NCBI RefSeq assembly: GCF_900143535.1
Contig: NZ_FRFA01000001.1
Location: 163,552 to 227,551, forward strand
Reading direction: 5' to 3'
Source: Tateyamaria sp. Alg231-49
GTDB taxonomy: Bacteria; Pseudomonadota; Alphaproteobacteria; Rhodobacterales; Rhodobacteraceae
Length of the DNA: 64,000 nt
Shown: positions 1 through 64,000 of the stretch, piece by piece
How the letters are laid out: each line of letters opens with the position of its first letter
Numbering within the stretch: the stretch's first letter is position 1
Program-made: the position numbers and the translations under genes
The notes under the pieces: generated by a model
What the model was told of the DNA's origin: nothing
Databases searched by the model: none
The model's input: only the letters and a program-made list of their open reading frames with translations

Positions 1-88
1 GCCGGGGCTCGACGAAAAAATGACTCTGGCCTTTAACCCCGAAGATGCATTCGTATTTGAAAAGGATACAGGTGCGCGGCTTAAATGA
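1..88 (+). CDS. ABC transporter ATP-binding protein, C-terminal end only
   Basis: Only the last 28 codons are in the window, in the frame that ends at TGA 86-88. The peptide ends with a 'F-x-P-E-D-A-F-V-F-E-K-D-T-G-A-R-L' pattern. This resembles the C-terminal TOBE-like tail of MalK/UgpC-type ATPases, in which a 'D-x-x-T-G-x-R-L' strand closes the domain. The next gene is a sugar-type permease 34 bp downstream, so the two probably belong to one carbohydrate or glycerol-3-phosphate uptake operon. The substrate cannot be told from this fragment. Confidence 0.6.
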   Translation, partial: PGLDEKMTLAFNPEDAFVFEKDTGARLK

Positions 89-122
89 ACGCCGTACCAA
101 GCCTCGTACCTCGTCCTTTTAA

Positions 123-971
123 ATGCGCCTGAACCCCAATCAGAAGCTGGCTCGCTCGGCTTGGCTGGATCATGTCATTTTGATTTTGGGGTCGACGTTT
201 TTAATGCTGCCCATTTTCTTGATGATCGTATCTTCGACGCATACGTCATCCGTAATTTCTCAGCAGGGCTTGCAGTTTTGGCCCGGCACACAGGCCGGTG
301 CTAACTATGCGCAGGTGGCCCGCCTCGAGGCAGGCTTTACCGATCAGATCACGGCTTTGGCGATGCTAAAGAATTCGCTCGTTATTGCCGTATCGATTGC
401 ATCGCTAACGACCGTACTTTCGATGATGGCCGCTTATGCGATTGTATTCTTCAAGTTTTCTGTCGCGGGCTTTTTGTTCTGGCTGACCATGTTGACCTTA
501 TTGCTCCCGCTAGAAAGCCGCTTTGTGACGACCTTTCAGGTGGCGGCCACTTTGGGCTTGGTGAATACCTTTGGGGGAATGGTTTTGCCGGCCCTTGCAA
601 TAGCATTGGGAACACTGTTTTTCCGCCAGCTTTTTTTGTCTTTTCCCAATGAATATCTGGAAGCGGCCAAGCTCGACGGGGCAGGCCCTGTACGGTTCTT
701 TTGGGACTTTATCGTTCCGCTGGCGTGGCGTCGCGGTGGGGCGATATTCGTGGTGTCGTTTATGATCGGGTGGAACCAATATCTTTGGCCGCTCATGCTC
801 AGTACGGACGAGTCCCGTTATACAGTTTTGCGCGGGATCAGATTGATCGGTTTGGAAAGTGCCTCGGGCATGGCCCTCGGTGTTTTGACGATCCTACCGC
901 CTTTGATCTTGGTGATCCTGTTTCAACGGTATTTCTTCCAAGCGCTGGTCGATACCAAGGACTCTTTTTGA
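123..971 (+). CDS. Carbohydrate ABC transporter permease, UgpE/MalG-like
   Basis: Inner-membrane permease of a CUT1-type ABC importer. The 282-aa protein has about six hydrophobic segments, the first near residues 18-37. The cytoplasmic EAA loop (E-A-A-K-L-D-G-A-G, followed by F-x-x-x-x-P-L-A) that contacts the ATPase lies near residues 180-200. Length and EAA sequence fit the UgpE/MalG half of such importers. A TAA stop sits immediately before the ATG, so the start cannot lie further upstream. The preceding gene is an ATPase. No binding protein or partner permease is in the window, so the transported compound is not known. Confidence 0.85.
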   Translation: MRLNPNQKLARSAWLDHVILILGSTFLMLPIFLMIVSSTHTSSVISQQGLQFWPGTQAGANYAQVARLEAGFTDQITALAMLKNSLVIAVSIASLTTVLSMMAAYAIVFFKFSVAGFLFWLTMLTLLLPLESRFVTTFQVAATLGLVNTFGGMVLPALAIALGTLFFRQLFLSFPNEYLEAAKLDGAGPVRFFWDFIVPLAWRRGGAIFVVSFMIGWNQYLWPLMLSTDESRYTVLRGIRLIGLESASGMALGVLTILPPLILVILFQRYFFQALVDTKDSF

Positions 972-1252
972 CAGCGGAGTGTTCAGCAAAAACGGCCCGC
1001 CTTTTTGTGGCGTGAACCGTGTCACGCACAAATGGAGAAAAGAGGTGGCAGCCAAGTCCGCACGGCGGACGGTGCCAACGGCCCCGGTTGATCATCCGCA
1101 GCGGGGCAGTGTTCATGGTTTGCTAAAAATCACCACCGAACGCTGCGCTTATTTTAAGACGAATGCAAATAACGATGCGGTGCACAGTCTGTGCGCACGC
1201 AGTTTCGAACGTCGCCTTTGAGGTGCAATCGAGGTGTCGCGCAGGCGCTGGC

Positions 1253-1762
1253 TTAGCTCTCGCTCAGGGCGACCTTCATGTCTTTGACTTCATAGATCAC
1301 TTCGCCGTCTGCCTCGACGATGCCGTCCGCAACGCCCATGGTCAGGCGGCGAGTCTGGATCGCTTTGGTAAAGTCGATCTTGTAGGTCAGCATTTTGCGG
1401 TCCGGACGGACCATGCCCTTCAGTTTGACCTCGCCCACGCCAAGGGCATAGCCGCGCCCCTGCCAGCCGCGCCAGCCGAGGTTAAAGCCAGTGAGTTGCC
1501 ACAGGCCGTCAAGGCCAAGACAGCCGGGCATGATCGGGTTGCCGGGAAAGTGGCACTCAAAGAACCACAGATCGGGAGTGATATCGAACTCTGCCACGAT
1601 GTGGCCTTTGCCATGCGCGCCGCCGTCGCCAGAAACGTCCGTGATCCGGTCCATCATCAGCATCGGCGGTGCGGGCAGTTGCGCATTGCCGGGTCCGAAC
1701 AGGTCTCCGGCGGCGCATTTCAGCAAGCCCTCTTTGTCAAAGCTCGTGGGATAATCTGCCAT
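1253..1762 (-). CDS. fabA: 3-hydroxydecanoyl-ACP dehydratase/isomerase
   Basis: FabA dehydrates 3-hydroxydecanoyl-ACP and isomerises the product to cis-3-decenoyl-ACP, the branch point of anaerobic unsaturated fatty acid synthesis. The 169-aa length is typical. The hot-dog-fold active-site segment reads [17 protein letters not shown], giving catalytic His71 and Asp85. It is divergent from irr, as in many roseobacters. However, no fabB or fabI follows it: the next gene downstream is a convergent ABC permease 281 bp away. FabB, the usual partner, must be encoded elsewhere. Confidence 0.95.
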
Positions 1763-1954
1763 GGTCAGCCTCTTCGTGTGCGCGCGGGCTATAGGGGCCC
1801 CAGGGTCGGTCTCCGTTTAGCATCGCCGGGTCCGTCTGTGCAAGGGCAGGGCAGGAGGACCACAGCCCTGTGGCATAATGTGTTAACACTGATTTTCAAT
1901 TGAATTGCGGGCCCCTTCGACCTTATATGTTAAGCGACGAAGACGAGGATCACG

Positions 1955-2374
1955 ATGGCACAGGGTCAACAGGACATTGAAACCAAATGGCTCGCAGGCG
2001 CCGGCCTGCGCCCCACGCGGCAACGTATGGCGCTTGCCTCGCTTTTGATTGGCGACGGTCAACACCGCCACGTCACCGCCGAAAGCCTGTTTGACGCGGC
2101 CAAATCCCAAGGCGACGGCGTGTCTCTGGCCACCGTATACAACACCCTGCGCGCCTTCTGCGATGCCGGACTGATGCAAGAAGTGATGGTAGACGGCTCC
2201 AAAAGCTACTTTGACACCAACACGCACGACCACCCGCATTTCTTCTGGGAAGACGAGGCCAAGCTGACAGACGCGCCATCCGATCAACTGGTGATCGCAC
2301 AACTGCCAGACGCACCTGACGGGGCCGAGATCGCCTCGGTCGACGTGGTGATCCGGCTGCGCCGCAAACCCTGA
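1955..2374 (+). CDS. irr: Iron response regulator Irr (Fur family)
   Basis: Irr is the alphaproteobacterial Fur-family regulator that acts when iron is low and is controlled through heme. The 139-aa protein has an N-terminal winged helix (residues about 15-85, with L-A-T-V-Y-N-T-L recognition helix). The His-rich H91-D-H93-P-H95-F-F motif marks Irr rather than Fur or Zur and is linked to heme or metal sensing. It is divergent from fabA across a 192-bp shared regulatory region. It is followed after 3 bp by a PhyH-family oxygenase, so the two are probably cotranscribed. I did not find an obvious ICE-box palindrome in front of it. Confidence 0.92.
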   Translation: MAQGQQDIETKWLAGAGLRPTRQRMALASLLIGDGQHRHVTAESLFDAAKSQGDGVSLATVYNTLRAFCDAGLMQEVMVDGSKSYFDTNTHDHPHFFWEDEAKLTDAPSDQLVIAQLPDAPDGAEIASVDVVIRLRRKP

Positions 2375-2377
2375 CCC

Positions 2378-3160
2378 ATGACTGACGTCACCGCGCAAGA
2401 CGCCGCCACCTATCAGGCCGACGGCGTTGTGCTGATCCGCGGGCTCTTTGACGATCATGTGGACACCCTGCGGGCAGGCATCGCGCGCAACATGGCCGAA
2501 CCGGGGCCCTATGCGTCCACCAACGACCGGGCGGGCGATACCGGGCTCTTCTTTGACGACTACTGCAATTGGGAACGAATCCCGGAATTCCACGCACCCG
2601 TGCACGATCCAGCCATTGCGCGCGCGGCGGCAACGCTCATGGGCAGCAACACCGTGCAAATGTTCCATGACCACGTGCTGGTGAAAGAACCGGGAACCTC
2701 GATGGCGACACCATGGCATCAGGACGCACCCTATTACTTCGTCGAAGGGACACAGACAGTCAGCTTCTGGTCACCGCTCGATCCGGTGCGGGACGCGTCC
2801 TTGCGCTGCGTGGCGGGTTCTCACCTCTGGGAAAAAGACGTGCTGCCCACGCGCTGGGCGTCAGAGACCGCCTTTTTCGAAGGCGACTACATGGCAATCC
2901 CTGATCCAGAGGCCGAAGGGATGCGGATCGTGGAATTTGAAATGGAACCGGGTGACGCGGTCGCCTTCCACTTTCGCACACTGCACGGCGCGCGGGGCAA
3001 TCACAGCGATGCGCGCAGACGGGCCTTTTCGCTGCGGCTGGTTGGGGACGATGCACACTATGTCACGCGGCCCGGCCCAACATCGCCGCCCTTCCCGGGG
3101 CACGATATGGTGCCCGGGCAACGACTGCGCAGCGACTGGTTTCCCATGCTGCTTGCCTAA
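2378..3160 (+). CDS. Phytanoyl-CoA dioxygenase (PhyH) family oxygenase
   Basis: Predicted Fe(II)/2-oxoglutarate-dependent oxygenase, 260 aa. The double-stranded beta-helix iron ligands are visible as H114-Q-D116 (in P-W-H-Q-D-A-P) and a distal H203 (in R-T-L-H-G-A-R-G-N); the following Arg/Ser-rich stretch is where 2-oxoglutarate usually binds. The substrate is not identifiable: the family includes phytanoyl-CoA, ectoine and small-molecule hydroxylases. It starts 3 bp after the irr stop codon, so expression probably follows irr and iron status, which is reasonable for an iron enzyme. Confidence 0.85.
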   Translation: MTDVTAQDAATYQADGVVLIRGLFDDHVDTLRAGIARNMAEPGPYASTNDRAGDTGLFFDDYCNWERIPEFHAPVHDPAIARAAATLMGSNTVQMFHDHVLVKEPGTSMATPWHQDAPYYFVEGTQTVSFWSPLDPVRDASLRCVAGSHLWEKDVLPTRWASETAFFEGDYMAIPDPEAEGMRIVEFEMEPGDAVAFHFRTLHGARGNHSDARRRAFSLRLVGDDAHYVTRPGPTSPPFPGHDMVPGQRLRSDWFPMLLA

Positions 3161-3207
3161 GGCACGCCCGTTCTCACTCAAGGGTCCGAAACCAAATCGC
3201 CTCGCGC

Positions 3208-4119
3208 CTACACAGGCACGCGCAGATCCGGGTGATCGTCGATAAATGCCTCGAAATAATCTGCAAAGGTGCCAACCACCGGGGGCAAGCGCTCGTAGGG
3301 GGGGTAAAACAGGGTCAGCCACAAAGACGGAATGGACCAGTCCGGCAAAACTTCGATCACCGCGCCAGATTGCAAACCATCTGCGGTGATAAAATCAGGC
3401 AGCACACAAATGCCCTCGCCAATCCGCGCCATGGCATACAGAAAATCACCATTGTTCGAGATCACGGTTTTGCCCGCACGGACAGTGCGTTGCGCCCCGG
3501 CGCGGGCAAAGGACCACACTTCCGGTTCCCCTTTGGCACCATAGGACATCAACGGCGCGGCGATCAGATCGTCGGGATGTTGCGGACGGGGCAGCCAGTC
3601 AAACAAGGCAGGGGCTGCGATGGCACGCCGGGGCACCTCACACAGCTTGCGCCAAATGGTGGATTTGTCTGTGGGTGGGCCCGACACACGCACCGCCAGA
3701 TCACAATTTTCCTCAATCACGTCGATCAGAGTGTCGGTGAAATTGATCTCGACCGATATGCCGGGATAGGCCAGTCGAAAGCCCGCAATAACCTGCGGTA
3801 ACAGGGCGATGCCCAGTGAAATGGGTGCAGTCAGGCGCAGATGCCCCGCATCCGGGCGGACAGAGCGTTGCAGGTCTTGGGTGACCTCTTCGAACCCTTC
3901 CAGCAGCGGGCGGTAACGGGACAAGACGGTCGCCCCGGCGCTGGTCAACGCAACCTGCCGCGTGGTGCGCACCAACAATTGCGCGCCAAGGTCCTGTTCC
4001 AACTGGTTGATGATCCGGGTCACAGACGCAGGTGCAAGGTCAAGCGCACGAGCCGCCTGTGAAAAGCTTTTGAGGTCAGAAACCGCGCGCAGCACCCTAA
4101 TGGGTTTCAACTCGATCAT
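3208..4119 (-). CDS. LysR-family transcriptional regulator
   Basis: The 303-aa protein has an N-terminal LysR winged helix (residues about 1-60: F-S-Q-A-A-R-A-L-D-L-A-P-A-S-V-T-R turn-helix). A periplasmic-binding-protein-like effector domain follows from about residue 90. It is divergent from the mhqO-mhqD-like pair, and a 10-bp-arm palindrome lies between them at 4149-4176, so it most likely controls these two genes. By analogy with other regulators of such genes the inducer may be a quinone or related electrophile. This is inference: in Bacillus the equivalent mhq genes are controlled by a MarR protein, not LysR. Confidence 0.9.
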   Translation of the reverse strand: MIELKPIRVLRAVSDLKSFSQAARALDLAPASVTRIINQLEQDLGAQLLVRTTRQVALTSAGATVLSRYRPLLEGFEEVTQDLQRSVRPDAGHLRLTAPISLGIALLPQVIAGFRLAYPGISVEINFTDTLIDVIEENCDLAVRVSGPPTDKSTIWRKLCEVPRRAIAAPALFDWLPRPQHPDDLIAAPLMSYGAKGEPEVWSFARAGAQRTVRAGKTVISNNGDFLYAMARIGEGICVLPDFITADGLQSGAVIEVLPDWSIPSLWLTLFYPPYERLPPVVGTFADYFEAFIDDHPDLRVPV

Positions 4120-4148
4120 ACGGCAGTCATAATTCCGTTTTCATCAAT

Positions 4149-4176
4149 AATAAATGGATATCTTTGTCCATTTATT
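4149..4176. promoter_or_regulatory. Probable LysR operator
   Basis: A perfect inverted repeat has arms AATAAATGGA (4149-4158) and TCCATTTATT (4167-4176) around an 8-bp spacer. It lies 30 bp upstream of the LysR start and 63 bp upstream of the mhqO-like start. Position, symmetry and the T...A spacing inside the arms fit a LysR recognition site. The assignment rests on sequence and position only. Confidence 0.7.
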
Positions 4177-4238
4177 TTGCCACCCAAGCGCGTATGTCTA
4201 ACGACAAGCACATGGAACCAAAAAATAAGGAGCCAGCC

Positions 4239-5174
4239 ATGATCAAAGACATCAAAGGACTGCACCACGTCACGTCGATGGCCGGGGATGCCAACACCAA
4301 CAACGCATTTTTCACGCAAACGCTGGGATTGCGCCGGGTGAAAAAGACCGTGAATTTCGACGCACCTGACGTCTATCACCTCTATTACGGGGATGAGGCA
4401 GGCACGCCCGGCTCGGTCATGACCTATTTTCCCTTTGGCCAAATGCCCAAAGGCAGCCGTGGCGCGGGCGAGGTTGGGATCACCGAATTCGCCGTGCCAA
4501 CCGGCAGCCTTGGGTTCTGGTCCGATCACCTTGCCAGTCAGGGCGTCACGGGCCTGAACAAAGACACCGCCTTTGGCGAAACCCGACTCAGTTTTGATGG
4601 CCCGGACGGCGACGGCTTTGCGCTGGTCGAAAGCGAGGCGCGAGACCGGGCGCCATGGACAGGCAATGGCATCTCTGACGATACGGGCATCCTAGGCTTT
4701 CACGGGGCACGGTTCCGTTTGCGCGACGTGGACGCAACGGGCGAGTTGCTGGGGTTCATGGGGTACCAAAAGGGCGAAACCGCCGGCGATGTCACCCGCT
4801 ATGTGATCGAAGGCGGTAATGCTGCAGACACCATTGACCTAGAGCGGGTGAAAGGCGCTGCCCCCACTGCAAACCAAGGGGCGGGGTCTGTCCACCACAT
4901 CGCCTTTGCCGTCGAGGATCGCGCCGCACAACTGCGGGTGCGTGAGGCTCTGATGGCCACTGGTTATCAGGTTACACCTGTGATCGACCGCGATTATTTC
5001 TGGGCGATTTACTTCCGCACCCCCGGCGGTGTGCTGTTTGAGATTGCCACGAACGAACCCGGTTTTGATCGCGATGAAGACACGGCACATCTGGGTGAGG
5101 CGCTCAAACTGCCGACCCGCTACGAACCGCTTCGCGCCAAGATCGAGGCGGGACTTCCGCCAATCGCAAACTGA
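4239..5174 (+). CDS. Ring-cleaving dioxygenase, glyoxalase family (MhqO/MhqA-like)
   Basis: The protein has two vicinal-oxygen-chelate halves, residues about 1-140 and 150-290. The first starts I-K-G-L-H-H-V-T with a metal-ligand His, and the second contains S-V-H-H-I-A-F-A. Proteins of this type act in quinone and hydroquinone tolerance by opening the ring of the adduct or hydroquinone. I chose ATG 4239 because AAGGAG at 4227-4232 sits 6 bp upstream and the family begins with the I-K-G-L-H-H segment. The open frame extends 25 codons further up, into the operator. It is followed after 11 bp by an MhqD-like hydrolase. Confidence 0.88.
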   Translation: MIKDIKGLHHVTSMAGDANTNNAFFTQTLGLRRVKKTVNFDAPDVYHLYYGDEAGTPGSVMTYFPFGQMPKGSRGAGEVGITEFAVPTGSLGFWSDHLASQGVTGLNKDTAFGETRLSFDGPDGDGFALVESEARDRAPWTGNGISDDTGILGFHGARFRLRDVDATGELLGFMGYQKGETAGDVTRYVIEGGNAADTIDLERVKGAAPTANQGAGSVHHIAFAVEDRAAQLRVREALMATGYQVTPVIDRDYFWAIYFRTPGGVLFEIATNEPGFDRDEDTAHLGEALKLPTRYEPLRAKIEAGLPPIAN

Positions 5175-5185
5175 CGGAGGGTGCC

Positions 5186-5791
5186 ATGACAACAACTTCG
5201 TATGAGGCGCTCGTCAAAGCGCCCGAAGCCGGACGCCCGGTGGTCTTTGCCTTTCACGGGACGGGCGGGGACGAGCATCAGTTGTTTGACCTCGCAGGCC
5301 AACTTGTTCCGGGGGCGGGCGTCGTCTCGCCTCGGGGGGATGTGTCCGAAATGGGCGCGGCACGGTTTTTCCGGCGCACAGGTGAGGGCGTCTATGACAT
5401 GGACGATCTAGCCCGCGCGCGTAACAAGATGATTGGTTTTATCGAGGGGCATCGCAACCAGTATCCCGGCAACCCTGTCTACGCTTTCGGCTATTCCAAC
5501 GGGGCCAATATTCTGGCGTCGGTGTTTTTTCAGCGCCCCGATTTGTTCGACCGGGTTGGGCTATTGCATCCGCTGGTCACATGGGAGCCGATCACCAGCT
5601 CCCAAATGAAAAGCCGCCGTGTGTTGGTCACTGCGGGGCGGCGTGACCCAATCACGCCTTGGCCGATGAGTAAGGAGCTGATGTCGTGGCTTCAGTCAGA
5701 AGGTGCTGCCGTGCTCGCAGAGGTTCACGACGGTGGGCACGAGTTGCGCCAGACAGAGATCGACGCGCTGGCCGCTTTCCTTTCCGACTGA
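5186..5791 (+). CDS. Alpha/beta hydrolase, phospholipase/carboxylesterase family (MhqD-like)
   Basis: 201-aa cytoplasmic serine hydrolase. The oxyanion segment is F-H-G-T-G-G-D-E. The nucleophile elbow is G-Y-S-N-G-A-N (Ser104), with Asp154 in G-R-R-D-P-I and His185 in D-G-G-H-E-L completing the triad. It is the second gene of the pair with the MhqO-like dioxygenase, 11 bp downstream, with a GGAGG ribosome site in front. MhqD-type enzymes accompany MhqO in quinone detoxification. The exact ester or thioester substrate is unknown. Confidence 0.85.
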   Translation: MTTTSYEALVKAPEAGRPVVFAFHGTGGDEHQLFDLAGQLVPGAGVVSPRGDVSEMGAARFFRRTGEGVYDMDDLARARNKMIGFIEGHRNQYPGNPVYAFGYSNGANILASVFFQRPDLFDRVGLLHPLVTWEPITSSQMKSRRVLVTAGRRDPITPWPMSKELMSWLQSEGAAVLAEVHDGGHELRQTEIDALAAFLSD

Positions 5792-5956
5792 TTTTTCTGG
5801 GGGCGGTCTGCGGACCGCTCAGGCCGTTGTGTTTCGCGCCCTAAAAAGGCGCGGCCACAGGCGTGCAGGCCCTTGTCACGGCGCCCTGCGCAGCGCCTCC
5901 CCAGACCTTAACGAACTGTTACCCGACCTCTGTAAGTCATTGATTTTACGTCTCTG

Positions 5957-5983
5957 GGGTCGTGTCCCACGCTGGGACACCCC
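5957..5983. terminator. Hairpin between convergent genes
   Basis: GTGTCCCA (5962-5969), a CGC loop and TGGGACAC (5973-5980) form a perfect 8-bp hairpin flanked by GGGG/CCCC. It lies directly after the stop of the minus-strand gene that ends at 5984 and downstream of the mhqD-like gene. There is no clear T run on either side, so it may be a processing or weak termination structure. Confidence 0.45.
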
Positions 5984-6850
5984 TCAGAACCACTGCCCCG
6001 GTTCCATCAACCCAAGGTCCAAAAGCTGACGCGAATGCCACTCAAAAGGCGCCGAGTTATGCCATTTGAACGTCGGGATATCAAAGGTGCTGCCGGGGTT
6101 CAGTTTGAGCGCCTTGGCCGTGCGAAACGAACAGATCGCCGAGGTCAGGTTGTGGTGCCATTTGCAGGCATAGGTGTTGTATTCCTCGTCCGAAAACGTG
6201 TGATCCTCACGCAAGCTGAGACCCGGCTTGGTCTTGAACAGGGCGATCCGGTCAATCTTGCGCCGGGCCGCCGGCACATGCTCTTCATACCGCCAGCGCA
6301 GCCCGCCAAAAAAGCTCAACTGCCGCTCCCTCGGGTGCCCTTTCTCATCAGGGCGCGCAAGCGCGTAATAGCCCGACTTGTCCAGATACGCCCGTTCAAG
6401 CGCGACCGCGTTGGGAAACTCATGCAGATCGTCCGCATAAAGGTCGACCACATACGTCAGCATCGCAGACCGCCGCTCCTCGTTGTGAAAGGCGAGCATT
6501 TCACCAACGGTGCGCGTTTCACAAAACGGATGGAACAGATATTCGGCGTTGAAACAGTAATACATCCACGTGCCCTCAGGCAGCGACGTGATGAGCAGAT
6601 TGACGGCCGATTGCATGGCGGCCGGAACCGTCATGTCATAGTCGACCCGGATCACGGTGTCCTCCAGATCGCGGGGCAGAGAAAAACCGCGCGGCATACA
6701 GGCGATGATCGACTTGAACCCAATCTGCTGGTGATGGCGCAAAGTAGTGGCGACTTCGACATCGTCCTCGACAAGAACCAGCGCCACAGGCCCCTGCGGC
6801 GGCACCGCAGCGGTAGATTTTATCATCGAGGACAGGCTGTCGTAATGCAT
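5984..6850 (-). CDS. Conserved hypothetical protein, possible glycosyltransferase-family-2-like
   Basis: 288 aa, no signal peptide and no membrane segments. The N-terminal part (residues 20-75: A-L-V-L-V-E-D-D-V-E, then alternating strands and P-R-D-L-E-D-T-V-I-R-V-D-Y-D-M) has the layout of a GT-A-like nucleotide-sugar fold. The middle is rich in aromatic and charged residues, with F-F-G-G-L-R-W-R-Y-E-E and K-W-H-H-N-L-T. I do not recognise a named family with certainty. It stands alone, divergent from miaB and convergent with the mhq pair. A second ATG (M9) is possible. Confidence 0.6.
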   Translation of the reverse strand: MHYDSLSSMIKSTAAVPPQGPVALVLVEDDVEVATTLRHHQQIGFKSIIACMPRGFSLPRDLEDTVIRVDYDMTVPAAMQSAVNLLITSLPEGTWMYYCFNAEYLFHPFCETRTVGEMLAFHNEERRSAMLTYVVDLYADDLHEFPNAVALERAYLDKSGYYALARPDEKGHPRERQLSFFGGLRWRYEEHVPAARRKIDRIALFKTKPGLSLREDHTFSDEEYNTYACKWHHNLTSAICSFRTAKALKLNPGSTFDIPTFKWHNSAPFEWHSRQLLDLGLMEPGQWF

Positions 6851-6965
6851 CTGGCTTGATCTTGGCGGTTTCTCCCTTTCATTCGGTTAAACTGGCACGC
6901 ATTGCAAGAGAGCCGTACCGCTGCTAGATCGCCAATCTAATCCCTTCAACACCCGAAAGCGCCCC

Positions 6966-8291
6966 ATGACGACGCCGAAGAAGCTTTTTATCAAGACCTA
7001 TGGCTGCCAGATGAACGTCTATGACAGCGAACGCATGGCCGAAGCCCTCGGTGGGCAGGGATACGTAGAAACCAGCGAGGCGGGCGAGGCAGACATGATC
7101 CTGCTCAACACCTGTCACATCCGGGAAAAGGCGGCGGAAAAGGTCTATTCCGAACTTGGTCGCATGAAAGCGCTGAAGGTTGAAAAGCCCGACTTGAAGA
7201 TCGGTGTCGCCGGGTGCGTAGCGCAGGCTGAAGGCGCTGAGATCATGCGGCGTCAACCTGCGGTCGACCTCGTCGTTGGTCCGCAAAGTTATCACCGTCT
7301 GCCAGAGATGGAGGCCAAGGCGCGCGCGGGCGAGAAAGCGCTCGATACGGATTTCCCTGAGGAAGACAAGTTCGAGCGCCTGAAGTCCCGTCCCAAAGCC
7401 GCGCGCGGGCCGTCCGCATTTCTGACCGTACAGGAAGGTTGCGACAAGTTTTGCGCCTTTTGTGTGGTGCCCTACACCCGTGGGGCCGAAGTCAGCCGTC
7501 CGGCAGCCCGCGTTCTGGATGAGGCGCGCGATCTGGTCGAACGGGGCGTCCGGGAGATCACACTATTGGGTCAGAACGTGAATGCCTATCACGGCGCCGG
7601 GCCGGACGGCTCTGATTATACCCTCGCCAAGCTGATCTGGGATCTGGACAAGGTCGACGGGTTGGAACGCATCCGTTTTACCACGTCCCATCCCAACGAC
7701 ATGACTGACGACCTGATCGCAGCACATGGCGAATGCGAAAAGCTGATGCCGTACCTGCACCTGCCGGTACAATCTGGGTCAGACCGTGTGCTGAAACGGA
7801 TGAACAGGTCACACAAGGCGGAAAGTTATTTGAGACTGATCGAACGGATTCGAGCAGCACGGCCCGACATCTTGCTGTCGGGCGATTTCATCGTCGGGTT
7901 TCCAGAAGAAACCGAAGCTGATTTTCAGGCTACGCTAGATCTGATTGAAGAGGTCAAATACGGACAGGCTTATAGCTTCAAATATTCGACACGCCCCGGC
8001 ACCCCCGCAGCGGAACGTGCACAGGTCGACGCGGATGCTGCAGACGAGCGGCTGCAGCGCTTACAGCTCTTGATCACCACGCAGCAGCGTATGATCCAGG
8101 ATGCGATGGTCGGGCGCACGACGCGCGTTCTGTTTGAAAAGCCGGGACGATTGGACGGGCAAATGGTGGGCAAGTCTGAGCATCTTCATGCTGTCCACGT
8201 CGCGGACCCTTCATTGCAAAGGGGCGACCTGCGGCGCGTGCAGATTATCGGGTCGGGCACAAATTCACTTCAGGGCGCACTGCTTGATTAA
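6966..8291 (+). CDS. miaB: tRNA-2-methylthio-N6-dimethylallyladenosine synthase
   Basis: MiaB is a radical-SAM methylthiotransferase that converts i6A37 to ms2i6A37 in tRNAs reading UNN codons. The 441-aa protein has the N-terminal UPF0004 domain with cluster ligands Cys14, Cys50 and Cys84. The radical-SAM C159-x3-C163-x2-C166 motif follows, and a C-terminal TRAM domain covers about 375-440. Length and motif order are those of MiaB rather than RimO or MtaB. It is monocistronic here and convergent with the small exported protein at 8349. Confidence 0.97.
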
Positions 8292-8348
8292 TCCGGACAA
8301 GTCGACCAGAGCGATCAATCGTCAGTTGCCGACAACGACCTTACTACT

Positions 8349-8726
8349 TTACCGACCCGGCGGTGTTTGGTCGATGAGCTTGCGCAGCTGTGCCTTCATC
8401 CATTCGGGATCGTCGACACCATATTCGTCACCGCACACGCGATCGCCGATCGCAGTGGCTTGATTTGGCGTGTAACCGTATTCGACCAGTTCATCGATGA
8501 AAATTGCAGTGGGACGGTCCCAATAGACGACCTTCAGGGGCCCACGATAACAGCTGATAATGAACTCGCTTCCAGACGTACCGGGCTTGGTAGGTTCATT
8601 GACCCGCTCAGCAGTGGCAGGTGTTGCACCTAGAAATGCAGTGGCAGTCAAAATAACCGCAAACATCGCCGTGACAGCGGCTTGAGCCGAGACTGGAGCT
8701 CTGAGAAATGAACGCATTGTCTGCAC
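8349..8726 (-). CDS. Small exported protein of unknown function
   Basis: 125 aa with a signal peptide: a basic N-terminus, a hydrophobic stretch at about residues 16-36, and a likely A-T-A cleavage site near residue 39. The mature part has two cysteines (I-S-C-Y and D-R-V-C-G-D) that could form a disulfide. The end D-P-E-W-M-K-A-Q-L-R is amphipathic. I do not recognise a family. It is convergent with miaB, 57 bp away, and has no close operon partner. Confidence 0.6.
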   Translation of the reverse strand: MQTMRSFLRAPVSAQAAVTAMFAVILTATAFLGATPATAERVNEPTKPGTSGSEFIISCYRGPLKVVYWDRPTAIFIDELVEYGYTPNQATAIGDRVCGDEYGVDDPEWMKAQLRKLIDQTPPGR

Positions 8727-9315
8727 CCCCTTTTTACTGTGATTACTCTGTACGCTTTACCGAATGTGACGATAGCGCGGCTTTTTTTGGGCGGCAATCT
8801 TGCTCAACCCAAGCGGGCAATTTTTGGCAATTGGGGCGATCTGTGCGGTATCATTGTGTCGTTTGTGGGCGAAACGGGATTGGCACGGAAAAACTGTTGA
8901 AGAAGTGACGACAGCTATGAGGAATTAAGCCTTTATGATTCGATCTTTCTGTTTGAAGCAACGGCTGGCCATTCTGCTTGATAGACCGGGTGCTGGCACC
9001 GGCACTGGCATGGGATAGAAGGTTGAGCCAGTCTGCCTGCATCAATCGATACAGTGTCTGCAAGTTTCTGGCACACCCGCCTTTGTCTCACTGATCTTGC
9101 GCATGTCAGGTAAACTTGTGTGCAGACTGGTGACAAAGGACTCCTTGAGGCACGCCGTGCCTGGCAAGACAGAATGATGAGAGCGGCGGGGATCAGGCGC
9201 ATTTCGATCTGGCACCTAAGATCTGATCAGTTCATTTGCGGAATTGTTTCAAATTGACGAATTTTTGCATGCACCGCTTGCGCGTCCCCGCCGAACTTGG
9301 CACGCTGCCCCCATA
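8727..9315. other. 589-bp stretch with no convincing gene, upstream of phoH
   Basis: No well-supported ORF was seen on either strand. A minus ORF at 8933-9202 starts with a short hydrophobic run, but the rest does not look like coding sequence. There are small palindromes, for example AGGCAC-GCC-GTGCCT around 9147-9161. The stretch must hold the phoH operon promoter and possibly the promoter for the exported protein at 8349-8726. A small RNA is possible but I cannot show one. Confidence 0.4.
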
Positions 9316-10353
9316 ATGCCAGACGAGGAGAGCGGATTGGCCATTGGTGCCCTGACCCCATCGCCATCGAAAATTGCACCTGCAGAGGTGCAGATCGAAT
9401 TTCCTGACAACCGACTGTTGATTGATCTGTGCGGTCCCTATGACGTACACCTCACGGCGATTGAGGCTGCGCTGGATGTCCAGATCATCCGACGCGGCAA
9501 TGTACTGGTTTTACTTGGTGAAGAGGCCGCACAGGCCCGCGCCAAAGAGGTCCTTCAGGCTCTGTATCTGCGTCTGGAGGGAGGCAAGGAAGTCGCCCCC
9601 GCGGATGTCGACCGCGAGTTGCGCATGGGCGGGTCCGAAGAAGACACCGGCACCCGCGATGGCGACCAACTGGAAATGCCCGTCGGCAACCGGATCGAGA
9701 TTAAGACTCGAAAGAAATTGGTTGAGCCGCGCACAGATGCGCAAAAGGCTTATGTCCAGTCGCTCTTTGACAATGAACTGGCCTTTGGCATCGGGCCTGC
9801 GGGAACGGGCAAGACGTACCTTGCCGTCGCCGTCGGGGTGTCGATGTTCATATCTGGCGAGGTCGACAAGATCATCCTTTGTCGTCCAGCGGTTGAGGCT
9901 GGCGAACGCCTTGGTTTCCTGCCCGGCACGCAAGAAGAAAAGGTCGACCCGTACATGCAGCCGCTCTATGACGCGCTGAATGACTTTCTGCCGGGCAAAC
10001 AACTTGCCAAGCTGAAAGAGGAAAAGACAATCGAGATTGCGCCGCTGGCCTTTATGCGCGGGCGCACATTGTCGAATGCCTATGTCGTGCTGGACGAGGC
10101 GCAGAACGCGACCACCATGCAAATGAAGATGTTCCTGACGCGCCTTGGCGAAGGGTCGCGCATGGTGATCACCGGCGACCGCACCCAGATCGACCTGCCT
10201 CGTGGTGTGCCGTCGGGATTGTGGGATGCAGAACGTTTGCTGAAATCGGTGCCAAAGATCAGCTTTAACTACTTCACGTCCAAGGATGTGGTGCGCCACC
10301 CGTTGGTAGCCGCAATCATCGAAGCTTATGAGGCGGATACCGAGGCGTCCTGA
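9316..10353 (+). CDS. phoH: PhoH-like ATPase
   Basis: PhoH-type P-loop ATPase linked to RNA metabolism. It has an N-terminal KH-like/R3H-type segment, then the ATPase domain with Walker A G-P-A-G-T-G-K-T near residue 162 and Walker B V-V-L-D-E-A-Q-N. It heads the phoH-ybeY-corC-lnt cluster, a common alphaproteobacterial order that links rRNA maturation with envelope functions. ATG 9316 gives 345 aa, the usual length. A TTG at 9244 in the same frame would add 24 residues that do not resemble the family. There is no strong ribosome site at either. Confidence 0.93.
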
Positions 10354-10355
10354 CC

Positions 10356-10907
10356 TTGTCTGTTTTGGAAAATTTCCGGGAGTCCGGGGGCTGGCCTCCG
10401 GTGAGCAAACACCTGCAACATGACATCGATATCCTGATCGAAGATGACCGCTGGCAAGCGCTGGACTTTGATCAATTGGCTGCACGCACCATCATCTATG
10501 TTCTGGATGAGCTTGTTCGCCATCCGGCAGAGGTGTCTGTGTTGGCCTGCGACGATGCGCGTATCACAAAACTGAATACCGAGTTTCGCACTAAACCAAC
10601 CGCGACAAACGTGCTCAGTTGGCCCGAGACCGATCTCAACCCCGAGAAAGAAGGTGCTGAACCGGAGTCCCCGACACCCGATCCAGACGGCACAATCAGC
10701 CTTGGTGACATTGCCATCGCCTATGACACCTGTGCCCGCGAAGCGGTCGAACAGGGCAAGCCCATGGTGGACCATGTCACTCATTTGATCGTTCACGGAA
10801 CGCTACATTTGTTGGGCTATGACCACATCTGTGACCGCGACGCCACGCGTATGGAAGCACTTGAGGTCGAAATACTTGGCAATTTGGGGGTCCCTGACCC
10901 ATATTAG
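10356..10907 (+). CDS. ybeY: Endoribonuclease YbeY, 16S rRNA maturation
   Basis: Zinc-dependent single-strand endoribonuclease needed for 16S rRNA 3'-end maturation and 70S quality control. The H147-x3-H151-x5-H157 motif ([11 protein letters not shown]) is intact. The start is uncertain. TTG 10356, two bases after the phoH stop, gives 183 aa. GTG 10401 would give a protein starting nearer to the conserved [10 protein letters not shown] strand, where most YbeY proteins begin. Close packing with phoH suggests translational coupling. Confidence 0.92.
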
Positions 10908-10960
10908 AACGCACCGACGCCCCTCCGAACCCGGGGGGGATGTAAACTGGACAGGAGCCA

Positions 10961-11848
10961 ATGGGCGAAAACGACGGATCGTCTGGCGCAGCGCAACGCG
11001 CGCAGTCAGACAATGACACCAAAGAACCTTTACAGGCTGGTGGTTTTTTTGCGCGTGTGATTGGCGCACTCACCCCTTCAGAAACAAACGGTGTGGAAGA
11101 CGCAGTGGACGCGCCACGCCCTCAAGAGCATGGTATGATCAACTTGCGCCGGATGCGGGTTGAAGATGTGGCTGTTCCGATGGCTGATATCACTGCGGTA
11201 CCGGACACGACCGGGCTGGATGAACTGGTCAGTGTGTTCAAAGAAAGCGGACTGACCCGGTTGCCGGTGTTTGAGGGCACGATCGATACTCCCATCGGCT
11301 TTGCTCATCTCAAAGACATCGCTCTTAACTATGGGTTCAACGGCGGTGGCACCAAATTTGATCTGCGCGCAGGGCTGCGCCCGCTGCTTTTTGTGCCCCC
11401 GTCCATGAGTATTGGTGTGCTGCTCACCAAAATGCAGACCGAGCGTCGTCACATGGCGTTGGTGATCGATGAATATGGTGGTGTCGATGGTCTGGTCACC
11501 ATTGAGGACCTGATCGAACAGGTTATTGGCGAGATCGAGGATGAGCACGACATCGACGAAGACGTCATGTTCACCCGCGAAAAGACAGGGTGTTATTTGG
11601 CTTTGGCCAAGACGCCGGTGGATGAGTTTGAAGAAGAGGTTGGTATTTCACTTACCACCCACGATGACGTGGATGAGGAGGAAATCGACACACTCGGCGG
11701 GCTTGTCTTTATGCTTGCGGGGCGGGTTCCGGGCCGCGGCGAAGTGGTCCAGCATCCGGATGGACCGGAGTTCGAGGTGATCGATGCCGATCCGCGCCGG
11801 ATCAAGCGGCTGCGTGTGCGTTTGACCGGGCGGGACGCCGCCGAATGA
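10961..11848 (+). CDS. CorC/HlyC-type CBS-domain protein (YbeX-like)
   Basis: Soluble CBS-pair protein, 295 aa. After about 45 poorly conserved residues comes a CBS pair (residues about 60-190, including H-M-A-L-V-I-D-E-Y-G-G-V-D-G-L-V-T-I-E-D). A CorC_HlyC transporter-associated domain follows (about 205-290). It lacks the CNNM membrane domain. The YbeX/CorC homologue next to ybeY and lnt has been linked to ribosome function and Mg2+/Co2+ homeostasis. It overlaps lnt by 4 bp (ATGA), so the two are translated together. Confidence 0.9.
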   Translation: MGENDGSSGAAQRAQSDNDTKEPLQAGGFFARVIGALTPSETNGVEDAVDAPRPQEHGMINLRRMRVEDVAVPMADITAVPDTTGLDELVSVFKESGLTRLPVFEGTIDTPIGFAHLKDIALNYGFNGGGTKFDLRAGLRPLLFVPPSMSIGVLLTKMQTERRHMALVIDEYGGVDGLVTIEDLIEQVIGEIEDEHDIDEDVMFTREKTGCYLALAKTPVDEFEEEVGISLTTHDDVDEEEIDTLGGLVFMLAGRVPGRGEVVQHPDGPEFEVIDADPRRIKRLRVRLTGRDAAE

Positions 11849-13362
11849 TCCAAATAACGGCCCGCCTTGCGGCCCTTCCGCTTTGGGCGCTGGTGGTGTT
11901 GGCCGTTGCATCGGGCGGGATCGGGGCTTTGGCCCATGACCCGCACGCTTTTGCGCCAGCAATTTTTGTCCCCATCATAATGGGTTTTGTTCTGTTGCAC
12001 CGCTCTCCCAATTGGCGCACGGCGCTTTGGAACGGCTGGGCGCTGGGCACAGGCTACTTCGTGCTCACGCTCACTTGGATCACTGAACCTTTTCAGGTGG
12101 ATGCTGCCACAACCGGCTGGATGGCCCCGTTCGCACTCGTACTGCTTGCTCTGCTGCTGGGCAGTTTCTGGGCGCTTGCACTTGGAATCGCGCATTGGGC
12201 TGGCGGGCGGGCGTGGATGCTTGCTGTGACTTGGGCGGGGGCTGAGATGCTGCGCGCTTACGTCTTCACGGGTTTTCCTTGGGCGACGCCAGTTCAGGCG
12301 TTTGTGGATGTCTGGGCCGGGCAGGGGCTTGCGTGGCTTGGCCCACATGGTCTGACGTTGTTGGTGTGCGGTGGCGTCGCTGCGGCAAATTCGGTGCCAA
12401 AGAACTGGCTGCTGTGGGGTTTTCCATCTGTTTTGATCGCAGCCCTTGGCCTGGTCCCGATCTCTGCGCGCGATGTTCCAATGACCGATCACACCGTCCG
12501 TTTGGTCCAACCAAATGCCCCGCAGGACGAAAAGTGGGACCCTGAAAAAATCTCCGTTTTTGTGAACCGCCAGATCGACTACACGGCGAGCCCCGGTGCG
12601 CCAGACCTGATTGTTTGGCCTGAAACGGCGCTGCCCTATCTGGCCGAAAATGCGCAGGTTGTCTTTGACGTGATCGCCGATGCGGCCCGCGGCACGCCGG
12701 TCGTTCTGGGCATTCAGCGGCGTGAAAAGAGTGACTATTTCAACAGTCTTGTCGTGCTGAATGAGGGCGGGCAGGTCACGCAGACCTATGACAAACACCA
12801 TCTCGTTCCGTTTGGAGAATACATGCCGGCGGAATGGTTGTTTCGCCACATCAATGTCGGCGGTCTCGCCCAAAGGGCCGAGGGCGGGTATGCCGCCGGG
12901 CCGGGACCGCGTTTGCTGGATTTCGGAGATATCGGCACGGCTTTGCCCCTCATTTGCTACGAAGCCGTTTTTGCGCACGATGTCGGGCGCGCCCTGAATC
13001 GACCTGCCTTCTTGATGCAGCTGACCAATGATGCCTGGTTCGGGTCACGTTCAGGCCCGCAGCAGCATCTTGCCCAAGCCCGGATGCGCGCAATCGAACA
13101 AGGGTTACCGATGGTCCGTGCCGCCAACACAGGGATATCCGCGATGATCGATCCGCAGGGCCGGGTGATTTCGTCGATTGGTTTGAACCAAGCGGGCTTC
13201 ATTGATGCACCCTTGCCTGCGCCAGGCGCGCTGACTTTATATGCGCGCACTGGCGATCTTCCTTGGGCACTGGTCCTGTTGCTTGGCCTTTTTGCCATGG
13301 TGTTGCGGCGTTTGTTAACCGACCGTCCGATATCCATTGACGCAGACCAGAGTGGGGCGTAA
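11845..13362 (+). CDS. lnt: Apolipoprotein N-acyltransferase
   Basis: Inner-membrane enzyme that adds the third acyl chain to apolipoproteins, the last step of lipoprotein maturation. The 505-aa protein has about six hydrophobic segments before residue 205 and one more at about 470-490. Between them is a periplasmic nitrilase domain with the catalytic triad Glu260 (V-W-P-E-T), Lys317 (Y-D-K-H-H-L-V-P-F-G-E) and Cys371 (L-I-C-Y-E). It overlaps the corC-like gene by 4 bp and ends the cluster just before the metK riboswitch. Confidence 0.96.
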   Translation: MIQITARLAALPLWALVVLAVASGGIGALAHDPHAFAPAIFVPIIMGFVLLHRSPNWRTALWNGWALGTGYFVLTLTWITEPFQVDAATTGWMAPFALVLLALLLGSFWALALGIAHWAGGRAWMLAVTWAGAEMLRAYVFTGFPWATPVQAFVDVWAGQGLAWLGPHGLTLLVCGGVAAANSVPKNWLLWGFPSVLIAALGLVPISARDVPMTDHTVRLVQPNAPQDEKWDPEKISVFVNRQIDYTASPGAPDLIVWPETALPYLAENAQVVFDVIADAARGTPVVLGIQRREKSDYFNSLVVLNEGGQVTQTYDKHHLVPFGEYMPAEWLFRHINVGGLAQRAEGGYAAGPGPRLLDFGDIGTALPLICYEAVFAHDVGRALNRPAFLMQLTNDAWFGSRSGPQQHLAQARMRAIEQGLPMVRAANTGISAMIDPQGRVISSIGLNQAGFIDAPLPAPGALTLYARTGDLPWALVLLLGLFAMVLRRLLTDRPISIDADQSGA

Positions 13363-13371
13363 GCCGCCCGG

Positions 13372-13421
13372 TACGCACTACAACGGCTTCCTGACGTGGT
13401 GTATGGATTTTAAAATGGAGC
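13372..13421 (+). promoter_or_regulatory. SAM/SAH riboswitch in front of metK
   Basis: The short leader contains the conserved ACAACGGCTTCCTGACGTG block (13380-13398) and ends with TGGAGCA at 13416-13422, four bases before the metK ATG. A short P1-like helix can form between GCAC (13375-13378) and GTGT (13399-13402). The CTTCC segment (13388-13392) can pair with the GGAG ribosome site (13417-13420) as a pseudoknot. This layout matches the SAM/SAH riboswitch class described upstream of metK in Rhodobacterales, which represses translation by hiding the ribosome site when SAM is plentiful. Confidence 0.88.
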
Positions 13422-13425
13422 ACTT

Positions 13426-14607
13426 ATGTCCCGTCAAAACTATACCTTTACCTCGGAATCCGTGTCCGAGGGTCACCCTGATAAGGTCTGTGATCGTATT
13501 TCGGACGCCGTCCTCGACGCCTTTTTGTCCGAAGAGCCAGAGGCGCGTGTAGCCTGCGAAACCTTTGCGACGACAGATCGCGTTGTGATCGGGGGCGAAG
13601 TCGGCCTGAGCGATCAGGACAAACTGAAAGATTATATGGGCAAGATCGACGAGATTGCCCGGGCCTGCATCAAGGATATTGGATACGAGCAGGACAAATT
13701 CCACTGGAAAACCTGCGAGATCACCAACCTTTTGCATGAGCAATCTGCGCATATCGCTCAAGGTGTCGACGCGTCCGGCAACAAGGACGAGGGTGCCGGA
13801 GACCAGGGCATCATGTTCGGCTTTGCCACCAATGAAACGCCAGAGCTGATGCCGGCGCCAATCCACTACGCCCATGCGATCCTGCGCCGTTTGGCAGAAG
13901 TGCGCAAAGACGGGACCGAACCCGCCCTTGGCCCGGATGCCAAATCACAACTGTCTGTGATTTATCGTGACGGCAAACCGGTGGGCGTGTCCTCGCTTGT
14001 TCTGTCGACCCAGCACCTTGTAGAAGACCTGTCCAGCGAAGACATCCGCAATATCGTGGCACCCTATATTGCCGAAGTCCTCCCTGACGGATGGCTGACC
14101 GAAGAGACCGAATGGCACGTGAATCCTACGGGAAAATTTGTCATTGGCGGTCCTGATGGAGATGCCGGGCTGACTGGACGCAAGATCATCGTGGACACTT
14201 ACGGCGGCGCGGCCCCTCACGGTGGTGGTGCGTTTTCCGGAAAAGATCCGACCAAGGTTGACCGCTCGGCGGCCTATGCAGCGCGCTATCTGGCTAAGAA
14301 TGTGGTTGCGGCCGGGTTGGCTGACAAATGCACGATCCAGCTAAGCTATGCCATTGGAGTATCAAAACCGCTGTCGATCTATTGCGACACGGTTGGCGGG
14401 AACGGCGTGGACAATGCCGCGATTGAGGCGGCTGTGGCAAAGGTCATGGATCTTACGCCTCGCGGCATTCGTGAACATCTGTCACTGAACCGCCCTGTCT
14501 ATCAGCGCACTGCCGCTTATGGCCACTTCGGCCGTGCTCCGGATGCGGATGGTGGGTTCAGCTGGGAACGCACTGATCTTGTGGATGCGTTGAAATCAGC
14601 ACTCTGA
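13426..14607 (+). CDS. metK: S-adenosylmethionine synthetase
   Basis: Makes SAM from methionine and ATP. The 393-aa protein shows the N-terminal [14 protein letters not shown] signature with the ATP and Mg2+ residues. It also shows the [10 protein letters not shown] nonapeptide region and the C-terminal [16 protein letters not shown] loop. The ribosome site GGAG lies inside the upstream SAM/SAH riboswitch, so translation should fall as SAM rises. A hairpin terminator follows at 14618-14648, making this a single-gene unit after lnt. Confidence 0.98.
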
Positions 14608-14617
14608 CATCATGCGG

Positions 14618-14648
14618 GGCGCAGGATACCTGCGCCTTACCTCTTTTT
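14618..14648 (+). terminator. Rho-independent terminator after metK
   Basis: GGCGCAGG (14618-14625), an ATA loop and CCTGCGCC (14629-14636) form an 8-bp GC-rich stem. It is followed by a T-rich run with five consecutive T at 14643-14647. It begins 11 bp after the metK stop. Confidence 0.8.
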
Positions 14649-14722
14649 GATCACCAAACGGTGCGTGGCTTTTGATGCGCAGTCGGCCTAGCCTTTCGTC
14701 ATCATACGAAAGGTTTCGCCCT

Positions 14723-15286
14723 ATGCCACTGCGCTTGCTTCGCCCGATTATTTTGCTCTCTGCCCTTTTCGTCTTTGCATCCTTCGCGTTTGCGCAAGAC
14801 GGCGATGCCCCTCAGTCCCCACCGACGACCGAACCACCGATGACGATGGTAAGGATGGCTGAGATTATCCGTGCGATTGACCCTGATGCGCAGGCTGCAG
14901 GCAATGCCATCCAGTTTGTGATCGACGACATTCCATTATTTGTCGTTGCAGATCCTATCGCTGACCGCATGCGCGCCATGGTCCCGATCAGGTCTGCTGA
15001 GGGTTTGGCAACGGATGAACTGATGCGTCTGATGCAGGCAAATTTCGACACCGCGCTTGATGCTCGATATGCGGTGGCGCAGGGACGTTTGTGGGGTGTG
15101 TTTATCCACCCCCTTAGTCCACTTGAAAAGGACCAGCTGTTGTCGGCGTTTGTTCAGACTATCAACGTGGCGCGCACCTACGGGCAAACCTATTCCGGCG
15201 GGGCGCTCAGTTATGGGGGCGGAGACAGCAACGGGATCTATCAGGAACTTTTGAAAGAGTTGCAGGAACTGGGCGAGGAGATCTGA
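14723..15286 (+). CDS. Exported protein of unknown function, YbjN-like fold possible
   Basis: 187 aa from ATG 14723, chosen because the signal peptide (M-P-L-R-L-L-R-P then a hydrophobic core, likely cut after F-A-F-A near residue 23) starts there. An open frame continues 17 codons upstream but is less protein-like. The mature part has two alternating strand/helix blocks and ends in a helical acidic tail. Its size and pattern recall the YbjN / type-III-chaperone-like fold, but no diagnostic motif is visible. It lies between the metK terminator and another terminator, so it is probably transcribed alone. Confidence 0.6.
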   Translation: MPLRLLRPIILLSALFVFASFAFAQDGDAPQSPPTTEPPMTMVRMAEIIRAIDPDAQAAGNAIQFVIDDIPLFVVADPIADRMRAMVPIRSAEGLATDELMRLMQANFDTALDARYAVAQGRLWGVFIHPLSPLEKDQLLSAFVQTINVARTYGQTYSGGALSYGGGDSNGIYQELLKELQELGEEI

Positions 15287-15423
15287 TGCCCGCCAAGGTG
15301 AGCTCTCCGGAGTATTTGCGGTTCGCAGAGCATTGCATCACGCCTATTGCCCTGAGCCGCAACTGACGCTATACGCGCGCTCGTCGCCAAGGTGTAAACA
15401 CCACGCAAGACATCGAGAAGAGC

Positions 15424-15455
15424 AGGGTCGGACTATTCCGGCCCTCTTTGTTTTG
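15424..15455 (+). terminator. Rho-independent terminator upstream of rpsA
   Basis: AGGGTCGG (15424-15431), loop ACTATT and CCGGCCCT (15438-15445) form an 8-bp stem with one G-T pair, followed by CTTTGTTTTG. It lies 138 bp after the exported-protein gene and 92 bp before rpsA. It either ends the upstream transcript or an unannotated small RNA, or acts as an attenuator in a long rpsA leader. Confidence 0.7.
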
Positions 15456-15546
15456 CTGATGCACCTGACCAATGAACCCGATCAAGACCGGCGGAGACAA
15501 CCGCACGGCCCGTGAAAAACAGAAATAGTTAGGAAACCGACGCCAC

Positions 15547-17223
15547 ATGGCTGATAAAATGATGGAGGAATTCGAAGCCCTCCTTGAAGAAAGCTTCGAA
15601 ATGGACACACCCGAAGAAGGGTCTGTCGTCAAAGGCAAAGTACTCGCGATCGAAGCGGGTCAAGCCATCATCGACGTAGGCTACAAGATGGAAGGCCGCG
15701 TCGAACTCAAAGAATTCGCAAATCCCGGTGAAGCCCCTGAAATCGCAGTTGGCGATGAAGTGGAAGTCTTCCTGCGCTCGGCCGAAAACGCCAAGGGCGA
15801 AGCGGTTATCTCTCGCGAGATGGCACGCCGTGAAGAAGCTTGGGATCGTCTCGAAACCGCCTACGCTGGCGAAGCACGCGTCGAAGGCGCGATCTTTGGG
15901 CGTGTCAAAGGTGGCTTCACGGTCGACCTCGGCGGCGCCGTGGCCTTCTTGCCCGGCTCTCAGGTTGATGTGCGCCCCGTGCGCGATGCAGGCCCACTGA
16001 TGGGTCTCAAGCAGCCGTTCCAGATTCTGAAAATGGACCGTCGTCGTGGCAACATCGTTGTCTCACGTCGTGCCATCCTTGAAGAATCCCGCGCCGAACA
16101 GCGCGCCGAAGTCATCGGCAACCTGACCGAAGGTCAGACAGTCGACGGCGTGGTCAAGAACATCACCGAATACGGTGCGTTCGTGGACCTTGGCGGCGTA
16201 GACGGTCTGCTGCACGTGACCGACATGGCATGGCGTCGTGTAAACCACCCGTCGGAAATCCTGACGATTGGCGAAACGATCAAGGTGCAGGTCATCAAGA
16301 TCAACAAAGAGACGCACCGCATCTCGCTTGGTATGAAACAGCTGCAAGAAGATCCATGGGATCTGGTGGCCGCGAAATACCCGCTGGAATCCAACCACAC
16401 AGGCCGCGTGACCAACATCACGGATTACGGTGCTTTTGTTGAACTGGAGCCCGGTGTCGAAGGCCTCGTGCACGTTTCTGAAATGTCCTGGACCAAGAAG
16501 AACGTCCACCCGGGCAAAATCGTGTCGACCAGTCAAGAAGTCGAAGTCATGGTTCTGGAAATCGACGGTGCCAAGCGCCGCGTGTCTCTGGGCCTGAAAC
16601 AGACTCAGCGCAACCCATGGGAAGTGTTTGCAGAAACGCACCCCGAGGGCACGGAAGTCGAAGGCGAAGTCAAGAACATCACCGAATTCGGTCTGTTCGT
16701 TGGTCTGCCCGGCGACATCGACGGCATGGTGCACCTGTCCGACCTCTCTTGGGACCAGCGTGGCGAAGAAGCCATTCAGGACTACCGCAAGGGCGACATG
16801 GTCGGCGCGGTTGTGTCTGAAGTCGACGTTGAGAAAGAGCGTATCTCGCTCTCGATCAAAGGTGTCGGCGGTGACAAGTTTGCCGAAGCCGTTGGTGGCG
16901 TGAAGCGTGGTTCGATCGTGACTGTCGAAGTGACAGCGATCGAAGATGGCGGTGTCGAAGTGGAATATGAGGGCATGAAGTCCTTCATCCGCCGCTCTGA
17001 CCTCAGCCGTGATCGTGCCGAACAGCGCCCCGAGCGGTTCTCGGTCGGTGACAAGGTGGATGTGCGCATCACCAACATCGACAGCAAGACCCGTCGCCTG
17101 GGTGTGTCCATCAAGGCGCGCGAGATTGCAGAAGAGAAAGAGGCCGTCGAACAGTATGGCTCCTCTGACTCCGGTGCGAGCTTGGGCGATATCCTTGGCG
17201 CGGCATTGAAAACCGACGAGTAA
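15547..17223 (+). CDS. rpsA: 30S ribosomal protein S1
   Basis: 558 aa with six S1 (OB-fold) repeats starting near residues 20, 105, 190, 275, 360 and 450. The later repeats show the typical G-x-V-x-N-I-T-x-(Y/F)-G-x-F-V and L-x-H-(V/L)-S-(D/E)-(M/L)-S-W patterns. S1 binds mRNA on the 30S platform and helps load structured messages. Many proteobacteria have cmk directly upstream, but here cmk is 16 kb away behind aroA. A strong terminator follows at 17256, then ihfB. Confidence 0.98.
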   Translation: MADKMMEEFEALLEESFEMDTPEEGSVVKGKVLAIEAGQAIIDVGYKMEGRVELKEFANPGEAPEIAVGDEVEVFLRSAENAKGEAVISREMARREEAWDRLETAYAGEARVEGAIFGRVKGGFTVDLGGAVAFLPGSQVDVRPVRDAGPLMGLKQPFQILKMDRRRGNIVVSRRAILEESRAEQRAEVIGNLTEGQTVDGVVKNITEYGAFVDLGGVDGLLHVTDMAWRRVNHPSEILTIGETIKVQVIKINKETHRISLGMKQLQEDPWDLVAAKYPLESNHTGRVTNITDYGAFVELEPGVEGLVHVSEMSWTKKNVHPGKIVSTSQEVEVMVLEIDGAKRRVSLGLKQTQRNPWEVFAETHPEGTEVEGEVKNITEFGLFVGLPGDIDGMVHLSDLSWDQRGEEAIQDYRKGDMVGAVVSEVDVEKERISLSIKGVGGDKFAEAVGGVKRGSIVTVEVTAIEDGGVEVEYEGMKSFIRRSDLSRDRAEQRPERFSVGDKVDVRITNIDSKTRRLGVSIKAREIAEEKEAVEQYGSSDSGASLGDILGAALKTDE

Positions 17224-17255
17224 GGACGGGCCTGCGGGCCTTGCCAGAACATTCG

Positions 17256-17290
17256 AAAAAGGGGGGCTTCACGGCCCCCCTTTTGCGTTT
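17256..17290 (+). terminator. Rho-independent terminator of rpsA
   Basis: AAAAGGGGGG (17257-17266) pairs with CCCCCCTTTT (17275-17284) around an 8-nt loop. The T run continues with GCGTTT. It begins 33 bp after the rpsA stop. Confidence 0.9.
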
Positions 17291-17529
17291 CAAACAGGCC
17301 CGACATTCCTCCGAATCAATGCACGGCGCAGAAGAAGAAACAGACGAGGCTGGGGCAATCCGAACGCGACGGGCGGGTGATTTCATGGGCTGGGCAGCAA
17401 AATGACAGCATTTCACAGCCTAAAAATCCGCCTAAACCAAAGCCTTGCTATTCACGGGCCGCAAAATTGTTCCTATAGTCAGGCAGGAAATCTGTAATAA
17501 AACGTCGCATCGTTTTGAGGGGGAATGAC

Positions 17530-17814
17530 ATGATCCGGTCCGAGCTGATCCAAAAAATCGCCGACGAAAACCCACACCTCTATCAGCGCGATGTGGAACG
17601 CATTGTGAATACCATTTTTGACGAAGTCACTGACGCCATGGCGCGCGGCTACCGGGTGGAATTGCGCGGCTTTGGTGCGTTCTCTGTCAAAAAGCGCGAT
17701 GCGCGCGTGGGGCGCAACCCGCGCACCGGTGCGACCGTTGATGTCGAAGAAAAACATGTCCCGTTCTTTAAGACAGGCAAGCTGCTGCGAGATCGACTGA
17801 ACGGGAAGGCCTGA
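17530..17814 (+). CDS. ihfB: Integration host factor beta subunit
   Basis: 94-aa HU/IHF-fold DNA-bending protein that pairs with IhfA. It has the [11 protein letters not shown]-terminus, and the DNA-binding arm [12 protein letters not shown] with the intercalating Pro. The ending [11 protein letters not shown] is that of the beta chain. ATG 17530 is preceded by GAGGGGG at 17517-17523. The alternative TTG 17515 would put the ribosome site inside the gene. The stop overlaps the next start by one base. Confidence 0.96.
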
Positions 17815-18164
17815 TGCACTACGTTAGGTATGCGTGCATCGCGGTGTTTGGCATTGCTCTGATTGCTGTGGCCTTGGCCAATCGCAACTTGGTCACGCTC
17901 CACATGTTGCCGGATGAGATTGCAGGCCTGTTTGCTGTTACGCCCACTGTCCAACTGCCCTTGTTCATCGTGATTTTCGGCGGTGTTCTGATTGGACTGT
18001 TGGTTGGATTTATCTGGGAATGGATGCGGGAATATGCGGTGCGTTCCGAAAACGCGCGCAATGCCCGTGAGGTGCGCCGGCTTGAGCGCGAAGTGAATCG
18101 CCTCAAGAACGAAAAGCACGAGGGCAAGGACGAAGTGCTGGCCCTGCTCGACGAGGCAAGCTAA
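17814..18164 (+). CDS. LapA-domain (DUF1049) inner-membrane protein
   Basis: 116 aa with two membrane segments, residues about 5-23 and 45-68, separated by a short periplasmic loop. A charged coiled-coil tail (residues 75-110, [14 protein letters not shown]) follows. This is the layout of LapA/YciS, which with LapB controls LPS synthesis in enterobacteria; its role in Rhodobacteraceae is not established. It is coupled to ihfB by a one-base stop/start overlap, and trpF follows after 10 bp. Confidence 0.85.
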
Positions 18165-18174
18165 ACCGCGTCGT

Positions 18175-18819
18175 ATGTCCGACCTGTCTGTGAAAATTTG
18201 CGGCCTTAGCCAGGCCGAGCACGTGTCCGCTGCCGTTGAGGCGGGTGCGAAATACATAGGTTTCGTGTTCTTTCCCAAATCCCCCCGCAATGTGAGCCTT
18301 GAGCAGGCGCGCGCTCTTGCGCTTGAGGTGCCGCCGGGCGTGGCCAAGGTCGCGTTGGTCGTGAACGCCGATGACGCCTTTCTGGATGATCTGACGGCGA
18401 CTGTCCCACTGGACATGTTGCAATTGCACGGCTCTGAAAGCCCTGAGCGCGTGGCCGATATCAAGGTGCGTTACGGCCTGCCTGTTATGAAAGCCGTGGG
18501 CGTTGGTGACGCGAGTGATCTTGCCGCGCTCGATTCTTACGGTGCTGTTGCGGACCAACTGCTTGTCGACACCAAAGCACCGAAAGGTGCGGATTTGCCA
18601 GGTGGGAATGGTGCCACCTTTGATTGGACGCTTATTGCTGGGCGGCGTTGGCCTGTGCCTTGGATGCTGGCTGGCGGGTTGACGCAAGACAACGTGGCCG
18701 AAGCGGTGCGGGTGACAGGTGCACGGCAAGTCGACCTGAGCTCTGCAGTTGAAACAGCGCCGGGACACAAGGACAGCGGGTTAATCCAAAGTTTTCTGGC
18801 CGCCACTCGAGATATCTGA
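18175..18819 (+). CDS. trpF: Phosphoribosylanthranilate isomerase
   Basis: TIM-barrel enzyme of the third step of tryptophan synthesis. The 214-aa protein has the catalytic Cys in K-I-C-G-L near residue 9 and the catalytic Asp in L-L-V-D-T near residue 125. The phosphate-binding end is A-G-G-L-T and D-L-S-S-A-V-E. It lies between lapA and a GNAT gene whose start overlaps its stop by one base. trpB follows after that gene, and trpA lies 14 kb away on the other strand. Confidence 0.95.
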
Positions 18820-19265
18820 TGGTGTCATTTCGCGATGCCACGGCTTCTGACTTGCCTGACATACTGGCGTTGATGACAGACGACGTGCTGGGGGCAGGGC
18901 GCGAGGGGCTTGATTTTGCACATTACATGTCGGCCTTTGAACGGCTGCAGAGCGAACCAGACAATCACCTGATCGTGGGTGTGCATGACGGGCGCATCAT
19001 CGCGACATATCAACTGACATTTATCTCTGGCCTGTCCCTACAAGCGGCGCGACGTGCACAGATTGAAACCGTGCGGGTTGCCAGCGACCTGCGTGGCCAA
19101 AAGATCGGCGAAGCGATGATCGCGGATGCCGAGGCGCGTGCCCGCGCCGCAGGTTGCGCTCTGATGCAACTGACCATGAACAAAAGTCGCACCGATACAG
19201 CCCGTTTCTACCAGCGCCTCGGCTTTACCCCTTCGCATATCGGGTATAAACGCGATCTGATCTGA
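18819..19265 (+). CDS. GNAT-family N-acetyltransferase
   Basis: 148 aa, one GNAT domain. The acetyl-CoA-binding beta-4/alpha-3 motif is V-A-S-D-L-R-G-Q-K-I-G-E-A-M-I, close to the R/Q-x-x-G-x-G/A rule. A Tyr-containing C-terminal part (F-Y-Q-R-L-G-F) follows. The acceptor is unknown. It sits between trpF and trpB with a one-base overlap to trpF and 15 bp to trpB, so it is part of the same operon. That placement does not by itself tie it to tryptophan metabolism. Confidence 0.88.
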   Translation: MVSFRDATASDLPDILALMTDDVLGAGREGLDFAHYMSAFERLQSEPDNHLIVGVHDGRIIATYQLTFISGLSLQAARRAQIETVRVASDLRGQKIGEAMIADAEARARAAGCALMQLTMNKSRTDTARFYQRLGFTPSHIGYKRDLI

Positions 19266-19280
19266 ACGCGCGAGGGCCAC

Positions 19281-20528
19281 ATGGCAAACGACCTTTTCAA
19301 CTCTTTCATGACAGGCCCTGATGAACGGGGCCGTTTCGGCGACTTTGGGGGGCGTTTCGTGTCCGAAACGCTGATGCCGCTGATCCTGAGCCTCGAAGAA
19401 GAGTACGAAAAGGCCAAAACAGACGACTCGTTCTGGGCCGAGATGGATTTCCTTTGGAAGCACTATGTGGGTCGCCCCAGCCCCCTCTATCACGCAGAGC
19501 GGCTGACAGAGCATCTGGGTGGTGCCAAAATCTATATGAAGCGGGATGAGCTGAACCATACTGGTGCTCACAAGATCAACAACGTGTTGGGCCAGATCAT
19601 TCTGGCGCGCCGCATGGGAAAAACACGGATCATTGCGGAAACCGGTGCTGGTCAGCATGGGGTTGCGACGGCGACGGTTTGTGCGAAATTCGGTCTGAAA
19701 TGCGTGGTGTACATGGGCGCGCATGATGTTGAACGTCAGGCTCCCAACGTGTTCCGGATGAAACTTCTGGGCGCAGAAGTGATCCCCGTGACCTCCGGTC
19801 GTGGCACACTGAAAGACGCGATGAACGATGCATTGCGCGATTGGGTGACCAATGTGCGCGACACGTTCTACTGCATCGGTACAGTTGCCGGTCCGCACCC
19901 TTACCCTGCAATGGTGCGCGATTTCCAAAGCATCATCGGCAAGGAAGTCCGTGAGCAGATGATGGAGGCTGAGGGGCGTTTTCCGGACACCGTCATCGCA
20001 GCCATCGGCGGTGGATCCAATGCGATGGGTCTGTTTTACCCCTTCCTTGATGACAAACAGGTTGCGATCGTTGGCGTCGAAGCAGGCGGCAAAGGTGTGA
20101 ATGCCAAGATGGAGCATTGCGCTTCGCTCACAGGCGGGCGTCCCGGCGTGCTGCATGGCAACCGCACTTACTTGCTGCAAGATGATGATGGGCAGATCCT
20201 CGAAGGGTTTTCCATCTCGGCGGGCCTCGATTATCCGGGCATCGGCCCTGAGCATGCATGGCTGCACGACATCGGGCGGGCGCAATACGTCTCGATCACC
20301 GATAAAGAAGCGCTGGAGGCGTTCCAGCTGTGTTGTACGCTCGAGGGGATCATCCCGGCGCTCGAACCCAGCCACGCGCTGGCGCATGTCATGAAGATCG
20401 CCCCTGAATTGCCGTCCGATCACATCATCTGCATGAACATGTGCGGGCGGGGCGACAAGGACATCTTTACCGTTGCCCGCGCGCTTGGCTTTGACATGAC
20501 AGGTCCCGAAGGGCGCAACGTCGAGTAG
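19281..20528 (+). CDS. trpB: Tryptophan synthase beta subunit
   Basis: PLP enzyme that condenses indole and serine to tryptophan, working with TrpA. The 415-aa protein has the PLP lysine Lys98 in [11 protein letters not shown]. It also has the phosphate-binding G-G-G-S-N-A-M-G loop near residue 245 and the E-T-G-A-G-Q-H-G loop. The N-terminal extension to [12 protein letters not shown] is normal for TrpB1. It ends the ihfB-lapA-trpF-GNAT-trpB run. Confidence 0.98.
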
Positions 20529-20679
20529 TCGGCGCAAGCCCCCCTTTGCTTGTGAACTCAGGTCGGTGAGCAAAAGGAGTGATGACAAACAAGGCCTTAA
20601 AACATGCGCCTTTTCCTTTGATTTTTACACCGATGTAATAAACTGTTGTCGAGGGTTTATTTTATCGGAGGATTTTCAG

Positions 20680-21140
20680 ATGGGCGTTCAATCTGATGTC
20701 AAGAAAATGATGGGAAAATTCAAGCAGGAAGAAAAAGGAATAGACGAGAACAAGTTCAAGGTTAACTCAGTAAAAAAACGCGCGATTTCCAGCCAGGTGA
20801 AGTTCATTGCTGACCGCCCTAAAGGCTACCCAGCTACCGCCAAGGCGTTCAAAAAAGAGTTCAAAAAAGACATGCCAAAGGAAACGAGCCTGTCGGAGAA
20901 AGAACGAAAGTGGCTCACTGACTGGGTTAAAAAAAGGCAGATTCTGGCAAGGCTTTTTTTCACTGCACGAGCAAGGCTATTGATGTCGGTGTGTCCGGCT
21001 TGACTCTGGATCAGAAGAAGAAATTCAAAAAAATGGTAGAAAAGAAATACAAACTTATCATGGAAAAGCCGCCAAAATACAATGTTCCAATTGAAAAGGC
21101 TACGGTATTTCACGCGCAACCTAAGTCCAACGCTGAGTAG
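20680..21140 (+). CDS. Lysine-rich protein of unknown function, reading frame shifted at an A7 run
   Basis: ATG 20680 has a good ribosome site (CGGAGGA, 20666-20672). The first frame runs to TGA 21001-21003. At the run of seven A (20929-20935) the +2 frame continues with better protein sequence (K-A-D-S-G-K-A-F-F-H-C-T-S-K-A-I-D-V-G-V) to TAG 21138-21140. Joined, the product is 153 aa and very Lys-rich. The H-x6-D spacing in F-H-C-T-S-K-A-I-D-V and a late V-F-H-A-Q recall the zinc motif of M15/YcbK-type peptidases, but this is a weak match. The gene is AT-rich compared with its neighbours, which suggests transfer. The frameshift may be real, programmed or a sequencing error. Confidence 0.5.
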
Positions 21141-21164
21141 TCTAAAGTTCCGATGTTCAGCTTT

Positions 21165-21539
21165 TCACATTCGGCTTGCGTACTTCTCCAAAACCTCAAG
21201 CGATACGATATCCAACGCGCGTTGGTGGGTTGCCTCAAGGCTGACCCTGGGCGCGCATCCCTCGTCGTGGGCCTGCAGGAAACGAGCGGCGCACAAGCAC
21301 CAGCTGTCGCCGGGGTTCAACCCTGCAAAATTGTATTCCGGACGCGGTGTGCTGAGGTCATTGCCGACATATTTCGAAAAAGCGAGAAACTCGGCCGTCA
21401 TGACAGCGCAAACCGTATGGCTGCCTTGATCTGCCGCGCACGTGTTGCAATGCCCGTCACGAAAAAAGCCAGTGACCGGGTCCATCCCGCAGACCGTCAG
21501 ATCGGTGCCTAAAACGTTTATGCTGTCCTCTGGATCCAT
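21165..21539 (-). CDS. DUF2237 family protein
   Basis: 124 aa from ATG 21539, just after the stop of the hydrolase gene. It carries the DUF2237 pattern: N-V-L-G-T-D-L near the start, then D-P-x-T-G-F-x-R-D-G-x-C-N-T. The core is G-S-H-T-V-C-A-V-M-T-A-E-F-L-x-F-S-K and W-C-L-C-A-A-R, with several conserved Cys. The function is unknown. It is the last gene of a run with pth, DUF2332 and the serine hydrolase. A 33-codon in-frame extension upstream overlaps the hydrolase and is unlikely. Confidence 0.88.
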   Translation of the reverse strand: MDPEDSINVLGTDLTVCGMDPVTGFFRDGHCNTCAADQGSHTVCAVMTAEFLAFSKYVGNDLSTPRPEYNFAGLNPGDSWCLCAARFLQAHDEGCAPRVSLEATHQRALDIVSLEVLEKYASRM

Positions 21540-21544
21540 TGCGT

Positions 21545-22786
21545 TTAATCTTTCGTTGCTGCGACAATTTCGCGAAACATGTCGATGTTGAGTTGAGGTC
21601 TGCCGTCCTCGCGGAAGCGTCGGTCTGCCGCTGTACACACGATAACCACGCCCGACGGTTGGTCAATGTAGAGGTACTGACCGTAAATTCCACGTCCCGT
21701 AAACTGCCCGGGCGTGGCGCCTTCGGGGATCCACCACTGATACCCATAATCCATCTCATCTGGCGGGGTACGCACGCGCAGTCCGGTCGAGGCCGCGACC
21801 CAGTCTGCAGGCACGATCTGCTGTCCCTGCCAGTGGCCGTTTTGCAGGATCATCTGTCCGAACCGCGCATAATCGCGTGTCGTGAAGTTGAGCCCGCCCA
21901 GCACGAATTCGACACCGACGCCGTCCGTCAGATAGATCGGCGTCTGTTCCAGCCCTAGCGGCGCGATCACCTTTTCGCTCATCAAATCAACGATGTCGCG
22001 CCCAGTGGCACCGCGCAGGACCATGCCAAGAACATGCGTGTCGATGGAGGTGTACTGCCAAGTCTCTCCGGGCGCGGCAAAGGTGTCGTGAAGCCCTTTG
22101 GCAAAACCGTCCATGGTGCCGCCCAAGGCAAGGATCCGCCCCATCTTGTTGATATCGCTGTGATACGCCAGATAATCTTCGTCAAAGGTGATGCCGCTCG
22201 ACATTTGCAGCACGTCGAGGATCGTGGCGGTGTCATAGCCTCCTCCGGCGAGACTGGGAGCGTATTTTGTGACGGGTTCTTCGAGGGACGGGATCGCCCC
22301 CTCGTGCACCAGAATGCCGAACAACGCTGACAGATAGCTTTTGGCGATGGACCAGCTGATCCGCAAATCGTCCGCAGACGTCCCGTGGTAATAGGCCTCA
22401 TGCACAATCTGACCATTCTTGAGCACCAGCAAGGAAGTGACCGTGTGCTCTTTGATCCATTGGGCATAGCTGGCCGGCATGGTCATCGGGGAGCCTTGGG
22501 GCAGGGGGCTGACAGGCCCATCGCCTTTGGGGATTTCTGTGTGGAGAAAACCCACCGCCATGTTGGAGAAATTCGAAACGATCCGGTGTTCTTTGAACAG
22601 CGAGTGGACCACGAGCAGGCGTTTGATCTCTTCCCGCTTCCAGTTTCCGATCAATAGCCCAATGGTTATCAACACCACAGCGGCCAAAACGATCCCATAT
22701 AAAAACATGTGCTGAGGTTTATCCTTGGTTTGACGTGTTGTTTCGACGGATCGCCTTTTGACGGTTAACCGGTCCAGTTGATCCAT
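21545..22786 (-). CDS. Serine hydrolase, beta-lactamase class C / 6-aminohexanoate-dimer hydrolase family
   Basis: From M at 22786 the protein is 413 aa with one N-terminal membrane anchor at about residues 28-47 and a penicillin-binding-protein-like domain outside. The nucleophile motif S146-I-A-K149 (S-W-S-I-A-K-S) and a Y-T-S-I-D segment match the SxxK and YxN-type motifs. The closest type is the nylon-dimer hydrolase / esterase branch rather than a resistance beta-lactamase. The start overlaps the DUF2332 gene by 22 bp; a later ATG at 22708 (M-F-L-Y-G) is possible. Confidence 0.82.
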   Translation of the reverse strand: MDQLDRLTVKRRSVETTRQTKDKPQHMFLYGIVLAAVVLITIGLLIGNWKREEIKRLLVVHSLFKEHRIVSNFSNMAVGFLHTEIPKGDGPVSPLPQGSPMTMPASYAQWIKEHTVTSLLVLKNGQIVHEAYYHGTSADDLRISWSIAKSYLSALFGILVHEGAIPSLEEPVTKYAPSLAGGGYDTATILDVLQMSSGITFDEDYLAYHSDINKMGRILALGGTMDGFAKGLHDTFAAPGETWQYTSIDTHVLGMVLRGATGRDIVDLMSEKVIAPLGLEQTPIYLTDGVGVEFVLGGLNFTTRDYARFGQMILQNGHWQGQQIVPADWVAASTGLRVRTPPDEMDYGYQWWIPEGATPGQFTGRGIYGQYLYIDQPSGVVIVCTAADRRFREDGRPQLNIDMFREIVAATKD

Positions 22787-23799
22787 CGTCCGTGGAAATC
22801 TGCGCGCCCGAGATGCAGTGTTACATCGCCCGGCCAAAGGCGGAGCGTCAGGGCTGCGCCGACCGCACCTGTCGTGTCGCCATCCGTCTCCATTTGCATC
22901 CACGCCAGTGGGGTCTCGGGGGTCGCGCGCGCGCCTGCCGCTTCGATCAGGGCCGTGCCCTTGCGTTGGGCCGGTCCGGGGAAGTACTGCCATGCGACCG
23001 TGTGTTGAATAATATGCAAGTGTCCTTCGGGAACCGTTGCAAGACGTGCCTCCAACCACTGGATTGCATCGCCTTTTTCGACCTGGGCCTCCATTGCGCC
23101 TGCAGCCGCTTGGGTAAGGGCCAGACGGTGCGGCTGATCTGCCCACAAATATGCAGTGAGGCGCAAAAGATCGTCAGAATCCTTTGCATTCAATGGGTTC
23201 AGGTCCACACCTAGCCGGCTCACAACTCTTGGAACAACGGCAGGAGGCGTGCTCCCTTTCCACTCTGGGGTTAGTGTCAGAACAGCATCTTCGGGGCCTA
23301 GCGTTGTGGTGTTGGTCTGCACTGCGAACTTGTCCCACATCAGGTTCAATCCGCCGCTGGCCCCGAGTTCGGACAGGACGATTGGACGATCAAAGTGTGA
23401 CAGCGCCACATGCGCCATGGCAATCAGGGCTGCGCTGCGTCGCACTTCGTTGGTTTGGGGTGGGCTTTGTGTCCAGTCGATCAGGAAGTCTTCGTGTGAC
23501 TTCAGAGCGTTTAGTACTGCGTCTTCAAGTGCTGCATCAGAGACCGTGTTTGGCGGATAGGCTGCGAGCAGCGCACCGTCCCGTTGTTGCAGGACAAGGG
23601 CGTGCAAACCACCACAGATACGCAAAGGCAGTGAGTGACCTGCAGGGCCGATATCCCCCTCATAGGTTGCCATTTTCCGACCCAGTGCGGTGGTTGCATC
23701 CCAGTGTTCGGCAAGGATGCTCAACACCCGCCCCATCAATGGAGAGCCCATCCGGGTACATGTTTCGGATTGGTCCCGAAAGGCTTGGATCAGGCTCAT
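22765..23799 (-). CDS. DUF2332 family protein
   Basis: 344 aa, soluble. The pattern is that of DUF2332: an N-terminal helical part with Y-P-P-N-T-V near residue 82, then a Rossmann-like centre with V-L-S-E-L-G-A-S-G-G-L-N-L near residue 143. The end is H-T-V-A-W-Q-Y-F-P. The G-A-S-G-G-L-N-L loop suggests nucleotide or SAM binding, but no activity is established. Its start overlaps the pth stop by 4 bp, so translation is coupled to pth. Confidence 0.85.
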   Translation of the reverse strand: MSLIQAFRDQSETCTRMGSPLMGRVLSILAEHWDATTALGRKMATYEGDIGPAGHSLPLRICGGLHALVLQQRDGALLAAYPPNTVSDAALEDAVLNALKSHEDFLIDWTQSPPQTNEVRRSAALIAMAHVALSHFDRPIVLSELGASGGLNLMWDKFAVQTNTTTLGPEDAVLTLTPEWKGSTPPAVVPRVVSRLGVDLNPLNAKDSDDLLRLTAYLWADQPHRLALTQAAAGAMEAQVEKGDAIQWLEARLATVPEGHLHIIQHTVAWQYFPGPAQRKGTALIEAAGARATPETPLAWMQMETDGDTTGAVGAALTLRLWPGDVTLHLGRADFHGRWINWTG

Positions 23800-24479
23800 G
23801 AAAAGCGGTCCAGCAGCTTTTGCAAAGTGCTGCGCGAGTCTGGCTCGGCTGATGGTTCTTCCGCGGAAGCTTTTGGGTTTGCTTTGCTTTTCTCAGCGTT
23901 GCCCGACCGAGGAGGAGAGAGGCGCATACCAACGGCGTTCATGAATTTTGACCCATCTCCCTTTGCCAGATGCGGCGCACCGTCTGAACAGCCTCGCAAT
24001 ACGTCGTCCAGCCACTCGGCGTCGGCCTTGGGAAAGTCGCGCAGAACATAGCCCGGTACCGCATCCTTGTGGCCCGGGTGGCCGACGCCAAGGCGCACAC
24101 GGGCGTAGTCGGCACCGATATGGGCGTGGATCGAGCGCAGGCCGTTGTGCCCGGCGTGCCCGCCGCCGACTTTCCATTTGACTTTGCCGGGGGCGAGGTC
24201 GATTTCGTCATGCAAAACAATGATATCCTCAGGCTCCAACTTGTAAAACCGCATCGCGGCACCCACGGAGTCTCCGGACTTGTTCATATAGGTTTCAGGC
24301 TTGAGCAGCACGGCGCGGTCAGACCCGAACCGCCCTTCGGACACAACGCCCTGATGTTTGGATTTCCATGCAGGAAAGCCGTGATCGGAGGCGATCATAT
24401 CCAGCGCCATAAAGCCAATGTTGTGCCGATTGCGAGCGTATTTCGCACCCGGATTGCCAAGGCCGACGATCAGTTTCAT
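23796..24479 (-). CDS. pth: Peptidyl-tRNA hydrolase
   Basis: Releases tRNA from peptidyl-tRNA that drops off the ribosome. From ATG 24479 (ribosome site AGGAGA just upstream) the protein is 227 aa. It has the M-K-L-I-V-G-L-G-N-P-G start, catalytic His in R-N-R-H-N-I-G-F, and Asp in L-H-D-E-I-D-L-A-P-G. A Ser/Ala/Lys-rich C-terminal tail makes it longer than the roughly 195 aa of E. coli Pth, as is common in alphaproteobacteria. Usually rplY lies directly upstream; here a dehalogenase gene lies between. Confidence 0.96.
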   Translation of the reverse strand: MKLIVGLGNPGAKYARNRHNIGFMALDMIASDHGFPAWKSKHQGVVSEGRFGSDRAVLLKPETYMNKSGDSVGAAMRFYKLEPEDIIVLHDEIDLAPGKVKWKVGGGHAGHNGLRSIHAHIGADYARVRLGVGHPGHKDAVPGYVLRDFPKADAEWLDDVLRGCSDGAPHLAKGDGSKFMNAVGMRLSPPRSGNAEKSKANPKASAEEPSAEPDSRSTLQKLLDRFS

Positions 24480-24718
24480 GGAGGTCTCCTGCCTATATGC
24501 CGCCCTGCAGCATAAGGGGGCATGCAAGTGCAAACAAGGACCGTGCGCGTAACGGCATATCCGGGAAAACTCCGAGTGGCTCTGTGGGCGGCGTTAACAC
24601 CCTAAAAACACACGGAATGCCCAGTGCACATGCCGCGCACAATGCGCGCACAAGCTGTGCACTCTATCGAGAAATGGGATGTTTAATGTGGTGTGCGTCG
24701 CCAAGAGTTAGAAACGTA

Positions 24719-25582
24719 TTAAAGCGACATGTCTCGCATCCATTTGGCAATCGCCTGCCCGATCTCGGGGCCGGAATCTTCCTGAATGAAGTGGATGCCT
24801 TTGACCGTCACCTCTGTCTGATTGGGCCATGTACGGCAAAATTCGCGGACCCCTCCGATCAGGATGGCTCCGGGCTCTGCGTTGATAAACAGTTTGGGCA
24901 GGTCGTTGCTGGCCATCCAGTCGCCGTAGGCTTGCACACGCGCGACCACATCTGCTGGTTCCCCCGCGATTGGAATCTGACGCGGCCACGTGAGTGTTGG
25001 CCAACGGTCATTGCGCGCCTCGAATGGAACCCGATATGTGTCCATCTCGTCATCCGTCAGCTCGCGGAGGACCGAGCCAGGTAAAATGCGTTCGATAAAG
25101 ACGTTTTTGTCGAGGATCATCTCGGGGCCGGCATCCGAGCGCAGGCCTTGAAAAATCGGAGTGCCACCGGGCGAGAATTCCCCCCAATCCGCGATGGGCC
25201 GCACGATCCCTTCCATGTAGGCAATGCCGCGCACGGCGTCCGGGTTGTGGCTGGCCCAGTCAAAGCCGAGCGCAGACCCCCAATCGTGGATGACCAGCAG
25301 CACGTCGCTGTCCAGCCCCATCGCCTCCATGAACCCGGCGAGGTAGCGACTGTGGGTGGCAAACGTGTAAGTGTCGATGTGGGGATCGGGCAGTTTCGCG
25401 CTGTCGCCCATGCCAATCAGGTCGGGTGCAATACAACGGCCCAGAGAGGTCAGTTCGGGGATGACGGCGCGCCAGAGATAGGATGAAGTCGGGTTGCCAT
25501 GCAGCAAGACGATAGGCTTTCCGCTACCTTCCTCGACATAGGCCATGTCTTGGCCGTGAACGGTGATCGTTTTCTTGGTCAT
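24719..25582 (-). CDS. Haloalkane dehalogenase, subfamily II
   Basis: Alpha/beta hydrolase that replaces the halide of haloalkanes with hydroxyl. All five catalytic residues of subfamily II are visible in the 287-aa protein. They are Asn30 (H-G-N-P-T-S-S) and Trp101 holding the halide, nucleophile Asp100 (V-I-H-D-W-G-S), acid Glu124 (Y-M-E-G-I-V-R-P) and base His264 (G-I-H-F-I-Q-E-D). It is cytoplasmic. It lies between rplY and pth on the same strand but is separated by a terminator on one side and 239 bp on the other, so it is probably transcribed on its own. Substrate range cannot be read from the sequence. Confidence 0.93.
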   Translation of the reverse strand: MTKKTITVHGQDMAYVEEGSGKPIVLLHGNPTSSYLWRAVIPELTSLGRCIAPDLIGMGDSAKLPDPHIDTYTFATHSRYLAGFMEAMGLDSDVLLVIHDWGSALGFDWASHNPDAVRGIAYMEGIVRPIADWGEFSPGGTPIFQGLRSDAGPEMILDKNVFIERILPGSVLRELTDDEMDTYRVPFEARNDRWPTLTWPRQIPIAGEPADVVARVQAYGDWMASNDLPKLFINAEPGAILIGGVREFCRTWPNQTEVTVKGIHFIQEDSGPEIGQAIAKWMRDMSL

Positions 25583-25666
25583 CGTGCGGTCCCCCCTTGC
25601 TGGGTAAGGGAACCAAGTTTGCTAGAATATGGCAATGCTGGAATGCGAGATGTGTTTCCAACCAAA

Positions 25667-25692
25667 AAGGCCGCTCATTTCTGAGCGGCCTT
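25667..25692 (-). terminator. Rho-independent terminator of rplY
   Basis: AAGGCCGCTCA (25667-25677) and TGAGCGGCCTT (25682-25692) form a perfect 11-bp stem with a 4-nt loop. On the minus strand it is followed by five T, from the A run at 25664-25668. It stands between rplY and the dehalogenase start. Confidence 0.9.
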
Positions 25693-25718
25693 GTCTTTTG
25701 TCAGCAGGTGAAGCGCGC

Positions 25719-26375
25719 TTATGCGTCTTCGGTCTGCTCGGTCGCTGGCACGTCGCCTGCGTCCACGTCACCTTCTTCTGCAGCTTCGTCATCTGCCGAA
25801 CGCAGACCCGATGGGGCCGAGATGTTGGCAATGACAAAGTCGCGGTCGATTGTGGGCTTGGAGCCTTCGGGCAGTTTGACCGAAGAAATCGTGATGCTGT
25901 CGCCAATTTCGACTTCGGAGACGTCAATCGTGATCGACTCGGGGATGTCGCCCGCTGTCACAACCAGTTCCACCTCGGGACGTACCAGTGTCAGAACACC
26001 GCCTTTTTTCAGGCCGGGCGAAACATCTTCGCCGTCGACATCAACACCGATGAAAAGGTTGATTTTGGTGGTGCGCTTGAGGCGCATAAAGTCCACGTGT
26101 GTGGGCAGGTCTTTGACCACATCGCGCTGTACGTCGCGGCAGATGACGCGGACGTCGTCGTGGCCGTCGACTTTCATGTTGAACAGGGTCGATTTGAACC
26201 GGCCTGCGCGCAACATTTTCAGCAGTTTGTTAAAGGGCAGATTGATGGGCAGCGGATCAACGTCGCCACCAAATACAATCCCTGGAACCATGCCGTCGCG
26301 GCGTGCCTGACGAGCGGCGCCCTTGCCTGTCCCCGTCCGTTCCAGAGCTTCGAGATCAGGAATCTCTCCAGCCAT
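25719..26375 (-). CDS. rplY: 50S ribosomal protein L25, Ctc form
   Basis: 218-aa 5S-rRNA-binding protein of the long Ctc type. The N-terminal L25 domain covers residues about 1-90, with [20 protein letters not shown]. The C-terminal TL5-like domain extends to about 190, followed by an acidic tail. ATG 26375 is the family start; the frame is open 47 codons further up through a GTG with no family match. A perfect terminator follows. It is divergent from an MFS permease. Confidence 0.96.
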
Positions 26376-26525
26376 GATAATTCTCCAAATGTTAGGGCGG
26401 GATGCCTCCAAGGCTGTCACCCCGCGTGAAGTGCGCCGCTTACACCGGTTTGAGCCGGTTGAAAAGTACGAAATGCGCGTCGATTTGCGCTGGACGGGGC
26501 AGGGGCCACGTGGCACCGCTGCGTG

Positions 26526-27689
26526 ATGCGTTTATGGAATGATCTTTATGCCTCGCGCCGGGCTTTGGCCGCTTTTGCGGTGATTGGCATTGGCTGGGCT
26601 AGTTTCTCGGCCCAGATGCCTGTGATTAAGGCTCAGGTAGGTGTCGGCGACGGGTTCTGGGGCACGCTGATCCTGATCGGATCGACCGGTGCGTTGATGG
26701 CGATGTGGCTGGCCCCACTTGTGTACCGTTGGATCGGGTCATGGTCACTCATCGCGGGTATCTCTTTTATGATTCTGGGCTTTGTTCTGAGCGGGTTGGC
26801 GCAAGGGCCCTGGCTTGTGGTCTTTGCCTTGTTTCTGGCTGCTGGTGGATCCGGGGTGGCCGACGTTCTGGCCAATGCTGAGGTCAGTGAGGCCGAATCC
26901 GAGACTGGGCGCAGTTTGATGAACCTGAACCATGGGCTGTTTTCGCTGACCTATGCGGTGGCTGCGGTTTGCGTAGGTGCGGCGCGCGAGGCAGGCTTTG
27001 GCCCTTTCGAGATCTTTGTGGGCATGGGCGTGGTGGTGGCTGCGCTTATGATCTGGATGAAACTGCCTGAACGCGAGCTGCCTGACGAAGATGCGATTTC
27101 TGCCACGGGCATGCCTTATGGATTGGTCTGGGTTGGTGGCCTTGTGGTTCTGGCCGCCTTTCTGGGTGAGGCCGCGTCCGAAGGCTGGTCGGCATTGCAT
27201 GTGGAACGCACCCTTGGCGGGGGTCCGGCGCAGGGCGCGTTGGGGCCTGCGCTTTTGGCTGCTGGGATGGCCGTTGGGAGGCTTGGGGCGCATCTGTTTG
27301 GCACGGGCTGGCCCCCGATGCGTGTGATGATCCTCGCCTCATGTATGGCCGGGATCGGCCTGGGGCTTGCCGGTGCTGCTCCAACTTTGCCGGCGGCCTA
27401 TGCCGGGTTTCTGCTGGGTGGGCTTGGCGTGTCTGTCGTCGGACCGCTGGCCCTTGGGCTGGTGGGACAGGCAGTGTCCCCGCGTCATCGTTTAGCGGCG
27501 ATTTCTCAGGCGGCCGGGCTTGGGTATGCCGCCTTTTTCCTTGGCCCTGTTGTTATGGGGTATGTGGCCGAAGGCTATGGCCTGCGCGCCTCGTTCTACG
27601 TGATCGGGGCGACCATGTTGGTCGTCGCGGCGGTGTTGCTGCCGCTTTGGGCACGGATGCTGGCGGGGCGGACAGTCGAAGAACGTTAA
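26526..27689 (+). CDS. MFS transporter
   Basis: 387-aa permease with about 12 hydrophobic segments in two halves and a central cytoplasmic loop at about residues 185-197 ([10 protein letters not shown]). It contains many Gly/Ala packing motifs typical of the YbjJ/FucP-like MFS branch. The substrate is unknown. ATG 26526 was preferred over GTG 26523 just before it. It is divergent from rplY and convergent with lldD. Confidence 0.88.
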
Positions 27690-27744
27690 CCGTGCCATCG
27701 ACTGCCCGAGAGGCAGCCGCTGGAGTGGTCTTTTCGGCACTAAA

Positions 27745-28926
27745 TTACTGGCGCCAGCGTCCGTCGAAATCCTCGGGTACCAGCAGGTTGTGCCGTCCCA
27801 GATCTTCGACCTGTGTTTCCCCGCAGAGCGCCATAGTGGTGTCGAGTTCCTTGTGGATCACGTTGAGTGCTGAAGTGACACCCTCCTGTCCCATGGCCCC
27901 GAGACCGTAGATGAATGCGCGCCCGATATATGTGCCCTTAGCACCCATCGAGATGGCCTTGAGCACGTCCTGACCCGAGCGGATACCACTGTCGAGATGC
28001 ACTTCGATCTTGTCGCCGACGGCGTCCATGATGGACGGGAGAACCCGGATCGAGGACAACGCCCCATCCAGTTGCCGCCCGCCGTGGTTCGACACAATAA
28101 TCGCGTCCGCCCCGACCTGCAGCGCCATTTTCGCGTCATCCGCATCAAGGATGCCTTTGAGGATCAAAGGCCCGCCCCACATCTTCTTGATTTCTTTGAC
28201 GTCTTCCCAGTTCAGTTTGGGATCAAAACTCTCGGATGCCCAGATGGCCAGCGATGACATGTCGCTGATCCCGTCGATATGGCCAACGATATTGCCGAAC
28301 TGATGGCGCTTGGTTTTGGCCATGCCCGCAATCCAGCGCCATTTTGTCGCCAGATCGACAATGTTGCCCATGGTCGGGCGGATAGGGATAGACAGCCCGT
28401 TTTTGAGGTCTTTGTGGCGTTGTCCAAGGATTTGCAGATCCAGCGTTACGACAAGGGCCGAGCACTTTGCATCTTTGGCCCGTTGGATCACCCGCTTGGT
28501 GTAGTCCTTGTCCTTCATTGCATAGAGCTGAAACCAGAAGGGTTTTGTGGTGTTTTCTGCCACATCTTCGATGGAACAGACGGACATCGTCGATAGGGTA
28601 AAGGGCACCCCAAAGGCCTCGGCAGCCTTGGCCGCAAGAATTTCGCCATCTGCATGTTGCATGCCGGTTGAGCCCACTGGCGCAAGAGCCACGGGCATGG
28701 AAACATCCTGCCCAATCATCTTGGTGGCCGTGCTGCGGCCCGTCATGTCGACGGCGACCCGCTGGCGCAGGCGGACCTGATCAAAATCGCTGCTGTTTTC
28801 GCGGAAGGTTTGTTCGGTCCAGCTGCCGGATTCGCAGTAGTCATAGAACATTTTGGGCACGCGCCGTTTGTAGATCTGCTTCAAGTCTTCGATGTTGGTG
28901 ATTTTGGCCACGCTCAAACCTCGCAT
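27745..28926 (-). CDS. lldD: FMN-dependent alpha-hydroxy-acid dehydrogenase, L-lactate dehydrogenase type
   Basis: Oxidises L-lactate (or a related 2-hydroxy acid) to pyruvate, passing electrons to quinone. The 393-aa TIM barrel has M-F-Y-D-Y-C-E-S-G near the start, the FMN-binding A-P-V-G-S-T-G-M, and the catalytic S-N-H-G-G-R-Q-L-D-G near residue 278. The C-terminal FMN phosphate loop is D-S-G-I-R-S-G-Q-D and G-A-K-G-T-Y-I-G-R-A. A GTG at 28911 is an alternative start. Relatives oxidise glycolate or mandelate, so the substrate is inferred. Confidence 0.88.
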   Translation of the reverse strand: MRGLSVAKITNIEDLKQIYKRRVPKMFYDYCESGSWTEQTFRENSSDFDQVRLRQRVAVDMTGRSTATKMIGQDVSMPVALAPVGSTGMQHADGEILAAKAAEAFGVPFTLSTMSVCSIEDVAENTTKPFWFQLYAMKDKDYTKRVIQRAKDAKCSALVVTLDLQILGQRHKDLKNGLSIPIRPTMGNIVDLATKWRWIAGMAKTKRHQFGNIVGHIDGISDMSSLAIWASESFDPKLNWEDVKEIKKMWGGPLILKGILDADDAKMALQVGADAIIVSNHGGRQLDGALSSIRVLPSIMDAVGDKIEVHLDSGIRSGQDVLKAISMGAKGTYIGRAFIYGLGAMGQEGVTSALNVIHKELDTTMALCGETQVEDLGRHNLLVPEDFDGRWRQ

Positions 28927-29014
28927 ATTGGTCAGGTTTCATTACCAATTTGGCGTGTTGGGTTCAATCATCTTTTACTAGCTGCTCAAAAAGTACAAAG
29001 TTGCACTTGTTTGG

Positions 29015-29026
29015 TGCGATATCGCA
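29015..29026. promoter_or_regulatory. Possible MarR operator in the nitroreductase promoter
   Basis: TGCGATATCGCA is a perfect 12-bp palindrome, 45 bp before the start of the Acg-like gene. A related half-site, ATCGCA, recurs at 29050-29055. The gene pair downstream ends with a MarR regulator, and MarR proteins bind short palindromes of this kind, so self-regulation is likely. A TTGCAC element at 29001-29006 could be the -35 box. Confidence 0.55.
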
Positions 29027-29071
29027 TTATATTTGACGTATAGTTCGAAATCGCACAAAATGGAGAGAGCC

Positions 29072-30217
29072 ATGACCATATCCCGCCGCAAAACACTTGC
29101 CCTGCTAGGCGGAGGCACAATTCTGGCCGCAACCGGCGTTGCCGCATATGGCGTGACACGCATGCCCACATCCGCCTACGAGCCGTGGGCGGCAGCCGGC
29201 GGCTATGCCGATCCGCGCATGCACGCCCTGAGCTACGCAATCCTCGCCCCCAACCCGCATAACCGCCAGCCGTGGCAGGTAGATTTGCGCGATGAAGGGG
29301 AGGTGACGCTGCGTGTTGATACGGATCGCCTGTTGCCGCACACCGACCCGTTCAGCCGTCAGATTTGCATTGGGCTGGGCTGCTTTCTTGAGATGATGGT
29401 GCTGGCCGCAGCTGAGCGGGGATATGGGGTTGAACTAGACCTGTTTCCAGATGGTTCTGACCCAAGTGCACTGGATGCACGCCGCGTGGCGGTAGCCCGG
29501 TTTGTCGAGGGTGGTGCCAGCCCCGAACCAGATTTATTTGCCCATGTGATGGCGCGCCGGTCACTCAAGGAACCGTTTGATGTGACCCGGACGGTGGATC
29601 AGTCCACGCTGGACGAGGTTTTGGCCAGTGCTGGCGGAACACAGGTGATGGGATCGGTTGATCCGGAGTCCATCGGGCAGATGCGCGAGATCACCCATGA
29701 GGCTTTGCGCATCGAGATCGAAACGCCGCGCACCTACAAGGAAAGCGTCGATCTGTTTCGCATCGGCAGTCGAGAAGTTGCGGCCAACCCCGACGGCATA
29801 GATTTCACAGGCCCGATGTTCGAAGCCATGGCGATCACGCGCACTTTCACCCGTGAGATTGCGTTGGATCAGGGTTCGATGGCTTATTCCGAAGGCTTGG
29901 CTGCCGTGATGGCAAATGTGGATGCGGCCATGGGCCATCTGTGGCAGGTCACGCCCGGCAACACGCGGGCCGACCAGATCGCAGCAGGGCGGGACTGGCT
30001 GCGCCTTAACCTTGCCGCTACGAGCCTGGGTCTGGGTATGCAGCCCTTGAGTCAGGGTTTGCAGGAATATCCCGAGATGGCACACATCTATTCCGATCTG
30101 CACGCGCGACTGGCGCCGGACGGTGGAACCGTGCAAATGTTGGCGCGCATCGGTTATGGCCCGGACGTGGGTCAAAGTCCGCGCTGGCCCATTGAAAGCA
30201 AGATTGTGAATGCCTGA
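29072..30217 (+). CDS. Acg-like nitroreductase-family protein with twin-arginine signal
   Basis: 381 aa from ATG 29072 (ribosome site GGAGAGA at 29062-29068). The first residues M-T-I-S-R-R-K-T-L-A-L-L-G-G-G are a twin-arginine signal, so the protein is exported folded, as expected for a flavoprotein. The body has the two half-nitroreductase domains of the Acg family (A-P-N-P-H-N-R-Q-P-W near residue 60; R-R-S-L-K-E-P-F near 165). Members bind FMN and may sequester or reduce with it. Substrate unknown. It is translationally coupled to the downstream MarR gene by an 8-bp overlap. Confidence 0.85.
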   Translation: MTISRRKTLALLGGGTILAATGVAAYGVTRMPTSAYEPWAAAGGYADPRMHALSYAILAPNPHNRQPWQVDLRDEGEVTLRVDTDRLLPHTDPFSRQICIGLGCFLEMMVLAAAERGYGVELDLFPDGSDPSALDARRVAVARFVEGGASPEPDLFAHVMARRSLKEPFDVTRTVDQSTLDEVLASAGGTQVMGSVDPESIGQMREITHEALRIEIETPRTYKESVDLFRIGSREVAANPDGIDFTGPMFEAMAITRTFTREIALDQGSMAYSEGLAAVMANVDAAMGHLWQVTPGNTRADQIAAGRDWLRLNLAATSLGLGMQPLSQGLQEYPEMAHIYSDLHARLAPDGGTVQMLARIGYGPDVGQSPRWPIESKIVNA

Positions 30218-30659
30218 ACAGAACCCTGCCGTTTTCTTTGAAGTGTTCAACGAGATTGGCATTATCGAACAACTGAGCCGCGCCATTCTTGAGGCGCGGT
30301 TGCCCGATGGCCTGATTGCGCCGCATTTTACAGTTCTGAACCATCTGTGCCGGGTCGAGGATGGTCGCACGCCCGTCGATATGGCCCGTGCATTTCAGGT
30401 GCCAAAAACCTCAATGACCTACACACTAAAGGGTCTTGAGGCGCATGGGTTGGTCGAGTTGCGGCCCAATCCCAAGGATGGCCGGTCAAAACGGGTGTGG
30501 CTGACCCAAGCAGGGCGCGATTTGCGCAGCCAGACCATCAGTGCTCTTGGGACAGAATTTGCCCGCCTTGCTGCGGACTTTGATACCGACCGGTTGCTTG
30601 CTATCCGCCCGGTTCTGACGGATTTGCGCATAATGATGGATGCCGTGCGCGATCCTTGA
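30210..30659 (+). CDS. MarR-family transcriptional regulator
   Basis: 149 aa, one winged-helix domain (residues about 30-120) with the D-x-R-S-x-x-v wing seen as D-G-R-S-K-R-V-W-L-T. It overlaps the end of the Acg-like gene by 8 bp. It probably represses this two-gene unit through the palindrome at 29015-29026; the signal it senses is unknown. Confidence 0.88.
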   Translation: MPEQNPAVFFEVFNEIGIIEQLSRAILEARLPDGLIAPHFTVLNHLCRVEDGRTPVDMARAFQVPKTSMTYTLKGLEAHGLVELRPNPKDGRSKRVWLTQAGRDLRSQTISALGTEFARLAADFDTDRLLAIRPVLTDLRIMMDAVRDP

Positions 30660-30710
30660 GGCTTACGCGCCCCATTGCCCTGCTGTGCCCACCGCGCTAA
30701 ACGCCGCGCC

Positions 30711-31409
30711 ATGACTGAACGCCCCCATCGCAACTTTTATGGCCGCATCAAGGGCAAGACCCTGAAAGACAGCCAAAAGACCTATCTTGCCGAGGACCTT
30801 GCAGCGCTGTCTCCGGGGGACGTGTCGTGGGACGACAACCCCGAGCGTGTTCCGTTGGACCTTGAGGCCCTGTTTGGGGATCGCCCGGTTTGGCTGGAGG
30901 TTGGCTTTGGTGGCGGTGAGCATCTGGTGCATCAGGCCGCGCAGAACCCGGGCGTCGGCATCATTGGGGCGGAACCTTACATCAATGGTGTCGCGATGCT
31001 GCTGGGCAAGATCCGGCGCGCGGGCGTTGATAATCTTGCCGTGCATCCCGGGGATGCGCGCGATTTGATGGATGTCTTGCCCCCTGCAAGCATCGCGCGC
31101 GCCTTTCTGCTGTATCCCGATCCTTGGCCCAAAGCACGCCACCACCGCCGACGCTTTGTTACGCCAGAGCATCTGGAGCCTTTGGCCCGTGTTATGAAGC
31201 CCGACGCTGTATTGCGCGTGGCGACCGATATTCCCGACTATGTGCGCCAGACCCTGGAAGAAGTGCCCAAGGCTGGGTTTGAGTGGCTGGCAGAGCGCCC
31301 GGGCGACTGGCGCGAATCTTGGGATGATTGGATCAGCACCCGCTACGAGCAAAAGGCGCTGCGTGAGGGTCGCGTGCCACATTATCTGACCTTTCGCCGG
31401 CTGGGATAG
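30711..31409 (+). CDS. trmB: tRNA (guanine-N7-)-methyltransferase
   Basis: Makes m7G46 in the tRNA variable loop using SAM. From ATG 30711 the protein is 232 aa. It has the N-terminal R-N-F-Y-G-R-I-K-G-K segment, the SAM-binding L-E-V-G-F-G-G-G-E-H motif, and the D-P-W-P-K-x-R-H-x-x-R-R signature of TrmB. An extra 12 codons upstream are open but poorly matched. A terminator follows at 31417. Confidence 0.96.
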   Translation: MTERPHRNFYGRIKGKTLKDSQKTYLAEDLAALSPGDVSWDDNPERVPLDLEALFGDRPVWLEVGFGGGEHLVHQAAQNPGVGIIGAEPYINGVAMLLGKIRRAGVDNLAVHPGDARDLMDVLPPASIARAFLLYPDPWPKARHHRRRFVTPEHLEPLARVMKPDAVLRVATDIPDYVRQTLEEVPKAGFEWLAERPGDWRESWDDWISTRYEQKALREGRVPHYLTFRRLG

Positions 31410-31416
31410 CTCCGCG

Positions 31417-31453
31417 CCACGGGGGCCAGCCCCCGGACCCCCGTGGTATTTTT
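31417..31453 (+). terminator. Rho-independent terminator of trmB
   Basis: CCACGGGGG (31417-31425) pairs with CCCCCGTGG (31438-31446); the loop is itself GC-rich. TATTTTT follows directly. It lies 8 bp after the trmB stop. Confidence 0.85.
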
Positions 31454-31547
31454 CGTCAGAAGAAACCCCTACAAGGGCTGCGCTGGTCTGGACGGGCCAC
31501 GCGCAGGCGGGTAGGTGTGCCGAAAATCTGCAAGTGCGAGCGCAAAC

Positions 31548-32894
31548 ATGTCCAGCCACGGTGACCCAATCCCAATGACCTCTGCCGCCAGTGGCCCTTT
31601 GTCGGGCCGCGCGGATGTTCCCGGGGACAAATCGATTTCACACCGCTCCCTTATTCTTGGGGCCATGGCCGTGGGTGAAACCACGATCACCGGTTTGCTG
31701 GAAGGGCAGGATGTGTTGGACACCGCCCGCGCGATGCGTGCCTTTGGCGCTGAGGTCACCGATCTGGGCGGTGGCAAGTGGTCTGTGCATGGAGTGGGTG
31801 TTGGTGGGTTTGCTGAGCCGGATCAGGTCATTGATTGCGGCAACTCTGGCACTGGCGTGCGTCTGATCATGGGGGCGATGGCAACCTCGCCTATATCTGT
31901 CACGTTTACTGGCGACGCGAGCCTGAACAAGCGTCCCATGGCCCGTGTGACTGATCCGCTTGCCCTGTTTGGCTGTGAGGCTGTTGGTCGTAGCGGTGGG
32001 CGTTTGCCCATGACGCTTGTTGGTGCTGCTGATCCGGTTCCCGCGCACTACACTGTTCCTGTGCCATCAGCGCAGGTGAAATCTGCGGTCTTGTTGGCGG
32101 GCCTCAATGCGCCCGGTGAGACTGTTGTGATCGAAGCCGAGGCGACGCGCGATCATACCGAGCGGATGCTGGCTGGCTTTGGGGCCGAAATCAGCACCGA
32201 AGTGACGGATGAGGGGCGTGTGATCACCCTCAAAGGGCGCCCCGAGTTGCGCCCGCAGCATATTGATGTACCCCGAGATCCCTCGTCGGCCGCCTTTCCA
32301 GTCTGTGCGGCGCTGATTGTGCCGGGATCGGACGTTGTGGTGCCGACCATTGGATTGAACCCGACCCGCGCTGGCCTGTTCACAACGCTGCGCGAGATGG
32401 GTGCTGACCTGACTTATGAGAACGAGCGGCTCGAAGGCGGTGAGCCTGTCGCCGATCTGCGCGCCCGCTTTTCGCCTGACCTGCACGGCATCGAAGTGCC
32501 GCCAGAGCGCGCGGCTAGCATGATTGATGAATATCCCGTGCTGTCTGTCGTTGCATCCTTTGCCAAAGGTGAGACGCATATGCCGGGAGTCAAAGAACTG
32601 CGCGTCAAGGAAAGTGACCGTATCGCAGCGATGGCCGATGGGCTGCGCGCAGCTGGCGTAGGCGTTGAGGATGGGCCGGACTGGTGGACTGTTCTGGGTC
32701 TTGGTCACGGTAATGTGCCGGGCGGCGTGACTTGCGCCAGCCACCTTGATCACCGCATCGCGATGTCTTTCCTTGTGATGGGCATGGCCACGCAGAAACC
32801 GATGTCGGTGGATGATGGTGGGCCGATTGCGACCTCCTTTCCGATTTTCGAACCGCTGATGGCGGGGCTTGGCGCAAAAGTACGCCGGACCTGA
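31548..32894 (+). CDS. aroA: EPSP synthase, class II (CP4-like)
   Basis: 5-enolpyruvylshikimate-3-phosphate synthase, step six of the shikimate pathway. From ATG 31548 the protein is 448 aa. Class II marks are [10 protein letters not shown] near residue 25, [23 protein letters not shown], and [11 protein letters not shown] near the end; the whole aligns in memory with the CP4 enzyme. At the position of CP4 Ala100 this protein has Gly101 (C-G-N-S-G-T-G), the ordinary residue. The stop overlaps the cmk start by one base. Confidence 0.95.
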
Positions 32895-33514
32895 TGAACA
32901 GCACGCAACCTTTTACCGTGGCCATCGACGGGCCAGCGGCAGCGGGCAAGGGCACAATTGGGCGCGCGGTCGCTGAGCGGTTTGGGTTGGCGCATCTGGA
33001 TACTGGCCTGCTTTACCGTGCGGTTGGGGCTGAGGTCCTTGGCGGCGCAGATCCTGTTGAGGCCGCCCGCAATCTGGAAGCCAGAGCTTTGGAGAACCCA
33101 ACTTTGCGCACCGCTGCCGTGGCGCAAGAGGCCAGCAAGGTGGCGGTCATCCCGGAGGTGCGTGCCGCATTACTCGATTTTCAGCGTGCCTTTGCCAGAC
33201 GGGCAGGGGGTGCGGTGCTGGACGGGCGCGACATCTGCACGGTGATCTGCCCGCAGGCGGAGGTGAAGATGTTTGTCACCGCCACACCAGAGGTGCGCGC
33301 CCAACGTCGGTATGACGAGTTGATCGCGCGCGGGCAGGACACCACATACGCCGCCGTTTTGGCAGATGTTGTTGAGCGTGACCGCCGCGACAGTGAACGC
33401 AGTGCGGCACCGTTGAAACCGGCCCAGGGGGCCGATGTGCTGGACACGTCGCAACTTGGGATCGACGCGGCTGTGGCGGCGGCGATTGCGTTGGTGGAAG
33501 AGGCGCGGGTCTAA
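32894..33514 (+). CDS. cmk: Cytidylate kinase
   Basis: Phosphorylates CMP and dCMP. The 206-aa protein has the P-loop G-P-A-A-A-G-K-G-T at residues 13-21, and the CMP-binding L-D-T-G-L-L-Y-R-A. It also has D-G-R-D-I-C-T-V-I and the lid R-D-R-R-D-S-E-R. It is translated together with aroA (one-base overlap). Its stop overlaps the convergent trpA stop by 4 bp. In many relatives cmk precedes rpsA, but not here. Confidence 0.95.
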
Positions 33515-34302
33515 GCGGCGTGCGCGCCATCCGACAAAGTTTTCACAAAAGCCAGCACATCGTCTGGGCTGTCTCCGGCGCCAATCCGGCTGACAATCGC
33601 TGATCCGACGACGGCCCCATCTGCAACAGTCGCAATGGCGCGGGATTTCTCGGGTGTGTTGATCCCGAAGCCGACAATCACGGGCAGATCCGTCGCACTT
33701 TTGATCCGCGCGACTTCGGGGCCCACATCGGTGGCCTCAGCCTCGGCCGCGCCAGTGATCCCCGTGATCGAAACATAGTAGACAAAGCCAGACGTGTTCT
33801 GCAGCACGGTCGGCAAACGTTTGTCATCTGTTGTGGGCGTGGCAAGCCGGATAAAGTTGAGGCCAGCGGCCTGCGCCGGGATGCACAGTTCGCTGTCTTC
33901 TTCCGGGGGCAAGTCCACCACGATCAATCCGTCGATCCCGGCGGCCTTGGCGTCAACGAGGAACTTGTCGACGCCCCGCGAATAAATCGGGTTGTAGTAG
34001 CCCATCAGGACGATTGGGGTTGTGTCGTCTTCCGCTCGGAATGCACGGGCCAATTCAAGCGTGCGTTCCAACGTCATACCGGCCTCGAGCGCGCGTTGCC
34101 CGGCAAGCTGGATTGTTGGCCCATCTGCCATGGGGTCGGTGAACGGCAGGCCCAGTTCGATGATGTCCACACCGGCCGCAGGCAATCCTTTGACGATCTC
34201 GAGGGATCGGTCGTAATCCGGATCACCCGCCATCACATAAGATACGAAGGCTTTTTTCCCAGCCGCGTTCAACTCGGCAAATTTGGCATCAATGCGGCTC
34301 AT
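33511..34302 (-). CDS. trpA: Tryptophan synthase alpha subunit
   Basis: Cleaves indole-3-glycerol phosphate and channels indole to TrpB. The 263-aa TIM barrel has the catalytic Glu in I-I-E-L-G-L-P-F and Asp in F-T-D-P-M-A-D-G-P. The phosphate site is V-G-F-G-I-N-T. ATG 34302 follows a GGAG site. It is convergent with cmk (tail-to-tail overlap of 4 bp) and is 14 kb from trpB, so the two subunits are made from different transcripts. Confidence 0.96.
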
Positions 34303-34443
34303 CACCCGGCTCCCTTTGGTGGTGTTGGTGCACGCAATGCCCAAAAGGTGCGGGGAAATCAATGCGGCAAAATCAATTGCGTTGCGCGGTCAAAGTTCAT
34401 CCGCCCCCTCCCATCACGATACAGGCGCACCTATATCGCGTTC

Positions 34444-34647
34444 ATGAACTATATACTTGCTATCCTGCTACCGCCGCTGTCCATCCTACTGACGGGTCGG
34501 CCTATCCTTGCAATCGTGGTGTTCCTGATCTGGGTGCCTGCGTTGATTTTTTCGGGTGGGCTTACCCATCCGATGTTTATCCTTCTGGCCTGGTTCCTGA
34601 TCTTTCATGCGCGCGAGGATCGGCGGGACCGCAGGGACTTGTCTTGA
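34444..34647 (+). CDS. YqaE/Pmp3-family small membrane protein
   Basis: 67 aa with two closely spaced membrane segments, residues about 3-27 and 30-52. The Pmp3-like start is Y-I-L-A-I-L-L-P-P-L-S-I-L-L, and a basic tail R-E-D-R-R-D-R-R-D follows. Proteins of this family are linked to membrane potential and stress in yeast and plants; the bacterial role is open. It is divergent from trpA. Confidence 0.75.
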   Translation: MNYILAILLPPLSILLTGRPILAIVVFLIWVPALIFSGGLTHPMFILLAWFLIFHAREDRRDRRDLS

Positions 34648-34694
34648 CCCATCAGACCCCCTAGGACAGCGCGAAATGGACAAGAGGCGCTGAC

Positions 34695-35792
34695 ATGGGT
34701 TTCAAGATGGGCATCGTGGGTCTTCCCAATGTGGGAAAATCGACACTTTTTAATGCACTGACCAAAACGGCAGCGGCGCAGGCTGCGAACTTTCCGTTTT
34801 GCACGATCGAACCTAATGTCGGTGAGGTCGCTGTGCCGGATGACCGGCTGGACAAGCTCGCGGCAATCGCGGCGTCGAAATCCATCATTCCAACCCGTAT
34901 GACCTTTGTCGATATTGCGGGCCTCGTCAAAGGCGCATCCAAAGGTGAAGGCCTGGGCAACCAGTTTCTGGCCAACATTCGCGAGGTTGATGCCATCGCC
35001 CATGTGCTGCGCTGTTTTGAAGACGGTGATGTCACCCATGTCGAAGGCCGCGTCGACCCTGTGGCAGATGCCGAGACCATCGAGACGGAACTGATGCTGG
35101 CCGACATCGAAAGCATCGAAAAACGCTTGCAAAATATCGTGCGCAAGGTGCGCGGAGGCGACAAGGAAGCGGTCCAGCAGGAACGGCTGATGCAGGCCGC
35201 TTTGGAATCCCTCGAAGACGGCAAGCCAGCCCGTTTGGTCGAGGTGGATGAGGATGACCGCAAAGCCTGGACCATGTTGCAACTGCTGACCACCAAGCCT
35301 GTGCTTTACGTCTGCAATGTCGGAGAATCCGAGGCCGCAGACGGCAACGCCCATTCCGCGGCTGTGGCCGAGATGGCAGCAGCACAGGGCAATGCACATG
35401 TGGTGATTTCAGCCCAGATCGAAGAAGAGATCAGCCAGCTGGAACCGGACGAGGCGCAGATGTTCCTCGAAGAGATGGGCCTAAGCGAGGCCGGGCTCGA
35501 CCGGTTGATCCAAGCTGGATACGCGCTTTTGCACCTTGAAACGTATTTCACCGTCGGCCCCAAAGAGGCCCGCGCATGGACCATCAAGACGGGTACGTCA
35601 GCGCCCAAGGCCGCCGGCGTGATCCACGGGGACTTTGAAAAAGGGTTTATCCGGGCCGAGACGATTTCTTACGATGATTTTGTCACCTTGGGCGGCGAGC
35701 AACCGGCCAAGGATGCAGGCAAAATGCGTGCAGAAGGCAAAGGGTATACGGTCAAGGACGGGGACGTGCTCCACTTCCTTTTCAACACATAA
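34695..35792 (+). CDS. ychF: Redox-regulated P-loop ATPase YchF/OLA1
   Basis: 365-aa ribosome-associated Obg-family protein that prefers ATP over GTP. It has Walker A G-L-P-N-V-G-K-S-T, the switch D-I-A-G-L-V-K-G-A, and N-V-G-E in place of the usual N-K-x-D, which explains the ATP preference. A central coiled coil covers about 130-200, and the C-terminal TGS domain ends Y-x-V-x-D-G-D-V-x-x-F-x-F-N. Single-gene unit. Confidence 0.97.
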   Translation: MGFKMGIVGLPNVGKSTLFNALTKTAAAQAANFPFCTIEPNVGEVAVPDDRLDKLAAIAASKSIIPTRMTFVDIAGLVKGASKGEGLGNQFLANIREVDAIAHVLRCFEDGDVTHVEGRVDPVADAETIETELMLADIESIEKRLQNIVRKVRGGDKEAVQQERLMQAALESLEDGKPARLVEVDEDDRKAWTMLQLLTTKPVLYVCNVGESEAADGNAHSAAVAEMAAAQGNAHVVISAQIEEEISQLEPDEAQMFLEEMGLSEAGLDRLIQAGYALLHLETYFTVGPKEARAWTIKTGTSAPKAAGVIHGDFEKGFIRAETISYDDFVTLGGEQPAKDAGKMRAEGKGYTVKDGDVLHFLFNT

Positions 35793-35879
35793 GGCGCTCA
35801 AAGGTCAGGAATTCACTACTCTGACGAGTGGGCAGCAAGTGCTAGGATCTGGGTCATAATTTGATCTGATTGGCACTTC

Positions 35880-36608
35880 ATGTTTGATAACCCCTACATT
35901 GCACTGATATTTTTAGGCCTGTTCTTCCGCTCCGCTGGATTTTTGGTGCGGGACGAGTTGATGCTGCGGGTGCTGATGATCATCGGCACGTTCTGCGATA
36001 TTGTGTTTTACGTGTTGCAATCCCCGTCGATCTGGGGGGCGGTGATGACCAACACAGTGTTGGTTGTGATCAACGCATCTTTGATCATCATCATCGTGTT
36101 TGAACGCTCAATCCTGTTCATGACCAAAACTGACCGAAGGGTGTTTGAGCAGTTCATGACCTTGTCTCCGGGGCAGTTCCGCTGGGTGAACCGGCGGGCA
36201 CGCTGGCGGATCGCGGACCGCCGCAGTGTCCTGCTGCAAGAAGGCGAGGCCAGTAACGCTTTGTTCTTCATCAATGCGCCCACCTACACGGTAGAGAAGC
36301 AAGGCGTCAGTTACACCGCCAAAGGACCTGCATTTGTTGGGGAAATCATGCTGTTGCAGGGTGGAGTGGCAAGCGCGACAGTGGTTGCCCCCAAAGGTGC
36401 GATTTATGCCGAGTGGGATGCACATAAACTGCGCTGTGCTATGCGAAAAAACCGCTCATTGGGCAACGCCCTGATGGCCCGGTTTGGCCATGATCTGGCG
36501 GATAAAGTGCGTTATTCAGTGCCCTTACCTCAGCAAAAGCCAAAGCCTGCTGTGGCGCCGTCGCAAGTCGTAAGAGAACCCGCAACATTCGTGCAGGTTG
36601 GCGCCTGA
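35880..36608 (+). CDS. Membrane protein with cyclic-nucleotide-binding-like (Popeye-type) domain
   Basis: 242 aa. Three hydrophobic segments lie at about residues 5-22, 30-47 and 50-76. A CNB-type beta-roll follows at about 100-215, with L-L-Q-E-G-E-A-S-N-A-L-F-F-I and F-V-G-E-I-M-L-L-Q-G-G. The R-A-x-V motif that holds the cyclic phosphate in CRP-like proteins is not clear (A-S-A-T-V instead), so binding may be lost or different. This membrane-plus-CNB layout is like Popeye-domain proteins. It is the last backbone gene before the tRNA-Ser island. Confidence 0.75.
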   Translation: MFDNPYIALIFLGLFFRSAGFLVRDELMLRVLMIIGTFCDIVFYVLQSPSIWGAVMTNTVLVVINASLIIIIVFERSILFMTKTDRRVFEQFMTLSPGQFRWVNRRARWRIADRRSVLLQEGEASNALFFINAPTYTVEKQGVSYTAKGPAFVGEIMLLQGGVASATVVAPKGAIYAEWDAHKLRCAMRKNRSLGNALMARFGHDLADKVRYSVPLPQQKPKPAVAPSQVVREPATFVQVGA

Positions 36609-36862
36609 ACCGTTTTTTCGGTACTTAACAGAGCGATCAAGGCGAACAGTTTTGCCTTTGTTTGGCGCCACTCTGCTTTGTGTGCGGTCGAAAGACTGAA
36701 AACTGCGAACTGTCGGCGAAGCGGTGAATGTCCGCCGTTAAAGCCTGACGCAAAACACCTGCAAACCAACGAAAGCCAACGAAAACAGGTGCTTAGTTTA
36801 AGTGCGGCGTGCCGGGAAAAAAGTGCTTGTTATTCAGAGTCTTGGAGCATAAACCCGCCAGC

Positions 36863-36952
36863 GGAGACGTGGCCGAGTGGTCGAAGGCGCTCCCCTGCTA
36901 AGGGAGTAGGCGAGGAATCGTCTCGAGGGTTCGAATCCCTTCGTCTCCGCCA
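36863..36952 (+). tRNA. tRNA-Ser, anticodon GCT
   Basis: 90-nt class II tRNA. The acceptor GGAGACG (36863-36869) pairs with CGTCTCC (36942-36948), followed by G and an encoded CCA (36950-36952). The anticodon loop CTGCTAA (36895-36901) carries GCT at 36897-36899 between CTCCC and GGGAG. The long variable arm is typical of Ser, and the T-loop GTTCGAATC is intact. Its 3' end is the attachment site of the island. The gene remains complete after integration. Confidence 0.97.
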
Positions 36953-36953
36953 C
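36939..36953. other. Attachment site, tRNA-side copy
   Basis: CTTCGTCTCCGCCAC at the 3' end of tRNA-Ser is repeated exactly at 58013-58027, beside the integrase gene. The bases outside the 15 bp differ on both sides, which defines the repeated core. Confidence 0.9.
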
Positions 36954-37009
36954 AAACAAATTATTTTATTATTTAAATCAACAATTTGTGCGGCGATAAG
37001 ATTTCGAAA

Positions 37010-37032
37010 CCCACCATAAAGCCCACCATAAA
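37010..37032 (+). repeat. Integrase arm-type repeats, left end
   Basis: Two exact copies of CCCACCATAAA (37010-37020 and 37022-37032), 12 bp apart. The same word occurs near the integrase at 57874-57884. They start 57 bp inside the left core site. Confidence 0.75.
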
Positions 37033-37164
37033 ACTTTTGAAGCGAAGAACCCGATGATCTTAAGCAGAAGACTTTCGGCGTCGTTAACCTGGTAGATCAG
37101 GACCGTCACAAGAAATGATTAGGGGATTCGCGTTCCCCTTTGAGGCACGGCAATTTCACCAATA

Positions 37165-37211
37165 GGCTGTTAATCAATTGGTCGTAGGTTCGATCCCTAC
37201 CGCCGGAGCCA
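37165..37211 (+). pseudogene. 3' half of a tRNA-Asn(GTT) gene, attachment remnant
   Basis: From GGCTGTTAATC on, the sequence matches the anticodon loop, variable loop, T-arm (GTAGGTTCGATCCCTAC), acceptor strand CGCCGGA, G and CCA of a tRNA-Asn(GTT). The 5' half is absent: the preceding bases cannot form the acceptor or D-arm. Tyrosine integrases often carry the anticodon-loop-to-3'-end part of a tRNA as their attP, so this is most likely a relic site of another element. Confidence 0.8.
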
Positions 37212-37241
37212 AAACCTCTCTTAGATAACAAGAGAGTAACA

Positions 37242-37266
37242 AGCCGCCCATTGGGCGGCTTTTTGT
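37242..37266 (+). terminator. Rho-independent terminator behind the tRNA-Asn fragment
   Basis: AGCCGCCC (37242-37249), ATT loop and GGGCGGCT (37253-37260) are followed by TTTTTGTTTT. It is placed as a native tRNA terminator would be, and was probably carried in with the tRNA fragment. Confidence 0.85.
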
Positions 37267-37312
37267 TTTCTGCAACATCTCTGCAACATGGCGATAGGCC
37301 CAAAGGCCACCA

Positions 37313-38068
37313 CTAGCTGGCTTGGAATATCTCTTTTCGGTGGTGCGCCAGCCGTTCTCGGTGCTTGTCCGTTAGCAAAATTGGATTGGCCCATCGCAGC
37401 TCTTCAACTGCTGATGTACTCAGCACGGTCGAGAAGACAGGCAAACCATCATCACCAAATGTGACCAGTCCGCGATCGAAAGCGGCATCCCACAATGCGG
37501 AAAGCAGCAGGCCGTTGTGGACATCGAGACGCTCTCCGTCAGAAGTGCAGTCCTTCCACGGGATGATGTGGGAGGCTCGAAGAAGCGCGGTGTCGGAAAT
37601 GCCGGTTAGCGGACATCGACCCTGCCAGTAGTCGATGAGACCATTGCGGAAGACCTCCTGTCCAACTCGCTGGACAACAAGGCGCTCAGCTTCTGTCGTG
37701 CGAGGCAGGTCCTTGGATTTTTCCTGGAACTCGCGCAACGGCGCGTCGGGCAAACTGGCAGCGAGTTGATAGACACGCGGCAGCACGCTGTAGAGCTCTG
37801 TTAGCGATGCGAAGCTGTAGCGTGCCAGACCGGGGCCATCCAATAGTATCGGCTCGATTCCCAGCTCTGCCACTACCCCGCTGTGGTCCAAAGAGAGGAA
37901 CCAAACTCCGGTGTCATCACGGGCAAGCCAGATCGAGCCTTGCGCCGTGGTCGAACCATAGCGACGCCAACCATCTGCCTCGCCTTGTTCTCGGCGGAAC
38001 CCGTTCTGGGATGATGCTTTGTCGCATTCCTGGCGAATGATGAATGATTGGGGCGTGTCTATCATCAC
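37313..38068 (-). CDS. HNH endonuclease, last gene of the defence operon
   Basis: 251 aa. The N-terminal 120 residues have no recognised domain (possibly sensing or DNA reading). The C-terminal HNH_2-type nuclease has C152-P-L-T-G, H167 in R-A-S-H-I-I-P-W-K, D-V-H184-N185-G-L-L-L, and A-L-W-D-A-A-F-D-R-G-L. All expected catalytic residues are present. The start overlaps the methyltransferase stop by 4 bp, so it is made with it. Together they could form a restriction-modification pair in which methylation protects self DNA. Alternatively it is an abortive-infection effector. Confidence 0.88.
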   Translation of the reverse strand: MMIDTPQSFIIRQECDKASSQNGFRREQGEADGWRRYGSTTAQGSIWLARDDTGVWFLSLDHSGVVAELGIEPILLDGPGLARYSFASLTELYSVLPRVYQLAASLPDAPLREFQEKSKDLPRTTEAERLVVQRVGQEVFRNGLIDYWQGRCPLTGISDTALLRASHIIPWKDCTSDGERLDVHNGLLLSALWDAAFDRGLVTFGDDGLPVFSTVLSTSAVEELRWANPILLTDKHRERLAHHRKEIFQAS

Positions 38069-41000
38069 ATCCCCATGGCCTTGAATTCGTCGTTCGCCTC
38101 CATCCGGTCCCAGGCGGCGAGGACGAGGCGGCGGGTGCGGTATTCGCCGTGGGTGCGGATTTCCTTTTCCTTCAGGACGCGGAAGGTTTCCGAGGGGTAG
38201 TCGGGCCCTTTCACGTCGGCGGGGTCGAGGATGTAGCGCAGCTCGTCGCGGGTCAGGCCGTAGGCGCGGGCGTAGAAGGCGTCGAGATCGGCGCGCAGGT
38301 CGGCGCGGCGGTCCTCGTCCCAGGCGAAAGGCGGGCCGTCATGGCCGAGATCGCGGGCGAAGGGGGCGAGGCTGTGCGAGGTGTAGGTGAGTTCCAGCAC
38401 CTTCGGGGTGATGAAGGCGAGGCGAGGTTCAGTGTAAAAATTTGGCGGTAGTATTGGTAACTGGAAGAATACATTGAATTTTAGGTGAGTTCCGCCCACT
38501 TTTTGACGAGCAATGTAGTCCAACACGAAGCTCGCAAAGTTACCGATTAAACCTGTGATCAACGCGGTTTTTTCAGGGCGTGGAAAAATTAATAGCAGTG
38601 TATCGCCACTTCCCGCACGCGGAAATACAGAGGCGATGACTGTGCGCTCGTTAGTTGCATTTGTTATATCTCGCCATCCAAGCAGCCAATCCTTTTCCCA
38701 GTTGTTTTGAGACAATCGTCGCTTGGCTTCTTTTTCTGGTAACCAGTATCGTGCGACTGGCTCAAAAGCATGGGTGCGTTTTTGGTCGATCGAAACGTCT
38801 GTAGATGATTTTCCGCCAAGGTCATATGTAGCCCAACGATGATCAAAATGGTGGATCATCTTTGCTTCGTAAAGCGGCACATATCTAGCCGAGTTGGCCT
38901 TAGTCCAATCAACACCATCAGCAACATAGTCATCTGAAATTAATTCGTCTGCTGTTTTGAACCATTCCGAATCCTCGGACATATGCCAGATGCGCGAATG
39001 GAAATCCGCGCCCCAAAGGTTCCCCTCCGGACCAAGTGCCTGGTCAATCAGCACAGGCACTTTGGAATAAACCTTTGCTGTCAGCTCCGCATCAACGCGG
39101 GAGCGGAACACTGGAGCCGTATTGGTATTCGGATTGATGGCAGAAATCTGTTCGGCGCTAAGTGTAAAATTGCGCTCTGGTTCGGCTAGTTGCGCTGGCT
39201 CGCTCAAAAAGAAAGCAAAGTGTGCCTTCGATTCACTCTTGCCGATTGTCAGTAGAGAGAACTTGAACATCCGATGGACACTCGAAAAGAGTGGTAAACG
39301 ATTGTCGAAATCGACAAGCTGAGCCAGCCGCTGTTCTTCCACAAGATGTGCAAAAAAGGGCGCCGTTGTGGCGTCCGTGGCTATGCCAGTGGGCACGATT
39401 ATCCCCGCCCGTTTTCGAGCGAGTTTTGAAAATAACTCTGCAAAAAGGGCATAGGTGTTTACGTCACCCCGGCCAGTCAAATCAAAGCGCCCACCGTCTT
39501 CGCCGGCCATACGTGCAAATTCACTGGATGCGTCAGCTTCGCGCTTGGCAGCAAGGAACGCGCTGTACAGTGCGGATTCTGGGCAACCATCAGGCGCTTT
39601 GGCCAGTTCCTTAATCAGCCTGTCTCTTGCAGCTTTGTTCTGGGCATTGGCAATCTCGGGAGAGCGTGTCGCGAAGAACTCCTGCTCCTGAAGCTTGATG
39701 CGCTCCCAAGGCGGATTGCCGAGCACTACATCAAACCCACCGCGCTGCATGACATCAGGAAATTCCAGTGGCCAGTGGAACGCCCGAGCGCGGCGCGCTG
39801 CCTTGGGTGCGTCCACCATTGCCTGCCGCATCTTGCCCTGATTGAGGGCCATCCACAGTTCTTCGGTGGTCGGCACAGCGCGGGCCGAAGGACCGGCGGG
39901 CGCGCCGCCCACCTTGGGCAGCAGGAAGGCCGCGACATAGAGGTTCGCCGCTGCCGTCGCCCGCACAAAGCCCTGCTTCTTGCGCAGTTCCCTGAACCTT
40001 TTGGCCTTGGCCCCGATCTGCTCCACCGTATCCTCGGGCAGATCACGAAAGCCGGAGAAATCCAGCGCCATCGGCTTCATCTCGGGCATGGCGACCTGGC
40101 CTGTCCCAAAGTCGAACCCGCCTTGCCCCTTCGTCGCGTCCTGATTGGCCTTTTTGTAGTATTTGGCCGTGTCTCTGTCGTCGCCGGTCAGCGGCTTGTA
40201 GGCGGCATCGGGGATGCCATCCTCCAGCACCTTCAGGTCGAACACCCCCAGCAGCGCATCGCCGCAGCGGATCTGCGCGTCGAAAAAGCCGAGGGGAAGA
40301 CCGGGGTCCACCGTCTCGATCCAGAGCGCGACCTTGGTCAGCTCCACCGCCATCGGGTTGCGGTCCACCCCGTGCAGGCAGGAGCGCGCAACATCGCGCA
40401 GGGCATGGCGGAAGTCGGATAGCGCTGGCGTGCCCTCGGCCCGGTGGCGGGCAAGGCGCGTGGCGATGCGGCGGGCGGCGGCTAGCAGGAAGTGGCCCGA
40501 GCCGCAGGCGGGGTCGATGACTGTCAGCTTCAGCAGCTTGTCCGGTTCGGTCTTGTCGAGCACCGGGTCGAGCGCGGTGTCGAGCAGCGCCTGAACGAGG
40601 CTGTCGGGCGTGTAATAGGAGCCGGTGGTCTTGCGCTGGTTGCCCTTCTGCTCGGCCGCCTCTGAAGCGAAGACGAGCGTCTTGCCGTCGTCGCCCAGCT
40701 GGGGCTGCAGTTCGAGGAGGGATTCGTAGACCGAGCCCAGCTCCTCCGTCTCCATCGCGCGCCAGTTGACGGGGACCATGCCGGTTTTGTCTGAGAGCCA
40801 GGAGAGGCGGTAGAGCGCCTCCATGAAGGCCTTGTTGCGAAGACGGGCAGATTCAAGATGAGGTAATCGGCCTTCAGCAAAGAGACCCCCGAGCGCCGGG
40901 AGCGCCAGCGCGTCCTGGCCATTGGCAAGGGCGTTGAAGACGATCTTTACACCTTCATATCGGTCGTGGTGCTTATCCCAGGTCACGGCGCGGTAGCATT

Positions 41001-41958
41001 GCTTGCGCAGGGCCGCGAGTGAGTAACCTTGGGCGTAGAGGGCGCGGGCGTCGTTCTTTGCCTTGGTTGGGTGTAGAAGGTTTCGGTCCTCCGCCACCAT
41101 GAGGAAAATCAGGCGATAGACGAGCCGCAGGAGTTCGTTGAACCATTGGGTGAGGTTCACTTCGCCGGATTTCAGCTTGGTGGCGAGGTCGGGGTTGGCT
41201 TCGAGAAATCCGGAACCAAGCACTTTGAGCGCGATCTGGACCTGCTCGGCAAGGCGATCCCGGGCAACTTCGCCCTCTTTCGAGCCCGTGTCTCTCCAGC
41301 GCTCAAGAGCGCAATCTGTGGCCGGTGAACCCTCTGTCCCGAAACGGGACCTGTGGATCAGCAACCAGAGGACGGCGAACGATGCGATGTCCTCGTTCGA
41401 GAAGATTTGCGCGAGGTCCGCCTCAATATAGGCCGGGCGGGTCAGCGAGGCGTTGTCCCGCATGAGGCGAAGATGGGTGCCGTTGGTGACAATGCCCCAC
41501 AATGCCTCTTCCTTGTCGTTGAGGTAGTCTTGAAGGGCGAAAGCCGGGGAGCGTGCGCGGTCGACCGACAACGTCGGGCTTCGGCGGTCTATAGCTTCGG
41601 ACGGGGGTACGACCACGATTGGAACGCGGCTACTTGCGGTAAATGCGAGCGGTGCATCTGCTGTCTCGAGATCATCGAAGCTGAATGTTTCTTTGAAGAA
41701 GCCAGCTACAAATCTGCGAGTTGCATCTTGTGATGGAGCCTCGAGTTTGGCGAAGGCGTCGAAATGCGATTGTCCAACACGGAATGCTGTCGAAACTTCT
41801 TCTCGGATCGATAGGCCTTTTCGGACGGAGTAGTCCTCGGGGGATTGCTCAGGCGCGTCTCGCTGATCCACCTTGGCTATCATCGCTGGCGCGATCAAGT
41901 TGCCTTCGAGGTTCAGCGACGGCCATGCCGACATGTCGGTAGTTGGTTTTCGGGCCAT
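38065..41958 (-). CDS. Eco57I-type adenine-N6 DNA methyltransferase (DrmMI-like)
   Basis: 1297 aa. After a 470-residue N-terminal part come SAM motif I D-P-A-C-G-S-G-H-F near residue 484 and the catalytic G-N-P-P-W-E-R motif IV near 747. These are marks of gamma-class N6-adenine methyltransferases of the Eco57I/type IIL and DISARM DrmMI sort. I see no P-D-(D/E)xK motif, so it is probably methylase only. The stretch after NPPW (about residues 755-1172, DNA 38440-39690) is visibly poorer in GC than both flanks. That is where the target-recognition region should be, which suggests domain exchange. It starts 2 bp after the SNF2 helicase stop. Confidence 0.88.
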   Translation of the reverse strand: MARKPTTDMSAWPSLNLEGNLIAPAMIAKVDQRDAPEQSPEDYSVRKGLSIREEVSTAFRVGQSHFDAFAKLEAPSQDATRRFVAGFFKETFSFDDLETADAPLAFTASSRVPIVVVPPSEAIDRRSPTLSVDRARSPAFALQDYLNDKEEALWGIVTNGTHLRLMRDNASLTRPAYIEADLAQIFSNEDIASFAVLWLLIHRSRFGTEGSPATDCALERWRDTGSKEGEVARDRLAEQVQIALKVLGSGFLEANPDLATKLKSGEVNLTQWFNELLRLVYRLIFLMVAEDRNLLHPTKAKNDARALYAQGYSLAALRKQCYRAVTWDKHHDRYEGVKIVFNALANGQDALALPALGGLFAEGRLPHLESARLRNKAFMEALYRLSWLSDKTGMVPVNWRAMETEELGSVYESLLELQPQLGDDGKTLVFASEAAEQKGNQRKTTGSYYTPDSLVQALLDTALDPVLDKTEPDKLLKLTVIDPACGSGHFLLAAARRIATRLARHRAEGTPALSDFRHALRDVARSCLHGVDRNPMAVELTKVALWIETVDPGLPLGFFDAQIRCGDALLGVFDLKVLEDGIPDAAYKPLTGDDRDTAKYYKKANQDATKGQGGFDFGTGQVAMPEMKPMALDFSGFRDLPEDTVEQIGAKAKRFRELRKKQGFVRATAAANLYVAAFLLPKVGGAPAGPSARAVPTTEELWMALNQGKMRQAMVDAPKAARRARAFHWPLEFPDVMQRGGFDVVLGNPPWERIKLQEQEFFATRSPEIANAQNKAARDRLIKELAKAPDGCPESALYSAFLAAKREADASSEFARMAGEDGGRFDLTGRGDVNTYALFAELFSKLARKRAGIIVPTGIATDATTAPFFAHLVEEQRLAQLVDFDNRLPLFSSVHRMFKFSLLTIGKSESKAHFAFFLSEPAQLAEPERNFTLSAEQISAINPNTNTAPVFRSRVDAELTAKVYSKVPVLIDQALGPEGNLWGADFHSRIWHMSEDSEWFKTADELISDDYVADGVDWTKANSARYVPLYEAKMIHHFDHRWATYDLGGKSSTDVSIDQKRTHAFEPVARYWLPEKEAKRRLSQNNWEKDWLLGWRDITNATNERTVIASVFPRAGSGDTLLLIFPRPEKTALITGLIGNFASFVLDYIARQKVGGTHLKFNVFFQLPILPPNFYTEPRLAFITPKVLELTYTSHSLAPFARDLGHDGPPFAWDEDRRADLRADLDAFYARAYGLTRDELRYILDPADVKGPDYPSETFRVLKEKEIRTHGEYRTRRLVLAAWDRMEANDEFKAMGM

Positions 41959-41960
41959 GA

Positions 41961-44726
41961 TTAAACCTCGCCCGCCATCAATACGAACAAACCAATGACG
42001 TCAGGCGGATGAACAGCTTCTACGCTCACGCGCGAAACTGAACCGGCAGCCGCACGCAAACGTGCATGGTCTTCCACAAGCTCCGCCGCGCGTTCAGTCA
42101 CGAACGAAGCCAGACGTCCGGTGAGAAGCTCCGGCAAATCTGCCTGCGCGTTCTTGATGACCCGTTCCCTTGCTATCGGTGCCAGATCGGCCGTCGCAGG
42201 TGTGTTCATCATTTCCCGCGCTTCATCAGAAACTGCCACAATGGTGTCACCGCGAATGGCTACCAGCGCAGCTTCTTCGGCGAGCAAAAGCCGTTCCTTG
42301 CGGGAGTGGATCGTAAGCTTATAGCGGTTGCGCAGAAGGACCACGCGGGTCATCGCGGTAACCGCACTGGTCGGCCAAGCCCCAACTCGTCCGATACCGA
42401 GGTCGGGAAGAGCCTCTGCGTCCAAGGAGGCTTCCACAAGGCTCTCCGCAAGTGAGGCTGTTAGAGGGTGCGTCCTTGTCAGCAAAGATGTACCTGAGGG
42501 CGCAGGTTCCGCCGTGGCAAGTTTCACCGACTTCTCGAGACCGCGCTGTTCAAGTTTTTCCTTTAGACTTTCCTGAAGGGCGTGAACGTGAGCGACGTAA
42601 ACAGTGCGCTTCTTTTCAAGTGGCACACCGAAGCGCGACATTGCTCGCTCAACGAACAAGCGAGTGTCCTCCGGGGAGCCAAGCAAGCTCTTGACCTTGT
42701 TCCATTCAGGCGCGACCTCCGCTGGTTTCATCGCGTTTTGAGCAAAACGAGCCCGAGATTTCTTTTCGTTTTCACTGGCATCGCGCCAGCGCGCCTCCAT
42801 GACTTGCGTGCCGTCATCCAAACGCAGATCGAGCGTCATTTGTTTGTGTCCGCCGCGACGGAGCATCATCGCGGCCATCAGCGCATCCGTGACCGGCCCA
42901 CGCTCGTCTGGCAGAGGAACTGTGACGCCAGTGGCCTTTCTGATCTCTTCAGCCTTGCGCAGGATGACGTCGAGTACAGCGCCATCGATCGCGCTATCGG
43001 GTGAGAACATCATTATGGAACGAACCAGTTCTGCAGGCTGACCAAATCGGTCCACGCGACCTTCACGTTGCTGATGCCGTGTTGGATTCCATGACAGGTC
43101 ATAGTGCACGACCGTGTCGAAGAGCTGCTGAAGGTTGATCCCTTCTGATAGGCAGTCTGTCGCGACCAAAATACGCTGAACGGCTTTTTCGCTGTCCTCC
43201 AGAGCCATTTCTGAGACGCGATCCCTACGTTCGTCCGGTGTCAATTCACCAGTAACTGACTCGATAATCAGCTTTGGAAAGGCCTTACGCAGCCCATTCT
43301 TCACGTGCTCGGCTGTTGCTAGATATCGGCAAAAAACCACTGGGTTCGCGCCGCTCTTGATCACTGGTTTAAGCGCTCCGACAAGCGCATCGAGTTTTGG
43401 GTCCTTTGCCGTCAGAAGGTCAGACGCCTGATCCAACAGGGCTTGCAAAGCTGGATCATCCGCGAATGTCGTGTTTGGCTCTACGTCAACGGCATCCTCG
43501 TCGTCACCATCTTCGTCGTAGATTTGTGGCTCGAGGCGTTCTGCTTCATTGGACGCGCGATTTCGGAGCGCGCTATGTGCCGCCGCTGGGGAAGACCCTA
43601 CACAGCGCATCAAGGCTAGGGTCCCCCAAAATGCCAGCCGCTGATCCTTCTTCTGTTCGCCTGCCTTTGAGACGACAGATAGGCAGTAGTCCAAAACAGT
43701 TTCTTGGAATGCCAAGTGTTCAGCGGATAGACGGTAGGAGAACTCGGTCGTTTCGTGCTTTGGGAAAGATCGGTCTTCGTGCCAATCACCCTCAATCAAA
43801 TCTACCCGCCGACGTTGCACATAGTGCCGAGCAAGACGCTCCCGATATCGCGCACTTTCGAAGTCCATCGAAGCGAACTCTTGGTCGATCAATGATAACA
43901 AACGCCCGAAAGCAACTTCATCACCAGAGTGCGGCGTGGCCGTAAGCATAATAACCCGTCGTTCGGGGTCTCGCGCGAGTCCTTGAAGTAATCCAAAGCG
44001 TTGCTGTTTGCCTTTGTGCGTTCCAACACAGGAATGCGCTTCGTCGACAATAATGAAATCAGGACAAGCCCGCGCAAAACTTTCCCTGCGCTTTTCTGCT
44101 TTGATGTAGTCGAGGCTGACAACGGTGAACGGATAGGAATCAAATAACGTTTGAGCCGTTGGCAAATTGCGTTCGAGGCGAGCTGCTGTGCCTGAAGTTA
44201 CCGGAACGGCATCTATTCCGAAGCGGTCCTTCAGTTCAATAATCCACTGATCAACGAGGTGCGGTGGGCAAAGAACCGAGAAAGCATCGACCTCACCTCG
44301 ATCCATTAATTCACGCAAGATCAAGCCTGCTTCGATTGTTTTGCCAATCCCGACATCATCAGCGATTAGAAGACGAGGCACCTGAAGCCGAAGGGCCATA
44401 AGGAGAGGAACTAACTGGTAAGTTCTCGGCTCAAAGGCAAGTTGAGCTGCGGATCGAAACGGACCCGCACCACGTCGCAGGGTCAGTCGGAGCGCATCAA
44501 CAAGGAGTGCGGCCTTGGCCTGCACCGTGGGCTTTGCGTCGTCCGGGAGGTCAAACCTAGCCGCTTCAACAGTGGATAGCTCCAGCGACGGGTCAAGGAT
44601 GACGACATCGCTTTCATTGCCAGAAAGGGGGCGAAGGGCGAGTACGTCGGGGCGTGGCGCAGGAAGAGAAACCCATTCCCGGCCACGGGCGCGGACAAGA
44701 TCTCCAGGACTAAAGTTCAGTGTCAT
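41961..44726 (-). CDS. SNF2/HepA-type helicase-like ATPase (DrmD-like)
   Basis: 921-aa superfamily-2 protein. Walker A D-D-V-G-I-G-K-T lies near residue 125, the Walker B box D-E-A-H near 229, T-A-T-P-H-S near 265, and motif VI Q-Q-R-E-G-R-V-D-R-F-G-Q near 556. This is the SNF2/RapA pattern of DNA translocases without strand separation. About 300 C-terminal residues are helical with no named domain. DrmD of class 1 DISARM is of this type and also sits beside an adenine methyltransferase. It begins 4 bp after the large helicase gene. Confidence 0.9.
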   Translation of the reverse strand: MTLNFSPGDLVRARGREWVSLPAPRPDVLALRPLSGNESDVVILDPSLELSTVEAARFDLPDDAKPTVQAKAALLVDALRLTLRRGAGPFRSAAQLAFEPRTYQLVPLLMALRLQVPRLLIADDVGIGKTIEAGLILRELMDRGEVDAFSVLCPPHLVDQWIIELKDRFGIDAVPVTSGTAARLERNLPTAQTLFDSYPFTVVSLDYIKAEKRRESFARACPDFIIVDEAHSCVGTHKGKQQRFGLLQGLARDPERRVIMLTATPHSGDEVAFGRLLSLIDQEFASMDFESARYRERLARHYVQRRRVDLIEGDWHEDRSFPKHETTEFSYRLSAEHLAFQETVLDYCLSVVSKAGEQKKDQRLAFWGTLALMRCVGSSPAAAHSALRNRASNEAERLEPQIYDEDGDDEDAVDVEPNTTFADDPALQALLDQASDLLTAKDPKLDALVGALKPVIKSGANPVVFCRYLATAEHVKNGLRKAFPKLIIESVTGELTPDERRDRVSEMALEDSEKAVQRILVATDCLSEGINLQQLFDTVVHYDLSWNPTRHQQREGRVDRFGQPAELVRSIMMFSPDSAIDGAVLDVILRKAEEIRKATGVTVPLPDERGPVTDALMAAMMLRRGGHKQMTLDLRLDDGTQVMEARWRDASENEKKSRARFAQNAMKPAEVAPEWNKVKSLLGSPEDTRLFVERAMSRFGVPLEKKRTVYVAHVHALQESLKEKLEQRGLEKSVKLATAEPAPSGTSLLTRTHPLTASLAESLVEASLDAEALPDLGIGRVGAWPTSAVTAMTRVVLLRNRYKLTIHSRKERLLLAEEAALVAIRGDTIVAVSDEAREMMNTPATADLAPIARERVIKNAQADLPELLTGRLASFVTERAAELVEDHARLRAAAGSVSRVSVEAVHPPDVIGLFVLMAGEV

Positions 44727-44730
44727 GCCC

Positions 44731-47700
44731 TTACCCTTTCAACAACTTAATGAGTTGCTCTGGAATTCCGGTCTGAGGCGTCTCAGGTAAGGCGACCAAC
44801 TCCCAACCTTTTTCCGAAGCAGCCGCCACCATTTCGGACGATATCGATGTGACAGTCGCAGCCACTAAATGACCTCGCCAAGCGAACTCTAAATCTACGC
44901 CCGCAAACTTTGCAGGCATCGTATCGACTGCCGGCAATCCAGCATCTTCAAAAGCCTTGACCCAAGGAGAAGCATCTTGGTCCGCCGCAACGCGGGCTTC
45001 AAGGACAGTCCTCCCTCGAGCGAGATCAATAAGTAACTGGGCAACCTCGGGGCTCCCTCGATCTATCTGCTCATGATCGGGCTGATTGAAGTAGGAGAGC
45101 AGACATCGATAGCAACCGCGCACGCACGCCTCGCCTTCTTTCTCCGTCAGAAGGTCAGCATCGCCAGCCTCAATAGCCGTTTCGATGTTCTCGAAGTGCA
45201 TCAATTCGAGCGCGGTGCGCGCGACCTTTCCAATGGATTCAGCATCATCAACCAGGCGCGTTAGAACACCTGCGCCCCCCTCTGTTGCTTCATAGGCGAG
45301 AATAGCGCGTCGATTGTCCCGCGCCGGAAGCGGTTCACCAAGAATCTCGCCCTCTTCGAGCTGAAACTCCACTGCTATGCCCCGCAAAAGGGCATGCTGA
45401 ACAGTTGTTATCGTTTCGGGCTCGAAGTCTTCCGGCTTCTGAAAGCGCATCAGAAGCGCGTTCTTTCTATCTCTAACAATAGGCACGATCTTAACCGGCC
45501 GCACCACGTCAGGTGCCTTTTCGGTTTCAGAATTTTCATCTTCTGATTTCGCCCAATAACCGGTCCTTGGGTCGATATTGAAACCAAAGACGGTCTGGTC
45601 CTTCCGGCGCTTTAGACCCTTGTTGAGACGGCTGATCTCGGCGCTGTTGGCGTATTGAAGGGACAGCAATGAGGTTTCACAACATTTGAACTCAGCATTG
45701 GTCACTTGAAGTTGACCGTCCTTGCTGGGCCAAGCGAACACTGTTTGGATATCGAACCCTTGGCGGACGCGTTCTTCGTCGTTTGCTGTGATACGTTCCG
45801 TGGGTGCCGCCTCTACATTGTCGATCCGGAGCGTACGCTTGATGGGCACTTCTCCTGCCATGTGGGTGTCACAACCATGGCAACGTTCGACTTCGTCCTC
45901 GTGACAGGCACCACAGTTCGGGCAGATGTAGATGTCCGTTGTGGCGAGTTCTGATCCATCACCCTCACGCACTTCTGGTGGCAACTTTGCCTTCAGCACT
46001 CGGTAAGCACGACCTTCGTGGTAGATAAGGCTCCGAGGGCCGAATTCTGAAATGGCCAGAAAGCGCGCTCGAGACAGAAACGAGCCGCTTTTGCCTTCTC
46101 CAGGGATAAAGGCATAAAGTGGTAGGCGCGGGAAGTTGTATCCAGGCAAGAAGCCTTCGGTAGCAAGATACCGGTAAGTGTAGAAATCGGATCCATTCGA
46201 AGCTTTACCCTGCTCGAGGATCGCAATCTGATCACTGGCTTGCATTTGCGCAGCTTTAATTTTCCGACGATCCGCACCGGAAAGGCCTGTGATTTCCGAA
46301 CGCGCGTTTGCCTCGGCCAGTTGGGTGCGCGCCGAGTTGTAGAGTTCACGCCAACGATCAAAGGCCGTGTCGAACTCTTTTGGTGCATTCATGGCAACGT
46401 GCAGCACAAACTCTTCTGCATCGTCCATCCATATCGGCGTTGCCCCACCATCTGCTGCCAAGATTTGATCTAGGACGCGTTTCATCGGGGTGCGAGCGCG
46501 TGCGACCAATTCCGACTTCGAAATCACGGCAAGAGTTTCTTCTTTAATCGGATATCCGTCCCCTTGGAGATCAAGGACCTCCGGGATGTCAGCGGAAAGA
46601 GCTAGTTTGGTTTCTGCCAGCCAAATAGCGTGCAGGTGAGAACGCACCAATTCCTCGTTGGTAATGTCGAGGGCTGGCGGGCGAACGACACCTGCAACCA
46701 TCTCGTTACGGCGCTCAAAGAAATACTGATCATGTGGAGAACCAGAGGTGCAATAGGTAACCACCACGGCGGCCTGCCCCGAGCGCCCAGCACGACCAGC
46801 ACGCTGTGCGTAATTGGCCGGCGTTGGAGGAACGTTGCGCAAATAGACGGCATTGAGTGCGGAAATATCGACACCGAGTTCCATTGTCGGAGAGCAGAAC
46901 AATGCAGGCAGGAATTGATCAGACTCACCTGTTGTTTTTATTTCGGTTCTGTAATCCGATGTCGCGAGGTTGGCTTGGTCATCATCTTCAAACCGGAAGC
47001 GCCATTCCCGCCACTCGCGTTGTTTCTGTGATACCTGCGCGGTGTGCTCACGACCTTCCAATCCCCAATATGCACTTTGACCTGTCGCAAGATCATCGGC
47101 GATCGAAGCGTAGAGATCATGAAAATAGCGATTGCCTCGTTTGGTTTCATCCAAGTGTGCAGCCCCAGGTACAAGGCGCACTGCCGAAGGCGTCAGACGC
47201 CAACCAATAAGGTCTGCATCAAGGTCGACGGGAACGACTAAGCCTTCGTCCGCGAATAGCTCAAGCAGCCTTGAAAAGAATTCAAGGTAGTCGTCTTTCT
47301 TAAGCTTGATGCCGATTACGCTTTTTCTGTTGATCAGTCGCGCGATCCGAGAATTGTGCCCAGCTCGCAAGAGGGTTTGTTCTTCACGAAGGCCGACAAT
47401 ACCCTTTCCAGGAGCCCGTAAAAGTAGCGATGAGCGCCCCTTAGGGTTTTCTTTGGCGTCGATTGCCCAAGGTGATCGCAACAATGATCTCGACTTCAGC
47501 GCGACCCCATCGAGAACCGTTAGGTCCAAAGCTTCAGTATTGACTGCGAGGCCCTCCAGCATCGCTCCAAGAACAGTCTTTAGAAAAGCAGCGCGTTCTT
47601 CTTCCTCCAAATCCCCTAGCTCGGGAAGGACAACCATCATCCTCTCGCGATCTGCTGCGATCTCGCTTACGCCAACAAATTCTACGTCCAAAAGATTCAA

Positions 47701-49932
47701 AACAGACAGGCTCGGATTTGTATATCGCCAACCGCGGCGAAGATCGGTCCAGACACGATGAGCGAGAACTTTTGCTAACGCTCGTTGAGCATCCTCGCGA
47801 ATGACTGCACCCGCCGAAGGATCTAGCATCCAATGAGCGCGCGCGTCTTTGTTTGTGGATGTGAACCCAAGCGCTTTGACGACTCGCAGACCAAACTCGT
47901 CTTCGGTCAGGCCATCTTCTCCTGCGGCATTGACAGCGCGCAGGATCGCTCCGCGTAGGAGGCTAACAAAAAGGAAGTCGTTGAAGTGTCCGGACTGGAG
48001 GGCTGCATCTTGCCGGTTGTCTGTAAATCCAAGCAGCTTACGCTTTGTTTCTGGAACGCCACTTTCCGGCCCATTCATCCATTCTAGCGCACTCGAAACA
48101 AGAAGAGTTGTTGCGGAACTGCGTCCTTCGCCAGAGAGGCCCGCCAGCTTGCTACGTTCCCGCATCCCTTGGTTCGGCTCATCTTGGCAGCAAAGGCAGA
48201 AAGCGAATTTTCCAGGAATAAACCAGAATTCCCGCCCCCCGGCACCGTGCCGTCCATCGGACGTAACTGTGTATGATACCGGCATCCGCTTTTTTCGGTA
48301 CGATCTAAGACGCTCGATCCCGTTGCGCTCTTCCAGCCAACTCTCCGGATAGCTTTCTAGCTCACCGTTGAAGACGAACTCTTGGTTGTTCTCCGGAATG
48401 GGGCAAAGGTAACCGGCAACATCTTCATCTTCTTCGTCCTGGAGGGGCGTGTCGTCAATGTTACGTGGTCGAAACCGAATGTTTCCGTCGTCATCTGCTT
48501 TCGAAACGACGTGATATTCGTGACCACAGCTTCTACAGAACCGGGTTGGGTAAAGGCGATTACCCGGCGCATCCGGGTCTTCAAGTTGGCCCTCAAATAG
48601 CACCGTTCGCGGGTGTTCTGCCAAGGTGGTGAAGACGTCACCCGCGCCAGAAATAAACCTGTGCAGTTTGAACGCGAGAAACGAAACGTCACCAGTGCCG
48701 CCCCGTTTGTCTTCAGGCAGACTGACTCGAGTCAAAAATGTTTCCAATGCTAAACGGCATTGCTCTTCCTGGACCCCGCTATCTTCGGCAAGTTTGGCAA
48801 CTGCGTCTTCAAAGGGAATGGGCTTTTTCCGCTTCAACTCCAAGCCGTCATCGAGGCCAAGGGCAAGCTCTGCCCAAACAGCTAATGGATGCTGCCGCAG
48901 TATCTCGTCGTCCAAGTCGTCCGGCAGTGGCAGCGTCAGCACCTCTTTGAGGCGGGCTCTGGCCTGTTCAAGATCGATTCTATCGTCCGTAGCACGCTGC
49001 AGGGATTCATTTATTACAGCATCTGGCCCAATCTCCGAGCCAAACAAGCGAGTGGCGACTGTCGCCACTGCTAACGCTCTGTTTTCGTCCGAGCCTTCTG
49101 AGGCCATCGTCGCCGACGTGCCGATGCAGATTGGAGCTTTGTCCGGTGCGCAACGGTCTCGCAATCGCCTAACAAGCACAGCGACATCTGCACCTTGCCG
49201 ACCTCGATAGGTGTGCAACTCGTCAAGAACAATGAATTCAAGGCCGCTGGCATTTGCAATGACACGGGAATCCAGATCGTTTTGTCGGGTCAGCAGAAGT
49301 TCGGCCATCATGTAGTTGGTCAGAAGTATGTCGGGCGGATTTGCCGCTATCTTTTGGCGTTCCTCCTCACTCTCCTGGCCCGTATAGCGCTTGACGACAG
49401 GTTTTAGGTTTTCAGGAAGACCGGATTGGCTGATGAACTTGTCAATTTCCTTCAACTGACTGTTTGCCAAGGCGTTCATTGGATAGACGATAATTGCACG
49501 GGTCTTGCGGGGCTTGCCCGCACTCAGGGCCCGAATAATTGCATCGACAATTGGGACGAAAAAACACAGGGATTTCCCGGATCCGGTCCCAGTCGTTACA
49601 ACATAGCTCTGTCCGGATTTTGCTTTGGCAATCGATTCTGCCTGGTGGCGGTGAAAGCGGAGTGGAGTTTCGCCGAACCGAAAAACCTTCCCGCATGCCT
49701 CATCAAGATCACCAGACGCGACAAGCTCATCCACAGTTGGTCCGGACAGGTAGCGCGGGTTCAGAGAGAGCAATGCATCGGGCCAGAACCGACCTTCGTC
49801 GTATTCAGCGTCGATAGTCGTGCGAAGGTCTTCAGAACGAATGCTACTGAATGATCGAGAGAACCGTTCGTAGGAATCGATTAGGTGATGGTCAAATTCA
49901 AATGCCTGCATTTTGTCCCCGCAACGGCCCAC
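44731..49932 (-). CDS. Large DEAD/DEAH-box helicase with C-terminal DUF1998 (DruE/DrmA-DrmB-like)
   Basis: 1733 aa, the first gene of the operon. Walker A T-G-T-G-S-G-K-S lies near residue 116, D-E-L-H near 237, G-T-S-A-T-M near 275, and motif VI Q-R-A-G-R-A-G-R-S-G-Q near 1048. A Cys cluster C-P-N-C-G-A-C-H...C-H-G-C-D lies near 1339. The DUF1998 signature C-V-R-G-C-Y-R-C-L-L-S-Y near 1607 is followed by a short C-terminal domain. The architecture is that of MrfA/Hrq1-type helicases, Druantia DruE, and DISARM DrmA plus DrmB in one chain. An internal ATG (M8, 49911) is an alternative start. Confidence 0.9.
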   Translation of the reverse strand: MGRCGDKMQAFEFDHHLIDSYERFSRSFSSIRSEDLRTTIDAEYDEGRFWPDALLSLNPRYLSGPTVDELVASGDLDEACGKVFRFGETPLRFHRHQAESIAKAKSGQSYVVTTGTGSGKSLCFFVPIVDAIIRALSAGKPRKTRAIIVYPMNALANSQLKEIDKFISQSGLPENLKPVVKRYTGQESEEERQKIAANPPDILLTNYMMAELLLTRQNDLDSRVIANASGLEFIVLDELHTYRGRQGADVAVLVRRLRDRCAPDKAPICIGTSATMASEGSDENRALAVATVATRLFGSEIGPDAVINESLQRATDDRIDLEQARARLKEVLTLPLPDDLDDEILRQHPLAVWAELALGLDDGLELKRKKPIPFEDAVAKLAEDSGVQEEQCRLALETFLTRVSLPEDKRGGTGDVSFLAFKLHRFISGAGDVFTTLAEHPRTVLFEGQLEDPDAPGNRLYPTRFCRSCGHEYHVVSKADDDGNIRFRPRNIDDTPLQDEEDEDVAGYLCPIPENNQEFVFNGELESYPESWLEERNGIERLRSYRKKRMPVSYTVTSDGRHGAGGREFWFIPGKFAFCLCCQDEPNQGMRERSKLAGLSGEGRSSATTLLVSSALEWMNGPESGVPETKRKLLGFTDNRQDAALQSGHFNDFLFVSLLRGAILRAVNAAGEDGLTEDEFGLRVVKALGFTSTNKDARAHWMLDPSAGAVIREDAQRALAKVLAHRVWTDLRRGWRYTNPSLSVLNLLDVEFVGVSEIAADRERMMVVLPELGDLEEEERAAFLKTVLGAMLEGLAVNTEALDLTVLDGVALKSRSLLRSPWAIDAKENPKGRSSLLLRAPGKGIVGLREEQTLLRAGHNSRIARLINRKSVIGIKLKKDDYLEFFSRLLELFADEGLVVPVDLDADLIGWRLTPSAVRLVPGAAHLDETKRGNRYFHDLYASIADDLATGQSAYWGLEGREHTAQVSQKQREWREWRFRFEDDDQANLATSDYRTEIKTTGESDQFLPALFCSPTMELGVDISALNAVYLRNVPPTPANYAQRAGRAGRSGQAAVVVTYCTSGSPHDQYFFERRNEMVAGVVRPPALDITNEELVRSHLHAIWLAETKLALSADIPEVLDLQGDGYPIKEETLAVISKSELVARARTPMKRVLDQILAADGGATPIWMDDAEEFVLHVAMNAPKEFDTAFDRWRELYNSARTQLAEANARSEITGLSGADRRKIKAAQMQASDQIAILEQGKASNGSDFYTYRYLATEGFLPGYNFPRLPLYAFIPGEGKSGSFLSRARFLAISEFGPRSLIYHEGRAYRVLKAKLPPEVREGDGSELATTDIYICPNCGACHEDEVERCHGCDTHMAGEVPIKRTLRIDNVEAAPTERITANDEERVRQGFDIQTVFAWPSKDGQLQVTNAEFKCCETSLLSLQYANSAEISRLNKGLKRRKDQTVFGFNIDPRTGYWAKSEDENSETEKAPDVVRPVKIVPIVRDRKNALLMRFQKPEDFEPETITTVQHALLRGIAVEFQLEEGEILGEPLPARDNRRAILAYEATEGGAGVLTRLVDDAESIGKVARTALELMHFENIETAIEAGDADLLTEKEGEACVRGCYRCLLSYFNQPDHEQIDRGSPEVAQLLIDLARGRTVLEARVAADQDASPWVKAFEDAGLPAVDTMPAKFAGVDLEFAWRGHLVAATVTSISSEMVAAASEKGWELVALPETPQTGIPEQLIKLLKG

Positions 49933-50396
49933 AACAGCGACCTTTTTGGCGACTTCTTAGTTGGGGTGAAGCCAGAATAACGCTTGAGTTGAAATCTTCC
50001 AGTTGAAACTTGGGGTTAGCCAGCGATCCTGACCGACGCCGAACTGAATGAACTCAGCCGCTTTGAAGCCCGCTGCCGCCTTCTGCCGTATGTGACCCAT
50101 GCCCCGGGTACGCTTCGTGGTCTGGGCGATCACCCTAGCCCTGGCAAGGCAGTCGTCGGTACCATATTCTGATGGTTTGTTGCAGAGAACGTTGTAATCC
50201 GGATCTTGAGACCGGCCAAAGGCGTTAAGCTTCAAGCAGTTAGTGCCCTGAAAAAAATTGATTGATTATCAATTGGTCGCTTGCCCATGCGCACTTGTTT
50301 TCTCGAGCCGTAGGTTCCAACGCATCAAAGCTTTAATTTGTACCATGCGGAATATCCCTTATCCATGCGGTCTTCTCCTTAGTGTCGCCAATTGTT
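49933..50396. other. Upstream region of the defence operon
   Basis: 464 bp. A minus ORF at 49957-50235 (92 codons) has reasonable composition but no recognisable motif, and I cannot say whether it is expressed. The operon promoter must lie here or further up. No operator palindrome was obvious. Confidence 0.35.
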
Positions 50397-50729
50397 TTAC
50401 CGGCCCTCCGCCCACAGGATTGATTTGTCGCAGTGCGTCTGCTTTGGCATGGAATGGCAAAGCGTTCTCAGATTTGATACTTCGAGGCGACGCTCGGGGT
50501 CATCCATTACGCTCACAATGGGATCGACGTTTAAATTTTCATCTACACCGCACTCGAGGCACGTCGGAATGGTTGCGAGGAATAAGCCGCGCACTCGACG
50601 TAAGGTTGCATCATAGCCCGTTGATGTGCTCAACCCGCGTTTTTTACCGAGGGCTTGCTTGCGCTCAAGCTTGGCGGCAATCGGGATTTTCGCATGCCGG
50701 GGGTGAAAAGATTGCGGCTTGGACAGCAT
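50397..50729 (-). pseudogene. Degenerate phage-type HNH nuclease
   Basis: 110 codons with the layout of small phage HNH proteins that sit before terminase genes: G-Y-D-A-T-L-R-R-V-R, then P-T-C-L-E-C-G, a short hairpin, and N-L-R-T-L-C-H-S. But the usual D-H-I at the active site reads D-P-I, and the second C-H-S-C zinc pair reads C-H-S-M. Both the catalytic His and a zinc Cys are therefore missing. It is probably a decayed remnant of the satellite or phage part of the island. Confidence 0.6.
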
Positions 50730-51150
50730 GGGGGAAGTCTCACTTATTGGTTAAATTCTTGAGAACCATATCAGCACGAGACGTCACGCAATGCCACCTC
50801 TCGCCCGTTGTTCACGATGCAAAGAGAAAAGCGATCCGAGCGAACTTAGCGGAGCTTTCGCTCGAATCGCCTATCTAGGTTTGTGAAGACGTCGGCCGCT
50901 TGTGCCGCTCCCCGCGATCCTTTTCACGCCGTGCTGGCGTTTCGGAGCGGGCGCGTTTGTCGACTTCCCGGGTTTTCTGTTTTTCGAGCCAACGTTTCTT
51001 CCCATGTATTCAGGCATCGCCAAGCTCTCGCGCGAAGTCGGCGGCTAACAATCGCATCGACCTTTAATTGCGTCATTGCGCGTAGGGTTCGTGACACGCC
51101 CCAAATTGTCTTCTTGTATCTCGCCATCTCTATTCTCTCTTCTTGCTGTT
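50730..51150. other. Region between the HNH remnant and the iterons
   Basis: Minus ORFs here, the longest at 50924-51229, encode a basic peptide (M-A-R-Y-K-K-T-I-W-G-V-S-R-T-L-R) of unknown kind. It could be a small DNA-binding or terminase-small-like protein, but composition alone does not decide it. Nothing else was seen. Confidence 0.3.
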
Positions 51151-51426
51151 TGCGACGGTTCCAAAATGTCATTGCGACGGTGCGACGGTGGACGGCCCCC
51201 TTAAGGGGGGTCCGTCGCATCCGTCGCACCGTTTGTTATCAATGACTTAGCGGCTGGCGCAATAAGTGAACAATTGTGCACATTTACGACAAGTTGCGAC
51301 GGTTGCGACGGTAGCAAAAAAAGGGCCGTCGCACTGGCGCAAACTCGCGCGATTGCACCCATTGGCGCGGCCCCATTTGCGACACGTGCGACGGTTGCGA
51401 CGGGTGTGCCAGAAGGTGCCGTCGCA
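51151..51426. repeat. Iteron-like cluster of TGCGACGG
   Basis: The octamer TGCGACGG occurs 11 times in 276 bp. Forward copies are at 51151, 51173, 51181, 51295, 51304, 51387 and 51396. Inverted copies (CCGTCGCA) are at 51212, 51221, 51326 and 51419. They flank a 14-bp palindrome CCCCCTTAAGGGGG at 51196-51209 that contains the stop codon of the RepA-like gene. Such clusters next to a replication gene are typical of iteron origins. Part of the array also encodes the repetitive C-terminus of that protein. Confidence 0.7.
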
Positions 51427-51917
51427 CTGGCGCAAACGCGATCGAGGCGCTCATTGCCCCGGCCCGGCCCGGGGCGGTAGCATTGCCGAACCTTGCGAGT
51501 GGCATCGCGGCCCTCGAATTGCTCAAGAACACCGTTTTTTGCCCAAGTCTTCGCCACGTATTTAGCGCGTGCTTCGCCCGCCTCGCTGTTTCTCATATCA
51601 AAGCCGCATACGTCGCCGATCTCGTATCCGATCCAGTTATCGGCCCGGGGCTCTACGCGAAGGGGCACGCCGCTCTCAGCCGCTTTGACGCATACTCTGC
51701 GCAATTGGGAGGCGTGCTCGAGCGTGATCCCGTCGAAGGGGTCGGGGGGCGCCCAGCGCGTCACGATCGCGACGTTATCGCCTCGATCGTCGAGGGGGTC
51801 GTCTTTGGGGGCATTGGGGAGCTCGACGCCCTCGAGGTGATACCATTCCGCGACCTCGGCCGGGGGGCTCATGTTTTGCTTACCGTCGCCAATCTTCACA
51901 TAGGAGCGAGTAAACAC
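51201..51917 (-). pseudogene. C-terminal part of a RepA-like replicative AAA+ helicase
   Basis: The first half (V-K-I-G-D-G-K-Q, A-E-W-Y-H-L-E-G-V, then a winged-helix-like part ending N-G-V-L-E-Q-F-E) matches the C-terminal region of RepA-type helicases of phages, satellites and plasmids. Those normally carry a Walker A domain just before it; none is present here or upstream. The last 80 codons are low-complexity, repeating V-C-A-S-A-T-A, and overlap the iterons. A C run (51957-51964 region on the plus strand reads as a long G run) sits where the domains should join, so a deletion or slippage event is likely. Confidence 0.6.
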
Positions 51918-52082
51918 GCTCGCCGAGGATCGGATTTTGATTCCCAGGTCTCGAGGGGGGGGGGTGGTAGCGATTGCAACGGTTTAGGCGGCTGAGAGGC
52001 GCTCGGAGGGCTCGAAGGCGCTGCCGGGCTCGAGGATAATAGATCGCCCGCCACGGTGCTGGGCTCGACCGATATGCCTTTT

Positions 52083-52748
52083 CTAGCTTGCTTCGGTTCT
52101 CTCGGGGGATATGCGGCCTTGATCGCGTCGATCGTATAGCGCGGTCGGAGCGCCCTCGGGGAGGGCGTGCTCGGTTAGCTCGGCGATCCTGCCCTCTTTG
52201 CCGGGCTTCGGCCACGATATGCACCCGGGCAAGCACATTACTCGATCGGCGTTCACGACCTTCGGGTCAACGTGAAACTCGAGGCCGACGTGCACGCCCG
52301 CGAGCATTTCGTCGAGCTCGTTTTGATCGTTCACAATGCGATCGAGAAGCCAAAAGCCTTGCGCTCGTACGGCCGGGTTTTTCCCGGTGACGACGATCGA
52401 GTGCGGGGCGCCTTTCGCTTCGTATATAGGGCGAGCCGCGGCTGCTGCGCCGGGATCGTCAAAGTAGGCCCAGACCATAGGGAAACCCAAGACGTTGATT
52501 TTCTTCGTGCGCTTGCCCCTTGGCGAGTCCATCTTTCGGAGCGATGGCGCGAAATAGACATTAACGCCTTGCGTCGCGTTTACCTGTCCGGCGAATTGAG
52601 CGGCGGAAGCACGTCCTTCAAGCTTATTCTCGAAGAGCTTGGCGCGAGTGATAGCACCTCCGTCGCTACACGAATAGGCAATCTCGATTAATTCGGGGCC
52701 AATGACGTGACCAAATGACTGATTGAGAAAAAGGCGAGTTGTTTCCAA
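52083..52748 (-). CDS. RepB-like DNA primase domain protein, probably truncated
   Basis: 221 aa resembling the primase half of satellite and phage primase-helicase proteins. It has V-N-V-Y-F-A-P followed by basic residues, W-A-Y-F-D-D-P with the acidic metal pair, and S-I-V-V-T-G-K-N-P. It continues with H-V-D-P-K-V-V-N-A-D-R-V-M-C-L-P-G. The ATPase half that should follow is missing; the RepA-like C-terminus begins 166 bp downstream. The upstream neighbour on the same strand is alpA. Probably non-functional for replication, though the primase fold itself could be intact. Confidence 0.6.
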   Translation of the reverse strand: METTRLFLNQSFGHVIGPELIEIAYSCSDGGAITRAKLFENKLEGRASAAQFAGQVNATQGVNVYFAPSLRKMDSPRGKRTKKINVLGFPMVWAYFDDPGAAAAARPIYEAKGAPHSIVVTGKNPAVRAQGFWLLDRIVNDQNELDEMLAGVHVGLEFHVDPKVVNADRVMCLPGCISWPKPGKEGRIAELTEHALPEGAPTALYDRRDQGRISPERTEAS

Positions 52749-52826
52749 TACGGCCTGCAGGCCCGGAATACGTACAGCGCATTAATTTTGTACCTCCCAG
52801 ATTGCAACTACTCAAACATTGCGGAT

Positions 52827-53015
52827 TCATCTCAGGGCACTCTTCGAAGTCTTAGTAGCTAAATAGGCCCGAAGTGCATTCTCTGGGTATCGGGTTGTAC
52901 GTCCAATTTTGATGGGTTGCGGGAAGTCATCAACCGCCCGTTCCCACCTCCAAAGCGTCGACTTTGTGATTTTGAGAAGATCACAAACCTGATCTGCAGA
53001 CATATATTTTTCCAT
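52827..53015 (-). CDS. AlpA-family DNA-binding regulator
   Basis: 62 aa with a MerR-like winged helix: M-S-A-D-Q-V-C-D-L-L-K-I-T-K-S-T-L-W-R-W-E then F-P-Q-P-I-K-I-G-R-T-T-R-Y. This is the AlpA/excisionase-type protein common in P4-like elements and satellites, where it controls integrase or replication genes. M at 53015 was chosen as start because the 19 codons above it do not fit the family. It heads the minus-strand run with the primase and RepA remnants. Confidence 0.8.
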   Translation of the reverse strand: MEKYMSADQVCDLLKITKSTLWRWERAVDDFPQPIKIGRTTRYPENALRAYLATKTSKSALR

Positions 53016-53668
53016 GGTGCCTCTGTTCGATTGGCGTCGGCAATTTCCGACTGCATATGAAATAACTTTCATGCAGCTGCCGGTGTTCGCAATGATATGG
53101 ACGTTGTTCGGCGCTCTAAAGAAAATCTATTAAGTACCTGAACGTATGTTATAAAAATTCATTTTCAGCTGCCCGAGATTTGTGGACTGCCAAATTTGGT
53201 GCGGATAGGCAGGTAGTATTCTGTTTTTTTTAGATCAAGAGGGTCACAGCAAGATGTCCATTAATTTAGGACGTTTTATTGATTCGCTTAAGCTCTGGGC
53301 CTTTTAAACTGCAATCTGACGACAGACCGTATACTGGACCTAGTGTGGCGTGCAGCGAGTAACGGCTTTGGGCTTTAAGCGAAGCATTCGGTACTTTGGA
53401 CGGGAAACTGTCGTTCGCTGCAAGTGCGCGAGCTCTGGGGGCAATCTGGCCAAAGCGGCTGTTCAATGACAGGTCAGATCCACAAATGCTGACACTGATT
53501 CAACGGTGTTGGTGAGCCCAATGTGTGGATGCTGCCGCTTGCATGAATGTCGGCGAATCAGGACGACATCGGCCAAAATTCTCGTTTGGGATGCGCTCAA
53601 ACGCTTGAAGCTCTGCGCCATGACGATACTGTGTCCAACAGCAGTTACAAATTATGGCGGAAAGATAA
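53016..53668. other. 653-bp stretch without a convincing gene
   Basis: It contains AT-rich sequence upstream of alpA. At about 53340-53470 a segment (GCAGCGAGTAACGGC... / ...CGTTCGCTGCAAGTGC) resembles dispersed intergenic repeats seen in roseobacters. The 66-codon minus ORF over that segment has the look of repeat-derived translation. Promoters for alpA (minus) and the NYN gene (plus) should lie here. Confidence 0.4.
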
Positions 53669-54784
53669 ATGATTGGCGACTTTGGTGACCGAAATCCAAG
53701 GAATAGAGACGTTAAAGTTGCTGACTATGCGCCTGAAAAATGGAAAGAGTTCTCCTTCGCCAGAGAAGAAGTAGCAACGAGAGCTATCAAAAATGCTGGC
53801 GGAAAAGTCGAGACCTACAGAGTGCTCATTCAAGTTGATCTCAACGGAATGTATATGCGCTTGCATAAGTGGCTTACTGAGGCCGGTATGCCTATCAGGG
53901 ATGGGCTCATTCTAAGTCGCTTCGCCTTTTTTCAAATTTATGATGCCTTTGAAAGAATTAAAAAGAGTATCGTAGAACTTTCAGGCGGAGAGTTCGCAGA
54001 CTTTGAAGGCGTCACAGAGGACATCCGAACGACGGATAACGAAGGCATTTGGATCGATCCAAATAAGACCTATTTGAAATTTTCTCCGCAATTTGATCTT
54101 TTTTATGCTCCGTCACCTCACAAAGATATCGAGTGGAAGCTGCGTAAAGAGGCTCGATCCGGTAATTTTAACCTGCAAAGGCTTGTTAAGAATGCGGGTA
54201 AAGGGGTCATTGAAGTTTATGGAAACGAACGCGATTACAATGCCTATGATGATTTCATTGCAAAGTTAAAAGCGAATCCAGAATACTCTCAATCGGAGCA
54301 AGGGTTCTTTTGTTACTATGTAGGGCCAAAAGGTCTTAGCAGCTTTAGCGAAAAAGAAGTTGACACGCGTATTGTGATACGCGCTATGGATGCTCTTTAT
54401 AATTACGAAGCTGACGTTATTTGTGTGGTTTCTTCTGACCAAGATTTCTTGCCGCTGAGCAAGAAGGCTTCTGAATTTGGGGTATCTTTTTACCAGGCCG
54501 ACTTAGCCAAGTTTAATTTGCAGCACAATGTTGGTCGGAAAATCAAAGAGTTGGGATCGAAGTTTCTGAAGGGCCGGATTGATCCAAGCTGGCCACTTAA
54601 GGTAATTCTTGAGGCTTCGAACTCCGAAGAGCATAAATCGTCCGCACTCTACGAGATAGATGACGACGAGCTTAGAACTCTTTGCCAGATGCACAATGAA
54701 TTCAATGACTACCATATCTCGCCAAATTTTAGTTCGGATGGAACAGTCTCGGGCTTGATTCTATCAAAACCACTAAATTTGTGA
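53669..54784 (+). CDS. NYN-domain protein (LabA/PIN-like ribonuclease candidate)
   Basis: 371 aa, no signal or membrane segment. The NYN fold appears as V-L-I-Q-V-D57-L-N-G near the front, then D232-T-R-I-V-I-R-A-M-D241, and I-C-V-V-S-S-D258-Q-D260-F-L-P-L-S. Together these supply the acidic metal site of PIN/NYN nucleases. The last 80 residues are an additional domain of unknown type. AT-rich relative to the backbone. It stands alone on the plus strand among minus-strand island genes. A role in defence or RNA control is inferred from the domain and location. Confidence 0.75.
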   Translation: MIGDFGDRNPRNRDVKVADYAPEKWKEFSFAREEVATRAIKNAGGKVETYRVLIQVDLNGMYMRLHKWLTEAGMPIRDGLILSRFAFFQIYDAFERIKKSIVELSGGEFADFEGVTEDIRTTDNEGIWIDPNKTYLKFSPQFDLFYAPSPHKDIEWKLRKEARSGNFNLQRLVKNAGKGVIEVYGNERDYNAYDDFIAKLKANPEYSQSEQGFFCYYVGPKGLSSFSEKEVDTRIVIRAMDALYNYEADVICVVSSDQDFLPLSKKASEFGVSFYQADLAKFNLQHNVGRKIKELGSKFLKGRIDPSWPLKVILEASNSEEHKSSALYEIDDDELRTLCQMHNEFNDYHISPNFSSDGTVSGLILSKPLNL

Positions 54785-54953
54785 CCCATGATCTCGCATT
54801 CGATAGAGGTCCGCTTTGACGGGTCGCAACGCAGCATCGGCTCAATGAGATGAATGGCCGCAAAGAGCCGACTCCATCAAGCAGGTCGTGGATGTAGCCG
54901 AAGCCGTTCTGTCAAACCTCTGGAGCGTCTTCGGGCGCAGTGCTCGAGGCCAT

Positions 54954-56312
54954 TCAGACAGGCTGCTGCGACTGGTATTGATCCCGCAGATGAACTGCGG
55001 TCTGGTCGATGCTCGGATAGACGGTCGTGGCGTTGATATTGATCCGGTCAAGCTGAGCGAGGATGTCCGCCTTGTTCCGGATCGTGACCCGGCTGATCTC
55101 GATCCCGTCTTGGCCTGCATCAGGCAGCGCCGCCTCGTGCCCGAACAGCAGGAACGCGCCGGACTGCGATTTGATGCGCGTGTTGGTACGCTTCGCCTTC
55201 ACGCAGACGATGGACCCAAGATCGTCCGGGACGATCCGCCCCTCGAAAAAGCCCTTCTCTGACTTGATGTGGTGAAGCAGCTTCCCGACAACGTCGGTTT
55301 GATTGAAGATGTCCTGGTCGAGAGTGAGATCTATCTCGTTCTTCTGCCCATAGGTCAGGTTCGAGAGGTTCGAAAGACAACTGACGGTGTCGGAATCGTA
55401 ATATTTCACTCTGTCCGATGCGACCTGGAATACGATGACCTCACCGTCTATCTTGGGCTTGCTCGAGCAGGCGAAAAACAGTGCCACGAGCGGATTGCCG
55501 GAGATGTCGAGCAGACGCGTCGGCAGACCAAAGTGCTGCATTCGCACAAGGCGGTCAAAGCAATACTGATCACTCTGGAACTCATCGTGATGCGCGATCA
55601 GCAATTCCTTGCAAAGGCGGTCCTCCCTCGGCATGAATTGCCAGTCGCCATTATCCCATTGGCGCAGCAGGGACGGTGTAAGTTCATAATGGGCGTCGCT
55701 ATGGCCTCGGAAGAAGGTCTCGGTCGCCGCCTTTGCCGACGAGCGATAGAGCAGTCCAAGAAAGGACTCCACGCTGTCGGCGGCGCCAAGGATCTTCTTG
55801 TCGCGTGGCGGGGGCTGGATCTCTGAATCGATAGCGGCGGGCGTCTCTTGCTCGGTGACTAAGTCGGTCAATTCGGGCTTGAGAGCGGCCAGTCGGGCCA
55901 ACACCTCCCGCGCATCACCTTCACGGACTGCCCAGTGCGTGCGGTATAGCTGGAACCGATCCGCGCCGAAAATGGACCTGGCCGTTTCAATGTCATCAAA
56001 TGTCACCTCGCCAAAGTCGATCTGCGTCTCGAAGTTTGTGGCGACCTCTTTGCTCCCAGGTGTAAAGTCGGAGATCCGGCCATACTTGATGAGCATGGAG
56101 ACGGCGTCTCCCGTCAACTTTACCTCGCTGCACAGGAAGGTCGGCAAGGTCTCCAAAAAGGCTATCGCAGCGGAAGCGAGGCCTTCCAGCCGCTTCTCGG
56201 TGTCGGGCGGCGTATATTCGAACATGCGCCCCCGGAACATAGTGACGACATCGACGTTCCCCTCGATTTTTTCCCAATCACCAAATGAGATGTAGTTGAA
56301 GCTTTCCGCCAT
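54954..56312 (-). CDS. FRG-domain protein
   Basis: 452 aa. An N-terminal part of about 175 residues has no recognised family. The FRG domain follows: F-F-R-G-H-S-D at 200-206, P-S-L-L-R near 213, and Q-H-F-G-L-P-T-R-L-L-D near 259-269. Its third part is S-G-N-P-L-V-A-L-F-F-A-C. FRG proteins are frequent in defence and mobile regions, but their reaction is not known to me. It is convergent with the NYN gene and co-directional with the integrase 372 bp upstream. Confidence 0.8.
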   Translation of the reverse strand: MAESFNYISFGDWEKIEGNVDVVTMFRGRMFEYTPPDTEKRLEGLASAAIAFLETLPTFLCSEVKLTGDAVSMLIKYGRISDFTPGSKEVATNFETQIDFGEVTFDDIETARSIFGADRFQLYRTHWAVREGDAREVLARLAALKPELTDLVTEQETPAAIDSEIQPPPRDKKILGAADSVESFLGLLYRSSAKAATETFFRGHSDAHYELTPSLLRQWDNGDWQFMPREDRLCKELLIAHHDEFQSDQYCFDRLVRMQHFGLPTRLLDISGNPLVALFFACSSKPKIDGEVIVFQVASDRVKYYDSDTVSCLSNLSNLTYGQKNEIDLTLDQDIFNQTDVVGKLLHHIKSEKGFFEGRIVPDDLGSIVCVKAKRTNTRIKSQSGAFLLFGHEAALPDAGQDGIEISRVTIRNKADILAQLDRININATTVYPSIDQTAVHLRDQYQSQQPV

Positions 56313-56684
56313 TCGTCCAATTCCTTACGCCTACCGCGTCGTTTAACGCGACGCCTAACCGGACGGCATTTGCATCGACATCACACGTGTGACTCACGTT
56401 ACTGCGATCTTGGGATGAAAGAAATGTTGCTCATCCGCAAAGACGCGACAAATCTCCGCCTTGGCCATGGATGTGAAGTATTTGCTGCGCAATACATGAA
56501 AGTCGGCAATGCGTAAGCCGCAGCGCGGCGTCGAGGAGCGAGGCGGATGGCCGGTCTGGGCCGTTTGGGTTATCTGACTGAGAGTCCGGGAAGTCCCGCA
56601 ACTCTGTCTTTGGTGTAGACTGCGGCGAATGATTGCTTACGGGGCCATTTACATGTCCTGAACTTAAACAGACGGAATGCGATA
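56313..56684. other. Intergenic stretch between integrase and FRG gene
   Basis: No convincing ORF. A minus ORF at 56431-56715 has poor composition and overlaps the end of the integrase. The stretch probably holds the FRG gene promoter; nothing else was recognised. Confidence 0.35.
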
Positions 56685-57848
56685 TTATACTGCTGATGTC
56701 GCAAAATCGGCCCACTTGGACATGAGCACACGTCGCTTCTCGAACAGGTCGCCGCGTCGATAAGCGGCTTCCACGCGATTTGGGATTGAGTGGGCGAGAG
56801 CCATTTCCGCAACCGCGTGGGGCGTTTCAGTAGTTTCTGATACCCAATCTCGAAATGTCGACCTGAAACCGTGTGGAACCGCTGGGATGTTGAGGCGCTT
56901 TAGAACAGCTGCCAGTGTCATATCGCTTAGAGGGCGTCCTAGACGAGCGCTCGGAAATACCAACTCTTCGTCTTGGAACCTTTGTAGTGCTTTCAGGTGC
57001 GCGATCGCAGGATCTGAGAGAGGAACCCGATGCTCCAGATTTGCTTTCATTCGATCCGGGGGGATAGTCCATACATGAGATTTGAGGTCGAACTCCATCC
57101 AACGAGCCTTCCGGACTTCCCCCGAACGTGTCGCAGTCAAGATCGCGAACATCAAAGCCTGAGCGCCCATACCTTCCGCATCCGCGATCTGCCCAAAAAC
57201 TGATGGCAATTCCAAGAAAGGAAGCGCCTTAAAGTGCTTTTGACGATCTTTTTGCCTCGGAAGAGCTCGTTCGACCCCCTCCACGGGGTTTATGCCTTCG
57301 CAATATCCTGAGACACGCGCCCACTCGAAAACAGCTTTTAGCCTCTGGCGCACACGACGGGCAGTTTCAGGTGTCTCCAGCCAAATTGGTCTAAGCACCG
57401 AAAGGATATCCGCTTGGCTGATGTCGAAAATATCGCGGGAGCCGATCTTCGGAAACGCCGCGGTTTCAAGCGTTCGGATCCACTGAGCGGCATGCTTGGA
57501 ATTGCGGACATGCCCGTCGATCTGATCTTGCCAGACATGTCTCGCGGCTTGTTCAAAAGTCATCTTTGAGCGCTTCTTTTTGTCTCGCACCGCTGCTGGA
57601 TCACCGCCGCTTCTCGCGATCTCGCGCCATTCGGATGCAATAGCCCTTGCATCTGAAAGGGACACAAGAAGCGCTGACCCAATACCGAGTTCGCGGCGTT
57701 TTCCATGTACGGTCCCTCGCCATTGCCACCAGCGCGAGCCGTGCTCGCTGACGACGAGATAGAGGCCCATCCCGTCGGCGTACCGGCCAGGTTTTTTTTC
57801 ATTCTTGACCCTAAGTGCGGTAAGTTGATTGCGGACTTCGCGTGGCAC
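56685..57848 (-). CDS. Tyrosine integrase of the island (P4 type, DUF4102 N-terminus)
   Basis: 387 aa. The N-terminal DUF4102 arm-binding domain covers residues about 10-90 (A-D-G-M-G-L-Y-L-V-V, W-R-G-T-V-H-G-K-R-R-E-L-G-I-G). It is followed by a core-binding SAM-like domain and the catalytic domain with Arg241, H326-x-x-R329, His353 and Tyr363. All catalytic residues are present, so it may be active. It is oriented away from the nearby core site at 58013, with arm-type repeats at 57874 between, the usual arrangement. It should recombine at the 3' end of tRNA-Ser(GCT). Confidence 0.93.
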   Translation of the reverse strand: MPREVRNQLTALRVKNEKKPGRYADGMGLYLVVSEHGSRWWQWRGTVHGKRRELGIGSALLVSLSDARAIASEWREIARSGGDPAAVRDKKKRSKMTFEQAARHVWQDQIDGHVRNSKHAAQWIRTLETAAFPKIGSRDIFDISQADILSVLRPIWLETPETARRVRQRLKAVFEWARVSGYCEGINPVEGVERALPRQKDRQKHFKALPFLELPSVFGQIADAEGMGAQALMFAILTATRSGEVRKARWMEFDLKSHVWTIPPDRMKANLEHRVPLSDPAIAHLKALQRFQDEELVFPSARLGRPLSDMTLAAVLKRLNIPAVPHGFRSTFRDWVSETTETPHAVAEMALAHSIPNRVEAAYRRGDLFEKRRVLMSKWADFATSAV

Positions 57849-57873
57849 TAATAGCTCCTAGGTTTAACATTAA

Positions 57874-57896
57874 CCCACCATAAACACCCACCAATA
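57874..57896 (+). repeat. Integrase arm-type repeats, right end
   Basis: CCCACCATAAA (57874-57884) is followed 13 bp on by a partial copy CCCACCAATA (57887-57896). The full word matches the two copies at the left end of the island. They lie just upstream of the integrase start. Confidence 0.72.
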
Positions 57897-58012
57897 GGTT
57901 GGAAACCAGCAATATCAATTGAGTGCAATTGAAATCTGATTCTAACCTAAAGTTTTGATAATAATGAAATTATCAAAATAACTGGGAGTATATGAAACGC
58001 CAAAATGGCGGA

Positions 58013-58027
58013 CTTCGTCTCCGCCAC
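58013..58027. other. Attachment site, distal copy
   Basis: Exact 15-bp copy of the tRNA-Ser 3' end (CTTCGTCTCCGCCAC) 165 bp from the integrase start. It marks the right end of the island. Confidence 0.9.
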
Positions 58028-58076
58028 CCACACTCATTGCCTTTATTTCTATATAAATATAGGGTTCCGACCATAC

Positions 58077-58099
58077 ATTGGAACATATATTGGAACATA
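58077..58099 (+). repeat. Direct repeat before the second integrase
   Basis: ATTGGAACATA occurs at 58077-58087 and 58089-58099, 12 bp apart, just before the start of the truncated integrase. The spacing of about one helical turn suits arm-type or operator sites. Confidence 0.5.
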
Positions 58100-58103
58100 C
58101 GGC

Positions 58104-58985
58104 ATGGTCGAGCTACCTCACACCAGTTTGGTTCTGATTAAAAAGAAGTGGTACGTGAATTGTACGATACCCAAAGACTTGCGCCCTCTGTTCAAAGACA
58201 GGAAGCAGATCAGACGGTCCACTGGCACAGCCGATAAGTCCCGTGCGGAGCGACTGAAGCATTCCATTTCATCTGAGATTTACGAGGAACTGGCCAAGGC
58301 TAAACCTGACAGGACCAACGCCATCTTTGAAAGTCTTTGTAAGCTAGGTGTCGTACCTGAGGATATCGAAGGGTTCACCTCTCCAGACGAATTGACTGAA
58401 GACGATCTCAAGACGATGGAAATATTGGCAGAGGCCCCAAGGCATCCTGAACCTGCTTTGCCTGAAGAGATGGCTATGGAAGCCAGTGGCATTGAGAGAG
58501 GCCGTGTAGCGGCCCATGAGGCCATCCAAGAACTGCGTAGGCTCGTGACGCCTAAACCGTCCCACAGTGGCTCAGTGGTCCTCTCTGTCACTCAGAGAGA
58601 GTACTTGGACAGCAAGCCATACGGGCCAGCCAAGACGATCAGGGATGCTGAATTATCGATTGGTGAATTCCAAGCATTTGCAGGAGACATTCCGCTGTCT
58701 GATGTCACGGCTGTCATGATCCATAGCTACGCTGAAAAGCTTGGGGGGACCAAAAGCAGGGAGACCATCGCCAAGAAGATTGGATACGTTAAGAGAATGT
58801 ACGATTGGGCGGTCAGGAAAGGTTACGTTGAAGCCAATGTCTTTATGACAATCACCCTAGATAAGAAACTTGGGACAGCACGGGCCAGCTATCAGCCATT
58901 CAGCCACGATGAATTGACTAAGATATTCGGACTTGAAATGCCTGAACACCTGAAGACACTACTGTCAATTCTTGTCACTACAGGT
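58104..58985 (+). pseudogene. Second tyrosine integrase, truncated before the catalytic domain
   Basis: From ATG 58104 the protein has a DUF6538-like start (L-I-K-K-K-W-Y-V-N-C-T-I-P-K-D-L-R) and a linker. The core-binding domain follows (residues about 185-270, with R-M-Y-D-W-A-V-R-K-G-Y). It stops at L-L-S-I-L-V-T-T-G, just before the first catalytic Arg box. The remaining 28 codons of the open frame are antisense to an IS3 orfB fragment. It directly follows the right attachment site of the island, as if a second element had used the same tRNA-Ser target. Confidence 0.8.
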
Positions 58986-58987
58986 AC

Positions 58988-59103
58988 CAGCGGTAGAATG
59001 TGGTGCGGGGGATGCCGAGCTTGGCCAACGTCAGACGCGCTGACAAATGCGATCCTTCAACCAGTCTGATGATCTCCAACTTCTCAGATGCAGCATACCT
59101 CAT
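58988..59103 (-). pseudogene. IS3-family orfB fragment
   Basis: On the minus strand the frame reads R-Y-A-A-S-E-K-L-E-I-I-R-L-V-E then L-A-K-L-G-I-P-R-T-T-F-Y-R-W-Y and then breaks off. This is the N-terminal helix-turn-helix part of an IS3-type OrfB. The DDE catalytic part is missing; its place is taken by the truncated integrase. Confidence 0.75.
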
Positions 59104-59474
59104 TCGTGGTCGCCCCCATCTCCCAGCATGCTTTTTTTGAGCAAGCGGAGTTCCAGCGTTTGCTCAGCAACCACTTCCTTCAGATCGCGGGCTTCACGGC
59201 GGAGATCCTTAACCTCGTCAGTGTTCGCAGCGCGGGCTGTGTCGCCTGCCAGCCGCTTCTTGCCCGCTTCCATGAAGTCCTTGGACCATTTGTAATAGAT
59301 GCCTTGAGAGATACCCTCACGACGACACAGCTCAGCTATGCTGTCCTCGCCCCTCAGACCGTCCAGGACGATCCTGATCTTCTCTTCGGACGAGTAATGC
59401 TTGCGGGTCGCTCGTTTGATGTCTTTGACGATCTTCTCGCCTGAGCTTTTGCGTGTTCCATTGGTCTGTCTCAT
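59100..59474 (-). CDS. IS3-family transposase OrfA
   Basis: 124 aa from ATG 59474. It has the HTH_Tnp_1 domain (R-K-H-Y-S-S-E-E-K-I-R-I-V-L-D-G-L-R-G-E then E-L-C-R-R-E-G-I-S-Q-G-I-Y-Y-K-W-S). A leucine-rich coiled coil ends L-R-L-L-K-K-S-M. In intact elements OrfB is joined by a -1 frameshift; here only its first 40 codons remain, so the element is inactive. The upstream end of the IS lies near 59550, inside the Lgt-like gene. Confidence 0.88.
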   Translation of the reverse strand: MRQTNGTRKSSGEKIVKDIKRATRKHYSSEEKIRIVLDGLRGEDSIAELCRREGISQGIYYKWSKDFMEAGKKRLAGDTARAANTDEVKDLRREARDLKEVVAEQTLELRLLKKSMLGDGGDHE

Positions 59475-59528
59475 CTTCCACTCCTCGGTGGTTACGATGA
59501 GCCAAGAACACTCTCTTAGCAATTTGCC

Positions 59529-60179
59529 CTATTTGGACCCATAAGCGCTGACGTCAGACACGTAGGGCTTCAAGAACTCCCAGATGAACCTCTGAGCTGC
59601 ATAGAACCCGACCATCATGTAGAACCCGTTTCGCAAGAGAATGGGCGAGCGAACTGCTAGGGCAAGCCCCGTGCCGGTCAGGAAAAGGGCCATCGCAATT
59701 GATTCATAGAGCTGCACTGGATGGCGCAAAACGCCATCGCCAAAATCCCATCCCCATGCAAGACCTGTTGGGATGCCGTATGTCTGATCTTCAAGCCCAG
59801 ACAGAAGGCAGCCAATACGACCAACGACGACCGTTGTAGTGAAGCCGGCAACAAAGACCACACCGGTGCTGCCCACGATCCCGCGAGACTTTTTGTAGAC
59901 CTCGATCATCAAGGTCGCCCCCGCAAGGGCTCCGACGATGCTCCGACCCACGCCGGGGATTCCAGACACGATGAGGTTCGCGCTTCCAAGACCATATCCG
60001 CCGATAACCGCGCCCGCTATCAGCGCAACACCGTAGCCTGTGTTCAGGTTGCCCAGCGCCATGGGGCTCGCCTCGCGAAGGCGCAAATTGTGGGCCAAAT
60101 AGGTCGCCAGAAGAGAAAGCGACGCTGCAAGCAAGTCGAAGACTGTGTGGATATTGATGACACTCATGCCGAAAGACAT
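59529..60179 (-). pseudogene. Prolipoprotein diacylglyceryl transferase-like membrane protein, 3' end cut by IS3
   Basis: 216 codons with about five membrane segments. The Lgt-like core is V-G-R-I-G-C-L-L-S-G-L-E-D-Q-T-Y-G-I-P-T followed by R-H-P-V-Q-L-Y-E-S. The usual Asn of G-R-I-G-N-F is Cys here. The last conserved part is F-L-K-P-Y. After it the sequence V-S-D-V-S-A-Y-G-S-K and stop comes from the IS end. It is an accessory paralogue in mobile DNA, not the housekeeping lgt. Confidence 0.7.
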
Positions 60180-60257
60180 TCACCCAACCGAAAGGGTGTC
60201 AACTGTTCTGTAGGTCTTGTCGCCAACTCGACACTGGCAGGTCAAATCCTTGGCGTT

Positions 60258-60355
60258 GGGAATGGCTTCCCGAAAGCGGACATTCCAATCTAGCGTCCGC
60301 ATGTCGGCTTGGGGCTCAGAGCAGACGTTCGCTGCGCTTTGTACGAACGACTGCT
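60258..60355. repeat. Possible dispersed intergenic repeat
   Basis: The segment contains GCGGACATTC, GTCCGCATGTCGGC and GAGCAGACGTTCGCTGCG. These words are familiar to me from repeated intergenic sequences in alphaproteobacteria. It is translated in a 67-codon minus ORF (60180-60383) that I regard as spurious. The family cannot be confirmed from one copy. Confidence 0.4.
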
Positions 60356-60382
60356 GTGCGGGACAAAGCCGCGATAGTCCCA

Positions 60383-60865
60383 TCAGCCGCCAGCCGCCTC
60401 AGGCAACACGAAGGCCAAGCAATTATCGCGCGCTTCATCCGTACTGACAAACTCCTGCAGTGCCAACGACGTGGTCACGGCAAAGTCGCGTGCTGGACCA
60501 AAGACGCCTTTGCCCTCAAATCCGCAGCGGGCGCAGCGGAACTTCACGCCCACAGTCGTGCCATTGTGCTGCACACCGCCCTTCGCCACCCACCAGACGG
60601 GCACGCGCTCACACCCCGGCAGGGGCACATCCTGATGCGTTTGGGCATTGTGAATAAGTTTCAGGTTGGGAGAGATTGGAGCGTCGGACACAGGGATACC
60701 TTTCTGAACAGGGACACCCCTATGCCATCGGTCAGGGGTGAGGTTCAAGTCGGCAGCATTGCTCTGCAGCCCGAAAGGCTCGGGGAAAAGTGACGCGTTC
60801 GTCTTTTGTACCGACGTTCTCGTCTTCCTGATTTTCAACCTGACCCGACAACCACTCCCCCCCAT
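60383..60865 (-). CDS. Hypothetical protein with a zinc-ribbon-like C-x-x-C
   Basis: 160 codons. The C-terminal half reads as real coding sequence, with K-F-R-C-A-R-C-G-F-E-G-K-G and then a helical stretch. A second Cys pair to complete a zinc site is not visible. The N-terminal 70 codons are less convincing, and the first 10 overlap the third integrase, so the true start may be an internal GTG. No function is recognised. Confidence 0.4.
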   Translation of the reverse strand: MGGSGCRVRLKIRKTRTSVQKTNASLFPEPFGLQSNAADLNLTPDRWHRGVPVQKGIPVSDAPISPNLKLIHNAQTHQDVPLPGCERVPVWWVAKGGVQHNGTTVGVKFRCARCGFEGKGVFGPARDFAVTTSLALQEFVSTDEARDNCLAFVLPEAAGG

Positions 60866-61873
60866 GCTTTGAGCGCCGCGCGGCGTTCGTCCTGATACAA
60901 CGCCCCGTGCATGTAGTGCTGGTCAGCCATCGACCCGATGGCATGCGCGAGGCAGGCCGACACGACATGCGGCGGCGTGCCCATTTGCGCCATGCGTGAC
61001 GCAGCGGTGCGTCGCAGGTCATGCAGCGTCCAGCCCGCACGCACCCGCTGGCTCAGGTAGCTTTCAACGGTCTTGGGTCTCACGTTGAACAGCAGGTCGT
61101 CATTTGACGGAGTGACCTGCGCCTTGGCGAAGTCCGACAGCCAGACCTCCCAGCCCCGACCCGCCTTCATCGTTTCGGGCGGGAAATGCAGCCATCCCCC
61201 ATCAACCCTAGAGCGCCGCGCCTGTGCCACTTCGCCACGACGACAGTGGGTGGGCAAGGCAGAACAGAGCAAAGCGCCCGTGTGCCCCCGCTGGCCCGTC
61301 CTGCTGGGCCATCTCCTTCAGAGCGTCAATTTCGCCATCGGACAAAACGCGGGTTCGCTTCTTGGGCTTACCAGCGGTCACGCACATGGGCACGCCGTAG
61401 AGTGGAGAGACTTCAATCAGGCCGAGGCCGACGGCGTAGTTCAGGATTGACCGAAGCTGGGACGTGGCACGGATGGCGCGGGCCGGGGCACGGGCGCGCA
61501 GGGCACGCAGGAGCGCCACCAGTTCCGCCCGCTTGAGGCTGTCCACCCGCCGCCGTTCCAGAGAGGCCCAGAGGGGCCGCAGGTTGGCCGCGTTTTCGGG
61601 CCGCTTGTGAACCGGGGCGACTTGGTCGGCAAACCACTGGTCCCAAAGCGCGCCGAACTGGTGCGGGGCAGAGGTCGCCGCGTCCGCAAGGCTGCGGGCT
61701 TCGGCAAGGCTGACTTCAGGATAGATGCCGAGCCCACGGGTGCGGCCCGCCTTACGCGCGATCCAGTTCTTACGGCCCGAGGGTTCGATGCGGATGGAGA
61801 GGCCATCGCCCACGGCGACCACGCGACGTGCGTCGGTCGGTTTCAGGCGTTTGATTTGCAGGTCTGTGAGCAT
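60835..61873 (-). pseudogene. Third tyrosine integrase, frameshifted
   Basis: The N-terminal frame from ATG 61873 gives a DUF4102-like start (L-T-D-L-Q-I-K-R-L-K-P) and a core-binding domain, then ends at a stop near 61208. The catalytic part continues in another frame from about 61270 to 60835. It has T-H-C-R-R-G-E-V-A-Q-A-R (box I Arg), L-H-D-L-R-R-T-A-A-S-R-M-A-Q-M-G (His-x-x-Arg) and the Tyr in D-Q-H-Y-M-H. The frame break lies at about 61230-61290. All catalytic residues survive, so the mutation may be recent. Confidence 0.8.
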
Positions 61874-62267
61874 TGGGGTGTTTCCTTTCTGACTGGTCTT
61901 GGTAGCAAAAAGGGCGTGCTACCGAGGCAGGTCAAGGGCGGCTGGCGGTGAACAGCTATGAACACGCCCCAGAAGGAAAATCAACAAGATCAGGTGGTTA
62001 CTGTACAACCATGAACAGCCGTGAACAAATTAGATGTCTTCGTAGTAGACGGTCAGCAGAAAGCGGTGCGGGGTCATTTCGGTCCTTCTTGGGCGGTTGG
62101 CATGGCGCCCTGCGATGGTGTTGCAACGCCAAAACCATCCATAAAAGGCATCAGTCTGTTTCGAAACCCATTTTCCGCGGACTTCTTAATCGCCCCACCA
62201 CAGCGGATTAACAGGTTTGTCATTGTGTTAACGGGCTAAGCGCATGGATTAGACATGGCAACAGGCA
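61874..62267. other. Region between integrase remnant and cytochrome genes
   Basis: 394 bp without a convincing gene. It holds the paired repeats at 61949-62027. At 62170-62195 there is a stretch sharing GCGGACTTC with the flank of the island attachment site, too short to interpret. The mobile-to-backbone boundary lies somewhere here. Confidence 0.4.
61949..62027 (+). repeat. Paired direct repeats before the third integrase
   Basis: TGAACAGCTATGAACA (61949-61964) and TGAACAGCCGTGAACA (62012-62027) are each made of two TGAACA words 10 bp apart. The two composite sites are 63 bp apart, six helical turns. Placed 76-154 bp upstream of the integrase start, they may be its arm-type sites or operator. 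Confidence 0.6.
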
Positions 62268-62705
62268 TCACTCTCGATACAAACTGTGGCACGCTTTGCA
62301 AGACTGGCCGAGAGGGCGCATACCCGCACGCACATCCTCCAAAGTGCTGATCTTTTCCGACCATTCGTTCGCGAACGCCTCTAAATCCTGTGCCTTAGCC
62401 GTGAAATCGTCGAAGTTTTCCCAGATGGCGGGCAAAGCCTCTGACTTCGGATCGGTCTCTTGCGCGGTGAACAGATCGACTGACTCGGCTGAGTGGCGGG
62501 CGATTGCACGTGCGGCCATCTTTGCCGATGCGGCATCAAAGGCAACCTGCCCTTTGGCCATCGTGCCCAGCACCTCTACATTGTCGGAAATAGCGCTCAT
62601 CCCATTCATGCGGGCCATCACGGCAGGGTTCTTTACCCCAGTGTGGGCCAGTGCCGCAGTGGCACCGAGGGCCAAAGTGGCTGCCATAAAATATCTGAAT
62701 TCCAA
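62268..62705 (-). CDS. Cytochrome c'
   Basis: 145 aa with a signal peptide cut after A-A-L-A-H near residue 20. It has a four-helix-bundle body and the heme site C136-K-A-C139-H140 close to the C-terminus, the hallmark of cytochrome c'. It is periplasmic. These proteins bind NO or CO and can protect against nitrosative stress. It lies 33 bp downstream of a class I cytochrome c gene on the same strand and is probably cotranscribed with it. Confidence 0.93.
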   Translation of the reverse strand: MEFRYFMAATLALGATAALAHTGVKNPAVMARMNGMSAISDNVEVLGTMAKGQVAFDAASAKMAARAIARHSAESVDLFTAQETDPKSEALPAIWENFDDFTAKAQDLEAFANEWSEKISTLEDVRAGMRPLGQSCKACHSLYRE

Positions 62706-62738
62706 TTGTCTCTCCTTTTCGCAAAGCGCGTCCTACAA

Positions 62739-63161
62739 TCAGTTGATCCCGTTGGCGCGCTGAACCTCGCGGATGTAAGCAACAAGCATCTCTACATCCG
62801 CCCGTGTCAATCCTGGGACCGGGGGCATATCACCGAAGGGCCAATGGTGCCCGCGAACGCCTATCGATACGGCACGCTGAAACGCTTCGTCTCCGTGATG
62901 CGAGGGCTCATAGATTTTGTGGATAAGCGGTGGCGCAACTCCGGCCTGACCGGCTCCATCGTTGCCATGACAAACAATACATTTGGCCTCGAATGTGGCT
63001 TTGCCCATCTTTGCTCGATCCGACAGCTCATCCGGCAAAACAACCGCTGCAAGGGCTGTATTTTCCGAAGGCGAAGACATGTCCACCTCTGCGGGCCACA
63101 TGAGATATCCGGCTATCAAAACCGCAATCACCGAAACCCCGATTGCCCAAACCTTCATCAC
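62739..63161 (-). CDS. Class I cytochrome c, membrane-anchored
   Basis: 140 aa. An uncleaved N-terminal membrane anchor or signal covers residues about 5-22. The heme site is C61-I-V-C64-H65, and the axial Met is Met112 in G-D-M-P-P-V-P-G-L. It is a small periplasmic electron carrier. Pairing with cytochrome c' suggests a shared electron-transfer or stress function. A second start at M2 is equally possible. Confidence 0.9.
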   Translation of the reverse strand: MMKVWAIGVSVIAVLIAGYLMWPAEVDMSSPSENTALAAVVLPDELSDRAKMGKATFEAKCIVCHGNDGAGQAGVAPPLIHKIYEPSHHGDEAFQRAVSIGVRGHHWPFGDMPPVPGLTRADVEMLVAYIREVQRANGIN

Positions 63162-63250
63162 AACCTCCCGACCTCAGACTTTGGTACGGGTTCCGCCAAC
63201 TGGAAGGTCAAGATGAATATCGAAGGTGCGCTAACAGTTTGAACGATTTG

Positions 63251-63874
63251 TCACGTCAGCGTGCCAATCCGCGCTGCCAATCGCAATGCGTGACTTGGAT
63301 CATCGGCGGCACCCGGCATCACCGGATCATAGGCCGCCTGGATCAACGCGGCGATGTCCGGGCGCAGTACTGTCGTCTCGCCCGCAACAGCCAACGGAGA
63401 GCGGTCGCGAAAGGCAAGGTCGGACCACAAAAGCATGGATTGAACAACCTGGCTGAGCGCGAGCGTTTCAGCAGGGACAGTGCGCAGGTGTGTATCCATC
63501 CGAAGGAATACAAAGCGGGCCTTGATGGCGCCGGTATCGTCAAAGCGGAACGTGCGGTATTGGTTGGCGTCCAATTCTTTGAGCCGGGCAACGAGGGGCC
63601 CAAGATCAGGTAACAAACGGTCCATGTTCGGAACATCCGGCAACTCATCCCACTCTTTGAAAAAGAACCAGATGAAGTTTGATCCCAACTCGGGATCGGT
63701 TTCACTAATCGAGGTGCCGGCAAGTTGGTTCACCGCCTCGATCGCGCCCTTGATGACGCCCAGCGTCTCGTCCTCGACCCCGAATACCACAGGCGCCAGC
63801 GGTCGGCCCCAGCGGGCAAAGGCATAATCTCCACTCTCGCGCACAAACAGGGCTTCGATCTCTTCAGCGGTCAT
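63251..63874 (-). CDS. Conserved hypothetical protein
   Basis: 207 aa, soluble, no signal peptide. The residues F-A-R-W-G-R-P-L-A-P-V-V-F-G-V-E-D and N-F-I-W-F-F-F-K-E-W suggest a compact alpha/beta protein. No catalytic motif or named family is recognised. It starts 12 bp after the ruvB stop on the same strand, so it is likely the end of a ruvB transcript. Confidence 0.7.
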   Translation of the reverse strand: MTAEEIEALFVRESGDYAFARWGRPLAPVVFGVEDETLGVIKGAIEAVNQLAGTSISETDPELGSNFIWFFFKEWDELPDVPNMDRLLPDLGPLVARLKELDANQYRTFRFDDTGAIKARFVFLRMDTHLRTVPAETLALSQVVQSMLLWSDLAFRDRSPLAVAGETTVLRPDIAALIQAAYDPVMPGAADDPSHALRLAARIGTLT

Positions 63875-63886
63875 GTATTGCAGGCC

Positions 63887-64000
63887 TCAGTCAAACAAAT
63901 CTCGGTCAGATTTCGGGGCGTCCAGCCCCAAATGCCGCCATGCACGCGCCGCCAACATCCGGCCACGGGGCGTGCGCTGGATCAAACCCTGTTGCAAAAG
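63887..64000 (-). CDS. ruvB: Holliday junction helicase RuvB, C-terminal end
   Basis: The last 37 codons and the stop are present. The peptide [14 protein letters not shown] is the conserved DNA-binding wing of RuvB, followed by A-W-R-H-L-G-L and an acidic tail. RuvB drives branch migration with RuvA. The gene continues beyond the window. Confidence 0.92.

What the first reader, a model, noticed from the sequence alone, without database searches (positions are those of the whole stretch)
37313..49932. Four-gene helicase-helicase-methyltransferase-HNH operon, probably a DISARM/Hma-related defence system of unusual composition
Four genes are packed with gaps of 4 bp, 2 bp and a 4-bp overlap: a 1733-aa DEAD/DUF1998 helicase, a 921-aa SNF2 helicase, a 1297-aa Eco57I-type methyltransferase and a 251-aa HNH nuclease. 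Class 1 DISARM has a SNF2 helicase (DrmD), an adenine methyltransferase (DrmMI), DrmA, DrmB and the PLD protein DrmC. Here DrmA/DrmB-like functions appear fused in one chain resembling DruE, no PLD protein is seen, and an HNH nuclease with intact C/H/H/N residues is translationally coupled to the methylase. The HNH gene could be the missing effector. The helicase-methylase grouping called Hma is another possible home. Calling it a new subtype is inference.
Basis: partly seen in the sequence, partly recalled or inferred. Interest (0 to 1): 0.8.

Follow-up and report, generated by a model that had tools for sequence, protein, structure and literature searches.

The report
ARMADA defence operon with replacement nuclease
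This is a four-gene bacterial operon of the recently named ARMADA Type I anti-phage kind in which the usual DNA-cutting domain fused to a helicase has decayed while a separate HNH nuclease gene is kept beside it, suggesting that the system swapped its cutting part.

Summary
The operon is real and as drawn. It is neither DISARM nor Hma: its gene order (YprA-like helicase, RapA/BrxHII-like helicase, PglX-like methylase) is that of ARMADA Type I, named in 2025 (PMC12458937). The HNH gene is not in the text I read. It is conserved: 64 of 80 close loci carry it; of the other 16, 15 reach the contig end within 1.6 kb and one has a broken methylase. The paper says ARMADA YprA chains end in a predicted active Vsr nuclease; here that domain is a fold remnant without its catalytic loop. 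Of 106 loci scorable for both: this HNH present/Vsr dead 80 (at least 4 duplicates), absent/intact 22, absent/dead 4, both 0. One to three evolutionary events fit, as a single lineage is not rejected (AU p 0.515). Between methylase and HNH lies a variable slot: SMC-like gene in 41 of 80, nothing in 16 (the window), other genes in 23; in 40 of 40 measurable SMC loci the methylase gains a ~190-residue tail, in 0 of 39 others. Most likely HNH took over cutting (inferred). The operon lies in a probable 21 kb tRNA-Ser element.

The parts
44731..49932 (-). YprA-like helicase (ArmC-like), 1733 aa: DEAD core, Helicase_C, MZB zinc domain; best defence profiles DruE
   Evidence: Walker motifs
44734..45051 (-). 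C-terminal remnant of a Vsr-type nuclease domain (last 106 codons of the helicase gene, of which about the last 83 align with Vsr folds); catalytic D/DGxxH loop missing
41961..44726 (-). RapA/BrxHII-like SNF2 helicase (ArmA-like), 921 aa
   Evidence: (PADLOC PDLC02853, named DpdE, 656 bits over residues 1-917)
38065..41958 (-). PglX/DrmMI-like adenine methyltransferase (ArmB-like), 1297 aa, NPPW and DPACGSG intact, without the long tail seen in SMC loci
37313..38068 (-). HNH endonuclease, 251 aa: own N-terminal domain (about 1-105), linker helices, HNH_2 domain (about 120-250) closest to VcaM4I
38063..38068 (-). GTGATG junction: methylase stop overlapping the HNH start (4 bp with the GTG, 1 bp with the ATG)
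   Evidence: coordinates and first residues
36863..36952 (+). tRNA-Ser(GCT), probable insertion site of the element
36939..36953 (+). 15-bp direct repeat in the tRNA-Ser 3' end (probable attachment site)
58013..58027 (+). second copy of the 15-bp direct repeat (probable far attachment site)
56685..57848 (-). tyrosine integrase of the probable element
   Evidence: Pfam Phage_int_M, Arm-DNA-bind_3, Phage_integrase
37164..37211 (+). tRNA 3' half, tRNA-Asn(GTT)-like by eye, between tRNA-Ser and the HNH stop; also present beside an HNH remnant on another contig
   Evidence: ARAGORN calls no gene there

Best explanation
The operon is a divergent ARMADA Type I anti-phage system that changed its nuclease. 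The helicases and the methylase act as in other YprA-based systems: the methylase marks host DNA, and the YprA-like and RapA-like motors engage unmarked invading DNA. In the ancestor the cut was made by the Vsr nuclease at the end of the YprA chain. In this lineage that domain lost its catalytic loop and remains as a structural or docking domain, while a separate HNH endonuclease, encoded after the methylase (and any cargo gene) and here translationally coupled to it, makes the cut. Shown: gene content and order, intact motor, methylase and HNH motifs, loss of the Vsr catalytic residues with retention of the fold, and near-invariant presence of the HNH gene in this lineage. Inferred: anti-phage activity, self/non-self discrimination by methylation, and that HNH does the work that Vsr did.
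For: Gene order and three core families match ARMADA Type I. This HNH present with Vsr dead 80, absent with Vsr intact 22, absent with Vsr dead 4, both 0, among the 106 of 139 loci scorable for both (L166 moved to HNH-present; L089 counted by hand because its HNH lies across the plasmid origin). HNH is kept down to about 44% SNF2 identity (32 HNH-bearing tree rows). The Vsr remnant is homologous to the intact domains and lacks the DGxxH loop, and its model matches Vsr folds. Of three full-length HNH genes found without an ARMADA core, L171 sits beside SNF2 and SMC fragments and L152 beside an SMC cargo gene, so they look like decayed loci. One HNH-less locus with a dead Vsr (L095) has other nuclease genes downstream, EVE-AAA plus DUF2357-PDDEXK_7.
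Against: The association rests on few independent events. HNH-bearing rows fall in three places on the SNF2 tree and two on the YprA tree, but one lineage is not rejected (AU p 0.515; the 20 rows held together included L038, L139, L155 and L166, added by hand), and the independent-pairs test has no power (4 pairs: 1 same way, 0 opposite, 3 no difference; L166 was still scored HNH-absent). 'Absent' means no match over 25 bits in a stretch reaching at least 3 kb past the methylase; L166's HNH lay beyond its stretch, so some absences may be false. The profile sees only this HNH family: Planktothrix L090, with an intact Vsr, has a short annotated HNH gene before its SNF2 gene. L143 has an intact Vsr and also McrBC-like genes, so nuclease modules can be added without Vsr loss. 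Streptomyces L094 has a degenerate Vsr and no HNH; of three downstream ORFs scanned two had no Pfam match and one is Hsp70-like. L038 and L139 have neither (broken methylase; IS21 insertion). L153 has a full-length HNH and no ARMADA match within 14 kb. No activity was measured.
Confidence: 0.62

Rival explanations
1. HNH is an extra, partly independent restriction enzyme of the modification-dependent type (like VcaM4I) added to the ARMADA core: it cuts phage DNA that carries modified bases, covering phages that evade the methylase-based arm. Loss of Vsr is then unrelated.
Against: Pfam finds no EVE or other sensor domain in the HNH protein. It would not explain why this HNH and an intact Vsr were not seen together (0 of 106), although relatedness could.
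Confidence: 0.2
2. HNH is a hitch-hiker: a mobile-element or homing-type gene near the element's attachment site that was fixed in one lineage, with no role in defence; Vsr decayed in the same lineage by chance.
For: In the window the HNH gene ends near a tRNA fragment and the attachment repeat; HNH genes without an ARMADA core exist; a single origin is not rejected.
Against: 21 invariant columns, including C152, H167, N185 and H243, across 43 HNH proteins down to 30% identity to the window's. HNH stays co-oriented after the methylase while the cargo beside it changes. In only 4 of 45 ARMADA loci scanned does a whole tRNA gene lie within 500 bp past HNH (L014, L026, L027, L081, which cannot see tRNA fragments).
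Confidence: 0.13
3. A canonical DISARM, Hma or Druantia system.
For: DrmMI, DrmD, HmaA and DruE profiles all score.
Against: No separate DrmB and no PLD gene among the four genes or the ten neighbouring ORFs scanned; HmaA scores 163 bits against 656 for the best profile; the gene order is that of ARMADA Type I.
Confidence: 0.03

Closest known systems
ARMADA Type I (Bell et al. 2025, PMC12458937)
   Same: YprA-like helicase with the DUF1998-type region in one chain, then a BrxHII/RapA-like helicase, then a PglX-like methylase, in that order
   Different: Fused Vsr nuclease inactivated; an HNH gene follows; variable cargo slot between methylase and HNH in relatives. HNH occurs in the paper's text only in a reference title; its supplements and figures were not seen
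ARMADA Type II (same paper; shown there to defend E. coli)
   Same: The same three core families; all four genes of that cluster were needed for protection (section read)
   Different: Different gene order and a GajB-like helicase with a RelE domain as fourth gene instead of HNH
DISARM class 1
   Same: Homologous SNF2 helicase and methylase
   Different: DrmA and DrmB are separate genes and the nuclease is the PLD protein DrmC
VcaM4I (EVE-HNH modification-dependent endonuclease)
   Different: No EVE domain found by Pfam; a different N-terminal domain; encoded in a multi-gene operon
Nocardioides pNOCA01 and Chlorohelix ARMADA-like loci (L143, L095)
   Same: The same three-gene core followed by another nuclease module
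   Different: McrBC-like or EVE-AAA plus PDDEXK_7 genes instead of HNH; L143 keeps an intact Vsr, L095 does not

Membership tests
ARMADA Type I | YprA-like helicase with DUF1998/MZB region in one chain | tested here: met
   DEAD, Helicase_C and MZB in one 1733-aa protein; DruE profiles best
ARMADA Type I | BrxHII/RapA-like helicase gene | tested here: met
   BrxHII-type profile 166 bits and DrmD 255 bits; RapA model 131 bits, below NCBI's cut-off of 576
ARMADA Type I | PglX-like methylase gene | tested here: met
   DrmMI 244 bits, PglX 59 bits; Eco57I and N6_Mtase above Pfam cut-offs
ARMADA Type I | Order YprA, BrxHII-like, PglX-like | tested here: met
   against the text
ARMADA Type I | YprA protein inside the ARMADA I clade of the published tree | not tested
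   The paper's representative WP_108720193.1 and its tree were not in hand; my trees use only loci found here
ARMADA Type I | C-terminal Vsr nuclease predicted active (stated for ARMADA Type I and II; not what the class was named on) | tested here: not met
   Catalytic motif absent; fold remnant present. For this reason it is filed as a variant lineage, not a plain member
ARMADA Type I | Anti-phage activity | not testable with these tools
   needs plating assays
DISARM class 1 | Separate DrmA and DrmB genes | tested here: not met
   helicase and MZB region lie in one chain
DISARM class 1 | PLD nuclease DrmC | tested here: not met
   no PLD domain in the four genes or in ten neighbouring ORFs; other ORFs of the window were not scanned
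Hma | HmaA/B/C gene set | tested here: inconclusive
   HmaA profile 163 bits, far below the best profile; no other Hma profile among the rows shown, which were cut at 25 for three of the four proteins
Druantia | DruE together with the other Druantia genes | tested here: inconclusive
   DruE-like helicase only among the four genes; neighbouring ORFs were not scanned with PADLOC
Modification-dependent EVE/SRA-HNH endonucleases | HNH domain fused to a PUA-family sensor | tested here: inconclusive
   HNH domain met; no sensor domain by Pfam; N-terminal fold matches weak and mixed

The most novel reading that the evidence does not exclude
ARMADA Type I of this lineage is a modular chassis: a constant recognition core (two motors plus methylase) whose cutting module was exchanged (fused Vsr for HNH in trans) and which carries a dedicated slot between methylase and HNH into which second effectors are plugged (SMC/LmuB-like ATPase, M78 peptidase-like, CBS, HD and unassigned proteins). 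The ~190-residue methylase tail, present in 40 of 40 measurable SMC loci and in 0 of 39 others, would be a docking domain that couples the plugged-in ATPase to the shared sensor. The window operon would be the minimal, empty-slot form.
Probability: 0.35. Interest if true: 0.78.

Novelty: new variant of a known kind. Interest (0 to 1): 0.6.

Why it matters
ARMADA is newly named, and the experiments in the sections that I read concern Type II. A lineage in which the fused nuclease has died while a separate nuclease gene is kept with few exceptions suggests where the cut is made and gives a clean experimental handle: a 251-aa protein that can be deleted or mutated. The variable slot, with a methylase tail that appears only with the SMC-like cargo, suggests how defence systems swap effectors while keeping one recognition core, a question otherwise hard to test.

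Tried and rejected
DISARM, Hma and Druantia as homes: rejected or judged unlikely on gene content and profile scores. ARMADA I in annotated phage records: no match at E 1e-60. Viral contigs gave 27 loci with A1; L097-L099 were kept as ARMADA-I-like by score, and the other 24 (L100-L123, weaker matches) were left out of every count without closer study. Treating the HNH/Vsr table as independent evidence was rejected: Fisher p 5e-19 ignores relatedness, and the tree-based tests have no power or do not reject one origin.

Left out before the tables: L083 and L084 (second fetches), L100-L123, and L152, L153, L171 (no ARMADA core); L151 was skipped by the script (no SNF2 in it). 33 of 139 loci could not be scored for both traits. 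The trees use 71, 56 and 42 rows, thinned from 133 usable SNF2 rows, with L166 still labelled HNH-absent.
Full report
WHAT IS THERE. Four minus-strand genes at 37313-49932 are confirmed with the stated lengths and spacings. By Pfam they are a DEAD/Helicase_C/MZB helicase, an SNF2-type helicase, an Eco57I/N6 adenine methylase and an HNH_2 protein. Walker, DEAD/DEAH, NPPW, SAM-binding and HNH residues are present. PADLOC's best profiles are DruE (270 bits), a profile named DpdE (656 bits over nearly the whole SNF2 protein), DrmMI (244 bits) and a generic HNH profile (95 bits). The NCBIfam models that match score below their cut-offs, so no named NCBI family fits.

WHAT IT IS CALLED. PMC12458937 (Bell et al. 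2025, preprint; I read sections 5-8, 12, 14, the figure legends and term passages) names ARMADA: operons with a YprA-like helicase, a BrxHII/RapA-like helicase and a PglX-like methylase, Type I generally in just this order. [quoted passage not shown] HNH occurs in its text once, in a reference title; figures and supplements were not seen. Searches of the paper library for ARMADA with Druantia and HNH, for ARMADA/YprA, and for DISARM with HNH and DUF1998 listed no paper that from its listing describes such an operon; in PMC13192584 (passages only) HNH refers to the Zorya protein ZorE.

THE HNH GENE IS CONSERVED. A scan of genome contigs with the SNF2 protein gave 209 relatives, of which the best 80 were kept. 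64 of these 80 have an HNH gene downstream of the methylase on the same strand, 59-71% identical to the window's except for one piece cut by a contig end (L052, 45%). Of the 16 without it, 15 reach the contig end within 1.6 kb of the methylase (or SNF2) frame, and one (L038) has 6.9 kb without HNH and a truncated methylase. More distant plasmid loci from Agrobacterium, Sphingobium, Acinetobacter, Acidithiobacillus, Mesorhizobium, Croceicoccus and Hydrogenimonas also have it. Loci from Planktothrix, Deinococcus, Thermus, Rhodococcus and Nostoc have no match to it; Planktothrix L090 has a short gene annotated as HNH upstream of SNF2 that the profile does not match. Whether HNH is the last gene of the transcript elsewhere was not tested.

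HOW MANY EVENTS. On the SNF2 tree HNH-bearing rows fall in three places (a mostly alphaproteobacterial clade of 30 rows, a clade of six with Acinetobacter and Acidithiobacillus, and Hydrogenimonas), with Vsr-intact rows between. On the YprA-core tree the first two form one clade (SH-aLRT 99) and Hydrogenimonas stands apart. Holding all together is not rejected (AU p 0.515). So one to three swaps fit the data, and the table must not be read as 80 independent observations. Exceptions with neither nuclease: L038 (broken methylase), L139 (IS21 after the methylase), L094 (Streptomyces; three downstream ORFs scanned, no nuclease match) and L095 (other nuclease genes downstream). L143 has an intact Vsr and McrBC-like genes besides. 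Full-length HNH without an ARMADA core: L152 keeps an SMC cargo gene, L171 keeps SNF2 and SMC fragments, L153 shows neither. In a sample of 385 genomes of the window's class, 11 match the HNH profile at E 1e-30 or better, 4 of them over full length; 3 of these 4 are in ARMADA loci and the fourth is L171.

A CARGO SLOT. Of 80 HNH-bearing loci with both genes in the stretch, the space between methylase and HNH holds an SMC/LmuB-like gene in 41, nothing in 16 and other genes in 23: M78 peptidase-like in 7 (one of them also CBS), CBS alone in 2, HD in 2, a UDG-like protein below Pfam's cut-off in 2 (two records of one genome), and 10 unassigned. The SMC label rests on PADLOC LmuB (75 bits) and on annotation in two plasmids. 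Methylases of SMC loci carry a tail of 161-207 residues beyond the conserved region (40 of 40 measurable); the others have 1-43 (39 of 39). These loci are related too, but the separation is complete and includes distant loci (L085, L128, L140). The window is the empty-slot form.

CONTEXT. The operon lies in a probable 21 kb integrative element: a 15-bp repeat in the 3' end of tRNA-Ser(GCT) recurs at 58013-58027 beside a tyrosine integrase, with FRG- and NYN-domain genes between. A tRNA 3' half lies near the HNH stop; the same fragment with the last 44 codons of an HNH gene is found on another contig of this genome. Residence of ARMADA on tRNA-inserted elements is described for Type II in the paper (legend).

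MECHANISM. Most likely the methylase protects host DNA, the two motors engage unmodified invading DNA, and HNH replaces the lost Vsr activity as cutter (inferred; the replacement step about 0.6). The main rival is an added modification-dependent nuclease (0.2). In ARMADA Type II, deletion of any of four genes abolished protection and most methylase or Walker mutations abolished it, two weakened it (section read), which supports treating co-operonic genes as working parts, by analogy only.

VERDICT. A real, well-conserved variant of a recently named system; novelty lies in the nuclease change and the cargo slot, not in the core.

Noticed in passing
window 36939-58027: Probable 21 kb integrative element: tRNA-Ser(GCT), 15-bp direct repeat, tyrosine integrase 56685-57848(-), FRG-domain gene 54954-56312(-), NYN-domain gene 53669-54784(+). 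The empty site was not shown.
   Followed up: partly
window 37164-37211; L002 1345-1632: A tRNA 3' half (tRNA-Asn-like by eye) near the HNH stop; another contig of the same genome has the same fragment plus the last 44 codons of an HNH gene (89% identical), near tRNA-Gly: perhaps a scar of another such element.
   Followed up: partly
80 HNH-bearing loci, between methylase and HNH: Variable cargo slot: SMC/LmuB-like in 41 of 80, empty in 16, other genes in 23.
   Followed up: partly
L027, L085, L140 and 37 other loci with SMC cargo: Methylase has a ~190-residue C-terminal tail only when the SMC-like gene is the neighbour (40 of 40 measurable against 0 of 39).
   Followed up: partly
L143 (Nocardioides pNOCA01): DISARM drmA/drmB lie about 4 kb upstream of an ARMADA-like operon with an intact Vsr domain that is followed by an AAA/Mrr_N protein and McrC.
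   Followed up: no
L095 (Chlorohelix plasmid): ARMADA-like operon with degenerate Vsr, no HNH, and an EVE-AAA protein plus DUF2357-PDDEXK_7 nuclease downstream: perhaps a second kind of nuclease replacement.
   Followed up: partly
L090 11512-11805 (Planktothrix plasmid): A short gene annotated as HNH endonuclease just upstream of the SNF2 gene, in a locus with an intact Vsr; not matched by the HNH profile used here.
   Followed up: no
L088 14818-15452 (Acidithiobacillus caldus plasmid): A Phd/VapC toxin-antitoxin pair sits between the SNF2 and methylase genes.
   Followed up: no
L152, L153, L171: Full-length HNH without an ARMADA core; two of the three keep SMC or SNF2 remnants, L153 has a TIR-domain neighbour.
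   Followed up: partly
window 58005-59069: A second integrase-like ORF (DUF6538, SAM-like domains) starts at the far repeat.
   Followed up: no
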